Positions 1 to 64,000 of a stretch of 64,000 nt of DNA are shown piece after piece. The position numbers were made by a program, and so were the translations under genes. The stretch covers positions 1-64,000 of the forward strand of contig JACPTK010000116.1 in the NCBI GenBank assembly GCA_016192825.1, given 5' to 3'. This DNA is from Betaproteobacteria bacterium. Lineage in GTDB: Bacteria > Pseudomonadota > Gammaproteobacteria > Burkholderiales > SG8-41. The notes beneath the pieces were generated by a model. That model had not been told where the DNA came from, searched no databases, and saw only the letters and a program-made list of their open reading frames with translations. The first letter of the stretch is position 1. Each line of letters starts with the position of its first letter.

Positions 1-90
1 CTCACCGACAACGAGGCCGCCCGCCAGCTCAACGAAGCACGGCAGCGGCTGTTCCTATCCATCCAACGTCGATCCAAGCACGCCGCCTGA
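1..90 (+). CDS. C-terminal fragment of an unidentified protein (cut by window edge)
   Basis: An open frame runs from base 1 to a TGA at 88-90 and encodes 29 residues ending in SIQRRSKHAA. The fragment is hydrophilic, with charged helical character. It is too short to identify. The tail composition could fit a transposase or a DNA-binding protein, but nothing proves it. The following 61 bases up to trpS on the other strand hold no clear feature, so the two genes converge. Confidence 0.4.
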   Translation, partial: LTDNEAARQLNEARQRLFLSIQRRSKHAA

Positions 91-151
91 GGACTCATCT
101 CGGCACTTCGTTCAGACTCAAACCTCTATTGGACTTGACTTGCCCGGCGCT

Positions 152-1354
152 TCAGTTGTAGCCGAGGCCCATCGCCTCCTTCACCTCGCGCAACGTCTCC
201 TGCGCGAGCTTGCGCGCCTTCTCGCAGCCGTCGGCGATGATTGACCGCACCAGCGTCGGGTCCTGGAGATAGGGCCGGGCGCGCTCGCGCATCGGCTTCA
301 GCTCCGCCAGCACGGAATCGATGACCGGCTGCTTGCATTCCAGGCAGCCAATGCCCGCGCTGCGGCAGCCTTGCTGCACCCACTGCCGTCGCAGCTCGTC
401 CGAGTAGACCTGGTGGAACTCCCACACCGGGCATTTCTCCGGATTGCCCGGGTCCGAGCGCTTCACCCGCGCCGGATCGGTCGGCATGGTCCGGATCTTC
501 TTGCTGATGGTCTCGGCATCTTCCCGCAAGCCGATGGTGTTGTCGTAGGACTTCGACATCTTCTGCCCGTCCAGGCCCGGCATCCGGGAGGCCTCGGTGA
601 GCAGGGCCTGCGGCTCGACCAGGACCATCTTGCCGCCGCCCTCGATGTAGCCGAACAGCCGCTCGCGGTCGCCCATCGGCAGGTTCTGCGCCTCCTCCAC
701 CAGCACCCGCGCCGCGGCCAACGCGTCCCCGTCGCCCTTCTCCAGGAACTTGGTGCGCAGCTGGCGGTAAACCCGGGCCCGTTTGGCGCCGAGCTTCTTG
801 ATCGCGGCCTCGGCCTTCTGCTCGAATCCTTCCTCCCGGCCGAACACGTGGTTGAAGCGGCGCGCGATCTCGCGCGTGAACTCGACGTGCGGAACCTGGT
901 CGTCCCCGACCGGGACCTGGTTGGCGCGGTAGATCAGGATGTCGGCGCTCTGCAGAAGCGGATAACCCAGGAAGCCATAGGTCGCCAGGTCCTTCTCCGC
1001 GAGCTTCTCCTGCTGGTCCTTGTAGGTCGGGATTCGCTCGAGCCAGCCCAGCGGCGTCACCATCGAGAGCAGCAGGTGCAGCTCGGCATGCTCCGGAACG
1101 CGCGACTGGATGAACAGCGTGGTCTGCGCCGGATCGACGCCCGCCGCGAGCCAATCGATCACCATGTCCCACACGTGCTGCTCGATGACGTCGGGCGTGT
1201 CGTAGTGGGTAGTCAATGCGTGCCAGTCGGCGACGAAGAACAGGCACTCGTACTCGTGCTGCAGCCGGATCCAGTTCTTGAGCACGCCGTGATAGTGGCC
1301 GAGGTGAAGCGCCCCGGTCGGGCGCATGCCTGAGAGTACGCGATCGACGAACAT
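152..1354 (-). CDS. trpS: Tryptophan--tRNA ligase
   Basis: Class I aminoacyl-tRNA synthetase that charges tRNA-Trp with tryptophan in the cytoplasm. The 400-residue product opens with MFVDRVLSGMRPTG, followed by the HIGH-type motif in HLGHYHG, and carries the KMSKS loop (QKMSKSYDNT) near residue 250. Between the catalytic motifs is a charged insertion of about 60 residues (EKAEAA...KGDGDALAA region) typical of the longer proteobacterial TrpS form. The open frame extends upstream to a TTG at 1375, but the ATG at 1354 has an AGAGG ribosome site at the right distance and matches the usual TrpS N-terminus, so I chose it. It lies 13 bases behind the M50 protease gene and is probably co-transcribed with it and the yciO-like gene. 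Confidence 0.96.
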   Translation of the reverse strand: MFVDRVLSGMRPTGALHLGHYHGVLKNWIRLQHEYECLFFVADWHALTTHYDTPDVIEQHVWDMVIDWLAAGVDPAQTTLFIQSRVPEHAELHLLLSMVTPLGWLERIPTYKDQQEKLAEKDLATYGFLGYPLLQSADILIYRANQVPVGDDQVPHVEFTREIARRFNHVFGREEGFEQKAEAAIKKLGAKRARVYRQLRTKFLEKGDGDALAAARVLVEEAQNLPMGDRERLFGYIEGGGKMVLVEPQALLTEASRMPGLDGQKMSKSYDNTIGLREDAETISKKIRTMPTDPARVKRSDPGNPEKCPVWEFHQVYSDELRRQWVQQGCRSAGIGCLECKQPVIDSVLAELKPMRERARPYLQDPTLVRSIIADGCEKARKLAQETLREVKEAMGLGYN

Positions 1355-1367
1355 TTCAGGCCTCTGA

Positions 1368-2063
1368 TCAGGCAAGCCCCGTCAGCCGGAGCAGGTCCTT
1401 CACCGGAAGACCGACCGCATCCGCGACCAGCGCCATCAGCATGCCGATCGCCGGCCACAGCACCAGGCCGAGCACGCCCGTGAAGAGCAGCAGGATGAGG
1501 ATGGGGAAGCCCCACGGCTCGAGGCGCGCGAAGCGCCACGCAAGGCGATGCGGCAGCAGGCTGACCAGCATGCGGCCGCCGTCGAGGGGAAGCAGGGGAA
1601 CGAGGTTCAGCACCATGATGATAATGTTGAAAAATACGCCGGCCGCGCCCATCAGCATGAGCGGCACGGAGAAATAGGCGCCTTCCATCGCAAGGCCGAT
1701 CTTCAGCATCAGCGCCCAGAAGACGGCCATCGCGAGGTTGCTGAACGGACCGGCGGCGGCAACCCACAGCATGTCGCGCTTCGGGCGGCGCAGGTTGGCA
1801 AAATTGACCGGAACCGGCTTCGCCCAGCCGAAAATGATCCCCCCGCCGATGAGCTTGCTCACCGCCAGCAGGATCAGCGGCAGGGCGATCGTGCCGAACG
1901 GATCGATGTGACGCAGGGGATTCAGGCTCACGCGCCCTTCCCGGTAGGCGGTGGTGTCGCCGAAATGCCTGGCGACGTAGCCGTGTGCCGCCTCATGGAG
2001 AGTGATCGCGAAGATCACGGGCAGGGCGTAGATCGCGATGGTCTGGACGAGATGGAGTTCCAA
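1368..2063 (-). CDS. Site-2 protease family (M50) zinc metalloprotease
   Basis: Integral membrane metalloprotease of the short M50B group, 231 residues. The zinc motif HEAAH is at about residues 23-27 in the first membrane helix, and the second motif (NLVPLLPLDGGR) near residue 157 supplies the third metal ligand. Five or six hydrophobic segments are visible, and there is no PDZ domain, unlike RseP. The natural substrate is unknown. The start is uncertain: the frame has no ATG. The best candidate is the TTG at 2063 inside a run of seven T's, without an obvious ribosome site, giving MELHLVQTIAIYALP. The gene lies between the yciO-like gene and trpS, a common betaproteobacterial order. Confidence 0.88.
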   Translation of the reverse strand: MELHLVQTIAIYALPVIFAITLHEAAHGYVARHFGDTTAYREGRVSLNPLRHIDPFGTIALPLILLAVSKLIGGGIIFGWAKPVPVNFANLRRPKRDMLWVAAAGPFSNLAMAVFWALMLKIGLAMEGAYFSVPLMLMGAAGVFFNIIIMVLNLVPLLPLDGGRMLVSLLPHRLAWRFARLEPWGFPILILLLFTGVLGLVLWPAIGMLMALVADAVGLPVKDLLRLTGLA

Positions 2064-2156
2064 AAAAACGGTCGTAATTGATGGAGTTGCAATATTTTAA
2101 CAGGCTTTGGAGATCGCCCATTTTGCCCATCAGACGCCCTTGGCGATCCGCTGCGA

Positions 2157-2780
2157 TTACAGGCCAAACGGCGCAAGGTCGCCCCTGCCCCGGCGCGTGA
2201 CCACGGGCGCGTCTCCGGTGAGGTCCACCACCGTCGTCGGCGTGATCCCGCAGGAACCGCAGTCGAGGATGAGATCCACTTGGCGCTCCAGCCGGCTGCG
2301 GATTTCGCCCGCCTCGTTGAGGGGCAGATCGTCGCCGGGCAGAATCAATGTCGAGCTCAACAGCGGCTCGCCGAGCTCGGCCAGCAGCGCCCGCACTATG
2401 CCGTGGTCCGGAATGCGCAGACCGATCGTCCGGCGACTCGGATGCAGCAGCCGCTTCGGCACCTCCCGCGTCGCTCTCAGGATGAACGTATAGCTTCCGG
2501 GCGTGGCGCTCTTCAACAGCCGGAACTGGCGGTTGTCCACCCGGGCATAGACCGCGATCTCGGCGAGATCGCGGCACACCAGCGCGAAATGATGACGCTC
2601 GTCCACCTGGCGGATTGCACGGATGCGCTCCATTGCCGTCTTGTCGCCGAGACGGCAGCCCAGCGCATAGCACGAGTCGGTCGGGTAGACAATCACCCCG
2701 CCGGCCCGCACGATATCCACAGCGCGCCGGATCAGGCGCGGCTGCGGATTGTCCGGATGGATGGTGAAGAGCTGGGCCAC
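2157..2780 (-). CDS. YrdC/Sua5/YciO-family threonylcarbamoyl-AMP synthase-like protein
   Basis: A YrdC-fold protein of 207 residues. The family binds ATP, threonine and bicarbonate and makes the threonylcarbamoyl-adenylate used for t6A modification of tRNA. The YciO subgroup is less active and its role less certain. Seen here: the GGVIVYPTDSCYALGC nucleotide-binding signature near residues 27-42, the KSATPGSYTFILRA segment, and the SSTLILPG segment. The length fits YciO rather than the longer Sua5 with an extra C-terminal domain. I start at GTG 2780, which begins VAQLFTIHPDNPQPRL as in relatives; a TTG ten codons earlier is less likely. It is the first gene of the run with the M50 protease and trpS. 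Confidence 0.88.
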   Translation of the reverse strand: MAQLFTIHPDNPQPRLIRRAVDIVRAGGVIVYPTDSCYALGCRLGDKTAMERIRAIRQVDERHHFALVCRDLAEIAVYARVDNRQFRLLKSATPGSYTFILRATREVPKRLLHPSRRTIGLRIPDHGIVRALLAELGEPLLSSTLILPGDDLPLNEAGEIRSRLERQVDLILDCGSCGITPTTVVDLTGDAPVVTRRGRGDLAPFGL

Positions 2781-2890
2781 AAGAAACCAAGATGAATGCG
2801 GAACGCTCAAGCCATCAACTGCGACTCGTCATAGCAACGGGCTCCAGCAAGCCGTCGGACCGGGGGAATGGCAGTGCAGGTCGATTTCAA

Positions 2891-2945
2891 GAATAGATAT
2901 TGTTTACAATCAAATAAATATATCCAGTTCTTCAAGCATCTTATC
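2891..2945. promoter_or_regulatory. AT-rich intergenic block upstream of the DUF1223 gene
   Basis: The 240-base gap between the divergent yciO-like and DUF1223 genes contains a sharply AT-rich stretch (TGTTTACAATCAAATAAATA within 2901-2920) in otherwise GC-rich DNA. It holds TTTACA and several TA-rich hexamers. I could not pair a -35 with a -10 at 16-18 bases. A promoter or a DNA-bending site is likely, but the exact element is not resolved. Confidence 0.35.
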
Positions 2946-3022
2946 AGAAACGGTTAGGGTGCGAATCCACGGCGTCACGACCCGCGTAACTCCCCTATCG
3001 GGATATTCACGACTGGATTTCC

Positions 3023-3814
3023 GTGTACCGGGCGAGACTGGCTCTCATTGCGGTCGGATTATTCGCCGCTCCCATCGCAGGCGCAGCACAGTGCACGGCG
3101 GAAAGCGCCGAGCGCCGCGTGGCATTGCTCGAACTCTACACTTCCGAGGGCTGCGACAGTTGCCCGCCTGCAGACCGCTGGATCAGCGCGCTCCCGCCGC
3201 GCGGCTTGGGCGCCGAACGCGTGGTAGCGCTCGGCTTTCATGTGGACTACTGGAACTACCTCGGCTGGAGCGATCCATTCGCCAAGCCGGAATACAGCGC
3301 GCGCCAGCGTGCCGCGAGTCGGCGCAACAAGGCACGCGTCATCTACACCCCCCAGTTGCTGCTCAACGGCAGGGACTTCCGCCGCATGGCGTTCAGGGAC
3401 GACATTGCCGATCGGGTTTACTCGCTTAACGGGGAAAAACCGATGGCGCGCATCCGCCTGCGCCTCGCGCGTGAGTCTCCCGGCACGCTGCTCGTGCATA
3501 ACACCGTCGTCGTGCCCGATGCGGCGGAAAGGAGCGCCGCCCGCGCCTACCTGGCGCTTTACGAGAACCGTCTCGCCACCCAGGTCAAGGCCGGCGAGAA
3601 CCGGGGCAAGCGATTACAACACGATTACGTAGTGAGGAAGCTGGCCGGACCCTATTCCATCGATTCCCAAGGCCTCGCCGCAATCAGCCACCGCTTCGTG
3701 TTCGGCGCCGACTGGAAGCCCGGCGACCTGCACGTGGCGGCGTTCGTTCAGAATGATCGCACCGGGGACGTGCTGCAAGCGCTGGCGCTTGCCAACTGTC
3801 CTCTGGACCGATAG
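3023..3814 (+). CDS. DUF1223 family secreted thioredoxin-like protein
   Basis: A 263-residue exported protein. Residues 1-22 form a signal peptide (MYRARLALIAVGLFAAPIAGAA). After it comes the family hallmark LLELYTSEGCDSCPPAD, a CxxC pair at the start of a thioredoxin-like fold, and later HVDYWNYLGWSDPF and TPQLLLNGRDF. DUF1223 proteins are found in many proteobacteria. Their biochemical role is not established, though the CxxC suggests thiol-disulfide chemistry in the periplasm. The start is the GTG at 3023. No partner gene is adjacent; the following membrane protein is 137 bases away with its own promoter-like sequence. Confidence 0.85.
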   Translation: MYRARLALIAVGLFAAPIAGAAQCTAESAERRVALLELYTSEGCDSCPPADRWISALPPRGLGAERVVALGFHVDYWNYLGWSDPFAKPEYSARQRAASRRNKARVIYTPQLLLNGRDFRRMAFRDDIADRVYSLNGEKPMARIRLRLARESPGTLLVHNTVVVPDAAERSAARAYLALYENRLATQVKAGENRGKRLQHDYVVRKLAGPYSIDSQGLAAISHRFVFGADWKPGDLHVAAFVQNDRTGDVLQALALANCPLDR

Positions 3815-3917
3815 CGATTCGAGGGGGCGCGTCTCGGTCCGCCCGCTCGAGTGGCCGCGCAAGCCGCCTCGAAACAGCCCTTGGCTCCGCAACGGCATGC
3901 CGTTCCTGGAAGTCCGC

Positions 3918-3933
3918 TATAATTGGTTAATTA
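3918..3933 (+). promoter_or_regulatory. -10 box TATAAT overlapped by a small palindrome
   Basis: TATAAT at 3918-3923 is a perfect -10 hexamer about 30 bases before the GTG start at 3952. A palindrome with arms TAATT and AATTA (3920-3924 and 3929-3933, spacer GGTT) overlaps it, so a repressor could bind there. No good -35 is seen at 17 bases. Confidence 0.4.
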
Positions 3934-3951
3934 TCAAGCGGAAGCGTAGCT

Positions 3952-4515
3952 GTGAACCGATACCAACTCATCGCCCTGGCGGTCGCCGCAGCCAATCTGC
4001 TTCTGATTCTGCTGTTCCCGCCCGTCGACCAGTACTCCATTGCAGCGGCCCAGCTGCCCGTGTTCGCCGGATTCCACTTCGTGCTCGCGCTCCCGGCCAA
4101 GAGCCAGATCAATACCAGCGTCCTGTGGCTCGAGGTGATGGTCGTGCTGATCAATGCCGGCATTGCCTGGCTGCTGCTGCGCGACAAGCCCCCGCAAACC
4201 AGGAAAAGCAGGCTGAGTCTTCAGAACGCGGTGCTGGTGTTCACCGGCATCAACCTGGTGCTGGCGGTGCTGTTCCCCCCCTTCGAATCGGTATTCGCGC
4301 TGACCAAGGCCATGCTGCCGACGTTTGAAGGGTTCTACTTCGTCTTCTTCCAGAAACCCAGCCACGTCATCGTCACCTCGCTGCTCTATATCGAAGCGGC
4401 GTTCATCCTCGCGAACGGCGGCCTGCTGTGGCTGCTGTTCAAGCCCAAGTCGCCCGATGAGCTGGCCGCGGAACAGATGCGCGCGTTCGCGGCCGGGCCC
4501 TCGAAGAAGAAATAA
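3952..4515 (+). CDS. Uncharacterised membrane protein with internal tandem duplication
   Basis: A 187-residue protein that I cannot assign to a family. It is built of two homologous halves. Residues about 14-77 (NLLLILLFPPVDQYSIAAAQ, then LPVFAGFHFVLALP, then NAGIAWLLL) repeat at about 101-165 (NLVLAVLFPPFESVFALTKA, then LPTFEGFYFVFFQ, then NGGLLWLLF). Each half has two hydrophobic helices around an FPP...F(A/E)GF motif, giving four predicted membrane spans and a basic C-terminal tail (GPSKKK). The start is GTG 3952. It converges on the HNH gene, with a heptad repeat element between. The role is unknown. Confidence 0.75.
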   Translation: MNRYQLIALAVAAANLLLILLFPPVDQYSIAAAQLPVFAGFHFVLALPAKSQINTSVLWLEVMVVLINAGIAWLLLRDKPPQTRKSRLSLQNAVLVFTGINLVLAVLFPPFESVFALTKAMLPTFEGFYFVFFQKPSHVIVTSLLYIEAAFILANGGLLWLLFKPKSPDELAAEQMRAFAAGPSKKK

Positions 4516-4606
4516 GCTTCGAGCTTCGAGCTACCAAGTTAGACCGCTTTCCGAACTGTTCCAGGGGCTGACTTGCAGCACGCGGCTCGTAGCTCGCGGC
4601 TGGTGG
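4514..4606. repeat. Heptad inverted-repeat element A
   Basis: Between two convergent genes. The left array has 7-base units GCTTCGA, GCTTCGA, GCTACCA. The right array (about 4582-4606) has GCTCGTA, GCTCGCG, GCTGGTG. The arms are roughly complementary (CGAGCTAC against GTAGCTCG) with about 45 bases between. It may act as a two-way transcription stop, and it belongs to the 7-base-period family seen throughout the window. Confidence 0.6.
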
Positions 4607-4610
4607 CCAG

Positions 4611-5243
4611 TTACGCGATATTCTGGCGCAGCCGGCTTTGCGCCGGCACGTGCTGCGCGAGGAACTCCATCTGGTCGGCGAGAATGCGGCGGTTGGTGAG
4701 GATCAGGTATTCCGCGCGGTTCGGCACATACGGCAGGTAAATCAACTCCAACCCGGCCTGCTCCGGCGTGCCGTTGCCCTTGCGCTCGTTGCAGGCGCGG
4801 CACGCGGTAACCGAGTTCATCCACGTGTCGCGCCCGCCGCGCGAAAACGGCGTCACGTGGTCGCGCGTCAGCCGCGAGATCGGGAACATGCCGCCGCAGT
4901 AGGCGCAGATCTGGCGGTCGCGATGGAACAGCTCGCGATTGTTGAGCGGCGGCACCTGGCCGAATGCCTTCAGCGCCATCGCCTTGCCCTTGATCGCGAT
5001 GATGGTCGCGGCCGTGATGCTGGAGCGCCTGCCGGTCAGGCGGTTCAGCCCGCCGTAGACGGTAAACGCGTGCGCACCCGCCGCCCAGGCGACCTGGTCC
5101 TTGGCGTAGTAGTAGCAGGCGTGCTGCCAGCTGATCCAGCGGTGCGGCACGCCGTGCGTGTCGAGCGTGAGGATGAGCGGGTAGCCGCCGCGCAGCACCC
5201 CCTGCTGTTCGATGACGATATTCATGTCCTGCGTTCGTTCCAT
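4611..5243 (-). CDS. HNH endonuclease domain protein
   Basis: A 210-residue protein with a C-terminal-half HNH nuclease module: paired cysteines ICAYCGG, then LTRDHVTPFSRGGRDTWMN, then ACRACNERKGN, which form the metal-binding beta-beta-alpha fold at about residues 110-160. The N-terminal 100 residues contain the SWQHACYYYAKDQVAW segment common to a widespread chromosomal HNH family. Its substrate and biological job are unknown. There is no restriction, intron or phage context here, so I would not call it a homing or restriction enzyme. I start at ATG 5243 (MERTQDMNIV); a second ATG at 5225 is possible. A heptad repeat follows the stop. Confidence 0.85.
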   Translation of the reverse strand: MERTQDMNIVIEQQGVLRGGYPLILTLDTHGVPHRWISWQHACYYYAKDQVAWAAGAHAFTVYGGLNRLTGRRSSITAATIIAIKGKAMALKAFGQVPPLNNRELFHRDRQICAYCGGMFPISRLTRDHVTPFSRGGRDTWMNSVTACRACNERKGNGTPEQAGLELIYLPYVPNRAEYLILTNRRILADQMEFLAQHVPAQSRLRQNIA

Positions 5244-5361
5244 GCCACCGGCCCCCGGTGCAGTGCGAAATTTACCAGAATTTTGAATTTGTGGCAGTTT
5301 TAGGGCTGCCGGCCTCCGTGCATGCGGAGAAATGATCGTAGTGCGCGGCACCGCAGCAAGG

Positions 5362-5367
5362 TATAAT
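5362..5367 (+). promoter_or_regulatory. Candidate -10 box for rhlE
   Basis: A perfect TATAAT hexamer lies 113 bases before the rhlE start, in the divergent gap between the HNH gene and rhlE. No strong -35 is visible at the standard spacing, so this is only a candidate. It would give a long 5' leader, as is common for DEAD-box helicase genes. Confidence 0.35.
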
Positions 5368-5479
5368 TCCGGCCCGTGAATTGTCATCCAGCCCGTCAGA
5401 AGGGCGGTCCGCGGCAAACGTGACGCCCGCCCGCAATGCCGCCCCCCCGCACCAGCCGGGCGCGTCCGGCGAAGTCCGG

Positions 5480-6868
5480 ATGTCTTTCAACGCACTGGAC
5501 CTCATTCCCGAGCTCACGCGCGCGGTCGCCGATCAGGGCTATCTCGAGCCGACGCCGATTCAGGTCAAAGGGATCCCGCCGATTTTGCAACGGCGCGATG
5601 TCATGGGCTGCGCCCAGACCGGCACCGGCAAGACTGCAGGCTTCGCCCTCCCTTTGCTACAGCTGCTCGCGCCCCAGGCCAATACCAGCCTGTCGCCGGC
5701 ACGGCATCCGTTGCGCGTCTTGGTGCTCACGCCGACTCGCGAGCTTGCGGCGCAGGTCGAGGAAAGCTTCCGCACCTACGCCAAGTACCTGCCGCTTCGT
5801 TCGGCGGTGGTGTTCGGGGGCGTGGACATCGGACCGCAAATGAAGCAGCTCCACTCCGGCGTGGAGATCCTGGTCGCCACGCCCGGCCGACTGCTCGACC
5901 ACCTGCACCAGAAGACCCTCAACCTCTCGCGGGTCGAATTCCTGGTGCTGGACGAAGCCGACCGCATGCTCGACATGGGCTTCATACCCGACATCAAGCG
6001 CATCCTCGCGGTGCTGCCGCCGAAGCGGCAGAACATGCTGTTCTCGGCGACGTTCCCGGAAGAGGTGCGCAGGCTGGCGAAGGACTTGCTGCATTCTCCG
6101 GTGACGATCGAGGTCGCGCCGCGCAATGCGCCGGCCGACCTTGTCACGCACCTGGTCTATCCCGTCCCCCTGCTGCGCAAGCGCGCGCTGCTCGTCCATC
6201 TCATCCGTTCGCGCGGCATGCGGCAAGTGCTGGTCTTCGTGCGGATGAAACGCGATGCGAACCGCCTCGCCCGCCAGCTCCAGCACGACGGCGTCGTCGC
6301 CAAGGAAATCCACAGCGATCGCACCCAGGCCGAGCGCATGCAGGCGCTCGAGGATTTCAAGCAGGGCAAGGTGCCGGTGCTGGTGGCAACCGACATCGCC
6401 GCGCGGGGTCTCGATATCGAGGAGCTGCCGTTCGTGATCAACTACGAGCTGCCGCATACCCCGGAAGACTACGTGCACCGCATCGGCCGCACCGGGCGCG
6501 CCGGCCTGCCGGGCGAGGCGATTTCCCTGGTCAGCCCGGACGAAATGAAATTCCTGGAGGATGTCGAGCGTATGCTCAAGCGCAAGCTGCCGCGGGCCTC
6601 CGCTCCGGAATCGCTGTCCGAAAGCCGGCACGGACCGCGCGCGCGCGAGCCGCGCGCTGAGCGCGGCGCGCGCCATGCCCACGCGCCCCGGCCGCAGCAC
6701 GTCCCGAAGCCTTCGCCATCCGGCTTCGATTTCACCAAGCCTTACGAGCCGGCCGCTGCCGGCGCAGCATCCCATCCGCCCGCCGCCCCCGTCGCGCACA
6801 GAAGACCCCACCGCCCCACGGCCGCCCTGCTCGGCGGCGGCCCCGCGAAGCGCGAGCCCCACAAATAA
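5480..6868 (+). CDS. rhlE: DEAD-box ATP-dependent RNA helicase RhlE
   Basis: A 462-residue RNA helicase acting on ribosomal or structured RNA in the cytoplasm. All core motifs are present in order: Q motif ([10 protein letters not shown]...PTPIQ, residues 3-30), Walker [23 protein letters not shown], the DEAD box in [16 protein letters not shown] in LFSATFP, then RGLDIEELP and [10 protein letters not shown] in the second RecA lobe. The last 75 residues are basic and low-complexity ([20 protein letters not shown] region), as in RhlE-type proteins, and probably bind RNA. The ATG at 5480 (MSFNALDL) is preferred over in-frame upstream starts because it aligns with the family N-terminus. Confidence 0.94.
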
Positions 6869-6875
6869 GAATCGA

Positions 6876-6955
6876 CGTGACAAGTGACGAGTGACAAGTG
6901 AGCAGTTTCCCGCGGTGCGGGCGCAGCATGCCTCCCGCCACTGATCGCTCATCAC
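6876..6955. repeat. Heptad repeat element B
   Basis: Left array at 6876-6907 with units GTGACAA, GTGACGA, GTGACAA, GTGAGCA. A short opposing arm at 6939-6955 contains CACTGATCGCTCATCAC. It sits between the co-directional rhlE and rhodanese genes. Confidence 0.6.
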
Positions 6956-6968
6956 CGGTACATCGAAC

Positions 6969-8549
6969 GTGAACACCATTACCGCCACGCAACTCAAAGC
7001 CATGCTGCACGACGGCGGCGAAATGGCGCTGCTCGACGTGCGTGAAGCCGGGCAGTTCGGCGAATCCCATCTGCTGTTCGCCACGCCGCTGCCGTACAGC
7101 CGGCTGGAGCTCGACATCGGCGCGCTGGTGCCGCGAAAATCCGTCAGGATCGTGCTGTGCGATGACGACGGGCGCGGGGCGGCCGAGCGTGCCGCGCGCC
7201 GGCTCGCGGCGCTGGGCTATGCCGATGTCTCGGTGCTGGCAGGAGGCACGGCGGGCTGTTCCGCCGCCGGGCAAGCGCTTTTCAAGGGCGTCAACGTGCC
7301 CAGCAAGCTGTTCGGCGAGCTGGTGGAGCACGCCTATCACACGCCTCGCATTACCGCGCAAGAACTCGCGCGCATGAAGCAAGCCGGCGAGGACTTCGTG
7401 CTGTTCGACGGCCGGCCGCTGAACGAGCACCACAAGATGACCATACCCGGCTCGACCTGCTGTCCCAATGCGGAGCTGCCGCTGCGCGCGCCGGCGATGG
7501 TGAGGAACCCGAATACCAAGATCATCGTCAACTGCGCCGGGCGCACGCGCTCCATCCTCGGGGCGCAAACGCTCATCAACTTCGGCGTGCCCAACCCGGT
7601 CTACGCGCTGGAGAACGGTACCCAGGGCTGGTACCTGTCGGATTTTCAGCTCGAATACGGCTCGACACGCAAGTATCCGGACGCGGTCGATGAATCCACG
7701 CTGCCCGCGCAGCAGGCCGCGGCGATAAGACTCATGGAACGCTTCGCGGTCCGGTCTGCCTCCGCCAAGCAGGCGGCGTCCTGGCTCGGCGACGCGAAGC
7801 GCACCACGTATCTCTGCGATGTGCGCACGCCGGAGGAATTCGCGCAGGGCTCCCTACGCGGCGCCGTCCACGCGCCCGGCGGCCAGCTGATCCAGGCCAC
7901 CGACCAATGGGTTGGCGTGCGCAACGCGCGGATCGCGCTGATCGACGGCGGCGAAAACGTCCGCGCGCCGGCGGTCGCGAGCTGGCTGAAGCAGCTCGGT
8001 TGCGACGCCTATGTACTGGAAGGCGGCGTCCGTTGCCGGCTCACCGGCATGCCCGCTCCCGCGCCTGCCCTCCCCGTGCTGGACGCGATTTCGGCAACGG
8101 ACCTCGGGCGCGCGCTCGACGCGGGCGCCTGCACGGTCCTCGACCTCGGGTCGAGCACGGGTTACCGCAAGGCGCACATCCCCGGCAGCCGCTGGAGCAC
8201 GCGCGCCCGGATCGCAGCGGACGCGCCTGAAGCCAGGGGCTTGACGGTGCTGGTGACTGACGAAGCCGGCATCGCCCGACTCGCCGCGATGGATCTCCGC
8301 GAGGCCGGAGTCACGAACGTCAAGCTGCTCGAGGGCGGGCTTGCCGCGTGGAAAAAGGCGGGCTACGGGACCGAGGCCTCGCCGAAAACGCCGCCGGACA
8401 AGGAATGCATCGACTACCTTTTCTTCGTCCACGACCGGCATGCCGGCAATCGCGAAGCGATGCGGCAATACCTTGCTTGGGAGACCGGGCTCATCGCACA
8501 GCTCGATGAGCAGGACCGCGGCGTATTCCGCATCGGTCCCGTTCGATAG
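6969..8549 (+). CDS. Four-domain rhodanese-related sulfurtransferase
   Basis: A 526-residue protein made of four rhodanese-like domains, at roughly residues 5-105, 120-240, 265-365 and 375-470, plus a C-terminal tail. Rhodaneses move sulfane sulfur through a catalytic cysteine. Domain 2 carries a textbook active loop, NCAGRTRS. Domain 1 has a possible cysteine in VLCDDDGRG. In domains 3 and 4 the matching positions read LIDGGENVR and LVTDEAGIAR, without cysteine, so they are probably structural or regulatory. There is no signal peptide, so it is likely cytoplasmic. The start is GTG 6969. It converges with the Bug gene downstream; no dedicated sulfur-oxidation cluster is adjacent. Confidence 0.88.
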   Translation: MNTITATQLKAMLHDGGEMALLDVREAGQFGESHLLFATPLPYSRLELDIGALVPRKSVRIVLCDDDGRGAAERAARRLAALGYADVSVLAGGTAGCSAAGQALFKGVNVPSKLFGELVEHAYHTPRITAQELARMKQAGEDFVLFDGRPLNEHHKMTIPGSTCCPNAELPLRAPAMVRNPNTKIIVNCAGRTRSILGAQTLINFGVPNPVYALENGTQGWYLSDFQLEYGSTRKYPDAVDESTLPAQQAAAIRLMERFAVRSASAKQAASWLGDAKRTTYLCDVRTPEEFAQGSLRGAVHAPGGQLIQATDQWVGVRNARIALIDGGENVRAPAVASWLKQLGCDAYVLEGGVRCRLTGMPAPAPALPVLDAISATDLGRALDAGACTVLDLGSSTGYRKAHIPGSRWSTRARIAADAPEARGLTVLVTDEAGIARLAAMDLREAGVTNVKLLEGGLAAWKKAGYGTEASPKTPPDKECIDYLFFVHDRHAGNREAMRQYLAWETGLIAQLDEQDRGVFRIGPVR

Positions 8550-8631
8550 CAGGACGCCGGGAGAGGCCGCACCCGCGCATTCCGCGCCGGTCCGCCCCGG
8601 CCCCCGGGCTGAACCGGCGCCGGGGTCCCGC

Positions 8632-9609
8632 TCATTGCACCTTCAGCTTGAGATCGCGGACAACCTTCCCCCACTTCTGGTGCTCGCCCTTGAGGAACTC
8701 TCCGAACGTCCTGGGGTCGGTTGCAACGATATTGGTGCCCACCCGGTCGAATGCGGTCCTTATCTCGGGCCTCTGGAGCAGATTTGTCACGTCCTGATGC
8801 AGCCGCTTGATGGCGACCGCCGGGGTGCCGCGCGGCACGAGAATCCCGGTCCACAGCGCAGCATCGTAGCCCGGTATGGTTTCCGCAATGCTGGGGACGT
8901 CCGGCAGTTCCGGCGAGCGCTTCGCGGTCGTCACCGCGATGATGCGAAGCAGCCCCGCCTTGTGCTGCGGGAGGATGCTGGAGACGCCGAGGCAGCCGAT
9001 CTTGACCTGCCCGCCCAGCAGATCGGCGCGCACCGCGCCGCTCCCCTTGTACGGGATGTGAACGATGTTGATGTTGGCCATGCTGGCGAACATCGCCTGG
9101 AACAGGTGCATCGCGCCCCCCTGTCCCGAGGAGGCGTAGTTGTGCTTGCCCGGCTCCCTCTTCGCCAGCGCAATCAGCTCGCTCACCGTCTTCACGGGGA
9201 GCGAGGGATGAACGGTCAGGCCGTAGGGCTGGCTGCCGATCTGCATGACCGGCTCGAAGTCCTTCTGCACGTTGTACGGCACCCTCTTGTACAGGTTCGG
9301 AACGATGGCGTGGGGCGTCCCCGTGGCGAGCACGGTGTAGCCGTCGGGGCTCGCTTTCGCGGCGATCTCCGTACCGATGAGGCTGCCGGCGCCAACGCGG
9401 TTGTCGATCACCACCTGCTGGCCCAACAACTCCGGCAGCTTGATCGCCACGATGCGTATCACCACGTCCGTGGAACCGCCCGCCCCGAACGGAATAATCA
9501 TACGGATCGGCTTGGTGGGATATGCCTGTCCCAGCGCGGACCCCAGCCCGGAGGCCAGGACGATGCCGCACGACAACGAAACCACGCGTTTCCACACTGC
9601 TGCATTCAT
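8632..9609 (-). CDS. Bug/TctC family tripartite tricarboxylate transporter receptor
   Basis: A 325-residue periplasmic solute-binding protein of the Bug family, which delivers small carboxylates or related ligands to a TctAB permease. The N-terminus is a signal peptide (MNAAVWKRVVSLSCGIVLAS, then GLGSALGQA). The mature start YPTKPIRMIIPFGAGGSTDV is the family signature, and TPDGY-like (SPDGYTVLA), YKGSGAVRADLLGGQV and LPDVPSIAET motifs follow. ATG 9609 has a strong AGGAG site. No tctA/tctB genes are next to it, so it is an orphan receptor, as is usual for Bug paralogues. The ligand cannot be told from sequence. Confidence 0.92.
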   Translation of the reverse strand: MNAAVWKRVVSLSCGIVLASGLGSALGQAYPTKPIRMIIPFGAGGSTDVVIRIVAIKLPELLGQQVVIDNRVGAGSLIGTEIAAKASPDGYTVLATGTPHAIVPNLYKRVPYNVQKDFEPVMQIGSQPYGLTVHPSLPVKTVSELIALAKREPGKHNYASSGQGGAMHLFQAMFASMANINIVHIPYKGSGAVRADLLGGQVKIGCLGVSSILPQHKAGLLRIIAVTTAKRSPELPDVPSIAETIPGYDAALWTGILVPRGTPAVAIKRLHQDVTNLLQRPEIRTAFDRVGTNIVATDPRTFGEFLKGEHQKWGKVVRDLKLKVQ

Positions 9610-9881
9610 GAATTTCTCCTCGTGTTGTTGATTGCGCTCCAGTTGACCTGGGCGCCGCTGGGTCGCACGACCATTGCCCATTAACCCTTGCAAACTCGAG
9701 ACCGTGCCAGGGTCCCCCGGTATGCGTTGTTCCCCGCATGCTACCATCAGATGCGGCGCGTGGTGAAGCGGCCCGGTATCCGCTGTCTGCGGCAGCCGCG
9801 CGCAGAAAGCGGGGACCGATCCCGGGACAGCTTCAGGCTGATCGCCACGTGCCAATAGCCAGACACTGACCGCCGAGGCTG
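9610..9881. other. Divergent intergenic region with no recognised element
   Basis: A 272-base gap between the Bug gene (minus) and the ABC ATPase gene (plus). It must contain both promoters, but I see no convincing -10/-35 pair, terminator, repeat or small reading frame with a ribosome site. Confidence 0.5.
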
Positions 9882-10556
9882 ATGCTCAGGATCGACAATC
9901 TTGGCAAATCCTATGGCGGCGCGCGCTCGCGCGAAGTGCTGCGCGACATCTCGTTCGAGATCCGGCGCGGCGAATATATCGCCATCGTCGGCGAGTCGGG
10001 AGTCGGGAAGTCCACACTGCTCAATCTCGTGGCGGGGCTCGAAGTGCCCGACCGCGGCGGCATTTCGCTTGATGGCGTCGAGCTGACGGCGCTGGACGAT
10101 ACCGCGCGGACGCTGTTGCGGCGCAGCCGTATCGGATTCGTGTTTCAGGCGTTTCACCTCCTGCCGCACCTTACCGTGGCCCAGAACGTCGCACTCCCCC
10201 TTTCCCTGAATGGAATCGATCCTGCGCAAGCGGCGGCACGCGTCGCCTCGATGCTGGACGCCATTGGCCTGACCGCCGCATCCAACGTCTACCCGCGAGA
10301 GCTGTCCGGAGGCGAATCGCAGCGCGTCGCGATTGCGCGGGCGCTGGCGCACCGGCCGCTGCTCCTGCTGGCGGATGAGCCGACCGGCAATCTCGACCCG
10401 GCAACCGCGAGCCAGGTGCTGGCGCTGCTGCGGGACCAGGTCAAGCGCGAATCCGGCGCCGGCATCCTCGTCACCCACTCGGCCGTCGCGGCCGCCACGA
10501 CCGACCGCGTCCTCGTGCTCACCGCCGAGGGTTTGCGCCCGGCGGCGAGCGCGTGA
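9882..10556 (+). CDS. ABC transporter ATP-binding protein (LolD/MacB type)
   Basis: A 224-residue ATPase with Walker [10 protein letters not shown] (about residue 38), Q-loop [10 protein letters not shown], signature [15 protein letters not shown], Walker [14 protein letters not shown] and H-loop VTHS. The sequence type is that of ATPases serving FtsX/MacB-fold permeases, which work on lipoproteins or other outer-leaflet substrates rather than importing solutes. It is followed by the matching permease and an AttH-like secreted protein, a recurring three-gene set. A 7-base-period repeat (10557-10618) separates it from the permease. Confidence 0.93.
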
Positions 10557-10618
10557 TGTGCGACAAGTGACGCGTCATGGGTATTCGATCCACGACTCAC
10601 GAATCACGATTCACGAAG
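10557..10618. repeat. Heptad repeat element C
   Basis: A right-hand array with units CACGACT, CACGAAT, CACGATT, CACGAAG at about 10592-10618. The left arm is only a short GACAAGTGACGCG. Read through, the array lies in an open frame ahead of the permease (THESRFTK), but I place the permease start after it. Confidence 0.6.
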
Positions 10619-10639
10619 TTCGGCGACCGGTGGCCGCTG

Positions 10640-13135
10640 ATGCACGCGCTCATCGCCGGATCCCTTCGCGAGAACCCGGGGCGATTTCTGCTTGCAATCG
10701 CCGCAATCGCGCTGGGTGTCGCGCTGGGCGTCGCGGTCCATCTCATCAATTCCAGCGCGCTCAATGAATTCGAACTCGCCGCGCGGCACCTCGCCGGCGA
10801 GGCCGACCTGGTGGTGCGCGGGCCGCGCGCGGGCTTTGACGAGGCGCTCTATCCGCGCCTGGCCCGGCTGCCGCAGGTCGAGGCGGCAAATCCCGCGGTG
10901 GAGCTCGAAGTGCCGCTCGCCGGCCGCCAGGACAGCCTGCGGATCATCGGTTTCGATCCGCTGCGCGCCGCCCAGGTGCAGCCGTCGCTGCTGCCCGAGC
11001 GCGCCGGCATCGTGCTCGATCTCTTCGACGCGGACGCGATACTGCTCAGCCCGGCCGCGGCCGAGTGGCTCCATCTCAAGGCGGGAGACCCGCTTGCCGT
11101 TCAGGTTGGCACGCGCAAAGTCCCGCTCAAGGTCGCAGGCCTTCTGCCCCGGGGCGCCTACCGCCAGCGGGTCGGCGTGATGGACGTGGCCACCGCTCAG
11201 TGGCGCCTGGAGCGCCTTGGTCGCCTCAACCGGATCGACCTGCGGCTGAAGCCGGGGACGGACGTTGCCGCCTTCCGGCGCGAACTGCAGGCTATGCTTC
11301 CTGCGGGCGTGCACGCGGTCGCGCCGGATACCGAAGGCGAGCGCGCCGCGATTCTCACGCGGGCCTACCGGCTCAACCTCGACATGCTGGCGCTCGTCGC
11401 GTTGTTCACGGGCGCGTTCCTGGTGTTTTCAGCGCAGGTGCTGGCCGCCTTGCGAAGGCGCGCGCAGCTTGCGCTGTTGCGCGCGCTGGGCGTCACGCGC
11501 GGCGCGCTTGCTGTCGGGCTCGTTGCGGAAGGCGCGGCGATCGGCGCCATCGGTTCCCTGTTCGGCGTTGTGCTCGGCTATGCGGTGGCGCGTTACGCGC
11601 TGTCCGTGGTGGGCGCCGATCTCGGGGCGGGCTATTTCCGCGGCATTGCGGCAAGCCTGAACGCGGAACCGCAGGCGCTCGCGCGGTTTTTCACCCTGGG
11701 CGTGCTCTTCGCCGTGCTGGGGGCTGCGGCACCAGCGTGGCAGGCGGCGCGACGCCCGCCGGCGCGAGCGCTGCGCGCCGGGGACGAAGAGGAAGGGCTC
11801 CGGAAAGTGCACACGTTGTGGTGGGGCGTCGCCTTGCTCGTGTCGGGAATGCTGCTTGCCGCCGCTCCCGCGATGAACGGCCTTCCGATCGCGGGATATA
11901 TCGCCATTGGCCTGATCCTGCTGGGGGCCGTGCTCGTCATGCCCCAGCTCACCGGGGCGTGCCTCGCGCGCCTGCCCTCGCCAGCGCACGCGGCTGCGGG
12001 TATCGCTATCGCCCAGCTCAAGGCCACGCCGCGCCAGGTTGCGCTCAGCGTGGCGGCCATCGTCATCAGCTTCAGCCTCATGGTCTCGATGCTGATCATG
12101 GTGGGCTCGTTCCGGGGTTCGCTCGAGACCTGGCTCGAGCGCATGCTCCCCGCCGATCTTTACCTGCGCGCCGCGCGCTTTGGCGAGACGGCGTTCTTCA
12201 CCCCCGCCGAGCAGGCGCGCATCGCCGCGACGCCGGGCGTCGGGCGGGTCGAATTCGTCCGCGCCCAGACCCTGCTGCTGGCGCCGGAGCGCCCTCCGCT
12301 CACCCTGCTCGCGGGTCCGGTCGACGCCGGAGACCCGGGCAGCGTGCTGCCCCTGACCGCGCCGGCGCGCACGACGCGGCCGGAGGAGCCGCCACCGGTG
12401 TGGGTTTCCGAGGTTGCCGCTGATTTTTACGGCTTCCGTACCGGCGACCGCGTGCAACTGCCCATCGGCGACGCGCCGCGCCTCTACACGATCGCCGGCG
12501 TGTGGCGCGACTACGCACGCCAGAACGGCGCCATCGCGATCAATCGCGGGACGTACGTCAAAGTGACCGGCGACACGCTCGTCAACGATGCCGCCGTGTG
12601 GCTCGCCCCGGGGGCATCCGTGACGCACGTGCAGCGCGGCTTGCGCGAGCGGCTGCCGGACGCCGCCCGCCTGGAGATCGCCACCACGCGCGAGATGCGC
12701 GACCTCTCGCTCGGCGCCTTCGACCGGACTTTCGCCATCACCTACGCGCTCGAGATCGCCGCGATCCTGATCGGCCTGTTCGGCGTCAGCGTCTCTTTCA
12801 GCGCGCAGGCGCTCGCCCGCCGCCGCGAATTCGGCGTGCTGCGCCACCTCGGCATGACCCGGCGCGGGATCGGCACGCTGCTCGGCTGCGAAGGCACGCT
12901 GGTCGCCGCGCTGGGCACCGCCTTCGGCCTGGCGGCCGGCTGCGGAGTCGGTCTGATCCTGATCCACGTCGTCAACCGCCAGTCCTTTCACTGGAGCATG
13001 GAACTGCACGTGTCGTGGCTGCCGATCGCCGGACTGGCGGCACTCATCGTGGCCGCGGCGGCGGTCACGGCGGTTTGGAGCGGGCGCGCGGCGATGGGCG
13101 ATGACGTCGTTCGCGCCGTGCATGAAGACTGGTAA
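10640..13135 (+). CDS. ABC transporter permease, FtsX/MacB fold, duplicated (ten-helix) type
   Basis: An 831-residue inner-membrane permease. It has one N-terminal helix (ENPGRFLLAIAAIALGVALG), a large periplasmic domain, three helices around residues 240-370 with the FtsX signature (RRRAQLALLRALGVTRGAL), a central pair of helices near 410-450, a second periplasmic domain, and a final FtsX helix bundle (RRREFGVLRHLGMTRRGIG). This duplicated architecture is that of large lipoprotein-release or lipid-handling permeases paired with a LolD-type ATPase. The frame opens at 10577, but the first 21 codons derive from a heptad repeat, so ATG 10640 (MHALIAGSL) is the better start. The downstream gene encodes a secreted AttH-like protein that probably shares its pathway. 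Confidence 0.9.
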   Translation: MHALIAGSLRENPGRFLLAIAAIALGVALGVAVHLINSSALNEFELAARHLAGEADLVVRGPRAGFDEALYPRLARLPQVEAANPAVELEVPLAGRQDSLRIIGFDPLRAAQVQPSLLPERAGIVLDLFDADAILLSPAAAEWLHLKAGDPLAVQVGTRKVPLKVAGLLPRGAYRQRVGVMDVATAQWRLERLGRLNRIDLRLKPGTDVAAFRRELQAMLPAGVHAVAPDTEGERAAILTRAYRLNLDMLALVALFTGAFLVFSAQVLAALRRRAQLALLRALGVTRGALAVGLVAEGAAIGAIGSLFGVVLGYAVARYALSVVGADLGAGYFRGIAASLNAEPQALARFFTLGVLFAVLGAAAPAWQAARRPPARALRAGDEEEGLRKVHTLWWGVALLVSGMLLAAAPAMNGLPIAGYIAIGLILLGAVLVMPQLTGACLARLPSPAHAAAGIAIAQLKATPRQVALSVAAIVISFSLMVSMLIMVGSFRGSLETWLERMLPADLYLRAARFGETAFFTPAEQARIAATPGVGRVEFVRAQTLLLAPERPPLTLLAGPVDAGDPGSVLPLTAPARTTRPEEPPPVWVSEVAADFYGFRTGDRVQLPIGDAPRLYTIAGVWRDYARQNGAIAINRGTYVKVTGDTLVNDAAVWLAPGASVTHVQRGLRERLPDAARLEIATTREMRDLSLGAFDRTFAITYALEIAAILIGLFGVSVSFSAQALARRREFGVLRHLGMTRRGIGTLLGCEGTLVAALGTAFGLAAGCGVGLILIHVVNRQSFHWSMELHVSWLPIAGLAALIVAAAAVTAVWSGRAAMGDDVVRAVHEDW

Positions 13136-13273
13136 CGCGTGACTGGTGACTCGTGACTCGTGACTCGACCAAACAGTCTCCCACCAGACGCAGGATGCTG
13201 GCCTTGCTGGCCGGCGCGCTCTGCGCGCCGAAAGCGACGGCGCAAATCACCAGTCACGAGTCACGAGTCACGC
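13136..13273. repeat. Heptad inverted-repeat element D, overlapping a gene start
   Basis: Left arm 13136-13167: GTGACTG, GTGACTC, GTGACTC, GTGACTC. Right arm 13248-13273: reverse-complementary units CCAGTCA, CGAGTCA, CGAGTCA, CG. The arms are about 80 bases apart. They pair almost perfectly over 20 bases. The left arm contains the GTG start of the AttH-like gene; the right arm is translated as part of its signal-peptide region. Confidence 0.8.
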
Positions 13274-14271
13274 CTTTCGCACCCGTAGTGCCGGGATACA
13301 GAATGCGCTTCCCGGACGATGAGGGCAGCCATCCCGACTTCAGAATCGAATGGTGGTACATCACCGGCTGGCTGGAGGACGCCGGGAAGCCGCTGGGCTT
13401 CCAGATCACGTTCTTCCGCGCGCGCCCCGAGCTGAAACACGACAATCCCAGTGCCTTCGCGCCGCGCCAGATCCTGATCGCGCACGCGGCGCTTTCCGAT
13501 CCCGCCCACGGCAGGCTGATCCATGCGCAGCGCGCAGCGCGAGCCGGCTTCGGGCTGGCGGGCGCCGACGAGGGCCGCACGCGGGTAACGATCGACGATT
13601 GGCGGCTGCAGCAGGCCGACACTTCCTATCGGGCGCAGATCGGGACGCGGGACTTTTCGCTCGATCTGGCGTTCGAAGCAACGCAGCCGCCAATGAAACA
13701 GGGCCGGGACGGATTCAGCCGCAAAGGACCCGCGCCCGAATCAGCCAGCTACTACTACAGTCTGCCGCACCTCCTGGTAAGCGGATCCGTCGAGCGCGAG
13801 GGGAAGACGCTCCGAGTCAGCGGTTCCGCCTGGCTCGATCACGAGTGGTCGTCGCAATACCTCGAGAAGGACGCCACGGGTTGGGACTGGATCGGCATCA
13901 ACCTCGACGGCGGCGCCGCGCTGATGGCCTTCCGCATGCGCGACCGGCAAGGCGGCCATTATTGGGCGGGTGGCGCGCTGCGCGACCCCAATGGCCGCCT
14001 TAGAATATTTTCACCCGATGAGGTGCGATTCTTTCCCCGCCGCGAGTGGAAATCAGCGCGCACCGGCACTTCTTATCCCGTGTCGTTCTTGGTAAGAGCG
14101 GGCGATCGCGAGTTCGCGATCGAGCCGCTCTTCGACGACCAGGAGCACGACACGCGCGCCTCGACCGGGACGATCTACTGGGAAGGCGCCGTGCGCGCGC
14201 TGCGCGATGGGAAGCCCGTCGGCCTCGGCTACCTGGAACTCACGGGTTACTGGCGGCGCCTCAGTCTGTAA
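13153..14271 (+). CDS. AttH/CrtC-like secreted protein (carotenoid 1,2-hydratase family)
   Basis: A 372-residue exported protein of the lipocalin-like AttH group, related to carotenoid hydratase CrtC. The recognisable segments are HPDFRIEWWYITGWLE (about 55-70), FQITFFR, QILIAHAALSD, YYYSLPHLLVSGSV, SAWLDHEWSSQYL and WDWIGINLDGGAALMAFRMR. Residues 12-31 (RRRMLALLAGALCAPKATAQ) form a Tat-like leader. Members beside FtsX-type ABC transporters are thought to act with them in the envelope, substrate unknown. GTG 13153 lies inside heptad array D. ATG 13195 is an alternative start lying between the two arms. Residues 32-42 (TSHESRVTPFA) are encoded by the repeat. Confidence 0.85.
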   Translation: MTRDSTKQSPTRRRMLALLAGALCAPKATAQITSHESRVTPFAPVVPGYRMRFPDDEGSHPDFRIEWWYITGWLEDAGKPLGFQITFFRARPELKHDNPSAFAPRQILIAHAALSDPAHGRLIHAQRAARAGFGLAGADEGRTRVTIDDWRLQQADTSYRAQIGTRDFSLDLAFEATQPPMKQGRDGFSRKGPAPESASYYYSLPHLLVSGSVEREGKTLRVSGSAWLDHEWSSQYLEKDATGWDWIGINLDGGAALMAFRMRDRQGGHYWAGGALRDPNGRLRIFSPDEVRFFPRREWKSARTGTSYPVSFLVRAGDREFAIEPLFDDQEHDTRASTGTIYWEGAVRALRDGKPVGLGYLELTGYWRRLSL

Positions 14272-14384
14272 CCGTCCCTCGAGATATTGAAATGCCGCAT
14301 GCGGCAGCCGGCGCGCGTTGAGCGGCGAGCCGCCCGTCTCCTACGCGCGCGGTCAAACGGGCCCGACAAGGTCCCGATGTGACG

Positions 14385-14927
14385 CTAGTTCAGCTTGCGC
14401 GGCTGCGCGTCCTGCGCCGGGGCGGCCTCGCCCAACTCTTCGTGAAGCGCGAGATTCACGTCCCAGTCGGTCCTGGCCACCTGCTCCCTCAGCAGCCGCG
14501 TGAAGATGTGCAGGAGCCGGGTGTCGAGCGAGATGTCTATGCCCTGTCCCCGGAGCGGATGGAGGCCGAGCATCTGGACGCCATCGTCGCGCTTCTTGCC
14601 GCTTGCCTTGGCCAGCAGCACCGGCGCCTCGCCGAGAGGCAGGCGGCGCGGCGCCTCCCGCGGCGGCTCCTCGAACGCCTTGGAATAGTTGGCCTGCCGC
14701 GCGTAGCCCTCGTGCTGGATGTCGAGGACGGTCCGCCGGGTACCCGGATCCACCTGCTGCTGCACCGCCCGGTCCCACTCCAGCATCTTGACCAGCATGC
14801 CCCACAGCCGCTTGGTGAACCTGCGCGTGAGCCAGAACCGGAACTCGCAGCCGTCGCTGGTGGAAAACCGCAACAGGAGGCGGTCCTCCGTCTCGTCGTG
14901 TCGAATCTGGATCTGATGGATACCCAT
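14385..14927 (-). CDS. Conserved hypothetical cytoplasmic protein
   Basis: A 180-residue protein that I do not recognise by family. It begins MGIHQIQIRHDETEDRLLLR with a beta-rich start, followed by FSTSDGCEFRFWLTRRFTKRLW and a charged helical middle (REAPRRLPLGEAPVLLAKAS). The last third reads like a second small domain (GIDISLDTRLLHIFTRLLRE). It has no signal peptide or membrane span. ATG 14927 was chosen because the upstream part of the frame is low-complexity arginine-rich sequence typical of non-coding GC-rich DNA. It lies downstream of clpB on the same strand but beyond the clpB terminator, so it is probably independently transcribed. Confidence 0.7.
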   Translation of the reverse strand: MGIHQIQIRHDETEDRLLLRFSTSDGCEFRFWLTRRFTKRLWGMLVKMLEWDRAVQQQVDPGTRRTVLDIQHEGYARQANYSKAFEEPPREAPRRLPLGEAPVLLAKASGKKRDDGVQMLGLHPLRGQGIDISLDTRLLHIFTRLLREQVARTDWDVNLALHEELGEAAPAQDAQPRKLN

Positions 14928-15007
14928 AATCGGCGCACTGGCTCCAGGGACGCAGCCTATTTTAGGGCCTACGGGATGCGGCCGGCGTGCGGGTGGCCAC
15001 AAATGGA

Positions 15008-15032
15008 AAGCCCCGCGCAGGGCGCGGGGCTC
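15008..15032 (-). terminator. Rho-independent terminator of clpB
   Basis: The perfect 9-bp stem GCCCCGCGC / GCGCGGGGC (15010-15018 with 15022-15030) has a 3-base loop. On the minus strand it is followed by TTTCCATTT. It lies 100 bases past the clpB stop. Confidence 0.8.
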
Positions 15033-15129
15033 GTTTGCGTCCGGATATCCGGTACCGGATCCGGGGCGGCGCGCTGCCCTGCTTGTTTTCTTTCGCGCAT
15101 CGGCCGGCGAAGTCAACGGCGCCAGCGGC

Positions 15130-17727
<2,598 letters not shown>

Positions 17728-17759
17728 GTCTCGCCCGTAACTATTTGACTTGAATGGAT

Positions 17760-17786
17760 ATTGGGCGCGACGTTTGTGTTTTCAAG
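17760..17786 (-). promoter_or_regulatory. Sigma-32 heat-shock promoter of clpB
   Basis: On the minus strand CTTGAAA (17786-17780) is followed after exactly 14 bases by CCCAAT (17765-17760) and then AT. This closely matches the sigma-32 consensus CTTGAAA-N13-15-CCCCATnT and lies 33 bases before the clpB ATG. Confidence 0.82.
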
Positions 17787-17880
17787 CCCCGACCGTGGAT
17801 ATTGTCCGCCTAAAGCGGATCAGCGTCGCTCCGCTGCGCATGCACGTCAAAGATCATGCCCCGGCCCAGGCGGGGGCGGT

Positions 17881-17894
17881 TTGATTTAGAACAA
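17881..17894 (+). promoter_or_regulatory. FNR/ANR-like box
   Basis: TTGATTTAGAACAA at 17881-17894 matches the FNR-family consensus TTGAT-N4-ATCAA in nine of ten positions. It lies 60 bases before the DUF2892 start, a position used for activation. It suggests oxygen-responsive control of DUF2892 and possibly of the RND and cyd genes behind it. Confidence 0.5.
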
Positions 17895-17954
17895 GGCGCG
17901 CGGGTGCTGGTGACGGACAATGTCGTTGGAATTCATTTTGTTAAGAGAATTATC

Positions 17955-18170
17955 ATGACCACCGAGCGATGGGTCCGCATTATCGCCGGCGACTTCGTGC
18001 TGGTGTCGCTGGCGCTGGGCGTCGAGGCGAGTCCGCTGTACGTGTCCAGGCATTTCCTCTGGCTGGCCGCGTTCGTCGGCGCCAACCTGTTCCAAAGCGG
18101 CTTCACCCGCATCTGCCCGCTGGAATCCATACCGCGCCGGCTCGGCGTGAAGTCAGCGGGTGCCGCCTGA
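17955..18170 (+). CDS. DUF2892 (YgaP-type membrane anchor) protein
   Basis: A 71-residue protein with two hydrophobic helices (IIAGDFVLVSLALGVEASPL and FLWLAAFVGANLFQSGF), followed by the conserved TRICPLESI(P) tail found in the membrane part of the rhodanese YgaP and in free-standing DUF2892 proteins. The cysteine in CPLE is retained. These proteins sit in the inner membrane, often near sulfur-transfer or redox genes; the exact role is unknown. ATG 17955 follows an AAGAGAA site. The RND adaptor gene begins 53 bases downstream, and an FNR-like box lies upstream. Confidence 0.85.
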   Translation: MTTERWVRIIAGDFVLVSLALGVEASPLYVSRHFLWLAAFVGANLFQSGFTRICPLESIPRRLGVKSAGAA

Positions 18171-18223
18171 AAGCGCCGCCGGCAAAACAGCAGGTGCTCC
18201 GCCCCCACGCGGCCGTGCGGACC

Positions 18224-19270
18224 ATGCGCGTCGTGGTCTTTTTCGCCGCCACGCTACTCCTCGCCGCCTGCGGCAAATCCCCCGAATCCTCGCCGCCGTC
18301 CGTGGCGCCGGCCCTGCGGTCTGCGGCTGTCGAGCTGCGCGAGGTGGATCTCACGTACTCCGCCGAAGGCGTGGTCGAGGCGGTGCGCCAGTCCACCGTC
18401 GCCGCGCAGATCGCCGGTCGCATCGTGGACATCCGATTCGACGTCGGCGACCACGTGAAGAAGGGCGAGGTCATCGTGCGCATCGACGAGCGCGCCGCGA
18501 CCCAGGCGGTGGCAGCGAGCGTGGCGCAGGTCCGCGAAGCCCAGGCGGCGCTCGCCAACGCCCGCGCGCAGTACGAGCGCTCGAAGCAGCTCCTTGCCCA
18601 GAAGTTCATCAGCCAGGCCGCCTTCGACCAGACCGAGGCGGCCTACAAGGCCGCCCGGGAACGCGTCGCGGGCGTGCTCGCCGGCGCCGGGCAGGCCGCC
18701 ACCGAGCGGGGTTTCGCCACCATCGTTGCGCCGTACAGCGGGGTCGTTTCGGCGCGGCACGTGGAGCTGGGCGAGATGGCCACGCCGGGCCGGCCGCTCA
18801 TGACCGGGTTCGATCCTTCGACGCTGCGCGCCGTGGCGAACGTGCCGCAGGCGCAGGTCGCGGCCATCCAGTCCGCCGCCAGGGCGCGGGTCGAAGCGCC
18901 CTCGATCGGCAAATGGGTGGACGTGCGCCAGATCACGGTCGTGCCCTCGGCCGACCCGCGCACGCACACCACGCGCGTGCGGCTCGACCTGCCCGAAGAC
19001 GTGCGCGGCCTCTATCCCGGGGTCTACGCGCGCGCGCACTTCGTGACCGGTCGGGCGACGAAGCTGATGGCGCCGCGCGCGGCGGTGATCCATCGCAGTG
19101 AAGTCACCGCGGTGTACGTGGTGGACGGAAGGAATCCGCCGCAGCTCAGGCAGGTGCGGCTCGGCGCCGCCGGCGACGAGACCCACGTCGAGATCCTGGC
19201 GGGACTCAAGCCCGGCGAGCAGGTCGCGCTGGAACCGGTCAAGGCCGGCATCGCCACGGCCGGCGGCTAG
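18224..19270 (+). CDS. RND efflux periplasmic adaptor (membrane fusion protein), lipoprotein
   Basis: A 348-residue adaptor that links an inner-membrane RND pump to an outer-membrane channel. It starts with a lipoprotein signal (MRVVVFFAATLLLAACGK; lipobox LAAC). The biotinyl-lipoyl-like halves flank a helical hairpin (ASVAQVREAQAALANARAQY...KFISQAAFDQTEAAY, about 85-155). The beta-barrel and membrane-proximal domains follow (TVVPSADPRTHTTRVRLDL; GLKPGEQVAL). It lies ten bases upstream of the pump gene, so the two form one operon. No TolC-type channel gene is in this window. Confidence 0.93.
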   Translation: MRVVVFFAATLLLAACGKSPESSPPSVAPALRSAAVELREVDLTYSAEGVVEAVRQSTVAAQIAGRIVDIRFDVGDHVKKGEVIVRIDERAATQAVAASVAQVREAQAALANARAQYERSKQLLAQKFISQAAFDQTEAAYKAARERVAGVLAGAGQAATERGFATIVAPYSGVVSARHVELGEMATPGRPLMTGFDPSTLRAVANVPQAQVAAIQSAARARVEAPSIGKWVDVRQITVVPSADPRTHTTRVRLDLPEDVRGLYPGVYARAHFVTGRATKLMAPRAAVIHRSEVTAVYVVDGRNPPQLRQVRLGAAGDETHVEILAGLKPGEQVALEPVKAGIATAGG

Positions 19271-19280
19271 AACCTATCTC

Positions 19281-22200
19281 ATGGGCATCTCCGGGCGCAT
19301 CGCGCGGTCCTTTCAGGATTCGCGGCTCACGCCGCTGCTGGCGCTGGTTGCGTTCCTGCTCGGGCTGTTCGCGGTCCTGGTGACCCCGCGCGAGGAGGAG
19401 CCACAGATCAACGTCACGATGGCCAACGTCTTGGTGCCGTTTCCCGGCGCCTCGGCCCGGGACGTCGAGACGCTGATCGCCACGCCCGCCGAGCAGGTGC
19501 TGTCGCAGATGACCGGCGTGGAGCACGTGTTTTCGGTGTCGCGGCCCGGGATGGCGGTGCTGACCGTGCAGTTCGAGGTCGGCGTGCCGCGCATCGACGC
19601 CCTGGTCCGCCTCTACGACACCGTCAACTCGAACCGCGATTGGGTCTCCCCCAACCTCGGGATACTCGATCCCATCATCAAGCCCAAGGGGATCGACGAC
19701 GTGCCGGTGGTCGCGCTCACGTTCTGGAGCGAGGACCCCCAGCGCGGCGCCTTCGAGCTGGAGCGCATCGCGCACGCGGCGGAAATCGAGTTCAAGCGGG
19801 TGCCGGGCACGCGCGAAGTGCAGACGCTGGGTGGACCGGGGCGCGCCTTGCGCGTCCTCGTCGACCCCGACCGGCTGAACGCCTACGGCGTGACCGCGCT
19901 CGACGTGAGAAGCGCGCTGCAGCTCGCGAACGTCGCGTTGCCGAGCGGCCGGATCGTTCGCGAGAACCGCGAGATCGTGGTGGAAACCGGCAACTACCTG
20001 GCATCCGCGGACGAGCTTCGCCAGCTGATCGTCGGCACCCACGAGCAGCGGCCGGTGTTCCTGTCCGACGTCGCCGACGTCGTCGACGGGCCCGAGCAGC
20101 CGGCGCGCTACGTCTGGACCGGCGCCGGTCCCGCGGCACGGGCGAAGGACATCGGGCCGCCGGGCGAGCAGCCGGCGGTCACGCTGCAGATCACCAAGAA
20201 GCCCGGTGAGAACGCGGTGGAGATCGCAGAACGCGTCATGCGGCGCGTCGAGGAGCTGCGCGGCGCGATCGTGCCGGCCGACGTGCGTATCACGGTGACG
20301 CGCAATTACGGGGTCACCGCGAACGACAAGGCGCAGCAACTCATCCACAAGCTGATCTTTGCGACGCTGTCCGTGGTCGTGCTGGTGTTCGCGGCGCTCG
20401 GCCTGCGCGAGGCGGTCATCGTCGGTGCCGCGGTGCTGCTCACGCTCGCCGCCACGCTATTCGCCTCGTGGGCGTGGGGCTTCACGCTTAACCGGGTCTC
20501 GCTCTTCGCGCTCATCTTCTCCATCGGCATCCTGGTGGACGATGCGATCGTCGTGGTCGAGAACATCCACCGGCGGATGTCCCTCGAGCGCAAACCGCTC
20601 GCCGACGTGATTCCGACCGCCGTGGACGAGGTCGGCGGGCCGACGATACTCGCGACCCTCACCGTGATCGCGGCGCTGTTGCCGATGGCATTCGTCTCCG
20701 GATTGATGGGCCCCTACATGAGCCCGATTCCGATCAATGCGAGCATGGGCATGCTGATCTCGCTCGCCATCGCCTTCACGGTCACGCCCTGGCTCGCGCT
20801 GCAGATGCTCGGCCGCGGCGGCCATGACGGCGAAGCGCCGGGCGGCGCGCTCGAGCGCGTTTTCCGGCGGCTGCTGGCGCCGTTCATCACCGGCGCCGAC
20901 GCGCCGCGCAACCGCGGCCGCCTCGCCTACGCGGTGCTGGGGCTGATCGCAATCTCGCTGTCGCTCGCGGGCGTCAGGCTCGTCGTTCTCAAGATGCTGC
21001 CGTTCGACAACAAGTCGGAGTTCCAGGTCGTCGTGGACATGCCGCCGGGCACGCCGGTCGAGATCACCGCCGCCGCGCTGCGCGCCATGGGCGGCCATCT
21101 CGCGACCGTTCCGGAAGTCACGGATTACCAGGCCTACGCGGGACTCGCCTCTCCCATCAACTTTAACGGGCTGGTGCGGCAGTACTACCTCCGCAACGCC
21201 TCCGAGACGGGAGACATCCAGGTCAACCTGGTCGACAAGGCCGACCGCGAGCGCCAGAGCCACGACATCGCGCAGGCGGTGCGGCCGAAGCTGGAGGAAA
21301 TCGGGCGCGCCTGGAACGCCCGGGTGAAGGTGGTGGAGGTGCCGCCGGGCCCGCCGGTGCTCTCGCCGATCGTCGCGGAGATCTACGGACCGGACGAGGC
21401 CGGGCGCGCGCGCGTCGCCAGTCGGGTGCGCGAGGCCTTCGCGGCGACCGCCGATATCGTCGGCATCGACGACTCGGTCGAGGACCCCGCCCCGCGCATC
21501 GTGCTCAAGGTAAGCCAGAACAAGGCGGCGCTCGCGGGCGTGAGCCGCCGCGATGTCGTCGAGACCATGCGCATGGGGCTCTCGGGTGCGGAGGTCACGC
21601 CGCTGCACGACGGCCAGTCGAAGTACGAGGTGCCGGTGCGGGTGGCGCTTCCCCCCGAGCGCCAGGGCGAGCTGTCCGAATTTCTCAAGCTCGCGGTCCG
21701 CGCCCCCGCCGGGGACCTGGTGCCGCTGTCGGAAGTCGTGACGCCGCTGCGCAACGAGCGCGACCGGCCCATCTATCACAAGGACCTGCTGCCGGTCGTG
21801 TACGTCGTGGGCGACCAGGCCGGCCGCGTGGACAGCCCGCTTTACGGCATGTTCGCCGCGCGCGCCAAAATCGCCGGCCAGCCGCTCGAGGAAGGCGGCC
21901 GGCTCGGCGAGTACTTCATTCGCCAGCCCTCCGACCCCTACCGCGAATACGCGGTGAAGTGGGACGGCGAATGGCAGGTCACCTACGAGACCTTCCGCGA
22001 CATGGGCATCGCCTACGCCGTGGGCCTGATCCTGATCTACCTGCTGGTGGTCGCGCAGTTCGGCTCCTACCTCGCGCCGCTCGTCATCATGGCGCCGATC
22101 CCGTTGACGGTGATCGGCGTGCTGCCCGGGCACGCCCTGCTGGGCGCCAATTTCACCGCGACGTCGATGATCGGCATGATCGCGCTGGCCGGGATCATCG

Positions 22201-22487
22201 TGCGGAACTCGATCCTGCTCGTGGACTTCGTCAATCTCAAGGTCGCGGAAGGCGTGCCCTTCCGCGACGCGGTGATGCAGTCCGCCGCGGCGCGCGCGAA
22301 GCCGATCGCGCTCACGGCGGCCGCGGCCACGATCGGGGCCACCTTCATCCTCGACGACCCGATCTTCAACGGCCTCGCGATCTCGCTGATCTTCGGCATC
22401 CTGGTCTCGACGCTGCTCACGCTGGTGGTGATCCCGGTGCTCTACTACGCGGCCTACCGGCGCACGCTGGAGCCGGCGCGGGGATAA
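19281..22487 (+). CDS. RND family efflux pump, AcrB-type inner-membrane transporter
   Basis: A 1068-residue proton-driven exporter with the standard twelve-helix, two-fold-repeated plan: TM1 (LTPLLALVAFLLGLFAVLVT), a first porter loop, TM2-6 near 345-500, a second porter loop from about 575 to 850, and TM8-12. The proton-relay aspartates are visible in TM4 (SIGILVDDAIVVVENIHRRM). The N-terminal EEEPQINVTMANV segment and the porter sequence resemble the broad 'efflux RND permease' group rather than metal (HME) pumps, so the substrate is undetermined. It is co-transcribed with its adaptor. Its TAA stop overlaps the first codons of the shortened cydA frame, with no intergenic space, which is abnormal. 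Confidence 0.94.
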   Translation: MGISGRIARSFQDSRLTPLLALVAFLLGLFAVLVTPREEEPQINVTMANVLVPFPGASARDVETLIATPAEQVLSQMTGVEHVFSVSRPGMAVLTVQFEVGVPRIDALVRLYDTVNSNRDWVSPNLGILDPIIKPKGIDDVPVVALTFWSEDPQRGAFELERIAHAAEIEFKRVPGTREVQTLGGPGRALRVLVDPDRLNAYGVTALDVRSALQLANVALPSGRIVRENREIVVETGNYLASADELRQLIVGTHEQRPVFLSDVADVVDGPEQPARYVWTGAGPAARAKDIGPPGEQPAVTLQITKKPGENAVEIAERVMRRVEELRGAIVPADVRITVTRNYGVTANDKAQQLIHKLIFATLSVVVLVFAALGLREAVIVGAAVLLTLAATLFASWAWGFTLNRVSLFALIFSIGILVDDAIVVVENIHRRMSLERKPLADVIPTAVDEVGGPTILATLTVIAALLPMAFVSGLMGPYMSPIPINASMGMLISLAIAFTVTPWLALQMLGRGGHDGEAPGGALERVFRRLLAPFITGADAPRNRGRLAYAVLGLIAISLSLAGVRLVVLKMLPFDNKSEFQVVVDMPPGTPVEITAAALRAMGGHLATVPEVTDYQAYAGLASPINFNGLVRQYYLRNASETGDIQVNLVDKADRERQSHDIAQAVRPKLEEIGRAWNARVKVVEVPPGPPVLSPIVAEIYGPDEAGRARVASRVREAFAATADIVGIDDSVEDPAPRIVLKVSQNKAALAGVSRRDVVETMRMGLSGAEVTPLHDGQSKYEVPVRVALPPERQGELSEFLKLAVRAPAGDLVPLSEVVTPLRNERDRPIYHKDLLPVVYVVGDQAGRVDSPLYGMFAARAKIAGQPLEEGGRLGEYFIRQPSDPYREYAVKWDGEWQVTYETFRDMGIAYAVGLILIYLLVVAQFGSYLAPLVIMAPIPLTVIGVLPGHALLGANFTATSMIGMIALAGIIVRNSILLVDFVNLKVAEGVPFRDAVMQSAAARAKPIALTAAAATIGATFILDDPIFNGLAISLIFGILVSTLLTLVVIPVLYYAAYRRTLEPARG

Positions 22488-22978
22488 ACAAGAACCTGAT
22501 CAAGGTCGGCAACGTCGCCGGCCCGCTGCTCGCCTACGAGGTGCTCACGGCCTTCTTCCTCGAGGCGACCTTCCTGGGCGTGATGCTGTTCGGCATGAAC
22601 CGCGTGCCCGGCTGGATGCACGTCACCTCCGCCGTGCTGGTCGCCGCCGGCACCTCGCTCTCCGCGTTCTGGATCCTCAAGCACGACGCCGACGCCGAGC
22701 TGAAGGGCATCGACGCCTTGGCGCCGGACGCGCCGCCGGTCGCACCGGTGTTCTTCGCGTTCCGGGTCATGGTGGGCATCGTCGCCGGCGTGCTGCGCAC
22801 CGCCGAGGCGGTCGGCACGATATCCGGCGCGAAACTCGGCGCGAGCCTCACGGGCTACCTGCTCACCTACACGCTGATGCTGGTCGCCTACATGGTCGTG
22901 CTCACGCACCTGGCCGGCAAGGGCAGCGCGCGCGAGGACCCGCGCGCCGCCGTCATGGCCGGGGAGATGGCCAGATGA
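22484..22978 (+). pseudogene. Internally deleted cytochrome bd oxidase subunit I (cydA remnant)
   Basis: The frame starts directly at the RND stop without a start codon and encodes about 164 residues in place of the usual 440-520. Segment 1 (VGNVAGPLLAYEVLTAFFLE, then ATFLGVMLFG...LSAFWIL) matches CydA around the E99/E107 helix. It then jumps to KHDADAELKG...PPVAPVFFAFRVMVGI, which belongs near R391/M393, and jumps again to VAGVLRTAEAVGTISG and the last membrane helix. The N-terminal helix with His19, the His186 region, the quinol loop and about 80 later residues are missing. The two internal joins keep frame. The retained parts show no stop codons. It cannot be a normal oxidase subunit. Alignment is from memory of the family. 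Confidence 0.8.
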
Positions 22979-23793
22979 CCCTCGATCTGCCCGTCGTCTT
23001 CGCCGTCCTCATGGGCGTGGTGGTCCTCGCCTACGTCGTGCTGGACGGCTACGACCTCGGCGTCGGCATGCTCCTGCCCGCCGCCGATCCGCGCGAGCAG
23101 AACGTGATGGTCTCCTCCATCGGCCCGTTCTGGGACGCCAACGAGACTTGGCTGGTGCTGGGCGTCGCCCTGCTGCTCGCGCAGGGGCTGATGCTGGGCA
23201 GCTACATCACCGGCTTCGCGCCCGGCTTCGGTTACGCGCTGCTCTCGCTGGTCGTCGCCGGCGGCCTGTGCGGCGGCTACGTTCTGCTCCGCGCGACCTG
23301 GCTCATCCTGCGCACCGAGGGCGCGCTGCAGCGCAAGGCGGTAGCCTGGGCGCGCTGGGGCCTGCTGTGGGTTGCGCTCGGCGTCGCGCTCGTCAGCATC
23401 GCCACGCCGCTCGCGAGCGAATCCGTGCGCGACAAGTGGTTCGATTTTCCGCGCACGCTCGGGCTGATGCTGCTGCCGCTCGCGAGCCTCGCGGCGTGGC
23501 TCTGGGTCTGGCGCATTTCCGGCCGCATCCGCAAGGGAGAGGCCGTTCCCGATTGGGCGCCGTTTGCCGGCACGATCGCGATTTACGCGCTCGCGTTCCT
23601 CGGTCTCCCCTACAGCCTCTTCCCCTACCTGGTGATGGACCGGATCACGATCTGGGAAGCCGCGGCGCATCCGTCCTCCCTCAAGCTCGTGCTCATCGGC
23701 GCCCTCATCGTGCTGCCGTTCATCATCGGCTGGACCGCGTATGTCTACCGCGTCTTCCGCGGCAAGGCGACGGGAACGCTCTATGATCACTGA
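22975..23793 (+). CDS. Shortened cytochrome bd oxidase subunit II (CydB-like)
   Basis: A 272-residue membrane protein that starts as a normal CydB (MTLDLPVVFAVLMGVVVLAY, then VVLDGYDLGVGMLLP, then SSIGPFWDANETWLVLGV). It then runs straight into LLLAQGLMLGSYITGF, omitting about 50-60 residues that normally hold the next membrane helices and the RGVAFEFR segment. The rest is ordinary (ATWLILRTEG; ITIWEAAAHPSSLK; FRGKATGTLYDH). Normal family members are about 330-380 residues. The deletion is in frame. It overlaps the cydA remnant by ATGA, so translational coupling is kept. No cydX-like small gene follows. Function is doubtful. Confidence 0.8.
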   Translation: MTLDLPVVFAVLMGVVVLAYVVLDGYDLGVGMLLPAADPREQNVMVSSIGPFWDANETWLVLGVALLLAQGLMLGSYITGFAPGFGYALLSLVVAGGLCGGYVLLRATWLILRTEGALQRKAVAWARWGLLWVALGVALVSIATPLASESVRDKWFDFPRTLGLMLLPLASLAAWLWVWRISGRIRKGEAVPDWAPFAGTIAIYALAFLGLPYSLFPYLVMDRITIWEAAAHPSSLKLVLIGALIVLPFIIGWTAYVYRVFRGKATGTLYDH

Positions 23794-24117
23794 AGGCCGG
23801 CGCCTCGCGGGGCAGGGCGAGCGTGGCATTAGAAAATCGAAACGCTCCATTCAAGATACTTATGCGCTTGCGCCCGCGCTGGCGAATTCGCGGTTCGCGC
23901 CGCGCCTGCAGGCGGACTGCTTGACTTCCAGAAGGGCGCGACTAACACTATGCCTGCTTGACTGTTGCTCTTGCAGCTCGAAACGCGCCGCCGAAGCGAG
24001 GGGCGCACGAAGAATAAGCCGCGCGGCACTTTTGCGCGAACTATAAGCAAGTGTCGAGGGTGCCCGCGGCCATCGTGCGGCGCACCCGATCAGAGGTCAC
24101 AAACAAGGGAGGGGCAC
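23794..24117. other. 324-base intergenic region after cydB
   Basis: No gene is seen. It holds TTGACT at about 23921 with a weak TAACAC 16 bases on, and TATAAG near 24042. These are possible promoters for the YeiH-like gene, neither convincing. A GGGAGGGG ribosome site ends the region. I find no cydX-like frame and no terminator. Confidence 0.4.
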
Positions 24118-25716
24118 ATGGTCTACACCCGGCGTACCGTCTGGCCGTTGGTCATCGGCATCATCATGGTGGCTTATGCCTACCTCGTGCAGGGCGGCAA
24201 CATGGCGGCGCTCATCAAGTTCCTGAATACCGGCCGATATGTAGGAGAAATGGTGACCCTCGGCTATGCGTTCGGGGGCGTCGCCATCCTGGTCGGCCTG
24301 TGGCAGCTGCTCGCCGCGCCCAGGGAAGGCCATGCGGATTACTACCTCTCCACCGTCGCCGGTGTGATGTTCATCATGCTGGTCGCGTTCATCGTCAAGT
24401 GGGGCCTCGATCCGTTGATGGGAATGTGGGGGCGCGCGGCGCAGCCGTCGCTGGGGTTCAATTTCGCCAGCGTGCTCAACCTCAACTACGTGGTCATGGG
24501 CATCGTCGCCGGGATCATCGTGGTCAACGTGTTCCGGGTGCCGCATTGGGCCGAGAACGGCGTGCGCCTGTCGCGACTGGGCCTGAAGACCGGCGTCATC
24601 CTGCTCGGCGCGCTCTATAGCTTCGCGGAGCTCGCGCAGCTAGGCAAGCTCTCCGTCCTCATGATCGGCGTGTTCGTGCTCGGATCGGTCTGGCTGGTCC
24701 TGCTTATCGGGGCGCGCCGCCATCTCCCGAATTCGATGACTGGGGTGTTGTCCTCCGGTGTGGGCGTGTGCGGCGTATCTGCCGCCGTCGCCGCCGCCCC
24801 GGTGGTGCAGGCCAAGTCGCTGGAGATCGCGTACACGATCGGCACCATCCTGCTGTTCGGCGTGGTGTGCATGTTCCTGTTTCCAATCGTCGGCAAGGCG
24901 TTTGGCATGGGCTATATTCAGTTCGGCGCGTGGGCCGGCACCGGCATCCTGAATTCCGCGCAGGTGGCCGGTGCGGCGCTCGCGTTCCAGCCGGGCGGCA
25001 TCGAAACGCTGAAGGTCGCCGAGATCTTCAACATCACGCGTGTGTTGTTCCTTCCGATCATCGTCGTGTGGCTCGCAATCTGGTACGTGCGCAGGGAGCA
25101 GGCCGCCCAGCGCAGTGTGCAGCAGGTCAACGCGATGGAGGTGGTCATCAGCAAGTTCCCCATCTTCGTCCTGGGATTCATCCTGATGTTCCTGCTCTCT
25201 TCGACCGGCATCTTCGCGCCTGCCCGCCACTACCAGGGCGCGTACTTCGACAACAGCGAAAAAGCCCTGGTCAGGACGGACCGCGCCGGCAAGCAGATCG
25301 ACAACCGCCTCAAGGCGGACGAAGTCGCGACGCTCCAGAAGGAGGTGGACAAAGTGACGCGGGCCGACCAGAAGGCGGCGCTCACCCGGCTGATCGAAAA
25401 CAAGAAGATCATGTCTGAGGCGGACGACGCCACCGTCCGCGGCGTAATCAACGCCAAGGCGCTGTCCAAGGAGGGTACGGCGGTCCTCACCAAGGCGCAC
25501 CGGGTCGTGCGCCATACCGCCCCGAAGATATCGAAGTTCCGGACGCTGATTGCGTGGTTCTTCACCTTCGGCCTCGTCGGGCTCGGGATGCAGATTACGA
25601 TGTCGTCCATCCGGCAGGCTGGGGGCGCGCCGCTCGTGCTCGGCTCGATCGTGGGCGTGATCAAGGCTGTCGGCTCGCTCATCGTCGTGCTGCTGCTGGT
25701 CGCCGAAACCATTTAG
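24118..25716 (+). CDS. YeiH/UPF0324-like membrane protein with a long soluble insert
   Basis: A 532-residue integral membrane protein with about ten hydrophobic segments. The core (SRLGLKTGVILLGALYSFAE, GVGVCGVSAAVAAAPVVQAK, IGTILLFGVVCMFLFPIVGK, FGAWAGTGILNSAQVAGAAL) matches the YeiH family of putative anion (sulfate/sulfonate) exporters. Two features differ from ordinary YeiH, which has about 340 residues. There are extra N-terminal helices (1-125). There is also a hydrophilic, lysine-rich insert of about 110 residues (370-480; DNRLKADEVATLQKEVDKVT region) before the final helices. The insert looks helical and probably lies on one face of the membrane. ATG 24118 has an AGGGAGGGG site. A 39-residue membrane peptide follows 16 bases downstream. 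Confidence 0.82.
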   Translation: MVYTRRTVWPLVIGIIMVAYAYLVQGGNMAALIKFLNTGRYVGEMVTLGYAFGGVAILVGLWQLLAAPREGHADYYLSTVAGVMFIMLVAFIVKWGLDPLMGMWGRAAQPSLGFNFASVLNLNYVVMGIVAGIIVVNVFRVPHWAENGVRLSRLGLKTGVILLGALYSFAELAQLGKLSVLMIGVFVLGSVWLVLLIGARRHLPNSMTGVLSSGVGVCGVSAAVAAAPVVQAKSLEIAYTIGTILLFGVVCMFLFPIVGKAFGMGYIQFGAWAGTGILNSAQVAGAALAFQPGGIETLKVAEIFNITRVLFLPIIVVWLAIWYVRREQAAQRSVQQVNAMEVVISKFPIFVLGFILMFLLSSTGIFAPARHYQGAYFDNSEKALVRTDRAGKQIDNRLKADEVATLQKEVDKVTRADQKAALTRLIENKKIMSEADDATVRGVINAKALSKEGTAVLTKAHRVVRHTAPKISKFRTLIAWFFTFGLVGLGMQITMSSIRQAGGAPLVLGSIVGVIKAVGSLIVVLLLVAETI

Positions 25717-25732
25717 GGAAGGAGGAGCAGTC

Positions 25733-25852
25733 ATGGAAGACAAATTTGACCGCGGTTCCGCGTTGACGATATTCCCGAGCGATCGCCACGAGGATCTCGT
25801 CGCGCTGGTGCTGGCGTTCGTCATCGCAGCGCTCGTCTATTTCCTGGTCTGA
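25733..25852 (+). CDS. 39-residue single-span membrane peptide
   Basis: ATG 25733 lies seven bases after a near-perfect ribosome site (GGAAGGAGGAG), and the frame runs to TGA 25850-25852. The product has a charged N-terminal half (MEDKFDRGSALTIFPSDRHE) and one hydrophobic helix (LVALVLAFVIAALVYFLV). I know no named family for it. The 16-base spacing after the YeiH-like gene and the strong terminator 23 bases downstream show that the two form one transcript. It is likely a small partner subunit of the transporter, as CydX or KdpF are for theirs; this is an inference. Confidence 0.75.
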   Translation: MEDKFDRGSALTIFPSDRHEDLVALVLAFVIAALVYFLV

Positions 25853-25875
25853 TCCGGCCAGGATTGCTTCCGCGT

Positions 25876-25913
25876 CCCGGTGAGCGCGTGCTGCGCGTCA
25901 CCGGGATTTTTTT
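25876..25913 (+). terminator. Rho-independent terminator between the small peptide and uspA-like genes
   Basis: The stem CCCGGTGA / TCACCGGG (25876-25883 with 25898-25905) has further CGCG pairing inside and is followed by A and seven T's (25907-25913). It ends only three bases before the ATG of the UspA-like gene, so it lies in that gene's leader. Confidence 0.88.
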
Positions 25914-25916
25914 GCC

Positions 25917-26381
25917 ATGTTGAAGGCCGATCGCGTCCTGCTCGCCAGCCACGGGACGCCCGGCGCGCGCGCGGCGGAATGCGCCGCGCTCGCTCTTGCG
26001 GCGCCAGCCGCCACGATTTTCCACCTCGTCGTGGTACCGGACCTGTGGAAGGGAATGATGGGCGACGACTGGCTCAACAATGCCTCCACGCGCGCGGCTT
26101 ACGGGCGCCACGTCGAGTCCCAGCTCGCCCGGGAAATCGAGGAGCACCGCGCCGCCCTCGAGCGTGAGGTCCATGCGAGCGGCCGGCGCTACGAACTGAA
26201 GGTCGTGCTGGGTGAGCCCAGCGCCGCGTTGCTCGAGTACGCCGCGACGCTCCAACCGGACTGCGTCGTAATTGGCGCCCCGCGCCCGAAGGGTGCACCC
26301 GGATTGCGTTCGCGCATGCGCGTCGAGAAACTCGCCGGGGCGCTGGGCGCTCCTTTGCTCGTGGTCCCCCATCCGGGATGA
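25917..26381 (+). CDS. UspA-type universal stress protein
   Basis: A 154-residue single-domain USP: the N-terminal strand DRVLLASHGTPGARAAECAA, a helix, and the C-terminal part QPDCVVIGAPRPKGAPGLRS followed by VEKLAGALGAPLLVVPHPG. The usual ATP-binding G-2X-G-9X-G(S/T) loop is altered (GAPRPKGAPGLRSRMRVEK), so ATP binding is uncertain. ATG 25917 directly follows a terminator T-run and has no ribosome site, so translation may depend on read-through transcripts or be leaderless. It overlaps the next gene by ATGA. Confidence 0.86.
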   Translation: MLKADRVLLASHGTPGARAAECAALALAAPAATIFHLVVVPDLWKGMMGDDWLNNASTRAAYGRHVESQLAREIEEHRAALEREVHASGRRYELKVVLGEPSAALLEYAATLQPDCVVIGAPRPKGAPGLRSRMRVEKLAGALGAPLLVVPHPG

Positions 26382-26971
26382 GCGAGACCACGGCTCACCA
26401 CGCCGACGCGGCCTGGGTAACCATCGAGGTTCCCCTCGAGCGCGCGGCGCTCGCCGCGTTCTGCCGCGACGTGGAGCGGCTCTACCGCATCAACCCCTAT
26501 CTCGAATTCAGGCGCTGGCGCGAGACCGCTCCCGGCGCCTTCACCGTATCCATGCGCAATCTGAGCAACCAGCGCGATTTCGAACTGCAGCTCACGCTGG
26601 AACGGGCCTCGGAGCGAGACTTCTCGGTGCGCTACGACCAAGGGTTGAAACGCAGCACGCGTTTCGAGATCGACGCGACCGATGGAGGCAGCCGCCTGCG
26701 GATCACCGACGATTACAGCGGAGCGTTAGAAACGGATACCGCAGAGGTCGACAGGAGCCTGCATGCCTGGGGGGTCGCCCTCAGGGAATACCTGCTGCGC
26801 GACCGGCGCTGGGGCTGGTGTGCGCCGTGGCGCTGGTACATGCGGCGCGTGTGGGTGCCGATGAAGCCCTCCGCACGGCGTATCACCTTCATCATCCTCC
26901 TGGTGACGCTAGCCGAGGTCGTCCTGTTCGCCCTGGTGATGGCGATCTACTGGGCCGAGCACCGCGCTTGA
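26378..26971 (+). CDS. SRPBCC-like protein with C-terminal membrane anchor
   Basis: A 197-residue protein. Residues about 12-150 look like a START/SRPBCC ligand-binding fold (VTIEVPLERAALAAFCRDVE...ERASERDFSVRYDQGL...GSRLRITDDYSG). A single hydrophobic helix near the C-terminus (ITFIILLVTLAEVVLFALVM) anchors it to the membrane, with the domain facing the cytoplasm. The family assignment rests on pattern only, and the ligand is unknown. The ATGA overlap with the UspA-like gene indicates coupled translation. It converges with the CDGSH gene, whose stop is only 20 bases away. Confidence 0.65.
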   Translation: MSETTAHHADAAWVTIEVPLERAALAAFCRDVERLYRINPYLEFRRWRETAPGAFTVSMRNLSNQRDFELQLTLERASERDFSVRYDQGLKRSTRFEIDATDGGSRLRITDDYSGALETDTAEVDRSLHAWGVALREYLLRDRRWGWCAPWRWYMRRVWVPMKPSARRITFIILLVTLAEVVLFALVMAIYWAEHRA

Positions 26972-26991
26972 TGGCGGCTCCCGGCCGCGCG

Positions 26992-27216
26992 TCACGCGCT
27001 GCGGATGCCGGGGTAGTCCTCGGCACACTCGTGACGGTTGCCGTCCACGTCATACCAGAAAAGCTTCGCAGCGTCCTCGGTCCGCGCGGTGGTCTTGTGC
27101 GTGCCGTCGCAGAACGGCTGGTTCTTCGACAATCCGCAGCCGCAGATGAACTTGGTCTCGGCTCCGACCTCGACCTTGTAGGGGCCGGTGGCCGTGCGCT
27201 TCACGAGTCTCGCCAT
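26992..27216 (-). CDS. CDGSH-type iron-sulfur protein
   Basis: A 74-residue protein with the mitoNEET-like 2Fe-2S motif: CGCGLSKNQPFCDGTH supplies three cysteines and one histidine. Proteins of this size in bacteria carry a redox-active cluster in the cytoplasm; the partner is unknown. The N-terminus MARLVKRTATGPYKVEVG is typical. The gene stands alone, with heptad array E just upstream. Confidence 0.92.
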   Translation of the reverse strand: MARLVKRTATGPYKVEVGAETKFICGCGLSKNQPFCDGTHKTTARTEDAAKLFWYDVDGNRHECAEDYPGIRSA

Positions 27217-27232
27217 AATGACCTCCGATCGG

Positions 27233-27378
27233 GTTGTCAGTCGTCAGCCGTCAGTTGGCAGTTTTCAGTTTGAACTTCAGACACTGCGACTTTGCTGGCA
27301 GCATGACGGCTCTCATGCCGCGGCGGTCGCCCGCTTCGAATCAGTCCATTCACTATTCACCTTTCACCATTCACGCCT
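27233..27378. repeat. Heptad repeat element E (two unlike arrays)
   Basis: Left array 27233-27279 with units CAGTCGT, CAGCCGT, CAGTTGG, CAGTTTT. Right array 27343-27378 with units TTCACTA, TTCACCT, TTCACCA, TTCACGC. The two arrays have the same period but are not complementary, unlike the other sites. Confidence 0.55.
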
Positions 27379-27379
27379 T

Positions 27380-28903
27380 TCAGGCTGCGGCGCTCGCAGC
27401 CGCCGTCGCCTGCTTCGACGCCGTGCGCGAGCCCACCACGGGATAGGGGTAGAGCATGTTGAGCGCGATGCTCTGGTTCGCGGTCTGGACGATCCTCACG
27501 TGCTCGCGCTTCAGCTCCCGCGCGTGGCGGCAGCCGCAGGAGTGCGCGATCATGTCGATCTCCTTGTCCATGTTGCGGGCGTAGTTGGCCACGCGCAGGT
27601 ACTTCTCCTCGACCGCCAGCCCGCGTTGCAGGCGCTTGTTGTGGGTGGTGACGCCGGTCGGGCAGGTGTTGGTGTGGCATCTCAGCGCCTGGATGCAGCC
27701 CAGCGACAGCATGAAGCCGCGCGCGGTAACCACGAAGTCCGCGCCCACGCACAATGCCCACGCCGCGCGCGCGGAGGTGACGAGCTTGCCGGCGGCGATC
27801 ACCCGGGTGCGGTTCTTGAGGTCCGATTGCAGCAGCGAGTCCACCACGCGCGGCAACGCTTCCGCGATCGGCAGCGCCATGTGGTCCATCAGCGTCTGCG
27901 GGGCGGCGCCGCTGCCGCCCTCGCCGCCGTCGATATGCAGAAAGTCCGGCGCGTACTCCTTGCCGCGCCGAAGCACCGTCTCGCACAGGTCGTTGATGAA
28001 TTCCCAGCCCCCAATCGCGGTCTTGACGCCCACCGGCCGCCCGGTGAGATCGCGCAGGTAGGCCACCTTGTCGAGCAGCTGGTCCATGTTGGCGATGTCG
28101 TAGTGGCGGTTGGGGCTGATCGAGTCCTTGCCTTGGGGAATGCCGCGGATGCGCGCGATCTCCTCGGTGACCTTGCCGCCGGGCAGCACGCCGCCCTTGC
28201 CCGGCTTGGCGCCCTGCGAGAGCTTGATCTCGAACGCCTTCACGTGCTGCGCCAGCTCCTTCGCCTTTTCCGGAGAAAAACTGCCGTCGTGATTGCGCAT
28301 GCCGTACTTGGCGGTGCCCATCTGCATGATGACGTCGCAGCCGCCTTCCAGGTGATGGGGCGCCAGCCCGCCTTCGCCGGTACCCATCCAGCAGCCGGCT
28401 ACCTTCGCGCCGCGCGAGAGCGCGCGCACCGCGGGCGCCGAAATCGCGCCGAAGCTCATGCCGCTGATGTTGACGATGGACTTCGCCTCGAACGGCTGCT
28501 TGCAGTAGCCCCCGCCGATCAGAAGGGAGGGCGTCTGGAGACGGTCTTCCTCGAGCACCGGGAACGGGTGATTGACGAAAATGATCGAGCCCGGCTCGCG
28601 CAGATCGTTGGTCGAGCCGAAACCGATGATGCCCCCCTCGTTCTTCGCCTCCTTGTAGACCCAGGCGCGCGTGGCGCGGTTGAACGGCATCTCGGAGCGG
28701 TCGCCCGCGAAGAAGTACTGCCGGAAATACTCGCCGAGGTTCTCGAAGAAAAAGCGGAAGCGCCCGATCACCGGGTAGTTGCGCAGCACCGTGTGCTTCT
28801 TCTGGGTGACGTCGTGGACGATCAGCACGAACAGCGCGCCGATCAGCACGAATCCGAGTATCGTGCCGATGCCGTAGGACAATACGCTCAGTAATCCTTC
28901 CAT
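27380..28903 (-). CDS. FMN-binding glutamate synthase family protein (GltB central-domain type)
   Basis: A 507-residue protein similar to the FMN / alpha-ketoglutarate domain of glutamate synthase. It is anchored by an N-terminal membrane segment (LSYGIGTILGFVLIGALFVL). Visible family segments: ISGMSFGAISAPAVRALSRG, GTGEGGLAPHH, KLSQGAKPGKGG, DFLHIDGGEGGSGAAP and CHTNTCPTGVTTHNK. It lacks the glutaminase domain and has no small-subunit partner nearby, so it is probably not a classical GOGAT. The electron partner is unknown. It is divergent from nadC, with a 90-base shared regulatory region. Confidence 0.88.
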   Translation of the reverse strand: MEGLLSVLSYGIGTILGFVLIGALFVLIVHDVTQKKHTVLRNYPVIGRFRFFFENLGEYFRQYFFAGDRSEMPFNRATRAWVYKEAKNEGGIIGFGSTNDLREPGSIIFVNHPFPVLEEDRLQTPSLLIGGGYCKQPFEAKSIVNISGMSFGAISAPAVRALSRGAKVAGCWMGTGEGGLAPHHLEGGCDVIMQMGTAKYGMRNHDGSFSPEKAKELAQHVKAFEIKLSQGAKPGKGGVLPGGKVTEEIARIRGIPQGKDSISPNRHYDIANMDQLLDKVAYLRDLTGRPVGVKTAIGGWEFINDLCETVLRRGKEYAPDFLHIDGGEGGSGAAPQTLMDHMALPIAEALPRVVDSLLQSDLKNRTRVIAAGKLVTSARAAWALCVGADFVVTARGFMLSLGCIQALRCHTNTCPTGVTTHNKRLQRGLAVEEKYLRVANYARNMDKEIDMIAHSCGCRHARELKREHVRIVQTANQSIALNMLYPYPVVGSRTASKQATAAASAAA

Positions 28904-28950
28904 CCACTCTCCTCCGATGCGCTAGAATCGAACTACCGTATCAACCACAG

Positions 28951-28967
28951 ACAAAAATAGTTTTTGT
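28951..28967. promoter_or_regulatory. 17-base inverted repeat between gltB-like and nadC genes
   Basis: ACAAAAA (28951-28957), TAG, TTTTTGT (28961-28967) is a perfect palindrome 27 bases before the nadC GTG, in the divergent promoter gap. Position and symmetry suggest an operator for a dimeric repressor. A hairpin is also possible. Confidence 0.45.
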
Positions 28968-28993
28968 GTAGCTGTTAACTATAGAGGAAATCG

Positions 28994-29830
28994 GTGGACT
29001 TGGCATCCGAGATCGAGCGCAACGTCGCCGCCGCCCTGGCCGAGGACGTGGGCGACGGCGACGCCACTGCGCCGCTCACTCCTGCTGGCCAGCCGGCCCG
29101 CGCCGCCGTGGTGTGCAAGCAGGACGCGGTGGTCTGCGGACAGCCGTGGTTCGAGGCCTGCTTCCGCAAGCTCGACGCGCGCGCCGCCGTGACCTGGCTG
29201 GTCAGGGAAGGAGCGAAAGTGAGCGCCGGAGCGCGTGTCTGCGAGGTACGGGGGGAGGCGCGCGCATTATTGGCTGCGGAACGCAGTGCAATTAATTTCC
29301 TGCAGACCCTCTCCGCCGTCGCGACAGCCACGCGCCGGCTGGTGGACGCCGCCGTGGGGACGCGCGCGAAGATCGTCGACACCCGCAAGACCCTCCCCGG
29401 CCTGCGCGTCGCGCAGAAATACGCCGTGCGCATGGGCGGTGGCGCGAACCATCGCATGGGGCTCTACGACGCGATGCTGATCAAGGAAAACCACATCGCC
29501 GCGGCGGGCGGCGTCCGGCAGGCGCTGGCGCAGGCGAAGAAAGCGGCCAAGCCGGGCGTTTGGGTACAGATCGAGGTGGAAAACCTCGATCAGCTCAAGG
29601 AAGCGCTCGACGCGGGCGCGACGATGATCCTGCTCGACAACATGAGCGTCGAAACGACGCGCGAAGCGGTGAAGATCGCCGGCGACCGCGCGGAGCTGGA
29701 GGCATCGGGTGGCATCACGCTGGATACGGTGCGCGCGGTGGCGGAGACGGGGGTGCACCGGATATCAAGTGGCGGCCTGACCAAGGACATCAAGGCTGTC
29801 GATTTTTCGATGCGCTTTGAACCATCGTGA
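28994..29830 (+). CDS. nadC: Nicotinate-nucleotide pyrophosphorylase (carboxylating)
   Basis: A 278-residue quinolinate phosphoribosyltransferase that converts quinolinate and PRPP to nicotinate mononucleotide in de novo NAD synthesis. Motifs: EDVGDGDATA at the N-terminus, LLAAERSAINFLQTLSAVAT, TRKTLPGLRVAQKYAV, GGGANHRMGLYDAMLIKENH, IEVEN, LDNMS and EASGGIT. GTG 28994 follows a GAGGA site. nadA and nadB are not in the window. An inverted repeat upstream may bind a NAD-responsive repressor. Confidence 0.96.
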   Translation: MDLASEIERNVAAALAEDVGDGDATAPLTPAGQPARAAVVCKQDAVVCGQPWFEACFRKLDARAAVTWLVREGAKVSAGARVCEVRGEARALLAAERSAINFLQTLSAVATATRRLVDAAVGTRAKIVDTRKTLPGLRVAQKYAVRMGGGANHRMGLYDAMLIKENHIAAAGGVRQALAQAKKAAKPGVWVQIEVENLDQLKEALDAGATMILLDNMSVETTREAVKIAGDRAELEASGGITLDTVRAVAETGVHRISSGGLTKDIKAVDFSMRFEPS

Positions 29831-29940
29831 GATCGTGAAGTCGGGAGATCGCGAGATCGAAAAACCGGGAGCTCGGGAGCTCGTGAGATGCGAAGGCGGC
29901 GCTTTTCCCTCTCCCGCTCCCCCGCCCTCACGAGTAGCGC
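29826..29940. repeat. Tandem repeat element F (about 8-base period)
   Basis: Between nadC and the next gene. Units resemble GAGATCGT, GAAGTCGG, GAGATCGC, GAGATCGA, then GGAGCTCG twice and GTGAGATG (29826-29893). A short opposing CCTCACGAG lies near 29930. It is the same kind of element as the heptads but closer to period 8. Confidence 0.5.
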
Positions 29941-29958
29941 TATTTCGGGAGATTTGTG

Positions 29959-30690
29959 ATGACCTCAAGACGTGATATGAGCAAGGGCCGCCGGGGATTC
30001 CTGCGGGCCGCCGCAGCGACGCTGGCCTTGAGCGGGCTTCCCTCCGCCGCGCATGCCGCGCGCGGAAAGTTGAGGATCGGCATCGTCGGTTCGGGCCGGA
30101 TCGGCGGGACGCTCGGCCGCATCTGGGCGAACGCCGGGCACACGGTCATGTTCTCTTCGCTCGATCTCGAGCACGACAAGGCGCTGGCCGCCAGCGTCGG
30201 CGCGAACGCCCGGGCCGGGACGCCGCGCGAAGCCGCTGCGTTCGGCGAAGTATTGCTGGTCGCGGTGCCGTACCACGCGTTGCCAAGCGTGGGGAAAGAG
30301 CTGGCCGAGCTGCTCAAGGGCAAGGTGGTGATAGACACGTGCAACCCCTTTCCCGGGCGCGACGGCGAGGTGGGAATCTGGGCCCAGAAGAAAGGCGCCG
30401 GTCTTGCCTCGGCGGAGCTGCTCCCCGGGGCGCGCATCGTCCGCGCCTTCAACGCAGTCGGCTACACGAGCCTGCCACTGGCTACGCAGCGCCAGCCGCG
30501 CGCCGGCATGCCGATGGCGGGCGACGATGCAAAAGCCAACGAGATCGCATCGCTACTCGTGCGCGACGTCGGCTACGAGCCGGTGGTGATCGGACCGCTC
30601 GTCAAAGGCAAATATCTGGTTCCGGGAACGCCGCTCGCCGGCGAACGCTCGCCGGAGGAGATCCGTAGGATCGCGGCTACGCTCAAGTGA
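29959..30690 (+). CDS. Tat-exported NADP-binding (F420-dependent reductase-like) protein
   Basis: A 243-residue Rossmann-fold protein of the COG2085 / NADPH-F420 reductase-like group. The N-terminus has a twin-arginine leader (GRRGFLRAAAATLALSGLPS...AHA). The dinucleotide fold follows with IGIVGSGRIGGTLGRIWANA, then VLLVAVPYHALPSVGKELAE, VIDTCNPFPGRDGE and RIVRAFNAVGYTSL. Export of a folded cofactor-binding protein by Tat is reasonable, but the reaction is unknown. ATG 29959 has a GGGAG site; an adjacent GTG 29956 is the alternative. Confidence 0.78.
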   Translation: MTSRRDMSKGRRGFLRAAAATLALSGLPSAAHAARGKLRIGIVGSGRIGGTLGRIWANAGHTVMFSSLDLEHDKALAASVGANARAGTPREAAAFGEVLLVAVPYHALPSVGKELAELLKGKVVIDTCNPFPGRDGEVGIWAQKKGAGLASAELLPGARIVRAFNAVGYTSLPLATQRQPRAGMPMAGDDAKANEIASLLVRDVGYEPVVIGPLVKGKYLVPGTPLAGERSPEEIRRIAATLK

Positions 30691-30697
30691 GACGCGG

Positions 30698-30741
30698 TAG
30701 CGGTCAGTTGTCAGCCGCCAGCCGTCAGTTGCAGGCCGTCA
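30698..30741. repeat. Heptad repeat element G
   Basis: Units GTCAGTT, GTCAGCC, GCCAGCC, GTCAGTT, GCAGGCC, GTC between the Rossmann gene and the second Bug gene. It is a single array of the CAGT type also seen in element E. Confidence 0.55.
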
Positions 30742-30773
30742 AATGCAAGAGGATGATCCAAAGGGAGCGCTTT

Positions 30774-32046
<1,273 letters not shown>

Positions 32047-32050
32047 GCTC

Positions 32051-32160
32051 TGTTTTTCTGTCTTTTGTATGATTCTTTATCCTGTAAGTCTTGTGATCCT
32101 GTTAATCCCGTCTATTTTTGCTTGGATCTTCTTGGCGGTCTTGGCGTCTTGGCGGCTAAT
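32051..32160 (-). repeat. 9-base-period dispersed repeat, copy 1
   Basis: Read on the minus strand: GCCGCCAAG, ACGCCAAG, ACCGCCAAG, then a spacer, then GGGATTAAC, AGGATCACA, AGACTTACA, AGGATAAAG. The same two-part layout recurs at 34281, 36452 and 62141. This copy abuts, and probably truncates, the META-domain remnant. Confidence 0.7.
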
Positions 32161-32385
32161 TTATTTGTCTAATTCTGTCTGCCCCGAAGGCAATCGTGTA
32201 TTTCGATTTTTCATCCGGAATCAGGACCGTGTCATCGCCGCCCTGGAACCTCACGAGTTGCCACGACGTCCCGCCAAGCCCATCCGCCGCACTTTGCGGC
32301 GGCGTCTGCGCGCAGGCGGACACCAGCTGCAGAGCCGCGAATGACAGGTAGTCCGCGGCAGCGCGTCTCGTAAGCCCCCCATCAC
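32156..32385 (-). pseudogene. Truncated META/HslJ-domain lipoprotein gene
   Basis: The frame LTRRAAADYLSFAALQLVSA, then CAQTPPQ, reads as a lipoprotein signal with lipobox VSAC. It is followed by GLGGTSWQLVRFQGGDDTVL, then IPDEKSKYTIAFGAD, the first strands of a META (HslJ-like) domain. It then breaks off into the 9-base repeat (RIRQIN, stop), losing about half of a normal META domain. No good start codon remains: an ATG nearby is in another frame. It sits about 20 bases behind prpD. The call rests on pattern similarity. Confidence 0.6.
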
Positions 32386-32406
32386 GATCAATGCCCGGCG
32401 CGCATC

Positions 32407-33852
32407 TCAATCGACGAAAAGATCCACGAATTCGTTGACGGCGGTCGCTTCGAGCCGCCGCTGGTCTTTGCACAGGCCGAGTATCGCCGCTTGCCGTTCA
32501 GGTGTGAATCGCCGAGCGAGATTGGTCCTGAACTTGGCTTCCAGCAGCGGCAGGCCTTCCTGGCGCCGGCGGCGGTGACCGAGGGGATATTCCACCAGGA
32601 CGTCATCTGTCTTGCTGCCATCGTTGAAGAATACCTGAACCGCACAGGGCACCGATCGCTTCTTCGGGTCGAGATAATCGCGGTTCCACTGCTTGTTTTC
32701 GACGCAGACCATTTTGTCACGCAGCCTGTCGATGCGCGGATCGGCCGCGACATCGTCTTCGTAATCGGCGGCGGTGAGGCTCCCTTTTATCAGAGGCACC
32801 GCGGTGGTGTAGCGCACGCAATGGTCGCGGTCCGCGGGATTGCTGAGCGGGCCCTTCTTGTCGCTGATGCGGATGAGGTTTTCATGGGTCGTCAGGACGA
32901 TTTTCTTGATCTCGTCCAGCCGGTCCCCGACCTGGGCATGGAGCTTCAGCGCGCATTCGACCGCGGGCTGGCAGTGAAACGCAGTCGGATAGGAAATCTT
33001 GAACAGCACGTTCTCGACGACGTACGAGCCGTAGGGACGCTGGAACGTGAACGGCTTGCCCTTGAAGGCCACGTCGTAGAGACCCCAGCGTTTGGCCGTC
33101 AGCGCCGTGGGGTAGCCCATTTCCCCCTTGAGCGTCATCAATGCGAGCCGCACCGAGCGGCTGGCGGCATCGGCCGCCGCCCACGACTTCCGCGATCCTG
33201 CGTTGGGCGCATGGCGGAACACGCGCAACGTCTGCCCATCGACCCAGGCGTTCGAAACAGCGTTGATGATCTCGTCCCGCGTACCACCGAGCATCGCGGT
33301 GATCACAGCGGTGCTGCCGATCTTGGCGAGTCCCACGCTGCCGTCCAGGCCCACGGCGTGGAAACTGTTTTTCAGCGCAATCACGCCCTGGATCTCGTAC
33401 GCCTTGATCAGCGCAGTCAGTACATCGCGCATCACCAGCGGTTTCCTGCCCGCGGACACGTTCACGCGCGACAGATAGTCGGCGGTCGCGAGTATGCCGC
33501 CCAGGTTGTCCGACGGGTGTCCGGCTTCGGCCGCGAGCCAGGTGTCGCTGAAATCGACCCAGCGCACCATGCAGGCGATGTTGAACGCCGCCAGGACCGG
33601 GTCGAGCTGAAAGGATGTGCCGGGCACTTTGGCGCCATCCGGCACGACCGTGCCCGCCACGATGGGCCCCAGGAGCTTGGTGCACGCAGGATACGACAAC
33701 GCCTCCATGGCGCAGCCCAGGCTGTCCATCAGGCACTGGCGCGCGGTGTCGTAGGCCTCCGCGCTGTTGATCTTGTAATTGACGACGTAATCCGCGATAT
33801 CGACCATCACCTGGTCGGGCCTGGGACGGGCACCGGACACATGCGTTGACAC
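32407..33852 (-). CDS. prpD: MmgE/PrpD family protein, probable 2-methylcitrate dehydratase
   Basis: A 481-residue enzyme that in the PrpD family dehydrates 2-methylcitrate to 2-methyl-cis-aconitate in the propionate-degrading methylcitrate cycle. The N-terminal YKINSAEAYDTARQCLMDSL, GCAMEAL and the WVDFSDTWLAAEAGHPSDNL segment are close to true PrpD rather than distant MmgE proteins. The C-terminal VEYPLGHRRRRQEGLPLLEA, then KF, also fits. It has full length. GTG 33852 has a GGAG site. prpB, prpC and acnD are not adjacent, so pathway membership is inferred from the sequence type only. Confidence 0.85.
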   Translation of the reverse strand: MSTHVSGARPRPDQVMVDIADYVVNYKINSAEAYDTARQCLMDSLGCAMEALSYPACTKLLGPIVAGTVVPDGAKVPGTSFQLDPVLAAFNIACMVRWVDFSDTWLAAEAGHPSDNLGGILATADYLSRVNVSAGRKPLVMRDVLTALIKAYEIQGVIALKNSFHAVGLDGSVGLAKIGSTAVITAMLGGTRDEIINAVSNAWVDGQTLRVFRHAPNAGSRKSWAAADAASRSVRLALMTLKGEMGYPTALTAKRWGLYDVAFKGKPFTFQRPYGSYVVENVLFKISYPTAFHCQPAVECALKLHAQVGDRLDEIKKIVLTTHENLIRISDKKGPLSNPADRDHCVRYTTAVPLIKGSLTAADYEDDVAADPRIDRLRDKMVCVENKQWNRDYLDPKKRSVPCAVQVFFNDGSKTDDVLVEYPLGHRRRRQEGLPLLEAKFRTNLARRFTPERQAAILGLCKDQRRLEATAVNEFVDLFVD

Positions 33853-34003
33853 TGGCTACTCCATCTTCAGGTAAACGGGCCAGGCTCGAGCCATCCAAAA
33901 AGGCACCTTGGAGGTCCTTCGAGGCCGCGTTTCGATCGCAAATTGCGCGTCCCAGGGACAGCGCATCAGAACAAAGAGGACGCACCCCTTTTTCCGGTGT
34001 GAC

Positions 34004-34279
34004 TCACTTGCTCTCGCCATTTTCGCTGTCGCCGCCTTCACGCCGGGCTTGCTGGAGTTCCGAAGCAAAAAACCACCGCACGTAACCGACCATCGCGCAA
34101 GCACCCACGCACCAGGCAATGAAGGAAAACACCGTCATGACCATGGCAACCAGCGCGGACGCCTGGAAGTGAACTGCCACCCCGGCGCCCGCCGCACAGA
34201 ATGCCAGGCCCATCAGCATGGGTTTCCAGCGGGTGCTGTCCGGGGTTATCAGCGAGCGCAGCCGATCGGTCGGTGACAT
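34004..34279 (-). CDS. Small two-span membrane protein
   Basis: A 91-residue protein that I do not recognise. Two hydrophobic helices are visible (MLMGLAFCAAGAGVAVHF and ALVAMVMTVFSFIAWCVGAC), the tail is charged (ASELQQARREGGDSENGESK), and the N-terminus SPTDRLRSLITPDSTRWK is basic. ATG 34279 and its AAGGA site fall at the end of a 9-base-period repeat copy. It lies 75 bases downstream of the SDR gene on the same strand and may be read through from it. Confidence 0.65.
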   Translation of the reverse strand: MSPTDRLRSLITPDSTRWKPMLMGLAFCAAGAGVAVHFQASALVAMVMTVFSFIAWCVGACAMVGYVRWFFASELQQARREGGDSENGESK

Positions 34280-34280
34280 G

Positions 34281-34342
34281 ATCTTGTCTATCCTTTGCGC
34301 CTTTGCATCTCTGCGGCTAATCTTTGCCTTCCTGGCGTCTTC
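34281..34342 (-). repeat. 9-base-period dispersed repeat, copy 2
   Basis: Minus-strand reading: GACGCCAGG, AAGGCAAAG, ATTAGCCGC, AGAGATGCA, AAGGCGCAA, AGGATAGAC, AAGATC. It is a degenerate relative of the copies at 32051 and 36452, between the SDR 3' end and the small membrane gene, whose ribosome site it supplies. Confidence 0.55.
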
Positions 34343-34354
34343 CGCAGCGCACGG

Positions 34355-35104
34355 TCAGCTGCCCAGGCGCCCGCAGTCCATCACGACCGTCTGCCCGGTC
34401 ATGCTGTCGCTGCGGCAGAAGAGCACCACCTGGTCCGCCACGTCGTCCTTGCTCACCGGGCGGCCCAGGAGCGTGTAGCCGGTCACCTTGCTCGCGTAGT
34501 CGGGCGACAGGTTGGAGGTCATGCGCGTGCCTTCCATGAAACCGGGGGCGACGCAGTTCACCGCCACCGCCGGCGCGAGGGCCACCGCCATGCACTTGGT
34601 GAGGTGGATCACGCCGGCCTTGGACACGGCGTAGGCAATACTGCTGCCGCGCGGGAAGACGCCGGCGCCGGAGGAGATGTTGACGATACGCCCCTGCCCC
34701 TGGGCCTTCATCACGGGCGCGACCGCCTTGATGCAGTTGAACGTGCCCGTAAGATTGGTCGCGAGGATATGGTTCCACAGCTCGTGCGTCATGCCGTCAA
34801 GATCGGCGTACGGGACCGACTGGTTGATTGCCGCGTCGTTCACCAGGATGTCCACCCGGCCGAACTCGGCTTTCGCTTGCTCCACCATCCTCGCTACGGA
34901 GTCAGGATCGGTGACGTCGGCCTTCACGGCGATCGCGCGCGTGCCGAGCCTGGCAAGCTCCGCCGCGACGCGTTTCGCCCGGACATTCGACGCGGCGTAG
35001 TTCACCGCCACGTTGACGCCGGCGAGCGCCAGCGCCCGGCAGATGCGCTGTCCCAGCCCGCCGCTCCCGCCGGTGACGATGGCCGCGCAACCCTTCAGTT
35101 CCAT
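34355..35104 (-). CDS. SDR family oxidoreductase (FabG-like)
   Basis: A 249-residue short-chain dehydrogenase/reductase. The cofactor motif is TGGSGGLGQ, the catalytic serine is in VNISSGAG, the active-site pair is YAVSK, and DCGRLGS is at the C-terminus. The usual structural NNAG motif is replaced by NDAA (VDILVNDAAINQ), which is uncommon. The substrate is unknown. It begins one base after the thrC stop, so it is translated from the thr transcript, although no step in threonine synthesis needs it. Confidence 0.9.
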   Translation of the reverse strand: MELKGCAAIVTGGSGGLGQRICRALALAGVNVAVNYAASNVRAKRVAAELARLGTRAIAVKADVTDPDSVARMVEQAKAEFGRVDILVNDAAINQSVPYADLDGMTHELWNHILATNLTGTFNCIKAVAPVMKAQGQGRIVNISSGAGVFPRGSSIAYAVSKAGVIHLTKCMAVALAPAVAVNCVAPGFMEGTRMTSNLSPDYASKVTGYTLLGRPVSKDDVADQVVLFCRSDSMTGQTVVMDCGRLGS

Positions 35105-35105
35105 T

Positions 35106-36230
35106 TCAGGTTTTCGGCAGGTGTTGGCGGATCACGCCTTCGATCGCCTTCAGCTCCGCGTCCACCGTCACCGGCTTCGCGCTCTGCGCGATCGCGACGT
35201 CCGGGTCCTTCAGCCCGTGTCCGGTGAGGGTGCAGACGATGGTGCTGCCCTCGCCCACCTTGCCCAGCTCGAGGTCTTTCAGCAGGCCGGCGACCGCGAT
35301 CGCCGACGCCGGCTCGCAGAAGATGCCTTCGGTCTGCGCCAGCAGCTTCTGAACGCGCAGGATCTCCTCGTCGGTGCACTCCGCGAACCAACCGCCCGAC
35401 TCGCGGCTCGCCGCCACCGCCTGCTGCCACGATACCGGGTTGCCGATGCGGATCGCCGTGGCAACGGTTTCGGGATTTTCCACGGGGCGTCCTCTCACTA
35501 TCGGCGCCGCTCCCGAGGCTTGATACCCCAACATGATCGGCCGGCGCTCCACCATCTTTTGCTTGCGATAATTGCGCATCCCTTCCGGAAGCCTCAGAGC
35601 AGCCGTGTCGGCGCCGGCCGATTCCGAATAACCGATCCAGTGCGCGGTGATGTTGCCGGCGTTGCCGACCGGCAGCGCGTGGTAGTCCGGCGGCCCGCCC
35701 AGCGCCTCGATCACCTCGAACGCGATGGTCTTCTGGCCCTGGATGCGATAGGGATTGATGGAATTGACGATGTTGACGGGCTGCGCCTTCGCGACTTCCT
35801 GCACCAGGCGCATGCCGTCGTCGAAATTGCCGCGGATCTGGATCACCACCGAGCCGTGCATCATCGCCTGCGACAGCTTCCCGAGCGCGATCTTGCCCTC
35901 GGGGATCAGCACGAAGCAGGCGATGCCGGCGCGCGCGGCGTAGGCGGCGGCGGAGGCCGAGGTATTCCCGGTGGACGCGCAGATGATCGCCCGCGCGCCC
36001 TCCTCCACCGCCCGCGTGACCGCCATGGTCATGCCGCGGTCCTTGAACGACCCGGTGGGGTTGAGCCCCTCGAACTTGGCGAGGATGCGGACCTTCTTCC
36101 GCACCAGCGCCGGCAGGTTCCGCAATTCGATCAGCGGCGTCGCGCCCTCGCACAGCGAGACCGCGCGCGTGTCCGCCGCGACCGGCAGCCGGTCGCGGTA
36201 CTTGTCGATCAACCCGGTGTAATGCGCCAT
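35106..36230 (-). CDS. thrC: Threonine synthase
   Basis: A 374-residue PLP enzyme converting O-phosphohomoserine to threonine. The PLP lysine is in [12 protein letters not shown], the phosphate-binding loop reads [17 protein letters not shown], and the glycine-rich [15 protein letters not shown] segment follows. The length fits the compact (Bacillus/plant-like) form used by many betaproteobacteria, not the 430-residue E. coli form. It lies downstream of hom, separated by a 298-base gap containing an inverted-repeat-bounded element and a 9-base repeat. Confidence 0.95.
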
Positions 36231-36277
36231 TTTGCTCCGCAGTCAACGCTTGGTGGCGTGACCCGTGACGGGTGTTT

Positions 36278-36456
36278 GATTTAGAGCACCTAACCAAACG
36301 AATTACCCCGAAGTACTCCCCTCCTTTTCAAGGAGGGGTGGATGCGAAGCAGACGGGGCGGTTGCGTCCTCGGCCGTCACTCCCACCACCCCGCCCGCTT
36401 GCGCGGGCACCCCTCCTCGGGCAGAGGGGAGTTTCTTTTGCTTGGCGCTCTAAATC
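36278..36456. repeat. Nested hairpin element bounded by 13-base inverted repeats
   Basis: The outer arms GATTTAGAGCACC (36278-36290) and GGCGCTCTAAATC (36444-36456) match at 12 of 13 positions. Inside are further nested hairpins: ACTCCCCTC against GAGGGGAGT (about 36315 and 36424), CCCCTCCTT with AAGGAGGGG (36318-36338), and GCCCGC with GCGGGC near 36395-36410. The element codes for nothing obvious and has the form of a MITE-like or structured RNA element. Confidence 0.65.
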
Positions 36457-36530
36457 CTGTTAGTCCTGTTAATCCTGTCCATTTGCTTTTCTTGGCGGCG
36501 TCCATGCCATCTTGGCGGTCTTGGCGGTTC
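36452..36530 (-). repeat. 9-base-period dispersed repeat, copy 3
   Basis: Minus strand, directly after the hom stop: AACCGCCAAG, ACCGCCAAG, ATGGCATGG, ACGCCGCCAAG, then spacer, then ACAGGATTA, ACAGGACTA, ACAGGATTT. It is the best-preserved copy of the two-part repeat. The distal end touches the hairpin element at 36278-36456. Confidence 0.75.
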
Positions 36531-37839
36531 AATTCAGTTCTTCAAGCCGGATGCGGGTCACCGCGCCCAGCACCACCGGCAGCTTCTCGATCTTCACTAT
36601 CGCCGCGTTCACGTTCTTCTCGACCGTGAGATGGGTGAGCATGATGATGTCCACCCGGTCCTCGCCCTCGTGCGGCTCCTTCTGCACCATGGCGTCGATC
36701 GAGATCGAAAGATCCGCGAGGATGCGCGTGATGTCCGCCAGCACGCCCGGCCGGTCGAGCACGCGCATGCGCAGGTAGTACGCCGTCTCCACCTCCCCCA
36801 TCGGCAGGATCGGGGTATCGGACAGCTGGTCCGGCTGGAACGCGAGGTGCGGCACCCGGTGCTCGGGGTCGGCGGTCAGCATGCGCGCGACGTCCACCAG
36901 GTCCGCCACCACCGACGATGCCGTCGGCTCGGCCCCGGCGCCCGCCCCGTAGTACAGGGTCTGGCCGACGGCGTCGCCCTTCACCAGGATGGCGTTCATC
37001 ACGCCCTCGACGTTGGCGATCAGCCGCCGCTCCGGAATGAGCGTCGGGTGCACCCGCAGCTCGATGCCCTTGTCCTTGCGCTTGGTGATGCCGAGCAGCT
37101 TGATGCGGTAGCCCAGCTCCTCGGCGTAGCGGATGTCCTCCTGCGTGAGCTTCGAGATGCCCTCGGTGTACGCCGCCTTGAACTGCATCGGGATGCCGAA
37201 GCCGATCGCCGCCATGATGGTGAGCTTGTGCGCGGCGTCCACGCCCTCGATGTCGAAGGTGGGGTCGGCCTCGGCGTAGCCCCGCCGCTGCGCCTCCTTG
37301 AGCGCGTCCTGGAAGCTCGCCCCCTTGTCGCGCATCTCGGAGAGGATGAAGTTGCTGGTGCCGTTGATGATGCCCGCGATCCACTCGATGCGGTTCGCGG
37401 TGAGCCCCTCGCGCAGCGCCTTGACGATGGGGATGCCGCCGCCCACCGCCGCCTCGAAGGCGACCATCACGTCCTTCTTCTGCGCCGCGGCGAAGATCTC
37501 GTTGCCGTGCTGCGCGAGCAGCGCCTTGTTGGCGGTGACGACGTGCTTGCCGTTGGCGAGCGCCTTCAATATCAGGTCCTTCGCCACCGTGGTGCCGCCG
37601 ATCAGCTCGACCACGATGTCGATGTCGGGATGGCTCACCACGTCGTTGGCATCCGCGGTCACGATGGCGCGCTTGCCCACGATGCCGCGCGCGCGCTCGA
37701 GGTCCTTGTCCGCGACCATCTTCATGGCGATGACGCAGCCGGCGCGGCGCGCGATCTCCTCCTGGTTGCGCGCGAGCACCGCGAACGTGCCACCGCCCAC
37801 GATGCCGATGCCCAACAAGCCCACGTTGATCGGCTTCAT
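36529..37839 (-). CDS. hom: Homoserine dehydrogenase
   Basis: A 436-residue NAD(P)-dependent enzyme reducing aspartate semialdehyde to homoserine. The Rossmann motif is GLLGIGIVGGGT, the catalytic region reads TANKALLAQHG, AAVGGGIPIVKALREGLTAN and GIINGTSNFIL, and EADPTFDIEGVDAAHKL follows. An ACT regulatory domain occupies about residues 355-430 (YYLRMRVLDRPGVLADITRI), giving threonine feedback. It lies between alaC and thrC, as in most betaproteobacteria, with heptad element H upstream. Confidence 0.97.
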   Translation of the reverse strand: MKPINVGLLGIGIVGGGTFAVLARNQEEIARRAGCVIAMKMVADKDLERARGIVGKRAIVTADANDVVSHPDIDIVVELIGGTTVAKDLILKALANGKHVVTANKALLAQHGNEIFAAAQKKDVMVAFEAAVGGGIPIVKALREGLTANRIEWIAGIINGTSNFILSEMRDKGASFQDALKEAQRRGYAEADPTFDIEGVDAAHKLTIMAAIGFGIPMQFKAAYTEGISKLTQEDIRYAEELGYRIKLLGITKRKDKGIELRVHPTLIPERRLIANVEGVMNAILVKGDAVGQTLYYGAGAGAEPTASSVVADLVDVARMLTADPEHRVPHLAFQPDQLSDTPILPMGEVETAYYLRMRVLDRPGVLADITRILADLSISIDAMVQKEPHEGEDRVDIIMLTHLTVEKNVNAAIVKIEKLPVVLGAVTRIRLEELN

Positions 37840-37856
37840 GGGCGCTCCCGCGACAA

Positions 37857-37954
37857 GTGCTGAGTCCTGAGTTCTGAGTTCTGAGTCAAAGCCTCACAAA
37901 TAGCACCCTGCATTCCGCACTCAGCGCTCGGCACTTTGCACTCAGCACTCATAA
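37857..37954. repeat. Heptad inverted-repeat element H
   Basis: Left arm TGAGTCC, TGAGTTC, TGAGTTC, TGAGTCA (37860-37888). Right arm 37917-37954 is the reverse complement of units TGAGTGC, TGAGTGC, AAAGTGC, CGAGCGC, TGAGTGC. The spacer is about 28 bases. It sits between hom and the alaC-tail remnant. Confidence 0.75.
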
Positions 37955-38027
37955 GAGTGCCGTCCTTCTTGAACATGTCCTTGATGCCGCGCAGCGCCTG
38001 ACGGGTGCGCATGGCGTTCTGGTTCCG
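37953..38027 (-). pseudogene. Remnant of an AlaC-type aminotransferase C-terminus
   Basis: This stretch encodes [20 protein letters not shown], then KDGTL, almost the same as the end of the alaC product just upstream ([20 protein letters not shown]). It is therefore the tail of a second, deleted copy. It can be read from an ATG at 38114 that overlaps the alaC stop by ATGA, through two strong hairpins. Whether any peptide is made is unknown. Confidence 0.6.
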
Positions 38028-38030
38028 GCC

Positions 38031-38076
38031 GTGCGCCGCACAATACGCGGCGCACTTAACCTGCTGAAGCAGGTTA
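38031..38076 (-). terminator. Two adjacent perfect hairpins after alaC
   Basis: The first stem is TAACCTGC / GCAGGTTA (8 bp, 38057-38076, 4-base loop). The second is GTGCGCCGC / GCGGCGCAC (9 bp, 38031-38055, 7-base loop). They lie 35 bases past the alaC stop. No U-run follows, so intrinsic termination is not certain; mRNA 3'-end protection is an alternative. Confidence 0.5.
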
Positions 38077-38110
38077 GCCTTCACCGAAATGAAGCGAGCA
38101 ATGGCATCGC

Positions 38111-39295
38111 TCATATCAATCCATCCTTGCGAAACATTTCTTTTATGCCTCTCAGGGCTTGTCGGGTACGCGCTTCATTTTCGATCAGGGCGAAGCGCAC
38201 GTGGCCATCGCCGTAATGCCCGAAACCGACCCCGGGCGCCACCGCGATCTTCGCGTCCACCAGCAGCTTCTTGGAAAACTCGAGCGAGCCGGGCTTGCGA
38301 TACGGTTCCGGAATCGGCGCCCACACGTACATGGTCGCTTTCGGCACCTCGACGTTCCAGCCGATCGCCTTCAATCCGCTGCACAGCACGTCACGGCGCC
38401 CCTGGTAGAGCTTGCGCACGGTCTCCACGCAGTCCTGCGGGCCCTCCAGCGCGATGATGGAGGCCACCTGGATCGGGGTGAAGGTGCCGTAATCGTGATA
38501 GCTCTTCATCCGCGCCAGCGCCGTGACCAGCTCGCGGTTGCCGACCATGTAGCCCACGCGCCACCCCGCCATGTTGTAGCTCTTGGACATGGTGAAGAAC
38601 TCGACCGCGACCTCGCGCGCGCCCGGCACCTGCAGGATGGACGGCGCCTTGTAGCCGTCGAACACGATGTCCGCGTAGGCGAGATCGTGAACGACGTAGA
38701 CGTCGTGCTCCCGCGCCAGCGCGACGAGCCGCTCGAAAAACGCGAGATCGACGCACTGGGTGGTCGGATTGCTCGGGAAATTGACGATCAGCATCTTCGG
38801 CTTGGGGTACGAGTCCTTGAACGCGCGCTCGACCGCCTCGAAGAAGTCGGTGTCCGGGGACATCGGCACGTGCCGGATGTCCGCGCCCGAGATCACGGGG
38901 CCGTAGATGTGGATCGGGTAGCTCGGGTTCGGCACCAGCACGATGTCGCCGTCGCCGAGGGTGGCGAGCGTGAGATGGGCGATGCCCTCCTTCGAGCCGA
39001 TCGTGACGATGGCCTCGGAATCGGGGTCGAGCTCGACGTCGTAGCGCGCTTTGTACCAGTTGCAGATCGCGCGGCGCAGCCGCACGATGCCCTTCGACAC
39101 CGAATAGCGGTGGGTGTCGGGGTGCTGCACGCTCTCGACCAGCTTCTCCACGATGTGCCGCGGCGTGGGCTGGTCCGGATTGCCCATGCTGAAGTCGATG
39201 ACGTCCTCGCCGCGCCGGCGCGCGGCGAGCTTCAACTCGCCGGTGACGTTAAACACGTACGGCGGGAGGCGCTTTATTCGTGCAAACTCTTCCAT
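38111..39295 (-). CDS. alaC: PLP-dependent aminotransferase, AlaC type
   Basis: A 394-residue class I/II aminotransferase. AlaC makes alanine from pyruvate and glutamate. It begins [20 protein letters not shown], with the substrate loop [22 protein letters not shown], and the PLP lysine in [16 protein letters not shown]. The order alaC–hom–thrC is characteristic of betaproteobacteria. The frame is open to 39466, but ATG 39295 aligns with the family. The tail [14 protein letters not shown] is duplicated just downstream. Confidence 0.93.
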
Positions 39296-39433
39296 CGCTC
39301 GGGGCTGGTCGAAGCCAGCCGGTTTCAGTCGGTTACTTTCATCGAGCGCCCTGGAGTCCCGGCAGGCGCTCGCGCGCCTGTCATTTGCGTCGAATTCGGG
39401 GGTTGCACAAGGCGCTCGATCAGCGCAAAAGCG

Positions 39434-39439
39434 TATAAT
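39434..39439 (+). promoter_or_regulatory. Candidate -10 box upstream of the Mth938-like gene
   Basis: TATAAT lies 39 bases before the ATG in the 182-base divergent gap with alaC. TTGCAC at 39403 is too far away (25 bases) for a standard -35, so only the -10 is supported. Confidence 0.4.
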
Positions 39440-39477
39440 TCTATCGGAGCAACTAACCTTAAGCAAATCAGCGGCTT

Positions 39478-39849
39478 ATGAAGCTGCATTTGATGCCCGC
39501 CGCGGGGCTGCAACTGTTCTCCGGGTACGGAACGAGTTACGTGTCCGTCAACAGCGTGCGCTACGAGAAATGCATCGTGGTGACGCCGCAGGCGGTGATG
39601 GAATGGGCCGTGGCCGGCTTCGAGGCGCTCGGCGCGGCCGATTTCGGATTCATCGCGGAGCTGAAACCCCACATCGTGATCTTCGGAACGGGCGCCACGC
39701 AGCGCTTTCCCCGGCCGGAGCTCGCGCGGGCGCTCGCCGCCAGCGGCGCCGGCCTGGAAGTGATGGACACCCGCGCCGCCTGCAGGACCTACAACATCCT
39801 CGCCTCCGAGGGCCGCAAGGTCGTCGCCGCTATCCTCATCGAGCGATGA
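39478..39849 (+). CDS. Mth938-like domain (NDUFAF3/COG3737 family) protein
   Basis: A 123-residue protein of the Mth938 fold. Conserved segments are FSGYGTSYVSVN, ELKPHIVIFGTGATQRFPRP and MDTRAACRTYNILASEGRKV. The eukaryotic relative NDUFAF3 helps assemble respiratory complex I; the bacterial role is not settled. It is convergent with the large GGDEF/EAL gene and separated from it by a 50-base gap that holds a heptad array. Confidence 0.9.
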   Translation: MKLHLMPAAGLQLFSGYGTSYVSVNSVRYEKCIVVTPQAVMEWAVAGFEALGAADFGFIAELKPHIVIFGTGATQRFPRPELARALAASGAGLEVMDTRAACRTYNILASEGRKVVAAILIER

Positions 39850-39873
39850 GGCTAGAAGGACGGGGATTCGCGT

Positions 39874-39910
39874 TCACTTCACTCCTCATCCCTCATCCCT
39901 CATCCCTCCC
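39874..39910. repeat. Heptad repeat element I
   Basis: Units CACTTCA, CTCCTCA, TCCCTCA, TCCCTCA, TCCCTCC between convergent genes. Only a short GATGAGG at the Mth938-like stop (39845-39851) could serve as the opposing arm. The TGA stop of that gene lies in this GATGAGG. Confidence 0.55.
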
Positions 39911-42900
39911 AGGGCCCCTGCTTCGCCACCGACCCCAGGTCCGCGAGCCGGTCGCCGCCGGCCGGCGCTTCCGGCCGCGCGGTGAGCGCCTCGCGCACCT
40001 CCGCGCGCAGCCGTTCCGGGGCCCAGGACTTGGACAGGAACCTGTGGATTCCCGCCCTGTTGGTCGCACGCGTGAGCGTCGGTGCATCGTCGCCGTTCGC
40101 TGCGACCACGCGCACCGTGTTCGGGTAGAGCTTTCTCACGCCGGTCAGGAATTCGATCCCGGACATTTCGGGCATGTGATGATCGCTGACCACGATATGC
40201 GCCCCGTGCCGCGCCAGGAGCTCGAACCCGGCGCGCGCGCTCCTCGCCGTCAGGATACGAAATCCCCCGGCTGAGAGCGCCCGCTGGAGCTGCAGCAGCT
40301 CGTCTTCGTCGTCGTCCACGAGCAGCAGCATGGGGGCATCCGGGGCGGCCCCGGCCGACGGATTCTGCAGCCGGAGGCCTTCGGTAAGCGCGCGCGTGCA
40401 TTCTTCCACCGGCATCGGGCGCGCGAAATAGTAACCCTGCATCTCGTCGCAGCCGTTCGACTTCAGAAAACAGTACTGCCCTTCGGTCTCGACGCCTTCG
40501 GCCACGACCTTGAGCTTCAGGCTGTGCGCGAGGCTGATGATCGTGCACGCGATCGCGGCATCGTCCGGGTCGCTGACGGCGTCGCGGATGAAGCTGCGGT
40601 CAATCTTGAGCGCGTCGAGCGGAAAGCGCTTGAGATAGGCGAGGCTCGAATACCCGGTGCCGAAATCGTCCACCGCGAGCCGCACCCCGAGCGACTTGAG
40701 CTGGCGCAGCGTCTCGACCGCCTCTTCCGCTTCGCTCATCAGCAGCGATTCGGTCAGCTCCAGCTCGATCAGGGCCGGATCGACCCCGGCCTCCTGCAGC
40801 ACCTCCCCCACCGTCGCCGCGAGATTCTTGCGCTGGAACTGGCGGGCCGACAGGTTGACCGCGACGGGCAGCGCGGCGACACCGTCCCGCTCCCATTGCT
40901 TGAGCTGCCTGCACACGCTCTTCAGCACCCACTCGCCGACCGGCACGATCAGGCCGGTCTCTTCCAGGATCGGGATGAATTCCGCCGGCGCGACCGTCGC
41001 CTCGCCACGCTGCCACCGCAACAGCGCTTCGAACCCGGTGATCGCGCCCGTGTCCAGGCCGACCTTGGGCTGGTAATGCAGCAGGAACTCCTTGCGTTCC
41101 AGCGCGCGGCGCAGGCTGCTCTCCAGGCCCAGGGTCTCGAGCGCCTTGGCGTTCATTTCGGAGGTATAGAAGTGGCAGGCGTTGCGGCCCGCCTGCTTGG
41201 CGCGGTACATCGCCGCGTCCGCGTTCCTGATCAGCGCGTCCTGGTCGGTGCCGTCGTCGGGATAGAGCGTGATTCCGATGCTGGCCGTCGCGTAGATTTC
41301 CGAGCCGCCCAGCTCGAACGGCTCGTCGAAGCTCGCCATGATCTTCTGCGCGACCAGGCCCGCATCCTGCGCGCTGGACAAGTTCGACAGCACGATCGCG
41401 AACTCGTCGCCGCCGAGGCGCCCCACCGTGTCATCCGCGCGCACGGCGCCGGCGAGACGCTCGGACACCTGCTGCAGCAGCCGGTCGCCCACCGCATGGC
41501 CGAGCGTATCGTTGACGTTCTTGAAACGGTCCAGGTCTATGAACATGACGCCCACGGTCCACTGGTTGCGCCTGGCCTGGGCCAGCGCCTGCTTCATGCG
41601 GTCGTAGAACAGGGCCCGGTTGGGAAGCTGGGTCAGGACGTCGTAGTGCGCGAGCTGCTTGAACTGCTCCTCGCTCTCGCGCAGCGCGGCCTCCGCCCGC
41701 TTGCGCTGGATGAACTGCCCGATCTGCCGGCCGATGGAACCGCTGATCTGCTGCAGCATCTCGTCGGGCTGCCGCACCTCGCGTCCGAAGAATTCCATGA
41801 CCCCGATGGTCTCGATGCCGGAGATGACCGGAAATGAAAACGCGCTGTGCAGGCCGAACTTGAGCGCGGCTCTCTTGCGATTGAAGGACTCTTCATGATC
41901 GATATCCACGATCCAGGTCGGTTCCTTCCGGAGCCAAGCCCGGCGCAGCAGGCCGCCCGGGTGCCTGAACCGAAGCTTGAGCCAGGGCTCCTCATCCTCT
42001 CCGGCGAAATCCGGCGTGAAATCACTCCAATATTCGGTTCGGACCAGGTTCTGTTCTTCGTCGCTCCACAGCCAGTGCGCCCCGTAGGACCAGTCCATGG
42101 CCTCGCACATGGTACGGATGAGCCTCGGCATCGCTTCCGCGACGGTGGCCGACTCGGACAGTACGCGCGTTACCGAGTGCTCCATCTCCCGGCGGCGCGC
42201 CGACAGCTTTTGTTCGGTGACATCGCGGTTGACGCCCACGATCCCGACGACCTTGCCCCCCGCATCCCGAAGCGGCACTTTGTTCGTGAGGTGCCATTTC
42301 ACGTCCCCGGCTTCGCCGATGTTGCCGCGGGAGGCCGCCTTCTCTTCACGATCGACCAGCGGCTTTCCGCTCTCGACGACCCACCGGTCCTCCTCGGTGA
42401 ATTTCTTCGCCACCTCGGCCGGCGCGAAGTCCGCTGCGGTCTTTCCAACCACCTCCTCGTGGGTGGTGACGCCCCGGATCCGCAGCCCCGTCTCGTTGAC
42501 GAGCAGGTAGCGCCCGTCGAGGTCTTTCACGTAAACGTGATCCGGCAGCGCGTCCACCACAGTACGCAGCAATGCGCGCTCGCGGGCGACCGCTTCTTCC
42601 GCCTGCTTGCGCTCGCTGATGTCCTCGATGACGCGTATGAAGTACTGCGGTCTGCCCGACGCATCCCTCACCAGCGATACGGTACGGTTCACCCAGAGCG
42701 ACGAGCCATCCTTGCGGACAAATTGCCTCTCGGACGCGAACGACTGGATCTCGCCGTTCAGCATCTGGTCCATGTAGCTGGACCTGTCCGAGAACCGGTA
42801 ATCGGGATGGACGATGTCGGTGCTGGTCATCCGGAGCAGTTCGTCCTGCGTGTAGCCGAGCATCTCGCACAGCTTGCTGTTCGCGCGCAGTACCCGGTAG

Positions 42901-43838
42901 CCGTCCACCGTCGTGTGCATGATGCCGACCGGAGCGTTGTCGAAGGTGGCGCGATAGCGCTGCTCCAGCTCCTTGCGCTCGGTGATGTCCTCCACCACGC
43001 TGATCACGTAGAGCACCTTGCCCGTCGCGTCGCAGGCGGTGGACATCGTCCGCCGCGCCCACAGCACGGTGCCGTCTTTCCGGATGAAGCGCTTTTCCCC
43101 CGACGCCGACTTCATCGCGCGGTGGGCAAGCAGGGCCCGGTACTGCGAGCCCATGCCGTAGTCATCGGGATGGGTAATGTCCCGGACGTGCTTGCCCAGC
43201 AGCTCGTCCTTGCCGTAGCCCAGCATGTCGCAGAACTTCTGGTTGATGTCCACGAGCACGCCGTTCAGGTCGACGCGCGTGATGCCCACCGCCGCCTGCT
43301 CGAAGGTCTCGCGGAACTGCTGCTCGCTTTCCCGCTGCGCGGCCTCGGTCTGCTTGCGCTCCGAAACGTCTTCGATGACCTGGATCAGGTAGCGCGCGCC
43401 GCTCGTCGGGCTCCGCGCCAGGGTCACCGTGCGGTTGACCCAGATCTCCGAGCCGTCCTTGCGCCGGTAACGTTTCTCGGCTGCGAAAGACGCGCGCCGG
43501 CCGGAGAGCAGTTCCAGCCGCAGCACGTCCTGGCCGTCCCGGTCCTCGGGATGGGTGAGATCGCGCGTGGTGAGCGCCAGCAGTTCGGCGCTGGTGTAGC
43601 CGACGATCTGGCACAGCTTGTTGTTGACCTGCAGGAACCTGCCTTCGGTGGTCGTGTGCGCCACGCCGACCGCGGCCTGCTCGAACGTGGCGCGGAAGCG
43701 CTCCTCGCTTTCGCGCAGCGCCTGCTTCGCACGGGTGCGATCGACCCTGTCCCGCGCAGGCGTCGGTCCCCTCCCGTGCGCCCCGGGCCCCTTGCGCCCC
43801 GCCTTCTTGCTCTGGATCCTAGCCGTACGCCCGGCCAT
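39900..43838 (-). CDS. Multi-PAS GGDEF/EAL protein with C-terminal receiver
   Basis: A 1312-residue c-di-GMP enzyme. Order: four PAS domains (about 40-165, 168-292, 293-418, 419-550; each ends in an E-D-x-(S/T)-E-R/Q-K linker), one GAF domain (about 555-720), GGDEF (about 735-895, intact RLGGDEFAIV with inhibitory-site RADD five residues before), EAL (about 910-1150; FEALLRW, DDFGTGYSSL), and a receiver domain (about 1175-1290; LLLVDDDEDE, VVSDHHMP). Both catalytic motifs are intact, so it may make and break c-di-GMP. It has no membrane segments and is a cytoplasmic sensor. The neighbour upstream is a larger protein of the same type. Confidence 0.93.
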   Translation of the reverse strand: MAGRTARIQSKKAGRKGPGAHGRGPTPARDRVDRTRAKQALRESEERFRATFEQAAVGVAHTTTEGRFLQVNNKLCQIVGYTSAELLALTTRDLTHPEDRDGQDVLRLELLSGRRASFAAEKRYRRKDGSEIWVNRTVTLARSPTSGARYLIQVIEDVSERKQTEAAQRESEQQFRETFEQAAVGITRVDLNGVLVDINQKFCDMLGYGKDELLGKHVRDITHPDDYGMGSQYRALLAHRAMKSASGEKRFIRKDGTVLWARRTMSTACDATGKVLYVISVVEDITERKELEQRYRATFDNAPVGIMHTTVDGYRVLRANSKLCEMLGYTQDELLRMTSTDIVHPDYRFSDRSSYMDQMLNGEIQSFASERQFVRKDGSSLWVNRTVSLVRDASGRPQYFIRVIEDISERKQAEEAVARERALLRTVVDALPDHVYVKDLDGRYLLVNETGLRIRGVTTHEEVVGKTAADFAPAEVAKKFTEEDRWVVESGKPLVDREEKAASRGNIGEAGDVKWHLTNKVPLRDAGGKVVGIVGVNRDVTEQKLSARRREMEHSVTRVLSESATVAEAMPRLIRTMCEAMDWSYGAHWLWSDEEQNLVRTEYWSDFTPDFAGEDEEPWLKLRFRHPGGLLRRAWLRKEPTWIVDIDHEESFNRKRAALKFGLHSAFSFPVISGIETIGVMEFFGREVRQPDEMLQQISGSIGRQIGQFIQRKRAEAALRESEEQFKQLAHYDVLTQLPNRALFYDRMKQALAQARRNQWTVGVMFIDLDRFKNVNDTLGHAVGDRLLQQVSERLAGAVRADDTVGRLGGDEFAIVLSNLSSAQDAGLVAQKIMASFDEPFELGGSEIYATASIGITLYPDDGTDQDALIRNADAAMYRAKQAGRNACHFYTSEMNAKALETLGLESSLRRALERKEFLLHYQPKVGLDTGAITGFEALLRWQRGEATVAPAEFIPILEETGLIVPVGEWVLKSVCRQLKQWERDGVAALPVAVNLSARQFQRKNLAATVGEVLQEAGVDPALIELELTESLLMSEAEEAVETLRQLKSLGVRLAVDDFGTGYSSLAYLKRFPLDALKIDRSFIRDAVSDPDDAAIACTIISLAHSLKLKVVAEGVETEGQYCFLKSNGCDEMQGYYFARPMPVEECTRALTEGLRLQNPSAGAAPDAPMLLLVDDDEDELLQLQRALSAGGFRILTARSARAGFELLARHGAHIVVSDHHMPEMSGIEFLTGVRKLYPNTVRVVAANGDDAPTLTRATNRAGIHRFLSKSWAPERLRAEVREALTARPEAPAGGDRLADLGSVAKQGPWEG

Positions 43839-43968
43839 CCTCCTGCTCCCGCCGACGTTCCGCCGTCGATTACGCTACTCCTGACGGCGACAAAGCGCAA
43901 AAATACGGGCCACTGTCATCGGCTCATGACGCCACGGATCGTCGCTCGCGGCCCGCGCCCGACCGTTC

Positions 43969-46900
43969 CTACTTCTCCGCCGTGCCCGGCGCCGCGAAGT
44001 GACCGTCTTGGCCGGAGCGCGCCTTTGCCTGCAACGCTTCGCGCACATCCCCGCGCAATTGCTCCTCCTTCATGCTTTTGGGCAGAAAGCGGAAAATCTC
44101 GCCCTTGTTGACCGCATCGGCCACCATCTGAAAATCGGTGTGGCCGCTGGTCATCATGCGCACCGTCCGGGGCGAGAGTTGCTTCACGCGCTGGAGGAAT
44201 TCCACGCCCGGCACGCCGGGCATGCTCTGGTCGGAAATCACCACGTCCACGTGCTGCCTGCTGAGCACGTCCAGCGCTTCGTGCGCGTTGCGGGCGGCGA
44301 GGATCCGGTAGCCGTCCTTGTCCAGCGAGCGCTTGAGCAGGATCAGCGCGTCGTCATCGTCATCCACCAGCAGCACGACCGGCGCGGTCTCCGGCACCTG
44401 CGGCGCCCGGCGCAGGCACCGCCTTTCCGCGAGCCAGACGCCGCACTCGTCGGCCGGCAGCGGACGCGAGAAGTAATAGCCCTGGATCTCGTCGCAGCCG
44501 TATTCGGCAAGAAAGGCGAGCTGCGCTTCGGTCTCCACGCCTTCGGCGATCACCTTCAGGCCCAGGCTGTGCGCCATCGAAATCACCGCCCGGGTGATGG
44601 TGGCGTCGTCCGCATCGGCCGTGATGTCCCGCACGAAGGAACGGTCGATCTTGAGGGAAGTGAGCGGAAACCGCTTGAGATAACCGAGACTCGAGTAGCC
44701 CGTGCCGAAATCGTCGATCGACAGGTCCACCCCGAGCGCCTCGAGATATTCGAGCGTGCGCACGGCTTCCTCCGTGTTCGCCATGAGGGAGCTTTCCGTG
44801 ATCTCGAGCTCGATCAGGGACGGATCGACCCGATGCTCCTCCAGGATGCGCCGGATGGTCGGGCCCAGGTCCCGGGCCCCGAACTGGCGCGCCGACAGGT
44901 TGACGGCCACCGGCACCGGCTTGATGCCGGCCGGCTCCCACGCCTTGATCTGGGCGCAAACCGCCTTGAGCACCCACTCCCCGACCGGAACGATCAGCCC
45001 GGTCTCCTCCAGCACCGGCATGAAGGCGGCGGGGGAAACCAGGCCGCGTTCCGGATGCTGCCAGCGCAACAGGGCTTCCACCCCGACGGTTTCGCCGTCC
45101 GCGATGCGCGACTTGGGCTGGAAATAGAGCAGGAACTCGTTGCGCTCCAGCGCGCGGCGCAGGCTGCTTTCCATGTTGAGGATCTCGAGCGCCCGCTGGT
45201 TCATTTCCGGCGTGTAGAACTGGTAGCTGTTGCGCCCGACTTCCTTCGCCCGGTACATCGCGGCGTCCGCGTTCCGGATCAGCGCGTCCTGGTCGGCGCT
45301 GTCGTCCGGGTAAAGCGTGATGCCGATGCTCGCCGTCACGTAGATTTCCGCATCCTCGAGCCGGAACGGGTCGTGGAAGCTCGCCATGACCTTCTGCGCG
45401 ACGAGACTCGCGTCCTGGGCGCTGGCGAGGTTCGACAGCACGACTGCGAACTCGTCTCCGCCCAGGCGTCCCACCGTGTCGCCCGTGCGCACCGCGTGCG
45501 TCAGCCGCTCCGAGACCTGCTGCAGCAGCTGGTCGCCCACGGAATGGCCCAGCGTGTCGTTGACGTTCTTGAAGCGGTCCACGTCGATGAACATGACGCC
45601 CACGATCCACTGGTTGCGCCGGGCCTGGGCGAGCACCTGCTTGAGCCGGTCGTAGAACAGCACGCGGTTCGGCAGGCTGGTCAGCACGTCGTAGTGCGCC
45701 AGCTGCAGGAGGCGCTCTTCGGCTCGTTTGCGATCGGTGACGTCTTCGGCGATTCCCGCGATGCGATACACCCGCCCGGACTCGTCGTGCACGGGGAAAG
45801 CCCGGTCGTGCACCCAGCGGATGGATCCGTCGGGCCTGACGACGCGGTAGGTCTGGTCGTAGCCGCCCGCAGCGGCATCCTTTCGCGCCGCGCGCACGCG
45901 CGCGCGATCCTCCACGTGCACGGCCCGCACCAGCGCGCGCGGCGCGGCGTGGATGGCGTGAAGCGGCAGCCCGATCATGCTCTCCGCGGCGGGGCTGACG
46001 TAGAGCGTTCGCTTGTGGCTGACGTCCGTGATCCAGAATACCTGCGGAATGTTGTTGGCGAGCTGCCGGAACTGCTCCTCGCTCTCGCGCAGCGCCGCTT
46101 CCGCCCGCTTGCGGTCGTTGATGTCCTGGATCACCGAGATGACGTGCGTTGCCCGGCCGTCCGCCCCGCTCACGGTGGACAGCGAGATGTTCGTCCAGAT
46201 GACCTGCCCGTCCTTGCGGACGTAACGCTTCTCGCGCGAATAGTTCCTGATCTCGCCCCGCGACATCCGCTCGTTGTAGTCGATCGTGGCCGCCCGCTCC
46301 TCGCGCGGGGTAATGTCCAGGGAGGTCAGGGCCAGCATCTCCTCGCGCGTGTAGCCGAGCATTTCGCACAGCTTCCGGTTCGCCCGCAGGATCCGGTAGC
46401 CTCCCACCTCGGTGTGCATGATGCCGACCGGGGCGTTGTCGAAGGTGGCGCGGTAACGCTCCTCGGCCGCCTTGCGGTCGGTGATGTCCCGAAGAATGAG
46501 CGAAACGGCGATGACCTCGCCCCCGTCATTCCTGATTGGAGATTGGGAAAGCGACACGTGAGTGTGCTTCCCATCCTTCGCGAACCGCACCGTGTCGTAC
46601 TCCGGCACCGGCAGGCCTTCATGAACCTTATCCCGGTAGGGCGCGTTTTCCCCGATCCGCTCCGGCGGGACGATGAGGTGGATACTATGTCCGATCGCCT
46701 CTTGCGCCGTCCAGCCGAACAGCCGTTCGGCGGCCGAGTTCCACGTGAGGATGGTTTGGTCGAGACCGCGGCTGATGATGGCGTCGTTCGAGCTCTCGAC
46801 GATGGCGGCAAGCCGGGCCCGTTCAGCCTCCCCGCGCTTGCTCTCGGTGATGTCCTCGACCACGTTGATCACGTACTGCGGCTTCCCGCCCTCGTCGCAG

Positions 46901-49851
46901 GCGGTGGACAGGGTCCGTCGCGCCCACAGGATGGTGCCGTCCTTGCGCAGAAAGCGCTTCTCGCCTGCCGTCGACTTCATGACGCCGTGCTCGAGTTGCG
47001 CGCGGTACTGCGCGCCCCGCCCGTAATCAGCGGGATGCGTGATGTCCCGCATGGCCTTGCCGAGGAGTTCCCCCCTTGAGTAACCGAGCATGTCGCAGAA
47101 CTTCTGGTTGGCGTCCACCAGAACGCCGGTCAGGTCCACCCGCGTGATTCCGACGGCCGCCTGCTCGAACGTCTCGCGGAACCGCTGCTCGCTCTCGCGC
47201 AGCCTTCTTTCGGCCTCGCGGTGCGCGTCGCGCGTGCGAATGCTCGTGATGCCGAAAGACACGTCGGCCGCGAGCTCGATCAGCAGGTTGAACTCCTCCT
47301 CGTCGAATGCGTCCTTCTCCGCGGCGTGAAGCGTCAGGGCGCCGAACACCCCGCCCGCCTCCTTCAAGGGAAGCGAGATCGACGACTGATATTCGAGATC
47401 GATCGCGCGCCTGCGCTTCCTCTCCTGCGCGGGATCGTTGAGGATGTCGCGCGCGATGCAGGCCTCCCCGCTCGCGAGCGCCTCCGAAGCCAGTCCCCGA
47501 TAACGGCCGTCGTCACCCCAGTTGCTCGCGCCGATCATTGGAGCGTTGTCGCTGCCGTAGCCTGCATGGACAACGGCCCGCACGCCCGCAACCGCATCCT
47601 CCGTCTTCAGGCCTATCCATGCCTGCCGGTATCCGCCGGCCTCGATCGCCAGTCGGCATATCTCCTGCATCAGCCCCGCCTCGTTTTCCGCGTGCATGAC
47701 GACGCGGTTGCATTCGGCCATCACTTTGCGCGCGCGCGTCAGCCGCTCGAGCCGCGATTCGGCCTCCCTGCGGGCCGCGTCCCTCCTCAGCGAGCCGATG
47801 CCGAACGCGATGTCGTCCGCCAGCGTGGTCAGCAGCGCGACTTCCTCGTCGTCGAACGCGTCCTTCTCGCGCGCGTAGATGCTGATCGCACCGATGCAAT
47901 GGCCTTCGATCTTCAGCGGCAGGCCGATCATGGACCGGTAACCGCGCTGGCGTGCCCGTTCCACCAAATGCCGGGAGTTGGGGTCGGTGGCGATGTCGCG
48001 TGAGATGTAGCACTCGCCGGCCGCAATGGCCTGGCCCGTCAATCCCTGGTGGCCGCCGCCGGCCCAGGACAGGGTCCTGGCTTCAAGATAGCCCGGCTCG
48101 TAGCCGGCGGAAGCCACCGGACGGACCGTCTTTCGCGCGTCGTTCTCCGAAAACCCGATATGCGATTGCACGTAGCCGCCCGACTCAACCACGATGCGGC
48201 ACATTTCATTCAGCAGCCCGCGCTCCTCCCGCGCGTGCACCAGCGCGCGGCTGCAATCGGCGAGGACGCGTCGCGCCCGAATCAGGCGCTCGGACAGCGC
48301 CTGTGCCTGCCTGGCGGCGGTGGTATCCACCATGATGCCCCGCGACAGCCTGGGCCGCCCGTTCTCGACGGTAACGCTCACGATGTCGCGCAGCCACACC
48401 ACGCGGCCATCGGCGGCGATCATCCGGTACTCGAAGTCGTGCGAGCGCAACTCACTGGTGGCCTTGACGCAGTAGGCGATGGCCCAGTCCCGGTCGTCGG
48501 GATGAATGTGGTCCTGCCAGAATGTCGGCTCGTCGATCCAGCGCTCGACCGGGTAGCCGAGCAGGCGCTCGGCCTGCCGGCTGACGAACAGGAATCGGTA
48601 GGTCTGCGCGTCGGCCTCCCAGACGATGCTGTCGAGGGACGCCACCAGGCTCTCGTACGATTGCTGCGATTGCTGCAGGGCCTGCTCCGCGCGCTTGCGC
48701 TCGGTGATGTCCTCGATCACCTGGATGAGATACGTTTCCGGTCCCATCGCGCTGTCGGACCGCGACACCGTGCGGTTGATCCAGATCACGGTCCCGTCTT
48801 TTCGCACCCATTGCTTCTCCGCGGAGAATCGCGGGTGCTTGCCGTCCATGACCTCCTGATACAGCTGCGCGTGCTCCCCGCGCGCGTCCGGGTGGCTCAG
48901 TTCGAGCGTGGTGGTGCGCATCAGCTCGTCGCGCGTATAGCCAAGCAACTCGCACAGTTTGTCGTTCACAGCCAGGAAGCGGCCGGCCGCCGTGGTATGG
49001 GCAAGCCCGACCGCCGCCTGCTCAAAGGTGGCCTGGAAGCGCTTCTCGGCCTCCACCCTGTGTGAGATGTCGAGCACCTGCAGCATGCGGTAGCGCGGCG
49101 CCCCGTCGCGGCCGCGCACGAGCGAGGCCGTGACCTGGACCCAGACCATGTGCCCGCCCTTGTGCAGGTAGCGCTTCTCGCGCTGCGTGCTGCTGACCTC
49201 GCCGTCGGTCAGGCGTCGGGTGAGTTCGATATCCTCGGCTATGTCGTCCGGCGCGGTGACGCTGTGGCAGTCGGTCGCGAGCAGCTCGGACTCGTTGTAG
49301 CCGAGGGTGGTGCACAGCGCCTGATTGACCTTGAGCCAGCGGCTGTCGAGACTGGTGAGCGCCATGCCGATGGCCGCGTTCCCGAAGGCATAATCGAGCT
49401 CCTCACGGTTGCGCTCGAGAGCCAGTTGCGTTTCCCGGGCCTGCTGGCGCAGCGCCCGGTACTCGAGGGCGGCCGAGATCGCCGCGCCCAGCCGGACCAG
49501 GCGGTCCTTGAAGAGAAAATCGGCGGCACCCCGCTTCATGGCTTCCAGGACGTCCTCGTCCCGCGCGGCGCCCGACACCAGGATGAAAGGAACGTCCAGG
49601 CCGCGGTCCTTCAGCCGGTCCAGGGCGCCGAGCGCGTCGAAGTCCGGCAGGTGGAAATCCGAGAGAATCAGGTCCGGCTTCGCGGCGAGTTGCGCGACGA
49701 ACTGCGGCTTGTTGCGCGCGCGCCGGAGCGAAAACGCGTATCCCGCCTTGCGCAGGGCGCGCTCGACGAGCAGCGCATCCTCGTCGTTGTCCTCCAGATG
49801 CAGGATATTGATGGCGATGACGGCCTTGAACGCGGGGGAAAGGTTGCCCAT
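43969..49851 (-). CDS. Giant REC–PAS–GAF–PAS–GGDEF–EAL–REC signalling protein
   Basis: At 1960 residues this is the longest gene here. Order: receiver (about 13-130; HLEDNDEDALLV, LILSDFHLPDFD), three PAS domains (150-530), two GAF domains (about 550-700 and 710-865), four more PAS domains (880-1385), GGDEF (about 1390-1550, RLGGDEFAVV with RTGD inhibitory site), EAL (1560-1805; EALLRWQ, DDFGTGYSSLGYLKR) and a C-terminal receiver (1830-1945; LLVDDDDDALI, VVISDQSMPG). Two receivers bracket the sensors, so phosphorylation could control both ends. Blocks of PAS and all of GGDEF/EAL are very similar to the downstream gene, suggesting a duplication. ATG 49851 (MGNLSPAFKAVIAINILHLE). Confidence 0.92.
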   Translation of the reverse strand: MGNLSPAFKAVIAINILHLEDNDEDALLVERALRKAGYAFSLRRARNKPQFVAQLAAKPDLILSDFHLPDFDALGALDRLKDRGLDVPFILVSGAARDEDVLEAMKRGAADFLFKDRLVRLGAAISAALEYRALRQQARETQLALERNREELDYAFGNAAIGMALTSLDSRWLKVNQALCTTLGYNESELLATDCHSVTAPDDIAEDIELTRRLTDGEVSSTQREKRYLHKGGHMVWVQVTASLVRGRDGAPRYRMLQVLDISHRVEAEKRFQATFEQAAVGLAHTTAAGRFLAVNDKLCELLGYTRDELMRTTTLELSHPDARGEHAQLYQEVMDGKHPRFSAEKQWVRKDGTVIWINRTVSRSDSAMGPETYLIQVIEDITERKRAEQALQQSQQSYESLVASLDSIVWEADAQTYRFLFVSRQAERLLGYPVERWIDEPTFWQDHIHPDDRDWAIAYCVKATSELRSHDFEYRMIAADGRVVWLRDIVSVTVENGRPRLSRGIMVDTTAARQAQALSERLIRARRVLADCSRALVHAREERGLLNEMCRIVVESGGYVQSHIGFSENDARKTVRPVASAGYEPGYLEARTLSWAGGGHQGLTGQAIAAGECYISRDIATDPNSRHLVERARQRGYRSMIGLPLKIEGHCIGAISIYAREKDAFDDEEVALLTTLADDIAFGIGSLRRDAARREAESRLERLTRARKVMAECNRVVMHAENEAGLMQEICRLAIEAGGYRQAWIGLKTEDAVAGVRAVVHAGYGSDNAPMIGASNWGDDGRYRGLASEALASGEACIARDILNDPAQERKRRRAIDLEYQSSISLPLKEAGGVFGALTLHAAEKDAFDEEEFNLLIELAADVSFGITSIRTRDAHREAERRLRESEQRFRETFEQAAVGITRVDLTGVLVDANQKFCDMLGYSRGELLGKAMRDITHPADYGRGAQYRAQLEHGVMKSTAGEKRFLRKDGTILWARRTLSTACDEGGKPQYVINVVEDITESKRGEAERARLAAIVESSNDAIISRGLDQTILTWNSAAERLFGWTAQEAIGHSIHLIVPPERIGENAPYRDKVHEGLPVPEYDTVRFAKDGKHTHVSLSQSPIRNDGGEVIAVSLILRDITDRKAAEERYRATFDNAPVGIMHTEVGGYRILRANRKLCEMLGYTREEMLALTSLDITPREERAATIDYNERMSRGEIRNYSREKRYVRKDGQVIWTNISLSTVSGADGRATHVISVIQDINDRKRAEAALRESEEQFRQLANNIPQVFWITDVSHKRTLYVSPAAESMIGLPLHAIHAAPRALVRAVHVEDRARVRAARKDAAAGGYDQTYRVVRPDGSIRWVHDRAFPVHDESGRVYRIAGIAEDVTDRKRAEERLLQLAHYDVLTSLPNRVLFYDRLKQVLAQARRNQWIVGVMFIDVDRFKNVNDTLGHSVGDQLLQQVSERLTHAVRTGDTVGRLGGDEFAVVLSNLASAQDASLVAQKVMASFHDPFRLEDAEIYVTASIGITLYPDDSADQDALIRNADAAMYRAKEVGRNSYQFYTPEMNQRALEILNMESSLRRALERNEFLLYFQPKSRIADGETVGVEALLRWQHPERGLVSPAAFMPVLEETGLIVPVGEWVLKAVCAQIKAWEPAGIKPVPVAVNLSARQFGARDLGPTIRRILEEHRVDPSLIELEITESSLMANTEEAVRTLEYLEALGVDLSIDDFGTGYSSLGYLKRFPLTSLKIDRSFVRDITADADDATITRAVISMAHSLGLKVIAEGVETEAQLAFLAEYGCDEIQGYYFSRPLPADECGVWLAERRCLRRAPQVPETAPVVLLVDDDDDALILLKRSLDKDGYRILAARNAHEALDVLSRQHVDVVISDQSMPGVPGVEFLQRVKQLSPRTVRMMTSGHTDFQMVADAVNKGEIFRFLPKSMKEEQLRGDVREALQAKARSGQDGHFAAPGTAEK

Positions 49852-50027
49852 CTCGCTGCTCCTGCGCCGCGGCTGGAATCGGGTTGCCGCAGGCGGTTCG
49901 TTAATCGAGGCGGCCGCCCGCGCGAACTGCCGCGCCGGCGCCCCACGAACAGATTCTCAACCCATTGATTGCAGGGAGCAATCAGGGAATCCCTGACTCC
50001 GGCAGGGGGGAATCCCTGAACCCGCCA
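49852..50027. promoter_or_regulatory. Upstream region of the giant gene with repeated GGATTCCC-type sites
   Basis: CAGGGAATCCCTG (49983-49995) is a perfect 13-base palindrome. AATCCCTGA recurs at 49988 and 50011, a 23-base offset close to two helical turns. The site is about 130 bases before the giant gene's ATG. This is a good shape for a transcription-factor binding site; the factor is unknown. Confidence 0.5.
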
Positions 50028-50188
50028 TTCAGCAGTGTGTCGGCCTTTGGGTTCCGCACGGGTTTTCGCACGCCGCCGCCATCATGAAAAGATACCCCAT
50101 TACAGCCTGTCGGCTTCGCCCTACCCAGGATCGACTATCCATGCGTTCCCATCGACATTTCACGGGACCCCATCCGACAGGCTGCTAG
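50028..50188. repeat. CTAG-ended palindromic repeat, copy 1
   Basis: It runs from CAGCAGTGTGTCGG (50030-50043) to CCGACAGGCTGCTAG (50174-50188), whose reverse complement starts CTAGCAGCCTGTCGG. An inner CAGCCTGTCGG (50103-50113) also pairs with the right end. Bases about 50030-50082 (GTGTGTCGGCCTTTGGGTT, then CGCACGGGTTTT) recur inverted at 60258-60311. The TAG at the right end is the stop codon of the response-regulator gene. Confidence 0.75.
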
Positions 50189-50838
50189 CGATCGGCGCTG
50201 ACCAGCCCGTGGCGGATGGCGAAGCGCACCAGTCCGGCCACGTCGTGAATGTCGAGCCGCTCCATGAGCTGGGCGCGATGGGTTTCGACCGTCTTCACGC
50301 TCAGGCCGAGCGTGCGCGCGATGTCCCGGGTGCTGTGGCCCTCGGCGACGAGCTGGAGGATTTCGCGCTGGCGCTCGGTCAGCACGGACATCGGCTCGCC
50401 GCCCTGTCCCACGCGCTGCAGGTAGCTCTCGACCACCTGCCGCGAAATCGGCGGGCTCAGATAGGTCTCGCCCCGGCTGACGGCCTTAAGCGCGAGCGCC
50501 AGCTCGAGCGTGGCGGCATCCTTCAGCAGGTAGCCCGATGCGCCGGCGCGCAACGCCTGCAACACGTATTCCTCGCTCGCGTGCATGGACAGGATGATGA
50601 CCTTGATCCCGGGATGGTCCTTTTTCAGCCGCAGGGTGGCTTCGAGGCCGTTCATCCCCGGCATGGTGATGTCCATCAGCACGAGATCCGGCCCGTGCTC
50701 GGGCAGCAGCGCCAGCACTTCGTCGCCGTTGCCGGCCTCCGCCACGACTTCGACATCCTTCATCTGTCCCATCAGCGAACGCAGTCCCGCCCGCACCAGC
50801 GTGTGATCGTCCGCCAGGATGACCCGCAGTTTTTTCAT
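50185..50838 (-). CDS. NarL/FixJ-type response regulator
   Basis: A 217-residue transcription regulator. The receiver domain (1-120) has the acidic pocket ADDH, the phosphoacceptor in LVLMDITMPGMNG (D near 55) and the lysine in GYLLKDA. The LuxR-type helix-turn-helix (150-210) reads LTERQREILQLVAEGHSTRD and IARTLGLSVKTVETHRAQLM. The upstream kinase overlaps it by ATGA, so they are a cognate pair. Its stop codon is supplied by a palindromic repeat. Confidence 0.95.
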   Translation of the reverse strand: MKKLRVILADDHTLVRAGLRSLMGQMKDVEVVAEAGNGDEVLALLPEHGPDLVLMDITMPGMNGLEATLRLKKDHPGIKVIILSMHASEEYVLQALRAGASGYLLKDAATLELALALKAVSRGETYLSPPISRQVVESYLQRVGQGGEPMSVLTERQREILQLVAEGHSTRDIARTLGLSVKTVETHRAQLMERLDIHDVAGLVRFAIRHGLVSADR

Positions 50839-51959
50839 TCACCCGCCCGTGCCGCCGCCGGCTGCGCGGTCTCCCCCGTCATGCGCGAGACCGGGACGCC
50901 GGCCTCGACGCGCGTTCCCCGTCCCGGTGTCGAGGACCATTCGACGCGGCCGCCGATCAGCCCCGCCCGCTCCTGCATGCCGATCAGGCCCAGGCTGGCG
51001 CCCGCCGTCGCGCGGCGTTGCGCCGCCGCCGCGTCGAATCCCTTGCCGTTGTCCTCCACGACGAGTTCCAGTTCCGCCCCGCGCAGGCGCAATGCCACGC
51101 GCAAGCTCGTGGCGCCCGCATGACGCAGCACGTTGGTGACCGCCTCCTGCATGATCCTGAAACACGCCGTTTCGATGTCGGGCGGCAGGCGGTCCGGCAG
51201 CACGGCGCACTCGAATTGCACCTCCAGTCCGGAGGCGCGCGACTGGCGATCGAGGTACCATCGCATCGCCGCCGGCAGCCCCAGATCGTCGAGCTGCGGC
51301 GGGCGCAGATCGAGCGACAGGCCGCGAACCTGCTCGAGCGCCTGTTCCACGATGGCGATGCTTTCGCGCACCGGGCCGGCACCCGGCCCCGTCCCGGCGC
51401 GGAGCAGCAGCGTCTGCAGGTTGATCTTGACGGCGGTCAGCGCCTGGCCGATTTCATCGTGCAATTCATGCGCGATGGTGCGGCGCTCCGTTTCCTGGAT
51501 CTGCATCATGCGGCTCGACAGCGCCTGCAGCCGCCGGTGGGCTTCGTGCAGCGCGGACTCCGACCGCCGCCTCGCGCGGCGGATTTCCGCATCCCGCAGC
51601 TCGCGGCGCACGGCGGGCACGAGCCTGCCGAGGGAGGACTTCATCACGTAGTCGTGGGCTCCCGCCTTCATCGCGGCGACCGCGGTTTCTTCGCCGATTG
51701 CGCCAGAGACGATGATGAAGGGAATGTCCAGCCCGCGGCTGGCCAGCAGCTCCAGCGCCGCGATGCCGGTAAACTGCGGCATCGAGTAATCGGAGATCAC
51801 CACGTCCCACGGCTCCGCGTCCAGTACCAGCCGCATCGCGGCGGCGGTGTCCACGCGCCGGTGGCTCGGTTCGTAGCCGCCCCGCGAAAGCTCGCGCAGG
51901 ATGAGCAGCGCGTCGTCTTCGAAGTCCTCGACGAGAAGGACGCGCAATGGCGAAGCCAT
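50835..51959 (-). CDS. REC–HisKA_3 histidine kinase
   Basis: A 374-residue hybrid-like kinase. It starts with a receiver domain (RVLLVEDFEDDALLI; DVVISDYSMPQFTG) rather than a sensor. A coiled linker and a NarX-type dimerisation/phosphoacceptor helix follow (ERRTIAHELHDEIGQALTAV), then an HATPase domain (EAVTNVLRHAGAT, VEDNGKGFD, GLIGMQERAGLIGG). It would phosphorylate the NarL-type regulator next door. It has no membrane segment, so its own receiver probably takes the input, possibly from the PAS kinase upstream. ATG 51959 overlaps the previous stop, and its stop overlaps the next start. Confidence 0.92.
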   Translation of the reverse strand: MASPLRVLLVEDFEDDALLILRELSRGGYEPSHRRVDTAAAMRLVLDAEPWDVVISDYSMPQFTGIAALELLASRGLDIPFIIVSGAIGEETAVAAMKAGAHDYVMKSSLGRLVPAVRRELRDAEIRRARRRSESALHEAHRRLQALSSRMMQIQETERRTIAHELHDEIGQALTAVKINLQTLLLRAGTGPGAGPVRESIAIVEQALEQVRGLSLDLRPPQLDDLGLPAAMRWYLDRQSRASGLEVQFECAVLPDRLPPDIETACFRIMQEAVTNVLRHAGATSLRVALRLRGAELELVVEDNGKGFDAAAAQRRATAGASLGLIGMQERAGLIGGRVEWSSTPGRGTRVEAGVPVSRMTGETAQPAAARAGE

Positions 51960-53938
51960 CACCCGGCCAGCGTGAAATAAAACGTGGCGCCGCGCTCCAT
52001 CGCCGCCTCCGCCCAGATTTCGCCCCCGTGCCGCCGGATGACGCGCTGGACCGTGGCCAGCCCGATTCCCGTGCCCGGAAACTCGGCCTCGGCGTGGAAG
52101 CGCTGGAACGGCGCGAACAGTTTGCCGGCGTACGCCATATCGAACCCGATGCCGTTGTCGCGCACGTAATAGACCGGCCTGCCGTCGCGCCGCGTCGATC
52201 CCACCGCTATCGTCGCCGCGGCGCGCTTGGCGGTGAACTTCCAGGCGTTGTGCAGCAGGTTCTGCATCACGATTGCCAGCAGATTGGGATCCGCGCGCGC
52301 TTTCATGGCCGGCTCGATCTCGACGGTCACGTTGCGCCCGGGCTCCTGCCGCCGCAGTTCGTCCGCGATTTCCCGCGCCTGGCTGCTGAGATCCACTTCC
52401 GCCACCTGCACGGCAACCCGGGACACCCGCGACAGCGCGAGCAGGTCGTCGACCAGGTCGCCCATGCGCTGGGCGGCGCCGCGCACCCGGCGCATGTAGT
52501 CCTTTCCGGCGTCGCCGAACAGGTGCCCGCATTCCTCCTGCAGCGCCTGGCTGAAGCCCTCGATGCTGCGCAGCGGAGCGCGCAGATCGTGCGACACCGA
52601 ATACGCGAACGCTTCCAGCTCCTGGTTCGCGACCTCGAGCTGGCGCGTGCGCTCGATCACCCGCCGCTCGAGCTCGGTATTGAGCTTGCGGATCTCCTCC
52701 TCGATGAGCCGTTTCCCGGTGACGTCGTTGACCAGCGCCAGTCGCGCCGGGCGGCCGTCGTTGTCGAAGTTGTGCGAATAAACCTCCACGTCGATGAGGG
52801 TCCCGTCCTTCTTGCGGTGCCGCCACCGCTGGACGGTGTTCTGCTGCCGATCGCGCCGCTGGAGAAACTCCCGATAAGCGCCATGTTCTTGCTCGGCATG
52901 GATGTCGAAACCGTTGATCCTGGAAAACTCCTCCCGTGAATAGCCGTACAGCCTTACCGCGGCGTCGTTGACCGCGATGAAACCGTTGGTTTGCGCATCC
53001 CTCACCCACATCGGCATCGGGTTGGCCTCGAACAGGTAGCGGTAGCGTTCCTCGCTCTCGCGAAGCTTCTCCTCCATGCGCCGGCGCTCGGTCACGTCAC
53101 GGGTAATGCCGAGCAGCGCCGTCACCTCGCCGTCGTCCCCCCTCAGCGGCACCGCGTGCGTGTCGAGGCGCCGCCGCGTTCCTTTCAGCCCGGTGACCTC
53201 GAACTCCAGCTCGCCGGACTCTCCCCGCATGACCCTGCCGTGGAGATTCAGGAACGCCTGGCGATGCTCTGCGACGATGAACTCCAGCAGGCCGTGTTCC
53301 CTGACCTGCTCGATCGATTCGGCCTCCAGCATTGCCAGCCCCGCCGGGTTCATCTCGAGCAGCTCGCCGTTTGGGTCCACCACTTTCACGCATTCGGGCT
53401 CACTCTGGATGATGGCGCTCAGGCGGGCTTCGCTGTCGCGCAGGGCCTGATGCGCCCGTTTCTTCTCGGTGATGTCGTTGACGAGCGACAGCCGCGCGGG
53501 TCTGCCTTCGTAATCGAACTGGTGCGACGTCACCTCCACCTCGATGATGCTGCCGTCCTTGCGCCGGTGGCGTCCCTGTCGGCGGTGCTCGCCGCGAGGT
53601 CCGGTCCGCTCCAGATAGGCCTCCCATTCGGCCAAGTCCTGCTGGGGAACCAGGTCGTGACTCCGCAGGCGCAGGAATTCCTCGCGCGTGTACCCATACT
53701 GCCGGATTGCCGCCTCGTTGACGTCCAGGTAGCGGTTGGTCGCGACATCCCGTATCCACATCGGCATCGGGTTCGACTCGAAAACGCGACGGTAGATCTG
53801 CCCGCCGTCGCGCACGCCGCCTTCGGCCACACCGCCTTCGCGGGAAATCCCCGATTCAGCCTCGCCGGCCGATGCCCGCTCCCGCTGCCTGCCCATGTCG
53901 CCCGCTCTCCGGTCCGGTGGATTTCGAGCAGCCGTCAT
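51959..53938 (-). CDS. Multi-PAS sensor histidine kinase (HisKA–HATPase)
   Basis: A 659-residue soluble kinase with three PAS domains (about 50-175, 180-300, 305-425; two share NPMPMW(I/V)RD), a coiled coil (ELERRVIERTRQLEVANQEL), the phosphohistidine helix (EAFAYSVSHDLRAPLRSIEG) and an HATPase_c domain (NLLHNAWKFTAK, DNGIGFD, GTGIGLATVQRVI). This is a phytochrome-type kinase family without the GAF/PHY part. ATG 53938 overlaps the stop of the HDAC-like gene (ATGA). The frame is open further upstream, but that part overlaps the HDAC gene. Confidence 0.92.
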   Translation of the reverse strand: MTAARNPPDRRAGDMGRQRERASAGEAESGISREGGVAEGGVRDGGQIYRRVFESNPMPMWIRDVATNRYLDVNEAAIRQYGYTREEFLRLRSHDLVPQQDLAEWEAYLERTGPRGEHRRQGRHRRKDGSIIEVEVTSHQFDYEGRPARLSLVNDITEKKRAHQALRDSEARLSAIIQSEPECVKVVDPNGELLEMNPAGLAMLEAESIEQVREHGLLEFIVAEHRQAFLNLHGRVMRGESGELEFEVTGLKGTRRRLDTHAVPLRGDDGEVTALLGITRDVTERRRMEEKLRESEERYRYLFEANPMPMWVRDAQTNGFIAVNDAAVRLYGYSREEFSRINGFDIHAEQEHGAYREFLQRRDRQQNTVQRWRHRKKDGTLIDVEVYSHNFDNDGRPARLALVNDVTGKRLIEEEIRKLNTELERRVIERTRQLEVANQELEAFAYSVSHDLRAPLRSIEGFSQALQEECGHLFGDAGKDYMRRVRGAAQRMGDLVDDLLALSRVSRVAVQVAEVDLSSQAREIADELRRQEPGRNVTVEIEPAMKARADPNLLAIVMQNLLHNAWKFTAKRAAATIAVGSTRRDGRPVYYVRDNGIGFDMAYAGKLFAPFQRFHAEAEFPGTGIGLATVQRVIRRHGGEIWAEAAMERGATFYFTLAG

Positions 53939-54858
53939 AGCCCGCCCAGCACCTTCACATGAGCGGCGACGCTGCGCCCGAGCGCGTGCAACTCGTAGCC
54001 GCCCTCGAGCATCGAGACGATGCGACCCCCGGCATGGCGATCCGCAACCGCCTTGACGCGCTCGGTCACCCACGCGTAATCGGCCTCCACGAGGTTGAGC
54101 ATGGCCATGTCGTCGTCGCGATGAGCGTCGAAGCCGGCGGAAATGAACAGCATCTCCGGCCCGAACGCTTCCAGCGCCGGCAGCCAGTGCTGTTCGACCG
54201 CGGCGCGGAATTCCTTTCCCCCGCTGTACGCGGCGAGCGGGATGTTGACCATGCGCTCCGAACGGCCTTCGACGCCGCTGTACGGGTAGAACGGGTGCTG
54301 GAAGGTCGACACCATCATCACGCGCGGGTCGTCGCGAAAGATGGCTTCCGTCCCGTTGCCGTGATGGACGTCGAAGTCCACCACGGCGACCCGCTGCAAT
54401 CCGTGCGCATCCAGCGCGTGCGCCGCAGCCACGGCAACGTTATTGAAGAGGCAGAACCCCATGGCCCGGGCGCGCTCGGCGTGGTGCCCCGGCGGGCGCA
54501 CGCTGCAGAACGCCACCTCCGCCTCGCGCCGCATCACCATGTCCGTTGCCAGCACCGCCCCGCCCGCCGCGTGCAGCGCGGCGCCCAGGGTGTGCGGGTT
54601 CATCGCGGTGTCGGGATCCAGATGGGTCAGGCCGTGACTCGGAGCGTCCCGTTCCAGCGCGGTGAGGTAATCCGGTGCATGTACGCGCTCGAGCTGGGCA
54701 CGGCTCGCGATCGGCGCTTCGGCGTGCCGGAGATAATTGATCATCCCCGATGCGATCAGCTGGTCCTCGATCGCGCGCAGCCGCGCCGGGCACTCGGGAT
54801 GGTGCGCGCCCATGTCATGCAGCAAACAGTCGCCATGGGTGATATAAGCGATCGTCAC
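53935..54858 (-). CDS. HDAC-like (class II histone deacetylase / acetylpolyamine amidohydrolase) protein
   Basis: A 307-residue zinc amidohydrolase of the arginase-deacetylase fold that removes acetyl groups from lysine or polyamines. Visible motifs: HPECPARLRAIEDQL, RPPGHHAERARAMGFCLFNN (tandem histidines of the charge relay), AVVDFDVHHGNGTEAIF (zinc ligands D and H), FISAGFDAHRDD (third ligand) and MLEGGYELHALG. I start at GTG 54858 (VTIAYITHGDCLLHDMG), which aligns with relatives; ATG 54885 is nine codons upstream. It is the first gene of a unit with two kinases and a regulator, all overlapping by ATGA. Confidence 0.93.
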   Translation of the reverse strand: MTIAYITHGDCLLHDMGAHHPECPARLRAIEDQLIASGMINYLRHAEAPIASRAQLERVHAPDYLTALERDAPSHGLTHLDPDTAMNPHTLGAALHAAGGAVLATDMVMRREAEVAFCSVRPPGHHAERARAMGFCLFNNVAVAAAHALDAHGLQRVAVVDFDVHHGNGTEAIFRDDPRVMMVSTFQHPFYPYSGVEGRSERMVNIPLAAYSGGKEFRAAVEQHWLPALEAFGPEMLFISAGFDAHRDDDMAMLNLVEADYAWVTERVKAVADRHAGGRIVSMLEGGYELHALGRSVAAHVKVLGGL

Positions 54859-54860
54859 TT

Positions 54861-54876
54861 CGCCATTATAATGGCG
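54861..54876. promoter_or_regulatory. 16-base perfect palindrome containing TATAAT on both strands
   Basis: CGCCATTATAATGGCG reads the same on both strands and contains a perfect -10 hexamer in each direction. On the minus strand the hexamer is six bases before the HDAC GTG (54858), so a transcript starting there would be leaderless. On the plus strand it faces the MoxR operon. Confidence 0.55.
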
Positions 54877-55003
54877 GCGCCGCATCCGCCGGGCGACACG
54901 GCGCGTATTTCGTGTTCTTGATGCAACCCTACCCTATTCATCGTGATCGCCGACGTAAGGGAGAATTGAATTGGCTCCGGATACAGGACGAAATCCGCGG
55001 GAT

Positions 55004-55957
55004 ATGGCAAACTCGACGCACCCTCGTCCCGCGCAGCACATGTCCCGGACCATCGAATCGGTCGTCGCCCAGGTCGGCAGCATCATCCTCGGCAAGGAGC
55101 ACCAGATCCGGCTGGCCATCGCCTGCCTGCTCGCTCGCGGCCACCTGCTGATCGAGGACATTCCGGGGGTCGGCAAGACCACTCTCGCGCACGCGCTCGC
55201 CACCTCGCTCGGCATGGGATTCCAGCGCATCCAGTTCACCAGCGACCTGCTGCCCGCCGACATCATCGGCGTCTCGATCTACAACCGCGACACCGGCGAT
55301 TTCCAGTTCCACGCCGGCCCGATCTTCAGCCAGGTCGTGCTGGCCGATGAAGTCAACCGGGCGACGCCCAAGGCGCAGAGCGCGCTGCTCGAGGCGATGG
55401 AGGAACACCAGGTGACGACCGAGGGCGAAACGCGGCACCTCCCCGAGCCGTTTTTTGTCATCGCCACGCAAAATCCCTCCTACCAGGTGGGCACGTTCCC
55501 GCTGCCGGAATCGCAACTCGACCGCTTCCTGATGCGTATTCACCTGGGTTACCCGGACAGCGAAGCGGAGCGCGCGCTGCTGCAGGGCGAGAACCGGCGT
55601 GACCTGCTTGCCGCGCTGAAGCCCGCCATGCGGCCGCAGGAGCTCGCCGCGCTGCAGCACCGCGCGCAGCAAGTCCACAGCTCGAGCGCCCTCCTCGACT
55701 ACGTGCAGGCGATTGCGGACCACACCCGCCGCACGGCGGATTACGTCAACGGGCTGTCACCGCGGGCGGCGCTCGCGCTGCTGCATGCCGCCCGCGCCTG
55801 GGCCTTGATGGCCGAACGCGACCACGTCGTACCCGAGGACGTGCAGGCCGTGCTTCCCGCGGTCGTCGGCCACCGGCTGGTCCGCGCGGGAGACGTGACC
55901 AAGGCCGATGGCGTGGACATCGCGGACCATCTGATCAAGCAGGTGGCCATACCCTAG
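55004..55957 (+). CDS. MoxR family AAA+ ATPase
   Basis: A 317-residue chaperone-like ATPase. Walker A is in LIEDIPGVGKTTLAHAL and Walker B/sensor in VVLADEVNRATPKAQSALLE. The MoxR hallmark GPIFSQVVLADE, ATQNPSYQVGTFPLPESQLD (with arginine finger region DRFLMRIHLGYP) and the C-terminal lid LSPRAALALLHAARAWALM are all present. It is the first gene of a conserved trio with a DUF58 and a DUF3488 transglutaminase protein, thought to act on envelope or secreted proteins. The start is uncertain among TTG 54971, ATG 55004 and ATG 55040. Confidence 0.92.
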   Translation: MANSTHPRPAQHMSRTIESVVAQVGSIILGKEHQIRLAIACLLARGHLLIEDIPGVGKTTLAHALATSLGMGFQRIQFTSDLLPADIIGVSIYNRDTGDFQFHAGPIFSQVVLADEVNRATPKAQSALLEAMEEHQVTTEGETRHLPEPFFVIATQNPSYQVGTFPLPESQLDRFLMRIHLGYPDSEAERALLQGENRRDLLAALKPAMRPQELAALQHRAQQVHSSSALLDYVQAIADHTRRTADYVNGLSPRAALALLHAARAWALMAERDHVVPEDVQAVLPAVVGHRLVRAGDVTKADGVDIADHLIKQVAIP

Positions 55958-56058
55958 GATTGAGCACTGAGGACTGAGGATTGAGGGGAACCTGCCAATT
56001 AAAAAGTGGTTGTAGAGCGCCCACTCAATCCTAATTGCTCAATCCTCAATCCTGATTT
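55957..56058. repeat. Heptad inverted-repeat element J
   Basis: Left arm AGGATTG, AGCACTG, AGGACTG, AGGATTG, AGG (55957-55987). The right arm (56022-56058), reverse-complemented, reads AGGATTG, AGGATTG, AGCAATT, AGGATTG, AGT. The spacer is 35 bases and includes AATTAAAAAG. The first T of the left flank belongs to the MoxR stop codon. Confidence 0.8.
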
Positions 56059-56061
56059 TCG

Positions 56062-57021
56062 ATGTACGGCGTCCTCAAGAACCGCCTCTACACCTGGCTG
56101 TTCCAGCCGCGCGGCCGGGATCGTGGCGCGATCGTGCTGGTGCAGCGGCGGGTGTTCATCCTGCCCACGCGCCAGGGCCTGCTGTTCGCGCTGGTGCTGC
56201 TGCTCATGCTCACCGGCTCGATCAACTACACGCTGGGGCTCGGCTTCGTCCTGACTTTCCTGCTGGGGGCGCTGGGCGTCAACGCGATGATCCACACCTG
56301 GCGCAATCTCGCGAACCTACGGGTGACCGGCGGCCGCGCGCAACCCGTGTTCGCGGGCGACGCGGCGCAGTTCACGGTGCATCTCGAGAACGGCGGCGAT
56401 ACGGACCGCTACGCCATCGGCCTCACGCGGAATCGGAACAACGCAACGTTTGCGGACGTGCCTGCGCGCGCCACCGTGGCGGCCGGCATCGGGATCCCGG
56501 CGCCGCGCCGCGGCATCCTGCGTCCCGGCCGGCTGACGCTGTTCACGCGGTTCCCGTTGGGGCTTTACTACGCCTGGGCCTACCTGGAACTCGACATCCA
56601 GTGCCTCGTCTATCCCCGGCCGGCATTCCCGGGACTGCCGCTGCCGCCCGCGCTGGCGAGCGCCGGCGCCGGCGCCGAGCGCGGCCGGGGCCAGGAGGAT
56701 TTCTCCGGCATGCGCCAGTACCACGTGGGCGACTCCCTCCGTCACATCGCATGGAAGGCGGCCGCGCGCGATCAGGGCCTGCTCACCAAGCTCTTCAGCG
56801 GGCAGTCCGAGACCGAGCTGTGGCTCGACTGGACACAACTGCCTGCGCAAATGGGCGTGGAGGAGCGCTTGTCCCACCTGGCGCGCTGGGTGCTCGACGC
56901 GCACGCGGCGGGGCTGTCCTTCGGCCTGCGCCTGCCGGGCGAGACCGTGGACCTGGCGGGCGGGGCGGCGCAGCGCGAGCGCTGTCTCGAAGTATTGGCG
57001 CTCTTTGAATCCGGCAAATAA
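56062..57021 (+). CDS. DUF58 domain protein
   Basis: A 319-residue protein with two membrane helices at about 32-75 (GLLFALVLLLMLTGSINYTL, GLGFVLTFLLGALGVNAMIH), an immunoglobulin-like stretch, then the DUF58 core: GRGQEDFSGMRQYHVGDSLR, HIAWKAAARDQGL. This core resembles part of a von Willebrand A domain. These proteins pair with MoxR ATPases. ATG 56062 directly follows heptad element J. Confidence 0.9.
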   Translation: MYGVLKNRLYTWLFQPRGRDRGAIVLVQRRVFILPTRQGLLFALVLLLMLTGSINYTLGLGFVLTFLLGALGVNAMIHTWRNLANLRVTGGRAQPVFAGDAAQFTVHLENGGDTDRYAIGLTRNRNNATFADVPARATVAAGIGIPAPRRGILRPGRLTLFTRFPLGLYYAWAYLELDIQCLVYPRPAFPGLPLPPALASAGAGAERGRGQEDFSGMRQYHVGDSLRHIAWKAAARDQGLLTKLFSGQSETELWLDWTQLPAQMGVEERLSHLARWVLDAHAAGLSFGLRLPGETVDLAGGAAQRERCLEVLALFESGK

Positions 57022-57023
57022 AA

Positions 57024-57117
57024 GGCGTGAATCGTGATTAGTGAGTCGAAACTTCAGAAGAACCGCCATGGCACTTCGGATCGTTCGCATCACGAGTCAC
57101 GAATCACGAATCACGGA
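57024..57117. repeat. Heptad inverted-repeat element K
   Basis: Left arm GTGAATC, GTGATTA, GTGAGTC, G (57026-57048). The right arm (57089-57117), reverse-complemented, reads GTGATTC, GTGATTC, GTGACTC, GTGATG. The spacer is about 40 bases. It lies between the DUF58 and transglutaminase genes. Confidence 0.8.
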
Positions 57118-57122
57118 TTCCA

Positions 57123-59078
57123 ATGACTGACCCGAGGCAGCCCATCGCCTGGCGCCACGTGGCGTACCTGCTGCTGTCGCTCACGATGGTGGCCGCGCCG
57201 CACGTCTTCTACCTGCGGTGGTGGACGATCGCGCTGGTGTCGGCGCTCATTGCATGGCGGGCCTATCTGGGATACGCCCGCCTTGCGTTGCCGAGCCGCT
57301 GGTTGCTGATCCTCGTCGCCCTCGGCGCGACCCTCGGTGTCTTCATCAGCTACCGGACCATCTTCGGGCGCGACGCAGGCGTGGCGTTGCTGGTGGTCAT
57401 GCTGGGGCTGAAGTTTCTCGAAACGCGCACGCTGCGCGACGCGACCCTGCTGATCTTCCTCGGCTATTTCCTGGTGATCACCAACTTCCTCCGCGACCAG
57501 ACCATTCCCACCGGCTTCTACATGCTCGCGTGCACCCTGGTGATCACCGCCACCATGATCAGTCTTCACTACGCGCGCGCCGAGCCGGCGTTCCGCGTGC
57601 AGTTGCGCATGGCGGGCGTCCTGCTCGCGCAGTCCGTGCCCCTCATGCTGGTGCTGTTCCTGCTGTTTCCCCGCGTGCCCGGCCCCTTGTGGGGCATGCC
57701 CCAGGACACGTTCGCCGGCACCAGCGGCCTGTCCGATACCATGACCCCGGGCAGCCTGTCCAAGCTCACGCTTTCCGACGCCGTCGCCTTCCGCGTCAAA
57801 TTCGAGTCGTCCCTGCCGCGGCGGCGGCACCTCTACTGGCGGGGCCCCGTGATGTGGGATTTCGACGGCCGCACGTGGTCCGTGGCGCGCTTCTTCTATA
57901 ACACGCCCCTGCCGAAGACCGAAGGCGAGGCGGTCTCCTACGAGGTCACCCTCGAGCCGCACAACCGGCGCTGGATGTTCGCGCTCGATATCCCCGGCAA
58001 GGTGCCGCCGCTCGCGTTCATCAGCGGCGATTTCCAGATCTACGCGAACCAGCCGGTCAAGAACCGGGTGCGATACGACATGCTGTCGTACCTCAACGCC
58101 AGCTACGGCGTCTCCGAAAACCGCTTCGCCCTGCGCCGCGCGTTGAATCTGCCTGCCGGAACGAACCCGAGGGCCCTGGAGCTTGCGCGCTCGCTGCGGG
58201 AGAAACACGCCGATGACCTGCCCCTCGTGGAAGCGGTGCTGCGGATGTTCCGCGATCAGAACTTCTTCTACACGCTGGAGCCCCCGCTGCTCGGGGACCA
58301 CCCGGTGGATGAATTCCTGTTCAAGACGCGTGCCGGCTTCTGCGAGCATTTCGCGTCCGCCTTCGCGGTACTGATGCGCGGCGCGGGAATCCCGGCGCGG
58401 ATCGTGACCGGATACCAGGGCGGCGACATGAACGAATTCGGCAACTACCTCATCGTGCGCCAGGCCGAAGCCCATGCCTGGGTCGAGATCTGGCTCCGGG
58501 ACCGGGGATGGGTGCGGGTCGACCCGACTTCCGTGGTATCGCCGCTGCGCGTGGACTCCGGCATTTCCGCCGCGGTGCCGGCGACCGATCCCCTGCCATT
58601 CATGGTTCGCGGTGATATCGAGTGGCTGCGCCGGCTGCGGCTGTCGTGGGATTTCATGGCGAACAGCTGGAACCAGTGGGTGCTGGGCTACACGCCCGAG
58701 CGCCAGCGCTGGCTGCTCGGCAGCGTCGGCATCGACAACGCCACCTGGCAGAAGCTCACGGCCATCCTGTTTTTCCTTGCGGGCGTGATCGTGGCCACCC
58801 TCACCGCGCTCGCGCTGCGGCAGCTCAGGCGCCGGGTGCGGGACCCGGTCAACGCCGCGTATCTGCGGTTTTGCGACAAGCTGCGCCGCAAGGGGCTTTC
58901 GCGCGATCCCACCGAGGGTCCGGTGGATTATGCGCGCCGTGTGGAAGGCTCCCGCCCCGACCTGAAGCCCGCCGTCGCGGCCATCACCCGGCTCTACGTC
59001 GCGCTCCGCTACGGCACGGAACGAGGCACCGAGGCGTTGATGGACCTGCAGCGGCGGGTGAGGCAGTTCTCTGCCTGA
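57123..59078 (+). CDS. DUF3488 / transglutaminase-like (TgpA-type) membrane protein
   Basis: A 651-residue protein with five to seven N-terminal membrane helices (about 15-180), a large periplasmic part, and a transglutaminase-like protease fold whose catalytic triad is visible: Cys in KTRAGFCEHFASAFAVLMRG, His in EAHAWVEIW, Asp in WVRVDPTSVV. One more helix (AILFFLAGVIVATLTALAL) precedes a cytoplasmic DUF4129-like tail. In Pseudomonas the homologue TgpA is essential and periplasmic; the substrate is unknown. It is the third gene of the MoxR trio, and it converges on nlpD. Confidence 0.93.
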   Translation: MTDPRQPIAWRHVAYLLLSLTMVAAPHVFYLRWWTIALVSALIAWRAYLGYARLALPSRWLLILVALGATLGVFISYRTIFGRDAGVALLVVMLGLKFLETRTLRDATLLIFLGYFLVITNFLRDQTIPTGFYMLACTLVITATMISLHYARAEPAFRVQLRMAGVLLAQSVPLMLVLFLLFPRVPGPLWGMPQDTFAGTSGLSDTMTPGSLSKLTLSDAVAFRVKFESSLPRRRHLYWRGPVMWDFDGRTWSVARFFYNTPLPKTEGEAVSYEVTLEPHNRRWMFALDIPGKVPPLAFISGDFQIYANQPVKNRVRYDMLSYLNASYGVSENRFALRRALNLPAGTNPRALELARSLREKHADDLPLVEAVLRMFRDQNFFYTLEPPLLGDHPVDEFLFKTRAGFCEHFASAFAVLMRGAGIPARIVTGYQGGDMNEFGNYLIVRQAEAHAWVEIWLRDRGWVRVDPTSVVSPLRVDSGISAAVPATDPLPFMVRGDIEWLRRLRLSWDFMANSWNQWVLGYTPERQRWLLGSVGIDNATWQKLTAILFFLAGVIVATLTALALRQLRRRVRDPVNAAYLRFCDKLRRKGLSRDPTEGPVDYARRVEGSRPDLKPAVAAITRLYVALRYGTERGTEALMDLQRRVRQFSA

Positions 59079-59080
59079 AG

Positions 59081-59163
59081 GCGGTGATTAGTGAGTGGTG
59101 ATTAGTGATTGGCGGGGCGCTCGACGTTTTTTCCAATCACTATTCACTAATCACCAATCACGG
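59081..59163. repeat. Heptad inverted-repeat element L (convergent junction)
   Basis: Left arm GTGATTA, GTGAGTG, GTGATTA, GTGATTG, G (59083-59112). The right arm (59132-59163), reverse-complemented, reads GTGATTG, GTGATTA, GTGAATA, GTGATTG, G. The spacer is about 20 bases and includes TTTTTT. It is the tightest hairpin of the family and can serve as a terminator for both genes. Confidence 0.85.
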
Positions 59164-59166
59164 GTT

Positions 59167-60117
59167 CTAAGCCGGCGGCAGGAGCTTCACCGGATCGACC
59201 GGCTTGCCGAGGCGGCGGATCTCGAAGTGCAGCTTGACCTGGTTGGTGTCGGTCGAGCCCATCTCGGCGATCTTCTGGCCCTTGGCGACGGTCTGACCTT
59301 CCTTCACCAGCAACTCGCTGTTGTGCGCGTAAACGCTGAGGAAGGTATTGTTGTGCTTGATGACGATCAGCTTGCCGAAGCCGCGGATGCCGGTCCCGCT
59401 GAAGATCACGCGGCCCGGCGCGCTCGCCAGCACCGGCTGGCCCAGCTTGCCGGCGATGCTGATGCCTTTCAGGTTGGAGCCGTCGTTGAAGCTGCTGACC
59501 ACCCTTCCGGTCGCCGGCCAGCCCCAGTGGATGCCGTCATCGCCTTCGCTGGGCGCGCCAGGCGCGCGCGGCTCGGCCCGCAAAGCCAATTCCGGCCTCG
59601 CGCCGCTCAGCTGGGCGTAGCTCTGGTCGTTGTAGGGCGCCCGCACCGCCTTGGGCTGGGTCTTGATCGCGCCGCCCGCGGCCGCGGTTTCGCCAAGCGG
59701 CCGTCCCTGCACGCCGGGGGCGGTCTTGAACGGCGCCGCAGTTGCCGCCGCGGCCGCCGGCCTCAGCCGGAGCTGCTGGCCGACGCGGATCACGCCGGGG
59801 TCCGTGATGCCGTTCAACTGGGCCAGTTCGCGGTAATCGAGGCCGTGGTCGAGCGCGATGCTGTAGAGCGTGTCGCCCTTGCGCACGGCATAGAACTCGG
59901 GACGCGCGTCCGCCGGCTTCGGCGCGGGCCGGGCCGAGACCGCCGGCCTTGCCGGCGCCGGCCGGGCCTCCGGAGCGCGTTCCACGACGGGCGCGCCACG
60001 CCTGGCGGTGCATCCCGCCATGAACACCGCGAGTGCGGCACACACCAGGAACAGCCTTGCCACAGAGAACACAGAGTTCACGGAGGGTGAAACCCCATGG
60101 GCAATACGGAATCGCAT
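59167..60117 (-). CDS. nlpD: NlpD-type LysM/degenerate LytM (M23) lipoprotein
   Basis: A 316-residue outer-membrane lipoprotein that in characterised species activates a cell-wall amidase at the septum. It has a signal with lipobox (RLFLVCAALAVFMAGC), a proline/alanine linker, a LysM domain (about 73-118; YAVRKGDTLYSIALDHGLDY), and a C-terminal M23 domain (about 205-312). The zinc ligands are missing: the usual HxGxD reads NLKGIS, and HLHFE reads KLHFE, so it should regulate, not cut. The position after surE and pcm confirms the identity. The start is uncertain: ATG 60117, or GTG codons within a 9-base repeat at about 60060-60085. Confidence 0.88.
   Translation of the reverse strand: MRFRIAHGVSPSVNSVFSVARLFLVCAALAVFMAGCTARRGAPVVERAPEARPAPARPAVSARPAPKPADARPEFYAVRKGDTLYSIALDHGLDYRELAQLNGITDPGVIRVGQQLRLRPAAAAATAAPFKTAPGVQGRPLGETAAAGGAIKTQPKAVRAPYNDQSYAQLSGARPELALRAEPRAPGAPSEGDDGIHWGWPATGRVVSSFNDGSNLKGISIAGKLGQPVLASAPGRVIFSGTGIRGFGKLIVIKHNNTFLSVYAHNSELLVKEGQTVAKGQKIAEMGSTDTNQVKLHFEIRRLGKPVDPVKLLPPA
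60058..60092 (-). repeat. 9-base-period array inside the nlpD signal region
   Basis: On the plus strand the units are CACAGAGAA, CACAGAGTT, CACGGAGGG. Read on the minus strand they encode VNSVFSVA ahead of the lipoprotein signal and include three GTG codons in frame. It is a 9-base-period sequence like the dispersed repeats, here part of a coding frame or leader. Confidence 0.5.
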
Positions 60118-60225
60118 TTCCCTTATGGGGTATTTATTGGCCCGGAAATCAATATGCCCTGCGTATCCAACGTACCGAAACCGTTGCGCTCGACTGCAAC
60201 CCCTTCTAACCGGTCGTTCCATTCA

Positions 60226-60313
60226 GCAGTGCGTCGCCCGCCGGCACCGCAGATCGGATGGCGGTGGCCTGCGAAAAACCCGTGCGCAACCCAAAGGCCG
60301 ACACACTGCTAGC
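60226..60313. repeat. CTAG-ended palindromic repeat, copy 2
   Basis: On the minus strand it starts CTAGCAGTGTGTCGG (60312-60298) and continues CCTTTGGGTT, GCGCACGGG, TTTTTCGCA, CCGCCATC, which matches copy 1 at 50034-50083 with few changes. It ends in CGACGCACTGCTGAATGG (about 60237-60220), the complement of the start of copy 1. The TAG at its end is the pcm stop codon. Confidence 0.75.
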
Positions 60314-60941
60314 CGACGCCCGGCAGCAGGGGCACGAACACGACCGGATCCATACGCCGTTCGACAAGGCCGTTATCGGTGCGTTCGATCACGTAGAGAT
60401 ACTGCGCGTTGCCGCTCGCCATGGGCAAAATCATTCTACCACCGCGGTCGAGCTGCCCGGCCAGCGCCTTGGGCACGCTCGTGGCCGCCGCGGTCATGAC
60501 GATGGCGTCGAACGGCGCGACCTCGGGCATGCCGACGTGCCCATCCCCATGGCGCAGATGCACGTTGGCGATGCCGGCATCGCGCAGGTGCTTGCGCGCC
60601 TTCCGGATGAGCGCCGCGATCCGCTCCATCGAATACACCTGGCGGGCGATCCGGGCGAGCACCGCCGTCTGGTAGCCGCAGCCGGTCCCGATTTCGAGCA
60701 CCTTCGTCAATGCCCGGCCATTGCGCGCGAGCTCGGTCATTCGCGCCACGGTATGGGGGCTGGATATCGTCTGGCCGAAGCCCAGGGGCAGCGACATGTC
60801 CTCGTAGGCGCGGCTCGCGAGCGCTTCGTCCACGAAGATGTGGCGCGGCAGTTCCCCCATGACGGCGAGCACCGTCTCGTCCCGTATGCCCTGGCCCCGC
60901 AACCGCCCGACCATGCGCAGCCGCGTGCGCGGCGAGGTCAT
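60309..60941 (-). CDS. pcm: Protein-L-isoaspartate O-methyltransferase
   Basis: A 210-residue repair enzyme that methylates isoaspartyl residues using S-adenosylmethionine. Motifs: [38 protein letters not shown], the SAM-binding loop [16 protein letters not shown], and the C-terminal [11 protein letters not shown] 60941 ([15 protein letters not shown]) is the best match to relatives; ATG 60971 is in frame upstream. It sits between surE and nlpD, the classical stress cluster. The TAG stop lies in a palindromic repeat. Confidence 0.95.
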
Positions 60942-61014
60942 CCCTGTCCCGGGGTTCCGAGGCGACGACATTAGCGCGTGACTCTCCACGAAGGACGATC
61001 GGCCGCATTCCAAT

Positions 61015-61110
61015 AGGGATGAGGGATGAGGGATGAGGGATGAGGAACGAAGAATGAGAAAGGACCCATGGTTTTTGGGGTGGAAGTTTCCTCCGCCCTC
61101 ATCCCTCGCC
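61015..61110. repeat. Heptad inverted-repeat element M
   Basis: Left array GGATGAG four times, then GAACGAA, GAATGAG (61017-61058). The right arm (61092-61110), reverse-complemented, reads GGCGAGG, GATGAGG, GCGGAGG. The TGA stop of surE lies inside the right arm (GAGGGATGAGGG), so the repeat ends the gene. Confidence 0.8.
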
Positions 61111-61857
61111 GGCGTCGCCGGCCAGCCAGGCGCCGATGGCCTCGGCCTGGCCGTAGCGCGTGAGATCCACCTGCAGCGGCGTGATCGAAACGCGGTCCGC
61201 AGCGACGGCGTGAAAATCGGTACCCTCCCCCGCGTCCTGCGCGCCGCCGGCCGCGCCGATCCAGTACACCGTCTCGCCGCGCGGCGTGGTGGATTTCACC
61301 ACCGGCTCCGCCTTGTGCCGCCTGCCCAGGCGCGTGACCTGCATGCGGCCCAGCCGCTCGAACTCGACATCGGGAACGTTGACGTTGAGCAGCACCGGCT
61401 GGCCCAGCGGACGCCGCTGGAAGCGGCTGACAAGCTCGACCGCGACGCGGCCGGCCGTCCGGAAATGGTCCCCGCCTTCGGCCACCAGCGAGATCGCGAT
61501 GGAGGGGATGCCGAGCAGGAAGCCCTCCGTCGCCGCCGCGACGGTGCCGGAATAGATCGTGTCGTCGCCCATGTTGGCGCCGTGGTTGATGCCGGAGATG
61601 ACGATGTCGGGCAGCTCCTTCAGCAGCCCGGTCACCGCGAGGTGGACGCAGTCGGTCGGCGTGCCGTTGACGAAGTAGAACCGGCCCTGGGCCTGGCGCA
61701 CGGTGAGCGGGCGGTCCAGGGTGAGCGAATTGCTCGATCCGCTGCGGTCGCGCTCGGGCGCGACCACCGTGATTTCCGCGACCGGCGCGAGCATCTCGGC
61801 GAGCATCGTGATGCCCGGCGAGAAATAGCCGTCATCGTTGCTCAGCAGGATGCGCAC
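61099..61857 (-). CDS. surE: 5'/3'-nucleotidase SurE
   Basis: A 252-residue metal-dependent survival protein that removes phosphate from nucleoside monophosphates. It begins [16 protein letters not shown] (metal-binding DD), with [49 protein letters not shown] and [19 protein letters not shown]. Length and motifs are normal. It is followed by pcm and nlpD. The last codons and the stop fall in heptad element M. Confidence 0.97.
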
Positions 61858-61967
61858 AGGTCAGTGACCCGTGACCGGTGACCGGTGACCCGCAGTCACA
61901 GCGGTGGAGAGCGGAAAATGTTCACGACAGCGGGAAGCGGTTCTACCGTTCACAGGTCACGCGGCTG
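61858..61967. repeat. Heptad repeat element N
   Basis: Left array GTGACCC, GTGACCG, GTGACCG, GTGACCC, GCAGTCAC (61865-61900). A short right arm at 61948-61967 reads, reverse-complemented, CCGCGTGACCTGTGAACGG. It lies in the surE leader. Confidence 0.65.
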
Positions 61968-62140
61968 GAGGTGTCCATCATCGGATGGCGGCAGGCGCCC
62001 CGGTCTGTCTCCCGCAGATGCGGTGGATCTTGCCGGCCACGGCGTCGATCCGAAAATTATAGCAGGCAGACCACTGGCTGGCTTCACCGGCGTGCCGGGA
62101 ACGATTAGACCGAAGCAGATCGAAAAGCGATTGATGTTTC

Positions 62141-62190
62141 CTGTCTCGATCTTGTCAATCTTGTTAATCCTGTTAATCCTGTCTAATTTC
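62141..62190 (-). repeat. 9-base-period dispersed repeat, copy 4
   Basis: Minus strand, just after the nitrilase stop: TTAGACAGG, ATTAACAGG, ATTAACAAG, ATTGACAAG, ATCGAGACAGG. Only the AGGATTAAC part of the two-part repeat is present. Bases 61970-62140 hold nothing else I recognise. Confidence 0.65.
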
Positions 62191-62198
62191 TTTACAAT

Positions 62199-63035
62199 TC
62201 ATGCGGGCGGGGCGAAGGGGCGGTCGTGGCCGAGCGACGGCAGCATGGCGCGCACCTGCTCTACCCGCGCGAGATCGAGGTCGGCGTAAACCACGCCGGG
62301 CGCCTCGCCGCCGTCGGCGAGCACCTCGCCCCAGGGATCGATCACCAGCGTATGGCCGTACGTCATGCGCTTGCCGGGATGATCGCCGCACAGCGCCGGC
62401 GCGATGACGAAGCCGGCGTTCTCGATCGCCCGCGCGCGCAGCAGCACGTGCCAGTGCGCCCGTCCCGTTTCGCGCTGAAAGGACGAGGGAATCGCCAGCA
62501 TCGTCGCCCCGCGCTGCGCCAGGGTCCGGTAGAGCTGGGGAAAGCGCAGGTCGTAGCACACCGTCATCCCGAGCCTGCCCCAGGGCGTCTGCGCGATCAC
62601 CGCCCGCTCGCCGGGCCGGTAGGCGCTCGACTCGCGTATCACCGTGCCGCTCGGGAGCGTTGCATCGAACATGTGGATCTTGTCGTAGGTCGCGACGACG
62701 CGGCCTTCCGCCGAGACCAGGAACGAGCGGTTGAGCAGGCGGCCATCGTCGCTTTTCAGCGTCAGCGAGCCCACGAGCTGCCACACGCCCAGCTCGCGCG
62801 ACAGCGCGCTGATCTCGGAGAGCGCGGGCTCGCCGTCCGGCTCCAGCGCCCGCTCGCGCATGGTGCGCCCGCTGCCGTCCATCATCAGCACGTATTCCCC
62901 CGAGAGGATGAACTTCGCGCCGCCCGCCGCCGCTTCGCGCGTCATCGCGGAAAGCGTTTCGAGGTTGGCTGCAAAGTCGTTGCCGGAGTTGGTCTGCAGG
63001 CAGGCGATGCGAACGGTATTCTGCGGCCCAGTCAC
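62199..63035 (-). CDS. Carbon-nitrogen hydrolase (Nit-type amidase)
   Basis: A 278-residue nitrilase-superfamily enzyme. The catalytic triad is visible: Glu in [10 protein letters not shown], Lys in YDKIHMFDA, Cys in [15 protein letters not shown]. This is the Nit1/Nit2-like branch that hydrolyses deaminated glutathione or omega-amides such as alpha-ketoglutaramate; the exact substrate is not set by sequence alone. Start GTG 63035 ([16 protein letters not shown]) lies at the end of heptad element O. It is 17 bases downstream of the GST gene. Confidence 0.9.
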
Positions 63036-63061
63036 GAGTCACCGGTCACGAGTCACTGCGG
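63030..63061. repeat. Heptad repeat element O
   Basis: Units CCAGTCA, CGAGTCA, CCGGTCA, CGAGTCA, CTG between the GST and nitrilase genes, read on the plus strand. On the minus strand GTGACTC-type units end in the GTG start codon of the nitrilase gene. It is a single array. Confidence 0.7.
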
Positions 63062-63661
63062 CAGCGTGGCTTTCATGGACGGCCGCTGCGCGACGCCCGC
63101 ATACCATTGCGCGAGAGCGGGATGCGGCGCGCGCCAGTCCTGCTCCGCGAAGCGGAAATCGAGATAGCCCAGCACGCAGGCCGCGGTAATCTGGCCGATG
63201 GCAAAGCGATCGCCCCAGCCGGCGCATTCGCGGTCCAGAGCGCTCAGCCCGCCCCTGATCTTTTCGAGCTGGCCGGAAATCCAGTCGCCCCATCGCAGCG
63301 CCTCGGGCCTCACCACGCCCTCGTAGCGCATCAGGACCGCCGCGTCGAGGATGCCGTCGCCCAATGCCTGCAGCCGCAGCGCCCGCCACCGCTCCGCCCC
63401 CGCCCCGGGAAAGAGCGGCGCCCCCGGGTGCAAGCTGTCGAGGTACTCGCAGATCACCGCCGAATCGTAGAGCGTTCCCTCGCCCGGGACCGCCAGCGTG
63501 GGAATCTTGATGAGCGGGTTCTCCCGCGCCAGCTCCGCGTTCGGCTTGACCGGGCTGACGACAGTGTTGACCTCGTCGATGCCTTCGGCAAGCCCTGTTT
63601 CGCGCGCGACGATGCGCACCTTGCGCGCGAAGGGCGACGCCGGGTTGTACCACAATCGCAT
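63053..63661 (-). CDS. Glutathione S-transferase family protein
   Basis: A 202-residue GST. The N-terminal thioredoxin-like domain has MRLWYNPASPFARKVRIVAR with the active-site serine region, KIPTL with the cis-proline, and YDSAVICEYLD binding the glutathione gamma-glutamyl group. The helical C-terminal domain follows. It is similar to YibF-type GSTs. ATG 63661 is chosen; a TTG lies one codon earlier. Its last codons overlap the heptad array that precedes the nitrilase gene. Confidence 0.92.
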   Translation of the reverse strand: MRLWYNPASPFARKVRIVARETGLAEGIDEVNTVVSPVKPNAELARENPLIKIPTLAVPGEGTLYDSAVICEYLDSLHPGAPLFPGAGAERWRALRLQALGDGILDAAVLMRYEGVVRPEALRWGDWISGQLEKIRGGLSALDRECAGWGDRFAIGQITAACVLGYLDFRFAEQDWRAPHPALAQWYAGVAQRPSMKATLPQ

Positions 63662-63691
63662 CAAACGCCCTCTCAGCCCTGGATCAAGGTG

Positions 63692-64000
63692 CTACTTCTG
63701 GCGCAACCCGGCATCCCGCACGACCTTGTTCCAACGCACATGATCCGACTTGATCAAGGCGTGGAACCTGGCCGGATCGCTCGGCTCGGGGTCGAGCCCG
63801 AGGTCTTCCAGCTGGGATTGCACTTCACGCAGGTTGAGGACCGCCACGATTTCCTTGTACATGCGGTCCACGACGGGCTGCGGCGTCTTGGCGGGAAACG
63901 CGAATCCGAGCCAGCCGGTCGCCTCGAAGCCCGGATAGCCGGACTCGGCGACGGTCGGCACATCGGGAAGCGCGGCCGACCGCTTCACACTGGTAACGGC
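63692..64000 (-). CDS. Bug/TctC family solute-binding protein (C-terminal part, cut by window edge)
   Basis: The frame enters from the right edge and encodes about 100 residues: AVTSVKRSAALPDVPTVAES, GYPGFEATGWLGFAFPAKTP and VVRDAGLRQK. LPDVPTVAE and the W-G-F-A-P-A-K-T-P region are hallmarks of the C-terminal lobe of Bug receptors. The N-terminus and signal peptide lie outside the window. It is the third receptor of this family in 64 kb. Confidence 0.9.
   Translation of the reverse strand, partial: AVTSVKRSAALPDVPTVAESGYPGFEATGWLGFAFPAKTPQPVVDRMYKEIVAVLNLREVQSQLEDLGLDPEPSDPARFHALIKSDHVRWNKVVRDAGLRQK

Follow-up and report, generated by a model that had tools for sequence, protein, structure and literature searches.

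An internally deleted cydAB locus in a betaproteobacterial genome, probably a recently inactivated cytochrome bd oxidase

The window (the whole stretch of DNA analysed here, 64,000 bp) carries a cydAB locus in which blocks of both genes are missing while the reading frames stay open. We regard this locus as recently inactivated, by fresh and otherwise ordinary gene decay with loss of the bd oxidase, and assign to this reading a probability of roughly two in three. It fits best because the relatives encode full-length proteins, repeats of ~3-7 bp mark the three internal joins, the retained codons exhibit no clear relaxation, the start of cydA is lost, and the operon is patchily present in the family. 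Deletions between short direct repeats (7, ~3 and ~5 bp) would have removed two blocks of cydA and one block of cydB, and a further deletion would have taken the start of cydA and put the remnant directly behind a pump gene. Oxygen respiration could then be sustained by heme-copper oxidases whose genes lie elsewhere in the genome. That the frame survived would be due largely to the tendency of short repeats in GC-rich coding DNA to share codon phase, the product itself being unselected. The locus would thus show that one lineage has recently lost an oxidase it could do without, a matter of low general interest. The features of the locus are listed in Table 1.

Table 1. Features of the cydAB remnant and of its upstream flank, in window coordinates
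Feature	Position	Strand	Description and basis
ORF with RND efflux permease match	19098..22487	+	match from residue 78 (NF033617, 459 bits, residues 78-1117, under the model's 1250-bit cut-off); directly upstream of the cydA remnant
Join 1	22460..22497	+	RND tail to ~codon 87 of cydA; intergenic DNA and cydA 5' end gone, 482 bp less than in G009
cydA piece 1	22502..22671	+	E. coli CydA ~88-146, with E99 and E107; profile and E. coli alignment
Join 2	22672..22678	+	7-bp direct repeat GATCCTC; 444 bp absent relative to 5/5 relatives; placement and BLAST chaining
cydA piece 2	22679..22778	+	end of the quinol loop, FRVMVG (R391/M393 region); profile and alignment
Join 3	22777..22784	+	~3 bp shared; 165 bp absent relative to 5/5 relatives, GRQPW removed; BLAST chaining (all five)
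cydA piece 3	22785..22978	+	C-terminal part and stop codon; ORF and profile
cydB	22975..23793	+	272 aa (G002: 330), start and stop present, internally deleted; ORF, ATGA overlap with cydA
Join 4, inside cydB	23174..23180	+	~5 bp shared; 177 bp absent relative to 5/5 relatives; placement

The shortened genes and their joins

The cydA pieces lie in one open frame (22487-22978) of 163 codons plus a stop. In the same-genus relative G002, CydA is a protein of 447 aa with a single continuous match to PF01654, so that the remnant amounts to 36% of this length and ~64% of CydA is gone, in keeping with the initial annotation, which had estimated that about one third was left. PF01654 matched the remnant with 119.2 bits (cut-off 26.2) and the match was split over three separate stretches covering profile positions 81-140, 286-322 and 369-417, confirming the three fused segments described at that stage. 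Aligned to an E. coli bd-II chain, the pieces correspond to residues 88-148, 377-398 and 453-500, the latter two aligning weakly. The longest piece shares 83-90% identity with full-length CydA in five same-genus relatives. Neither 22487-22978, as already noted for cydA, nor 22975-23793 contains an internal stop codon or a frameshift. The loss from cydB comprises 59 codons (177 bp), or ~18% of G002 CydB, and the gene retains its own ATG start. The order of the two genes and their 4-base ATGA overlap are the same as in G002.

We mapped the joins against the five same-genus genomes that carry the operon (G002, G004, G005, G006 and G009), using placement and chaining of BLAST matches. At joins 2 to 4 the sequence is simply deleted in collinear order, with nothing inserted or inverted, and all three losses (444, 165 and 177 bp) are divisible by three. 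For join 3, placement gave no value for G009 and G004, and BLAST chaining gave 165 bp in all five relatives. For join 4, placement gave 177 bp for the five relatives and BLAST chaining gave 177 bp for four and 176 bp for G005. The sequence GATCCTC is common to both edges of join 2, as the initial annotation had pointed out, and flanks the lost block in the relatives either exactly or with small changes. The two joins inside cydA had likewise been recognised as preserving the frame, which the comparison with five relatives bears out, but two further joins, one between the RND gene and cydA and the other inside cydB, had been overlooked. Deletion between direct repeats, suggested on the same occasion, fits best with the ~3-7 bp shared at the three internal joins, although slippage between repeats is a mechanism that we infer. 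No hairpin was found at a join, the single inverted repeat in 22440-23800 being located elsewhere. Join 1 could be compared with G009; in none of the other four relatives was the pump seen adjoining cydA. A few tens of bases at this join match neither flank clearly, which is neutral as to whether all joins arose in one event.

The CydA remnant lacks the equivalents of H19 and H186 (AFHIL and MIHMM in G002; E. coli numbering), which we take to be the axial heme ligands. Also absent are TEIGRQPW, which contains the GRQPW motif, and PAKIAAIEA, a part of the quinol loop. The equivalents of E99, E107, R391 and M393 are kept in AYEV, FLEA and FRVMVG, as judged by alignment to the E. coli bd chains. 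We assume for these four residues, for GRQPW and for the quinol loop the roles of the known sites in CydA. The loss of both histidine regions and the retention of the four other residues had been called correctly from the outset; the quinol loop, then described as missing, is lost in its PAKIAAIEA part but has its end preserved in piece 2. With both heme-ligand histidines, GRQPW and part of the quinol loop missing, the remnant is not expected from its sequence to act as a bd oxidase. Because join 1 sets ~codon 87 directly behind the RND stop, the cydA start codon is gone as well, and the earliest ATG, GTG or TTG in frame is the GTG at 22541. The locus differs from genes for cytochrome bd subunits I and II (CydAB; PF01654, PF02322) by the missing heme-ligand histidines, the missing cydA start codon and an incomplete CydB.

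Distribution of CydA and terminal oxidases of the genome

Among the nine other genomes of the genus, five have a CydA match, in frames of 451-491 codons, and four have none. At the level of the family, 28 other genomes have a match, and in all 28 the best one falls in an open frame of 393-555 codons. No CydA match was found in 45 of the 74 family genomes (the window's own genome being one of the 74), and 23 of the 41 genomes with a completeness of 90% or more and a contamination of 5% or less likewise had none. Given these numbers of genomes lacking a match, the cydAB operon is dispensable and patchily distributed in the family. In the species collection, the best 80 of 161 loci include 77 complete stop-to-stop frames of 415-885 codons, and the frames of L060, L076 and L085 run off the contig end. 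Secondary matches occur in a 229-codon frame (G042, contig C338) and in a 559-codon frame (G041). Thus, no relative with the same short CydA was detected among the best matches of the 28 family genomes or among the best 80 of 161 loci. An independent family of short CydA proteins, which the initial annotation had considered, finds no support, the best matches of the relatives sitting in long frames. A literature search with the narrow phrase 'truncated CydA' returned nothing, which does not imply absence from print.

The source genome is a draft of 123 contigs with 96% completeness and 5% contamination. Profile searches of this assembly revealed no second CydB, no other full-length CydA of the same type and no trace elsewhere of the blocks missing from cydA and cydB. 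Four proteins match PF00115, the heme-copper oxidase family, one of them more weakly (149 bits) and possibly not an oxidase; with these four matches remaining, the genome should be able to do without the bd oxidase. The genome also codes for two distant CydA-like proteins on contig C35 (L174, 2139-3563, and L175, 14283-16208), which match the first half of the PF01654 profile with 59 and 63.5 bits and have no NCBIfam match. No CydB lies alongside them, neighbouring ORFs resemble cupredoxin and cytochrome c by eye, and we assume that the two proteins may belong to bd-like families lacking a CydB partner.

Selection, codon phase and alternative explanations

We estimated dN/dS of the retained segments, a check proposed in the initial annotation, with the five relatives on 142 codons of cydA and 259 codons of cydB (401 altogether) left after trimming gap-adjacent columns. 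A counting method was used, with branches fitted by least squares to the tree of eight control frames, i.e., conserved stop-to-stop frames of the window taken without family assignment. Four of the 12 control alignments made were left out on judgement, namely ctrl115, whose dN/dS above 3 surely reflects a wrong frame, and ctrl26, ctrl27 and ctrl49. The trees obtained from cydA alone and from cydB alone differ from the control tree and from each other. On the terminal branch leading to the window, dN/dS was 0.257 for cydAB (bootstrap 0.17-0.40) compared to 0.226 for the same codons on the rest of the tree. The separate values were 0.195 (0.08-0.46) compared to 0.247 for cydA, and 0.287 (0.15-0.48) compared to 0.215 for cydB. 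The eight control frames gave 0.154 (0.13-0.18) on the same terminal branch, and the intact cydAB of G002 gave 0.36 on its own branch. If full neutrality equals 1, at most about one fifth of the terminal branch would have been unconstrained, as calculated by hand from the upper bound of dN/dS. The lack of clear relaxation is compatible with deletions that are recent, with deletions that are unreal and with pieces that are still constrained, three situations that this test cannot separate. Neutrality itself is hence unsupported, which counts against the decay reading.

To judge the weight of the open frame, we tallied, in the intact regions of the five relatives, direct repeats whose two copies are separated by 100-600 bp; the count spans parts of both genes and includes pairs across the cydA/cydB boundary, where the frames differ. 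The fraction of pairs in codon phase was 0.42-0.44 for repeats of at least 3 bp, 0.51-0.55 for at least 5 bp and 0.57-0.65 for at least 7 bp, giving a probability of ~0.12-0.16 for three in-frame joins as compared to 1/27 (0.037). This bias probably stems from the high G+C content at third codon positions, which reaches 0.98 for the cydA remnant and 0.92 for cydB. With 42-65% of the repeat pairs in phase, preservation of the frame is weak evidence of function, and the bias leaves little of the case for such selection on the frame. In GC-rich genes such as these, in-frame internal deletions alone are no proof that a mini-protein is under selection.

Internal deletion is an ordinary route to bacterial pseudogenes, and the cydAB remnant resembles such pseudogenes in being truncated at the same place where relatives carry an intact operon, one that is dispensable in the family. 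It differs from them in having no frameshift or stop codon yet and in that its three internal joins all keep the frame. For decay, it is unusual to see four large deletions whose joins lie within ~0.7 kb and which bring neither frameshift nor stop; such a pattern could point to one complex rearrangement or to an artefact. In the latter case, cydAB would be intact in the living genome, and reads that were chimeric or of low coverage would have been joined over short repeats during amplification or assembly. We consider this unlikely, yet worth serious attention: the four joins fall in one small locus free of point damage, dN/dS differs little from the values of intact relatives, the assembly is a draft with the completeness and contamination given above, and chimeras formed in vitro typically show microhomology joins too. 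However, an assembler would not be misled by repeats as short as 3-7 bp, the missing blocks did not turn up elsewhere in the assembly, and no other clean deletion is shared relative to all five relatives in the portion of the 98-kb contig that could be aligned. As the shared losses are confined to cydAB on that part, the sign of a general assembly defect is absent. A single complex rearrangement by template switching, producing all joins at once with function lost all the same, seems improbable. It would agree with the clustering of the four joins and the absence of other damage, but joins 2 to 4 are collinear and free of inserted or inverted sequence, and separate events explain them equally well.

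Selection for a retained pair of mini-proteins, that is, a shortened heme-free CydA-CydB membrane complex that would still be made, appears more doubtful again. The frame is open through all pieces, dN/dS is low, and four hydrophobic segments are predicted in the CydA remnant compared to seven in intact G002 CydA by the same method, a count that says little because short and intact CydB both give seven. This option is nevertheless deprived of its main support, chance alone producing in-frame joins fairly often and both the start and the heme ligands being gone; no start codon lies near the 5' end, the quinol residues are also missing, and the searches described above yielded no relative with the short form. 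In its most explicit version, re-initiation behind the pump gene would yield a heme-free CydA of about one third of the normal length together with a short CydB, the two making up a small, retained membrane complex that has taken on a new role other than that of an oxidase; to this we give the least credence of all. Of the three options left side by side by the initial annotation (decay, assembly collapse and a mini-protein), fresh decay is thus the one that fits best. The joins are present in the assembly at the sizes given; that they also exist in the living genome, and that the locus is non-functional, is what we infer.

Other length differences and repeats on the contig

The deletion scan chained DNA matches along the 98-kb contig. 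Because 20.6-45.6 kb aligned per relative, the statement that shared deletions occur only at cydAB is limited to the alignable part, on which joins 2, 3 and 4 were the only deletions shared relative to all five relatives. A general deletion defect of the assembly, considered as a candidate, is unsupported on this count. An earlier protein-level screen missed the cydA joins, and its negatives carry no weight. Join 1 and a 123-bp difference at 19269 were each seen relative to G009 alone. A repeated multi-domain region at 41.6-46.8 kb, which we take to be a putative PAS-kinase cluster, lacks 360 bp relative to two relatives, 546 bp relative to three and other amounts relative to single ones, and 11 of its 13 length-difference rows are divisible by three. 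In-frame length differences thus do arise outside cydAB. Over the wider interval 41600-49400, a modular and internally repeated coding region, the length differs among relatives, with 21 of 23 rows divisible by three. Three unequal differences occur near 51.95 kb, and one of 489 bp relative to G002 lies at 54.9 kb.

Imperfect inverted repeats of 31 nt, 74% complementary to each other, form the ends of a 179-bp element at 36278-36456; their outer 10 bases (GATTTAGAGC/GCTCTAAATC) pair perfectly. The element sits in a stretch absent from G002, G003 and G007. Copies that are 82-91% alike occur in its own genome and in G003, G006 and G009, with at least 10 in G006 among the matches listed. No Rfam match was found in 22000-40000, which includes the element, and it looks like a small non-autonomous mobile repeat. 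Finally, at the very start of the window (1-146), the first ~140 bases recur with 99-100% identity on four further contigs of this genome, in one case at the contig's start, and are probably a short repeat where the assembly broke.
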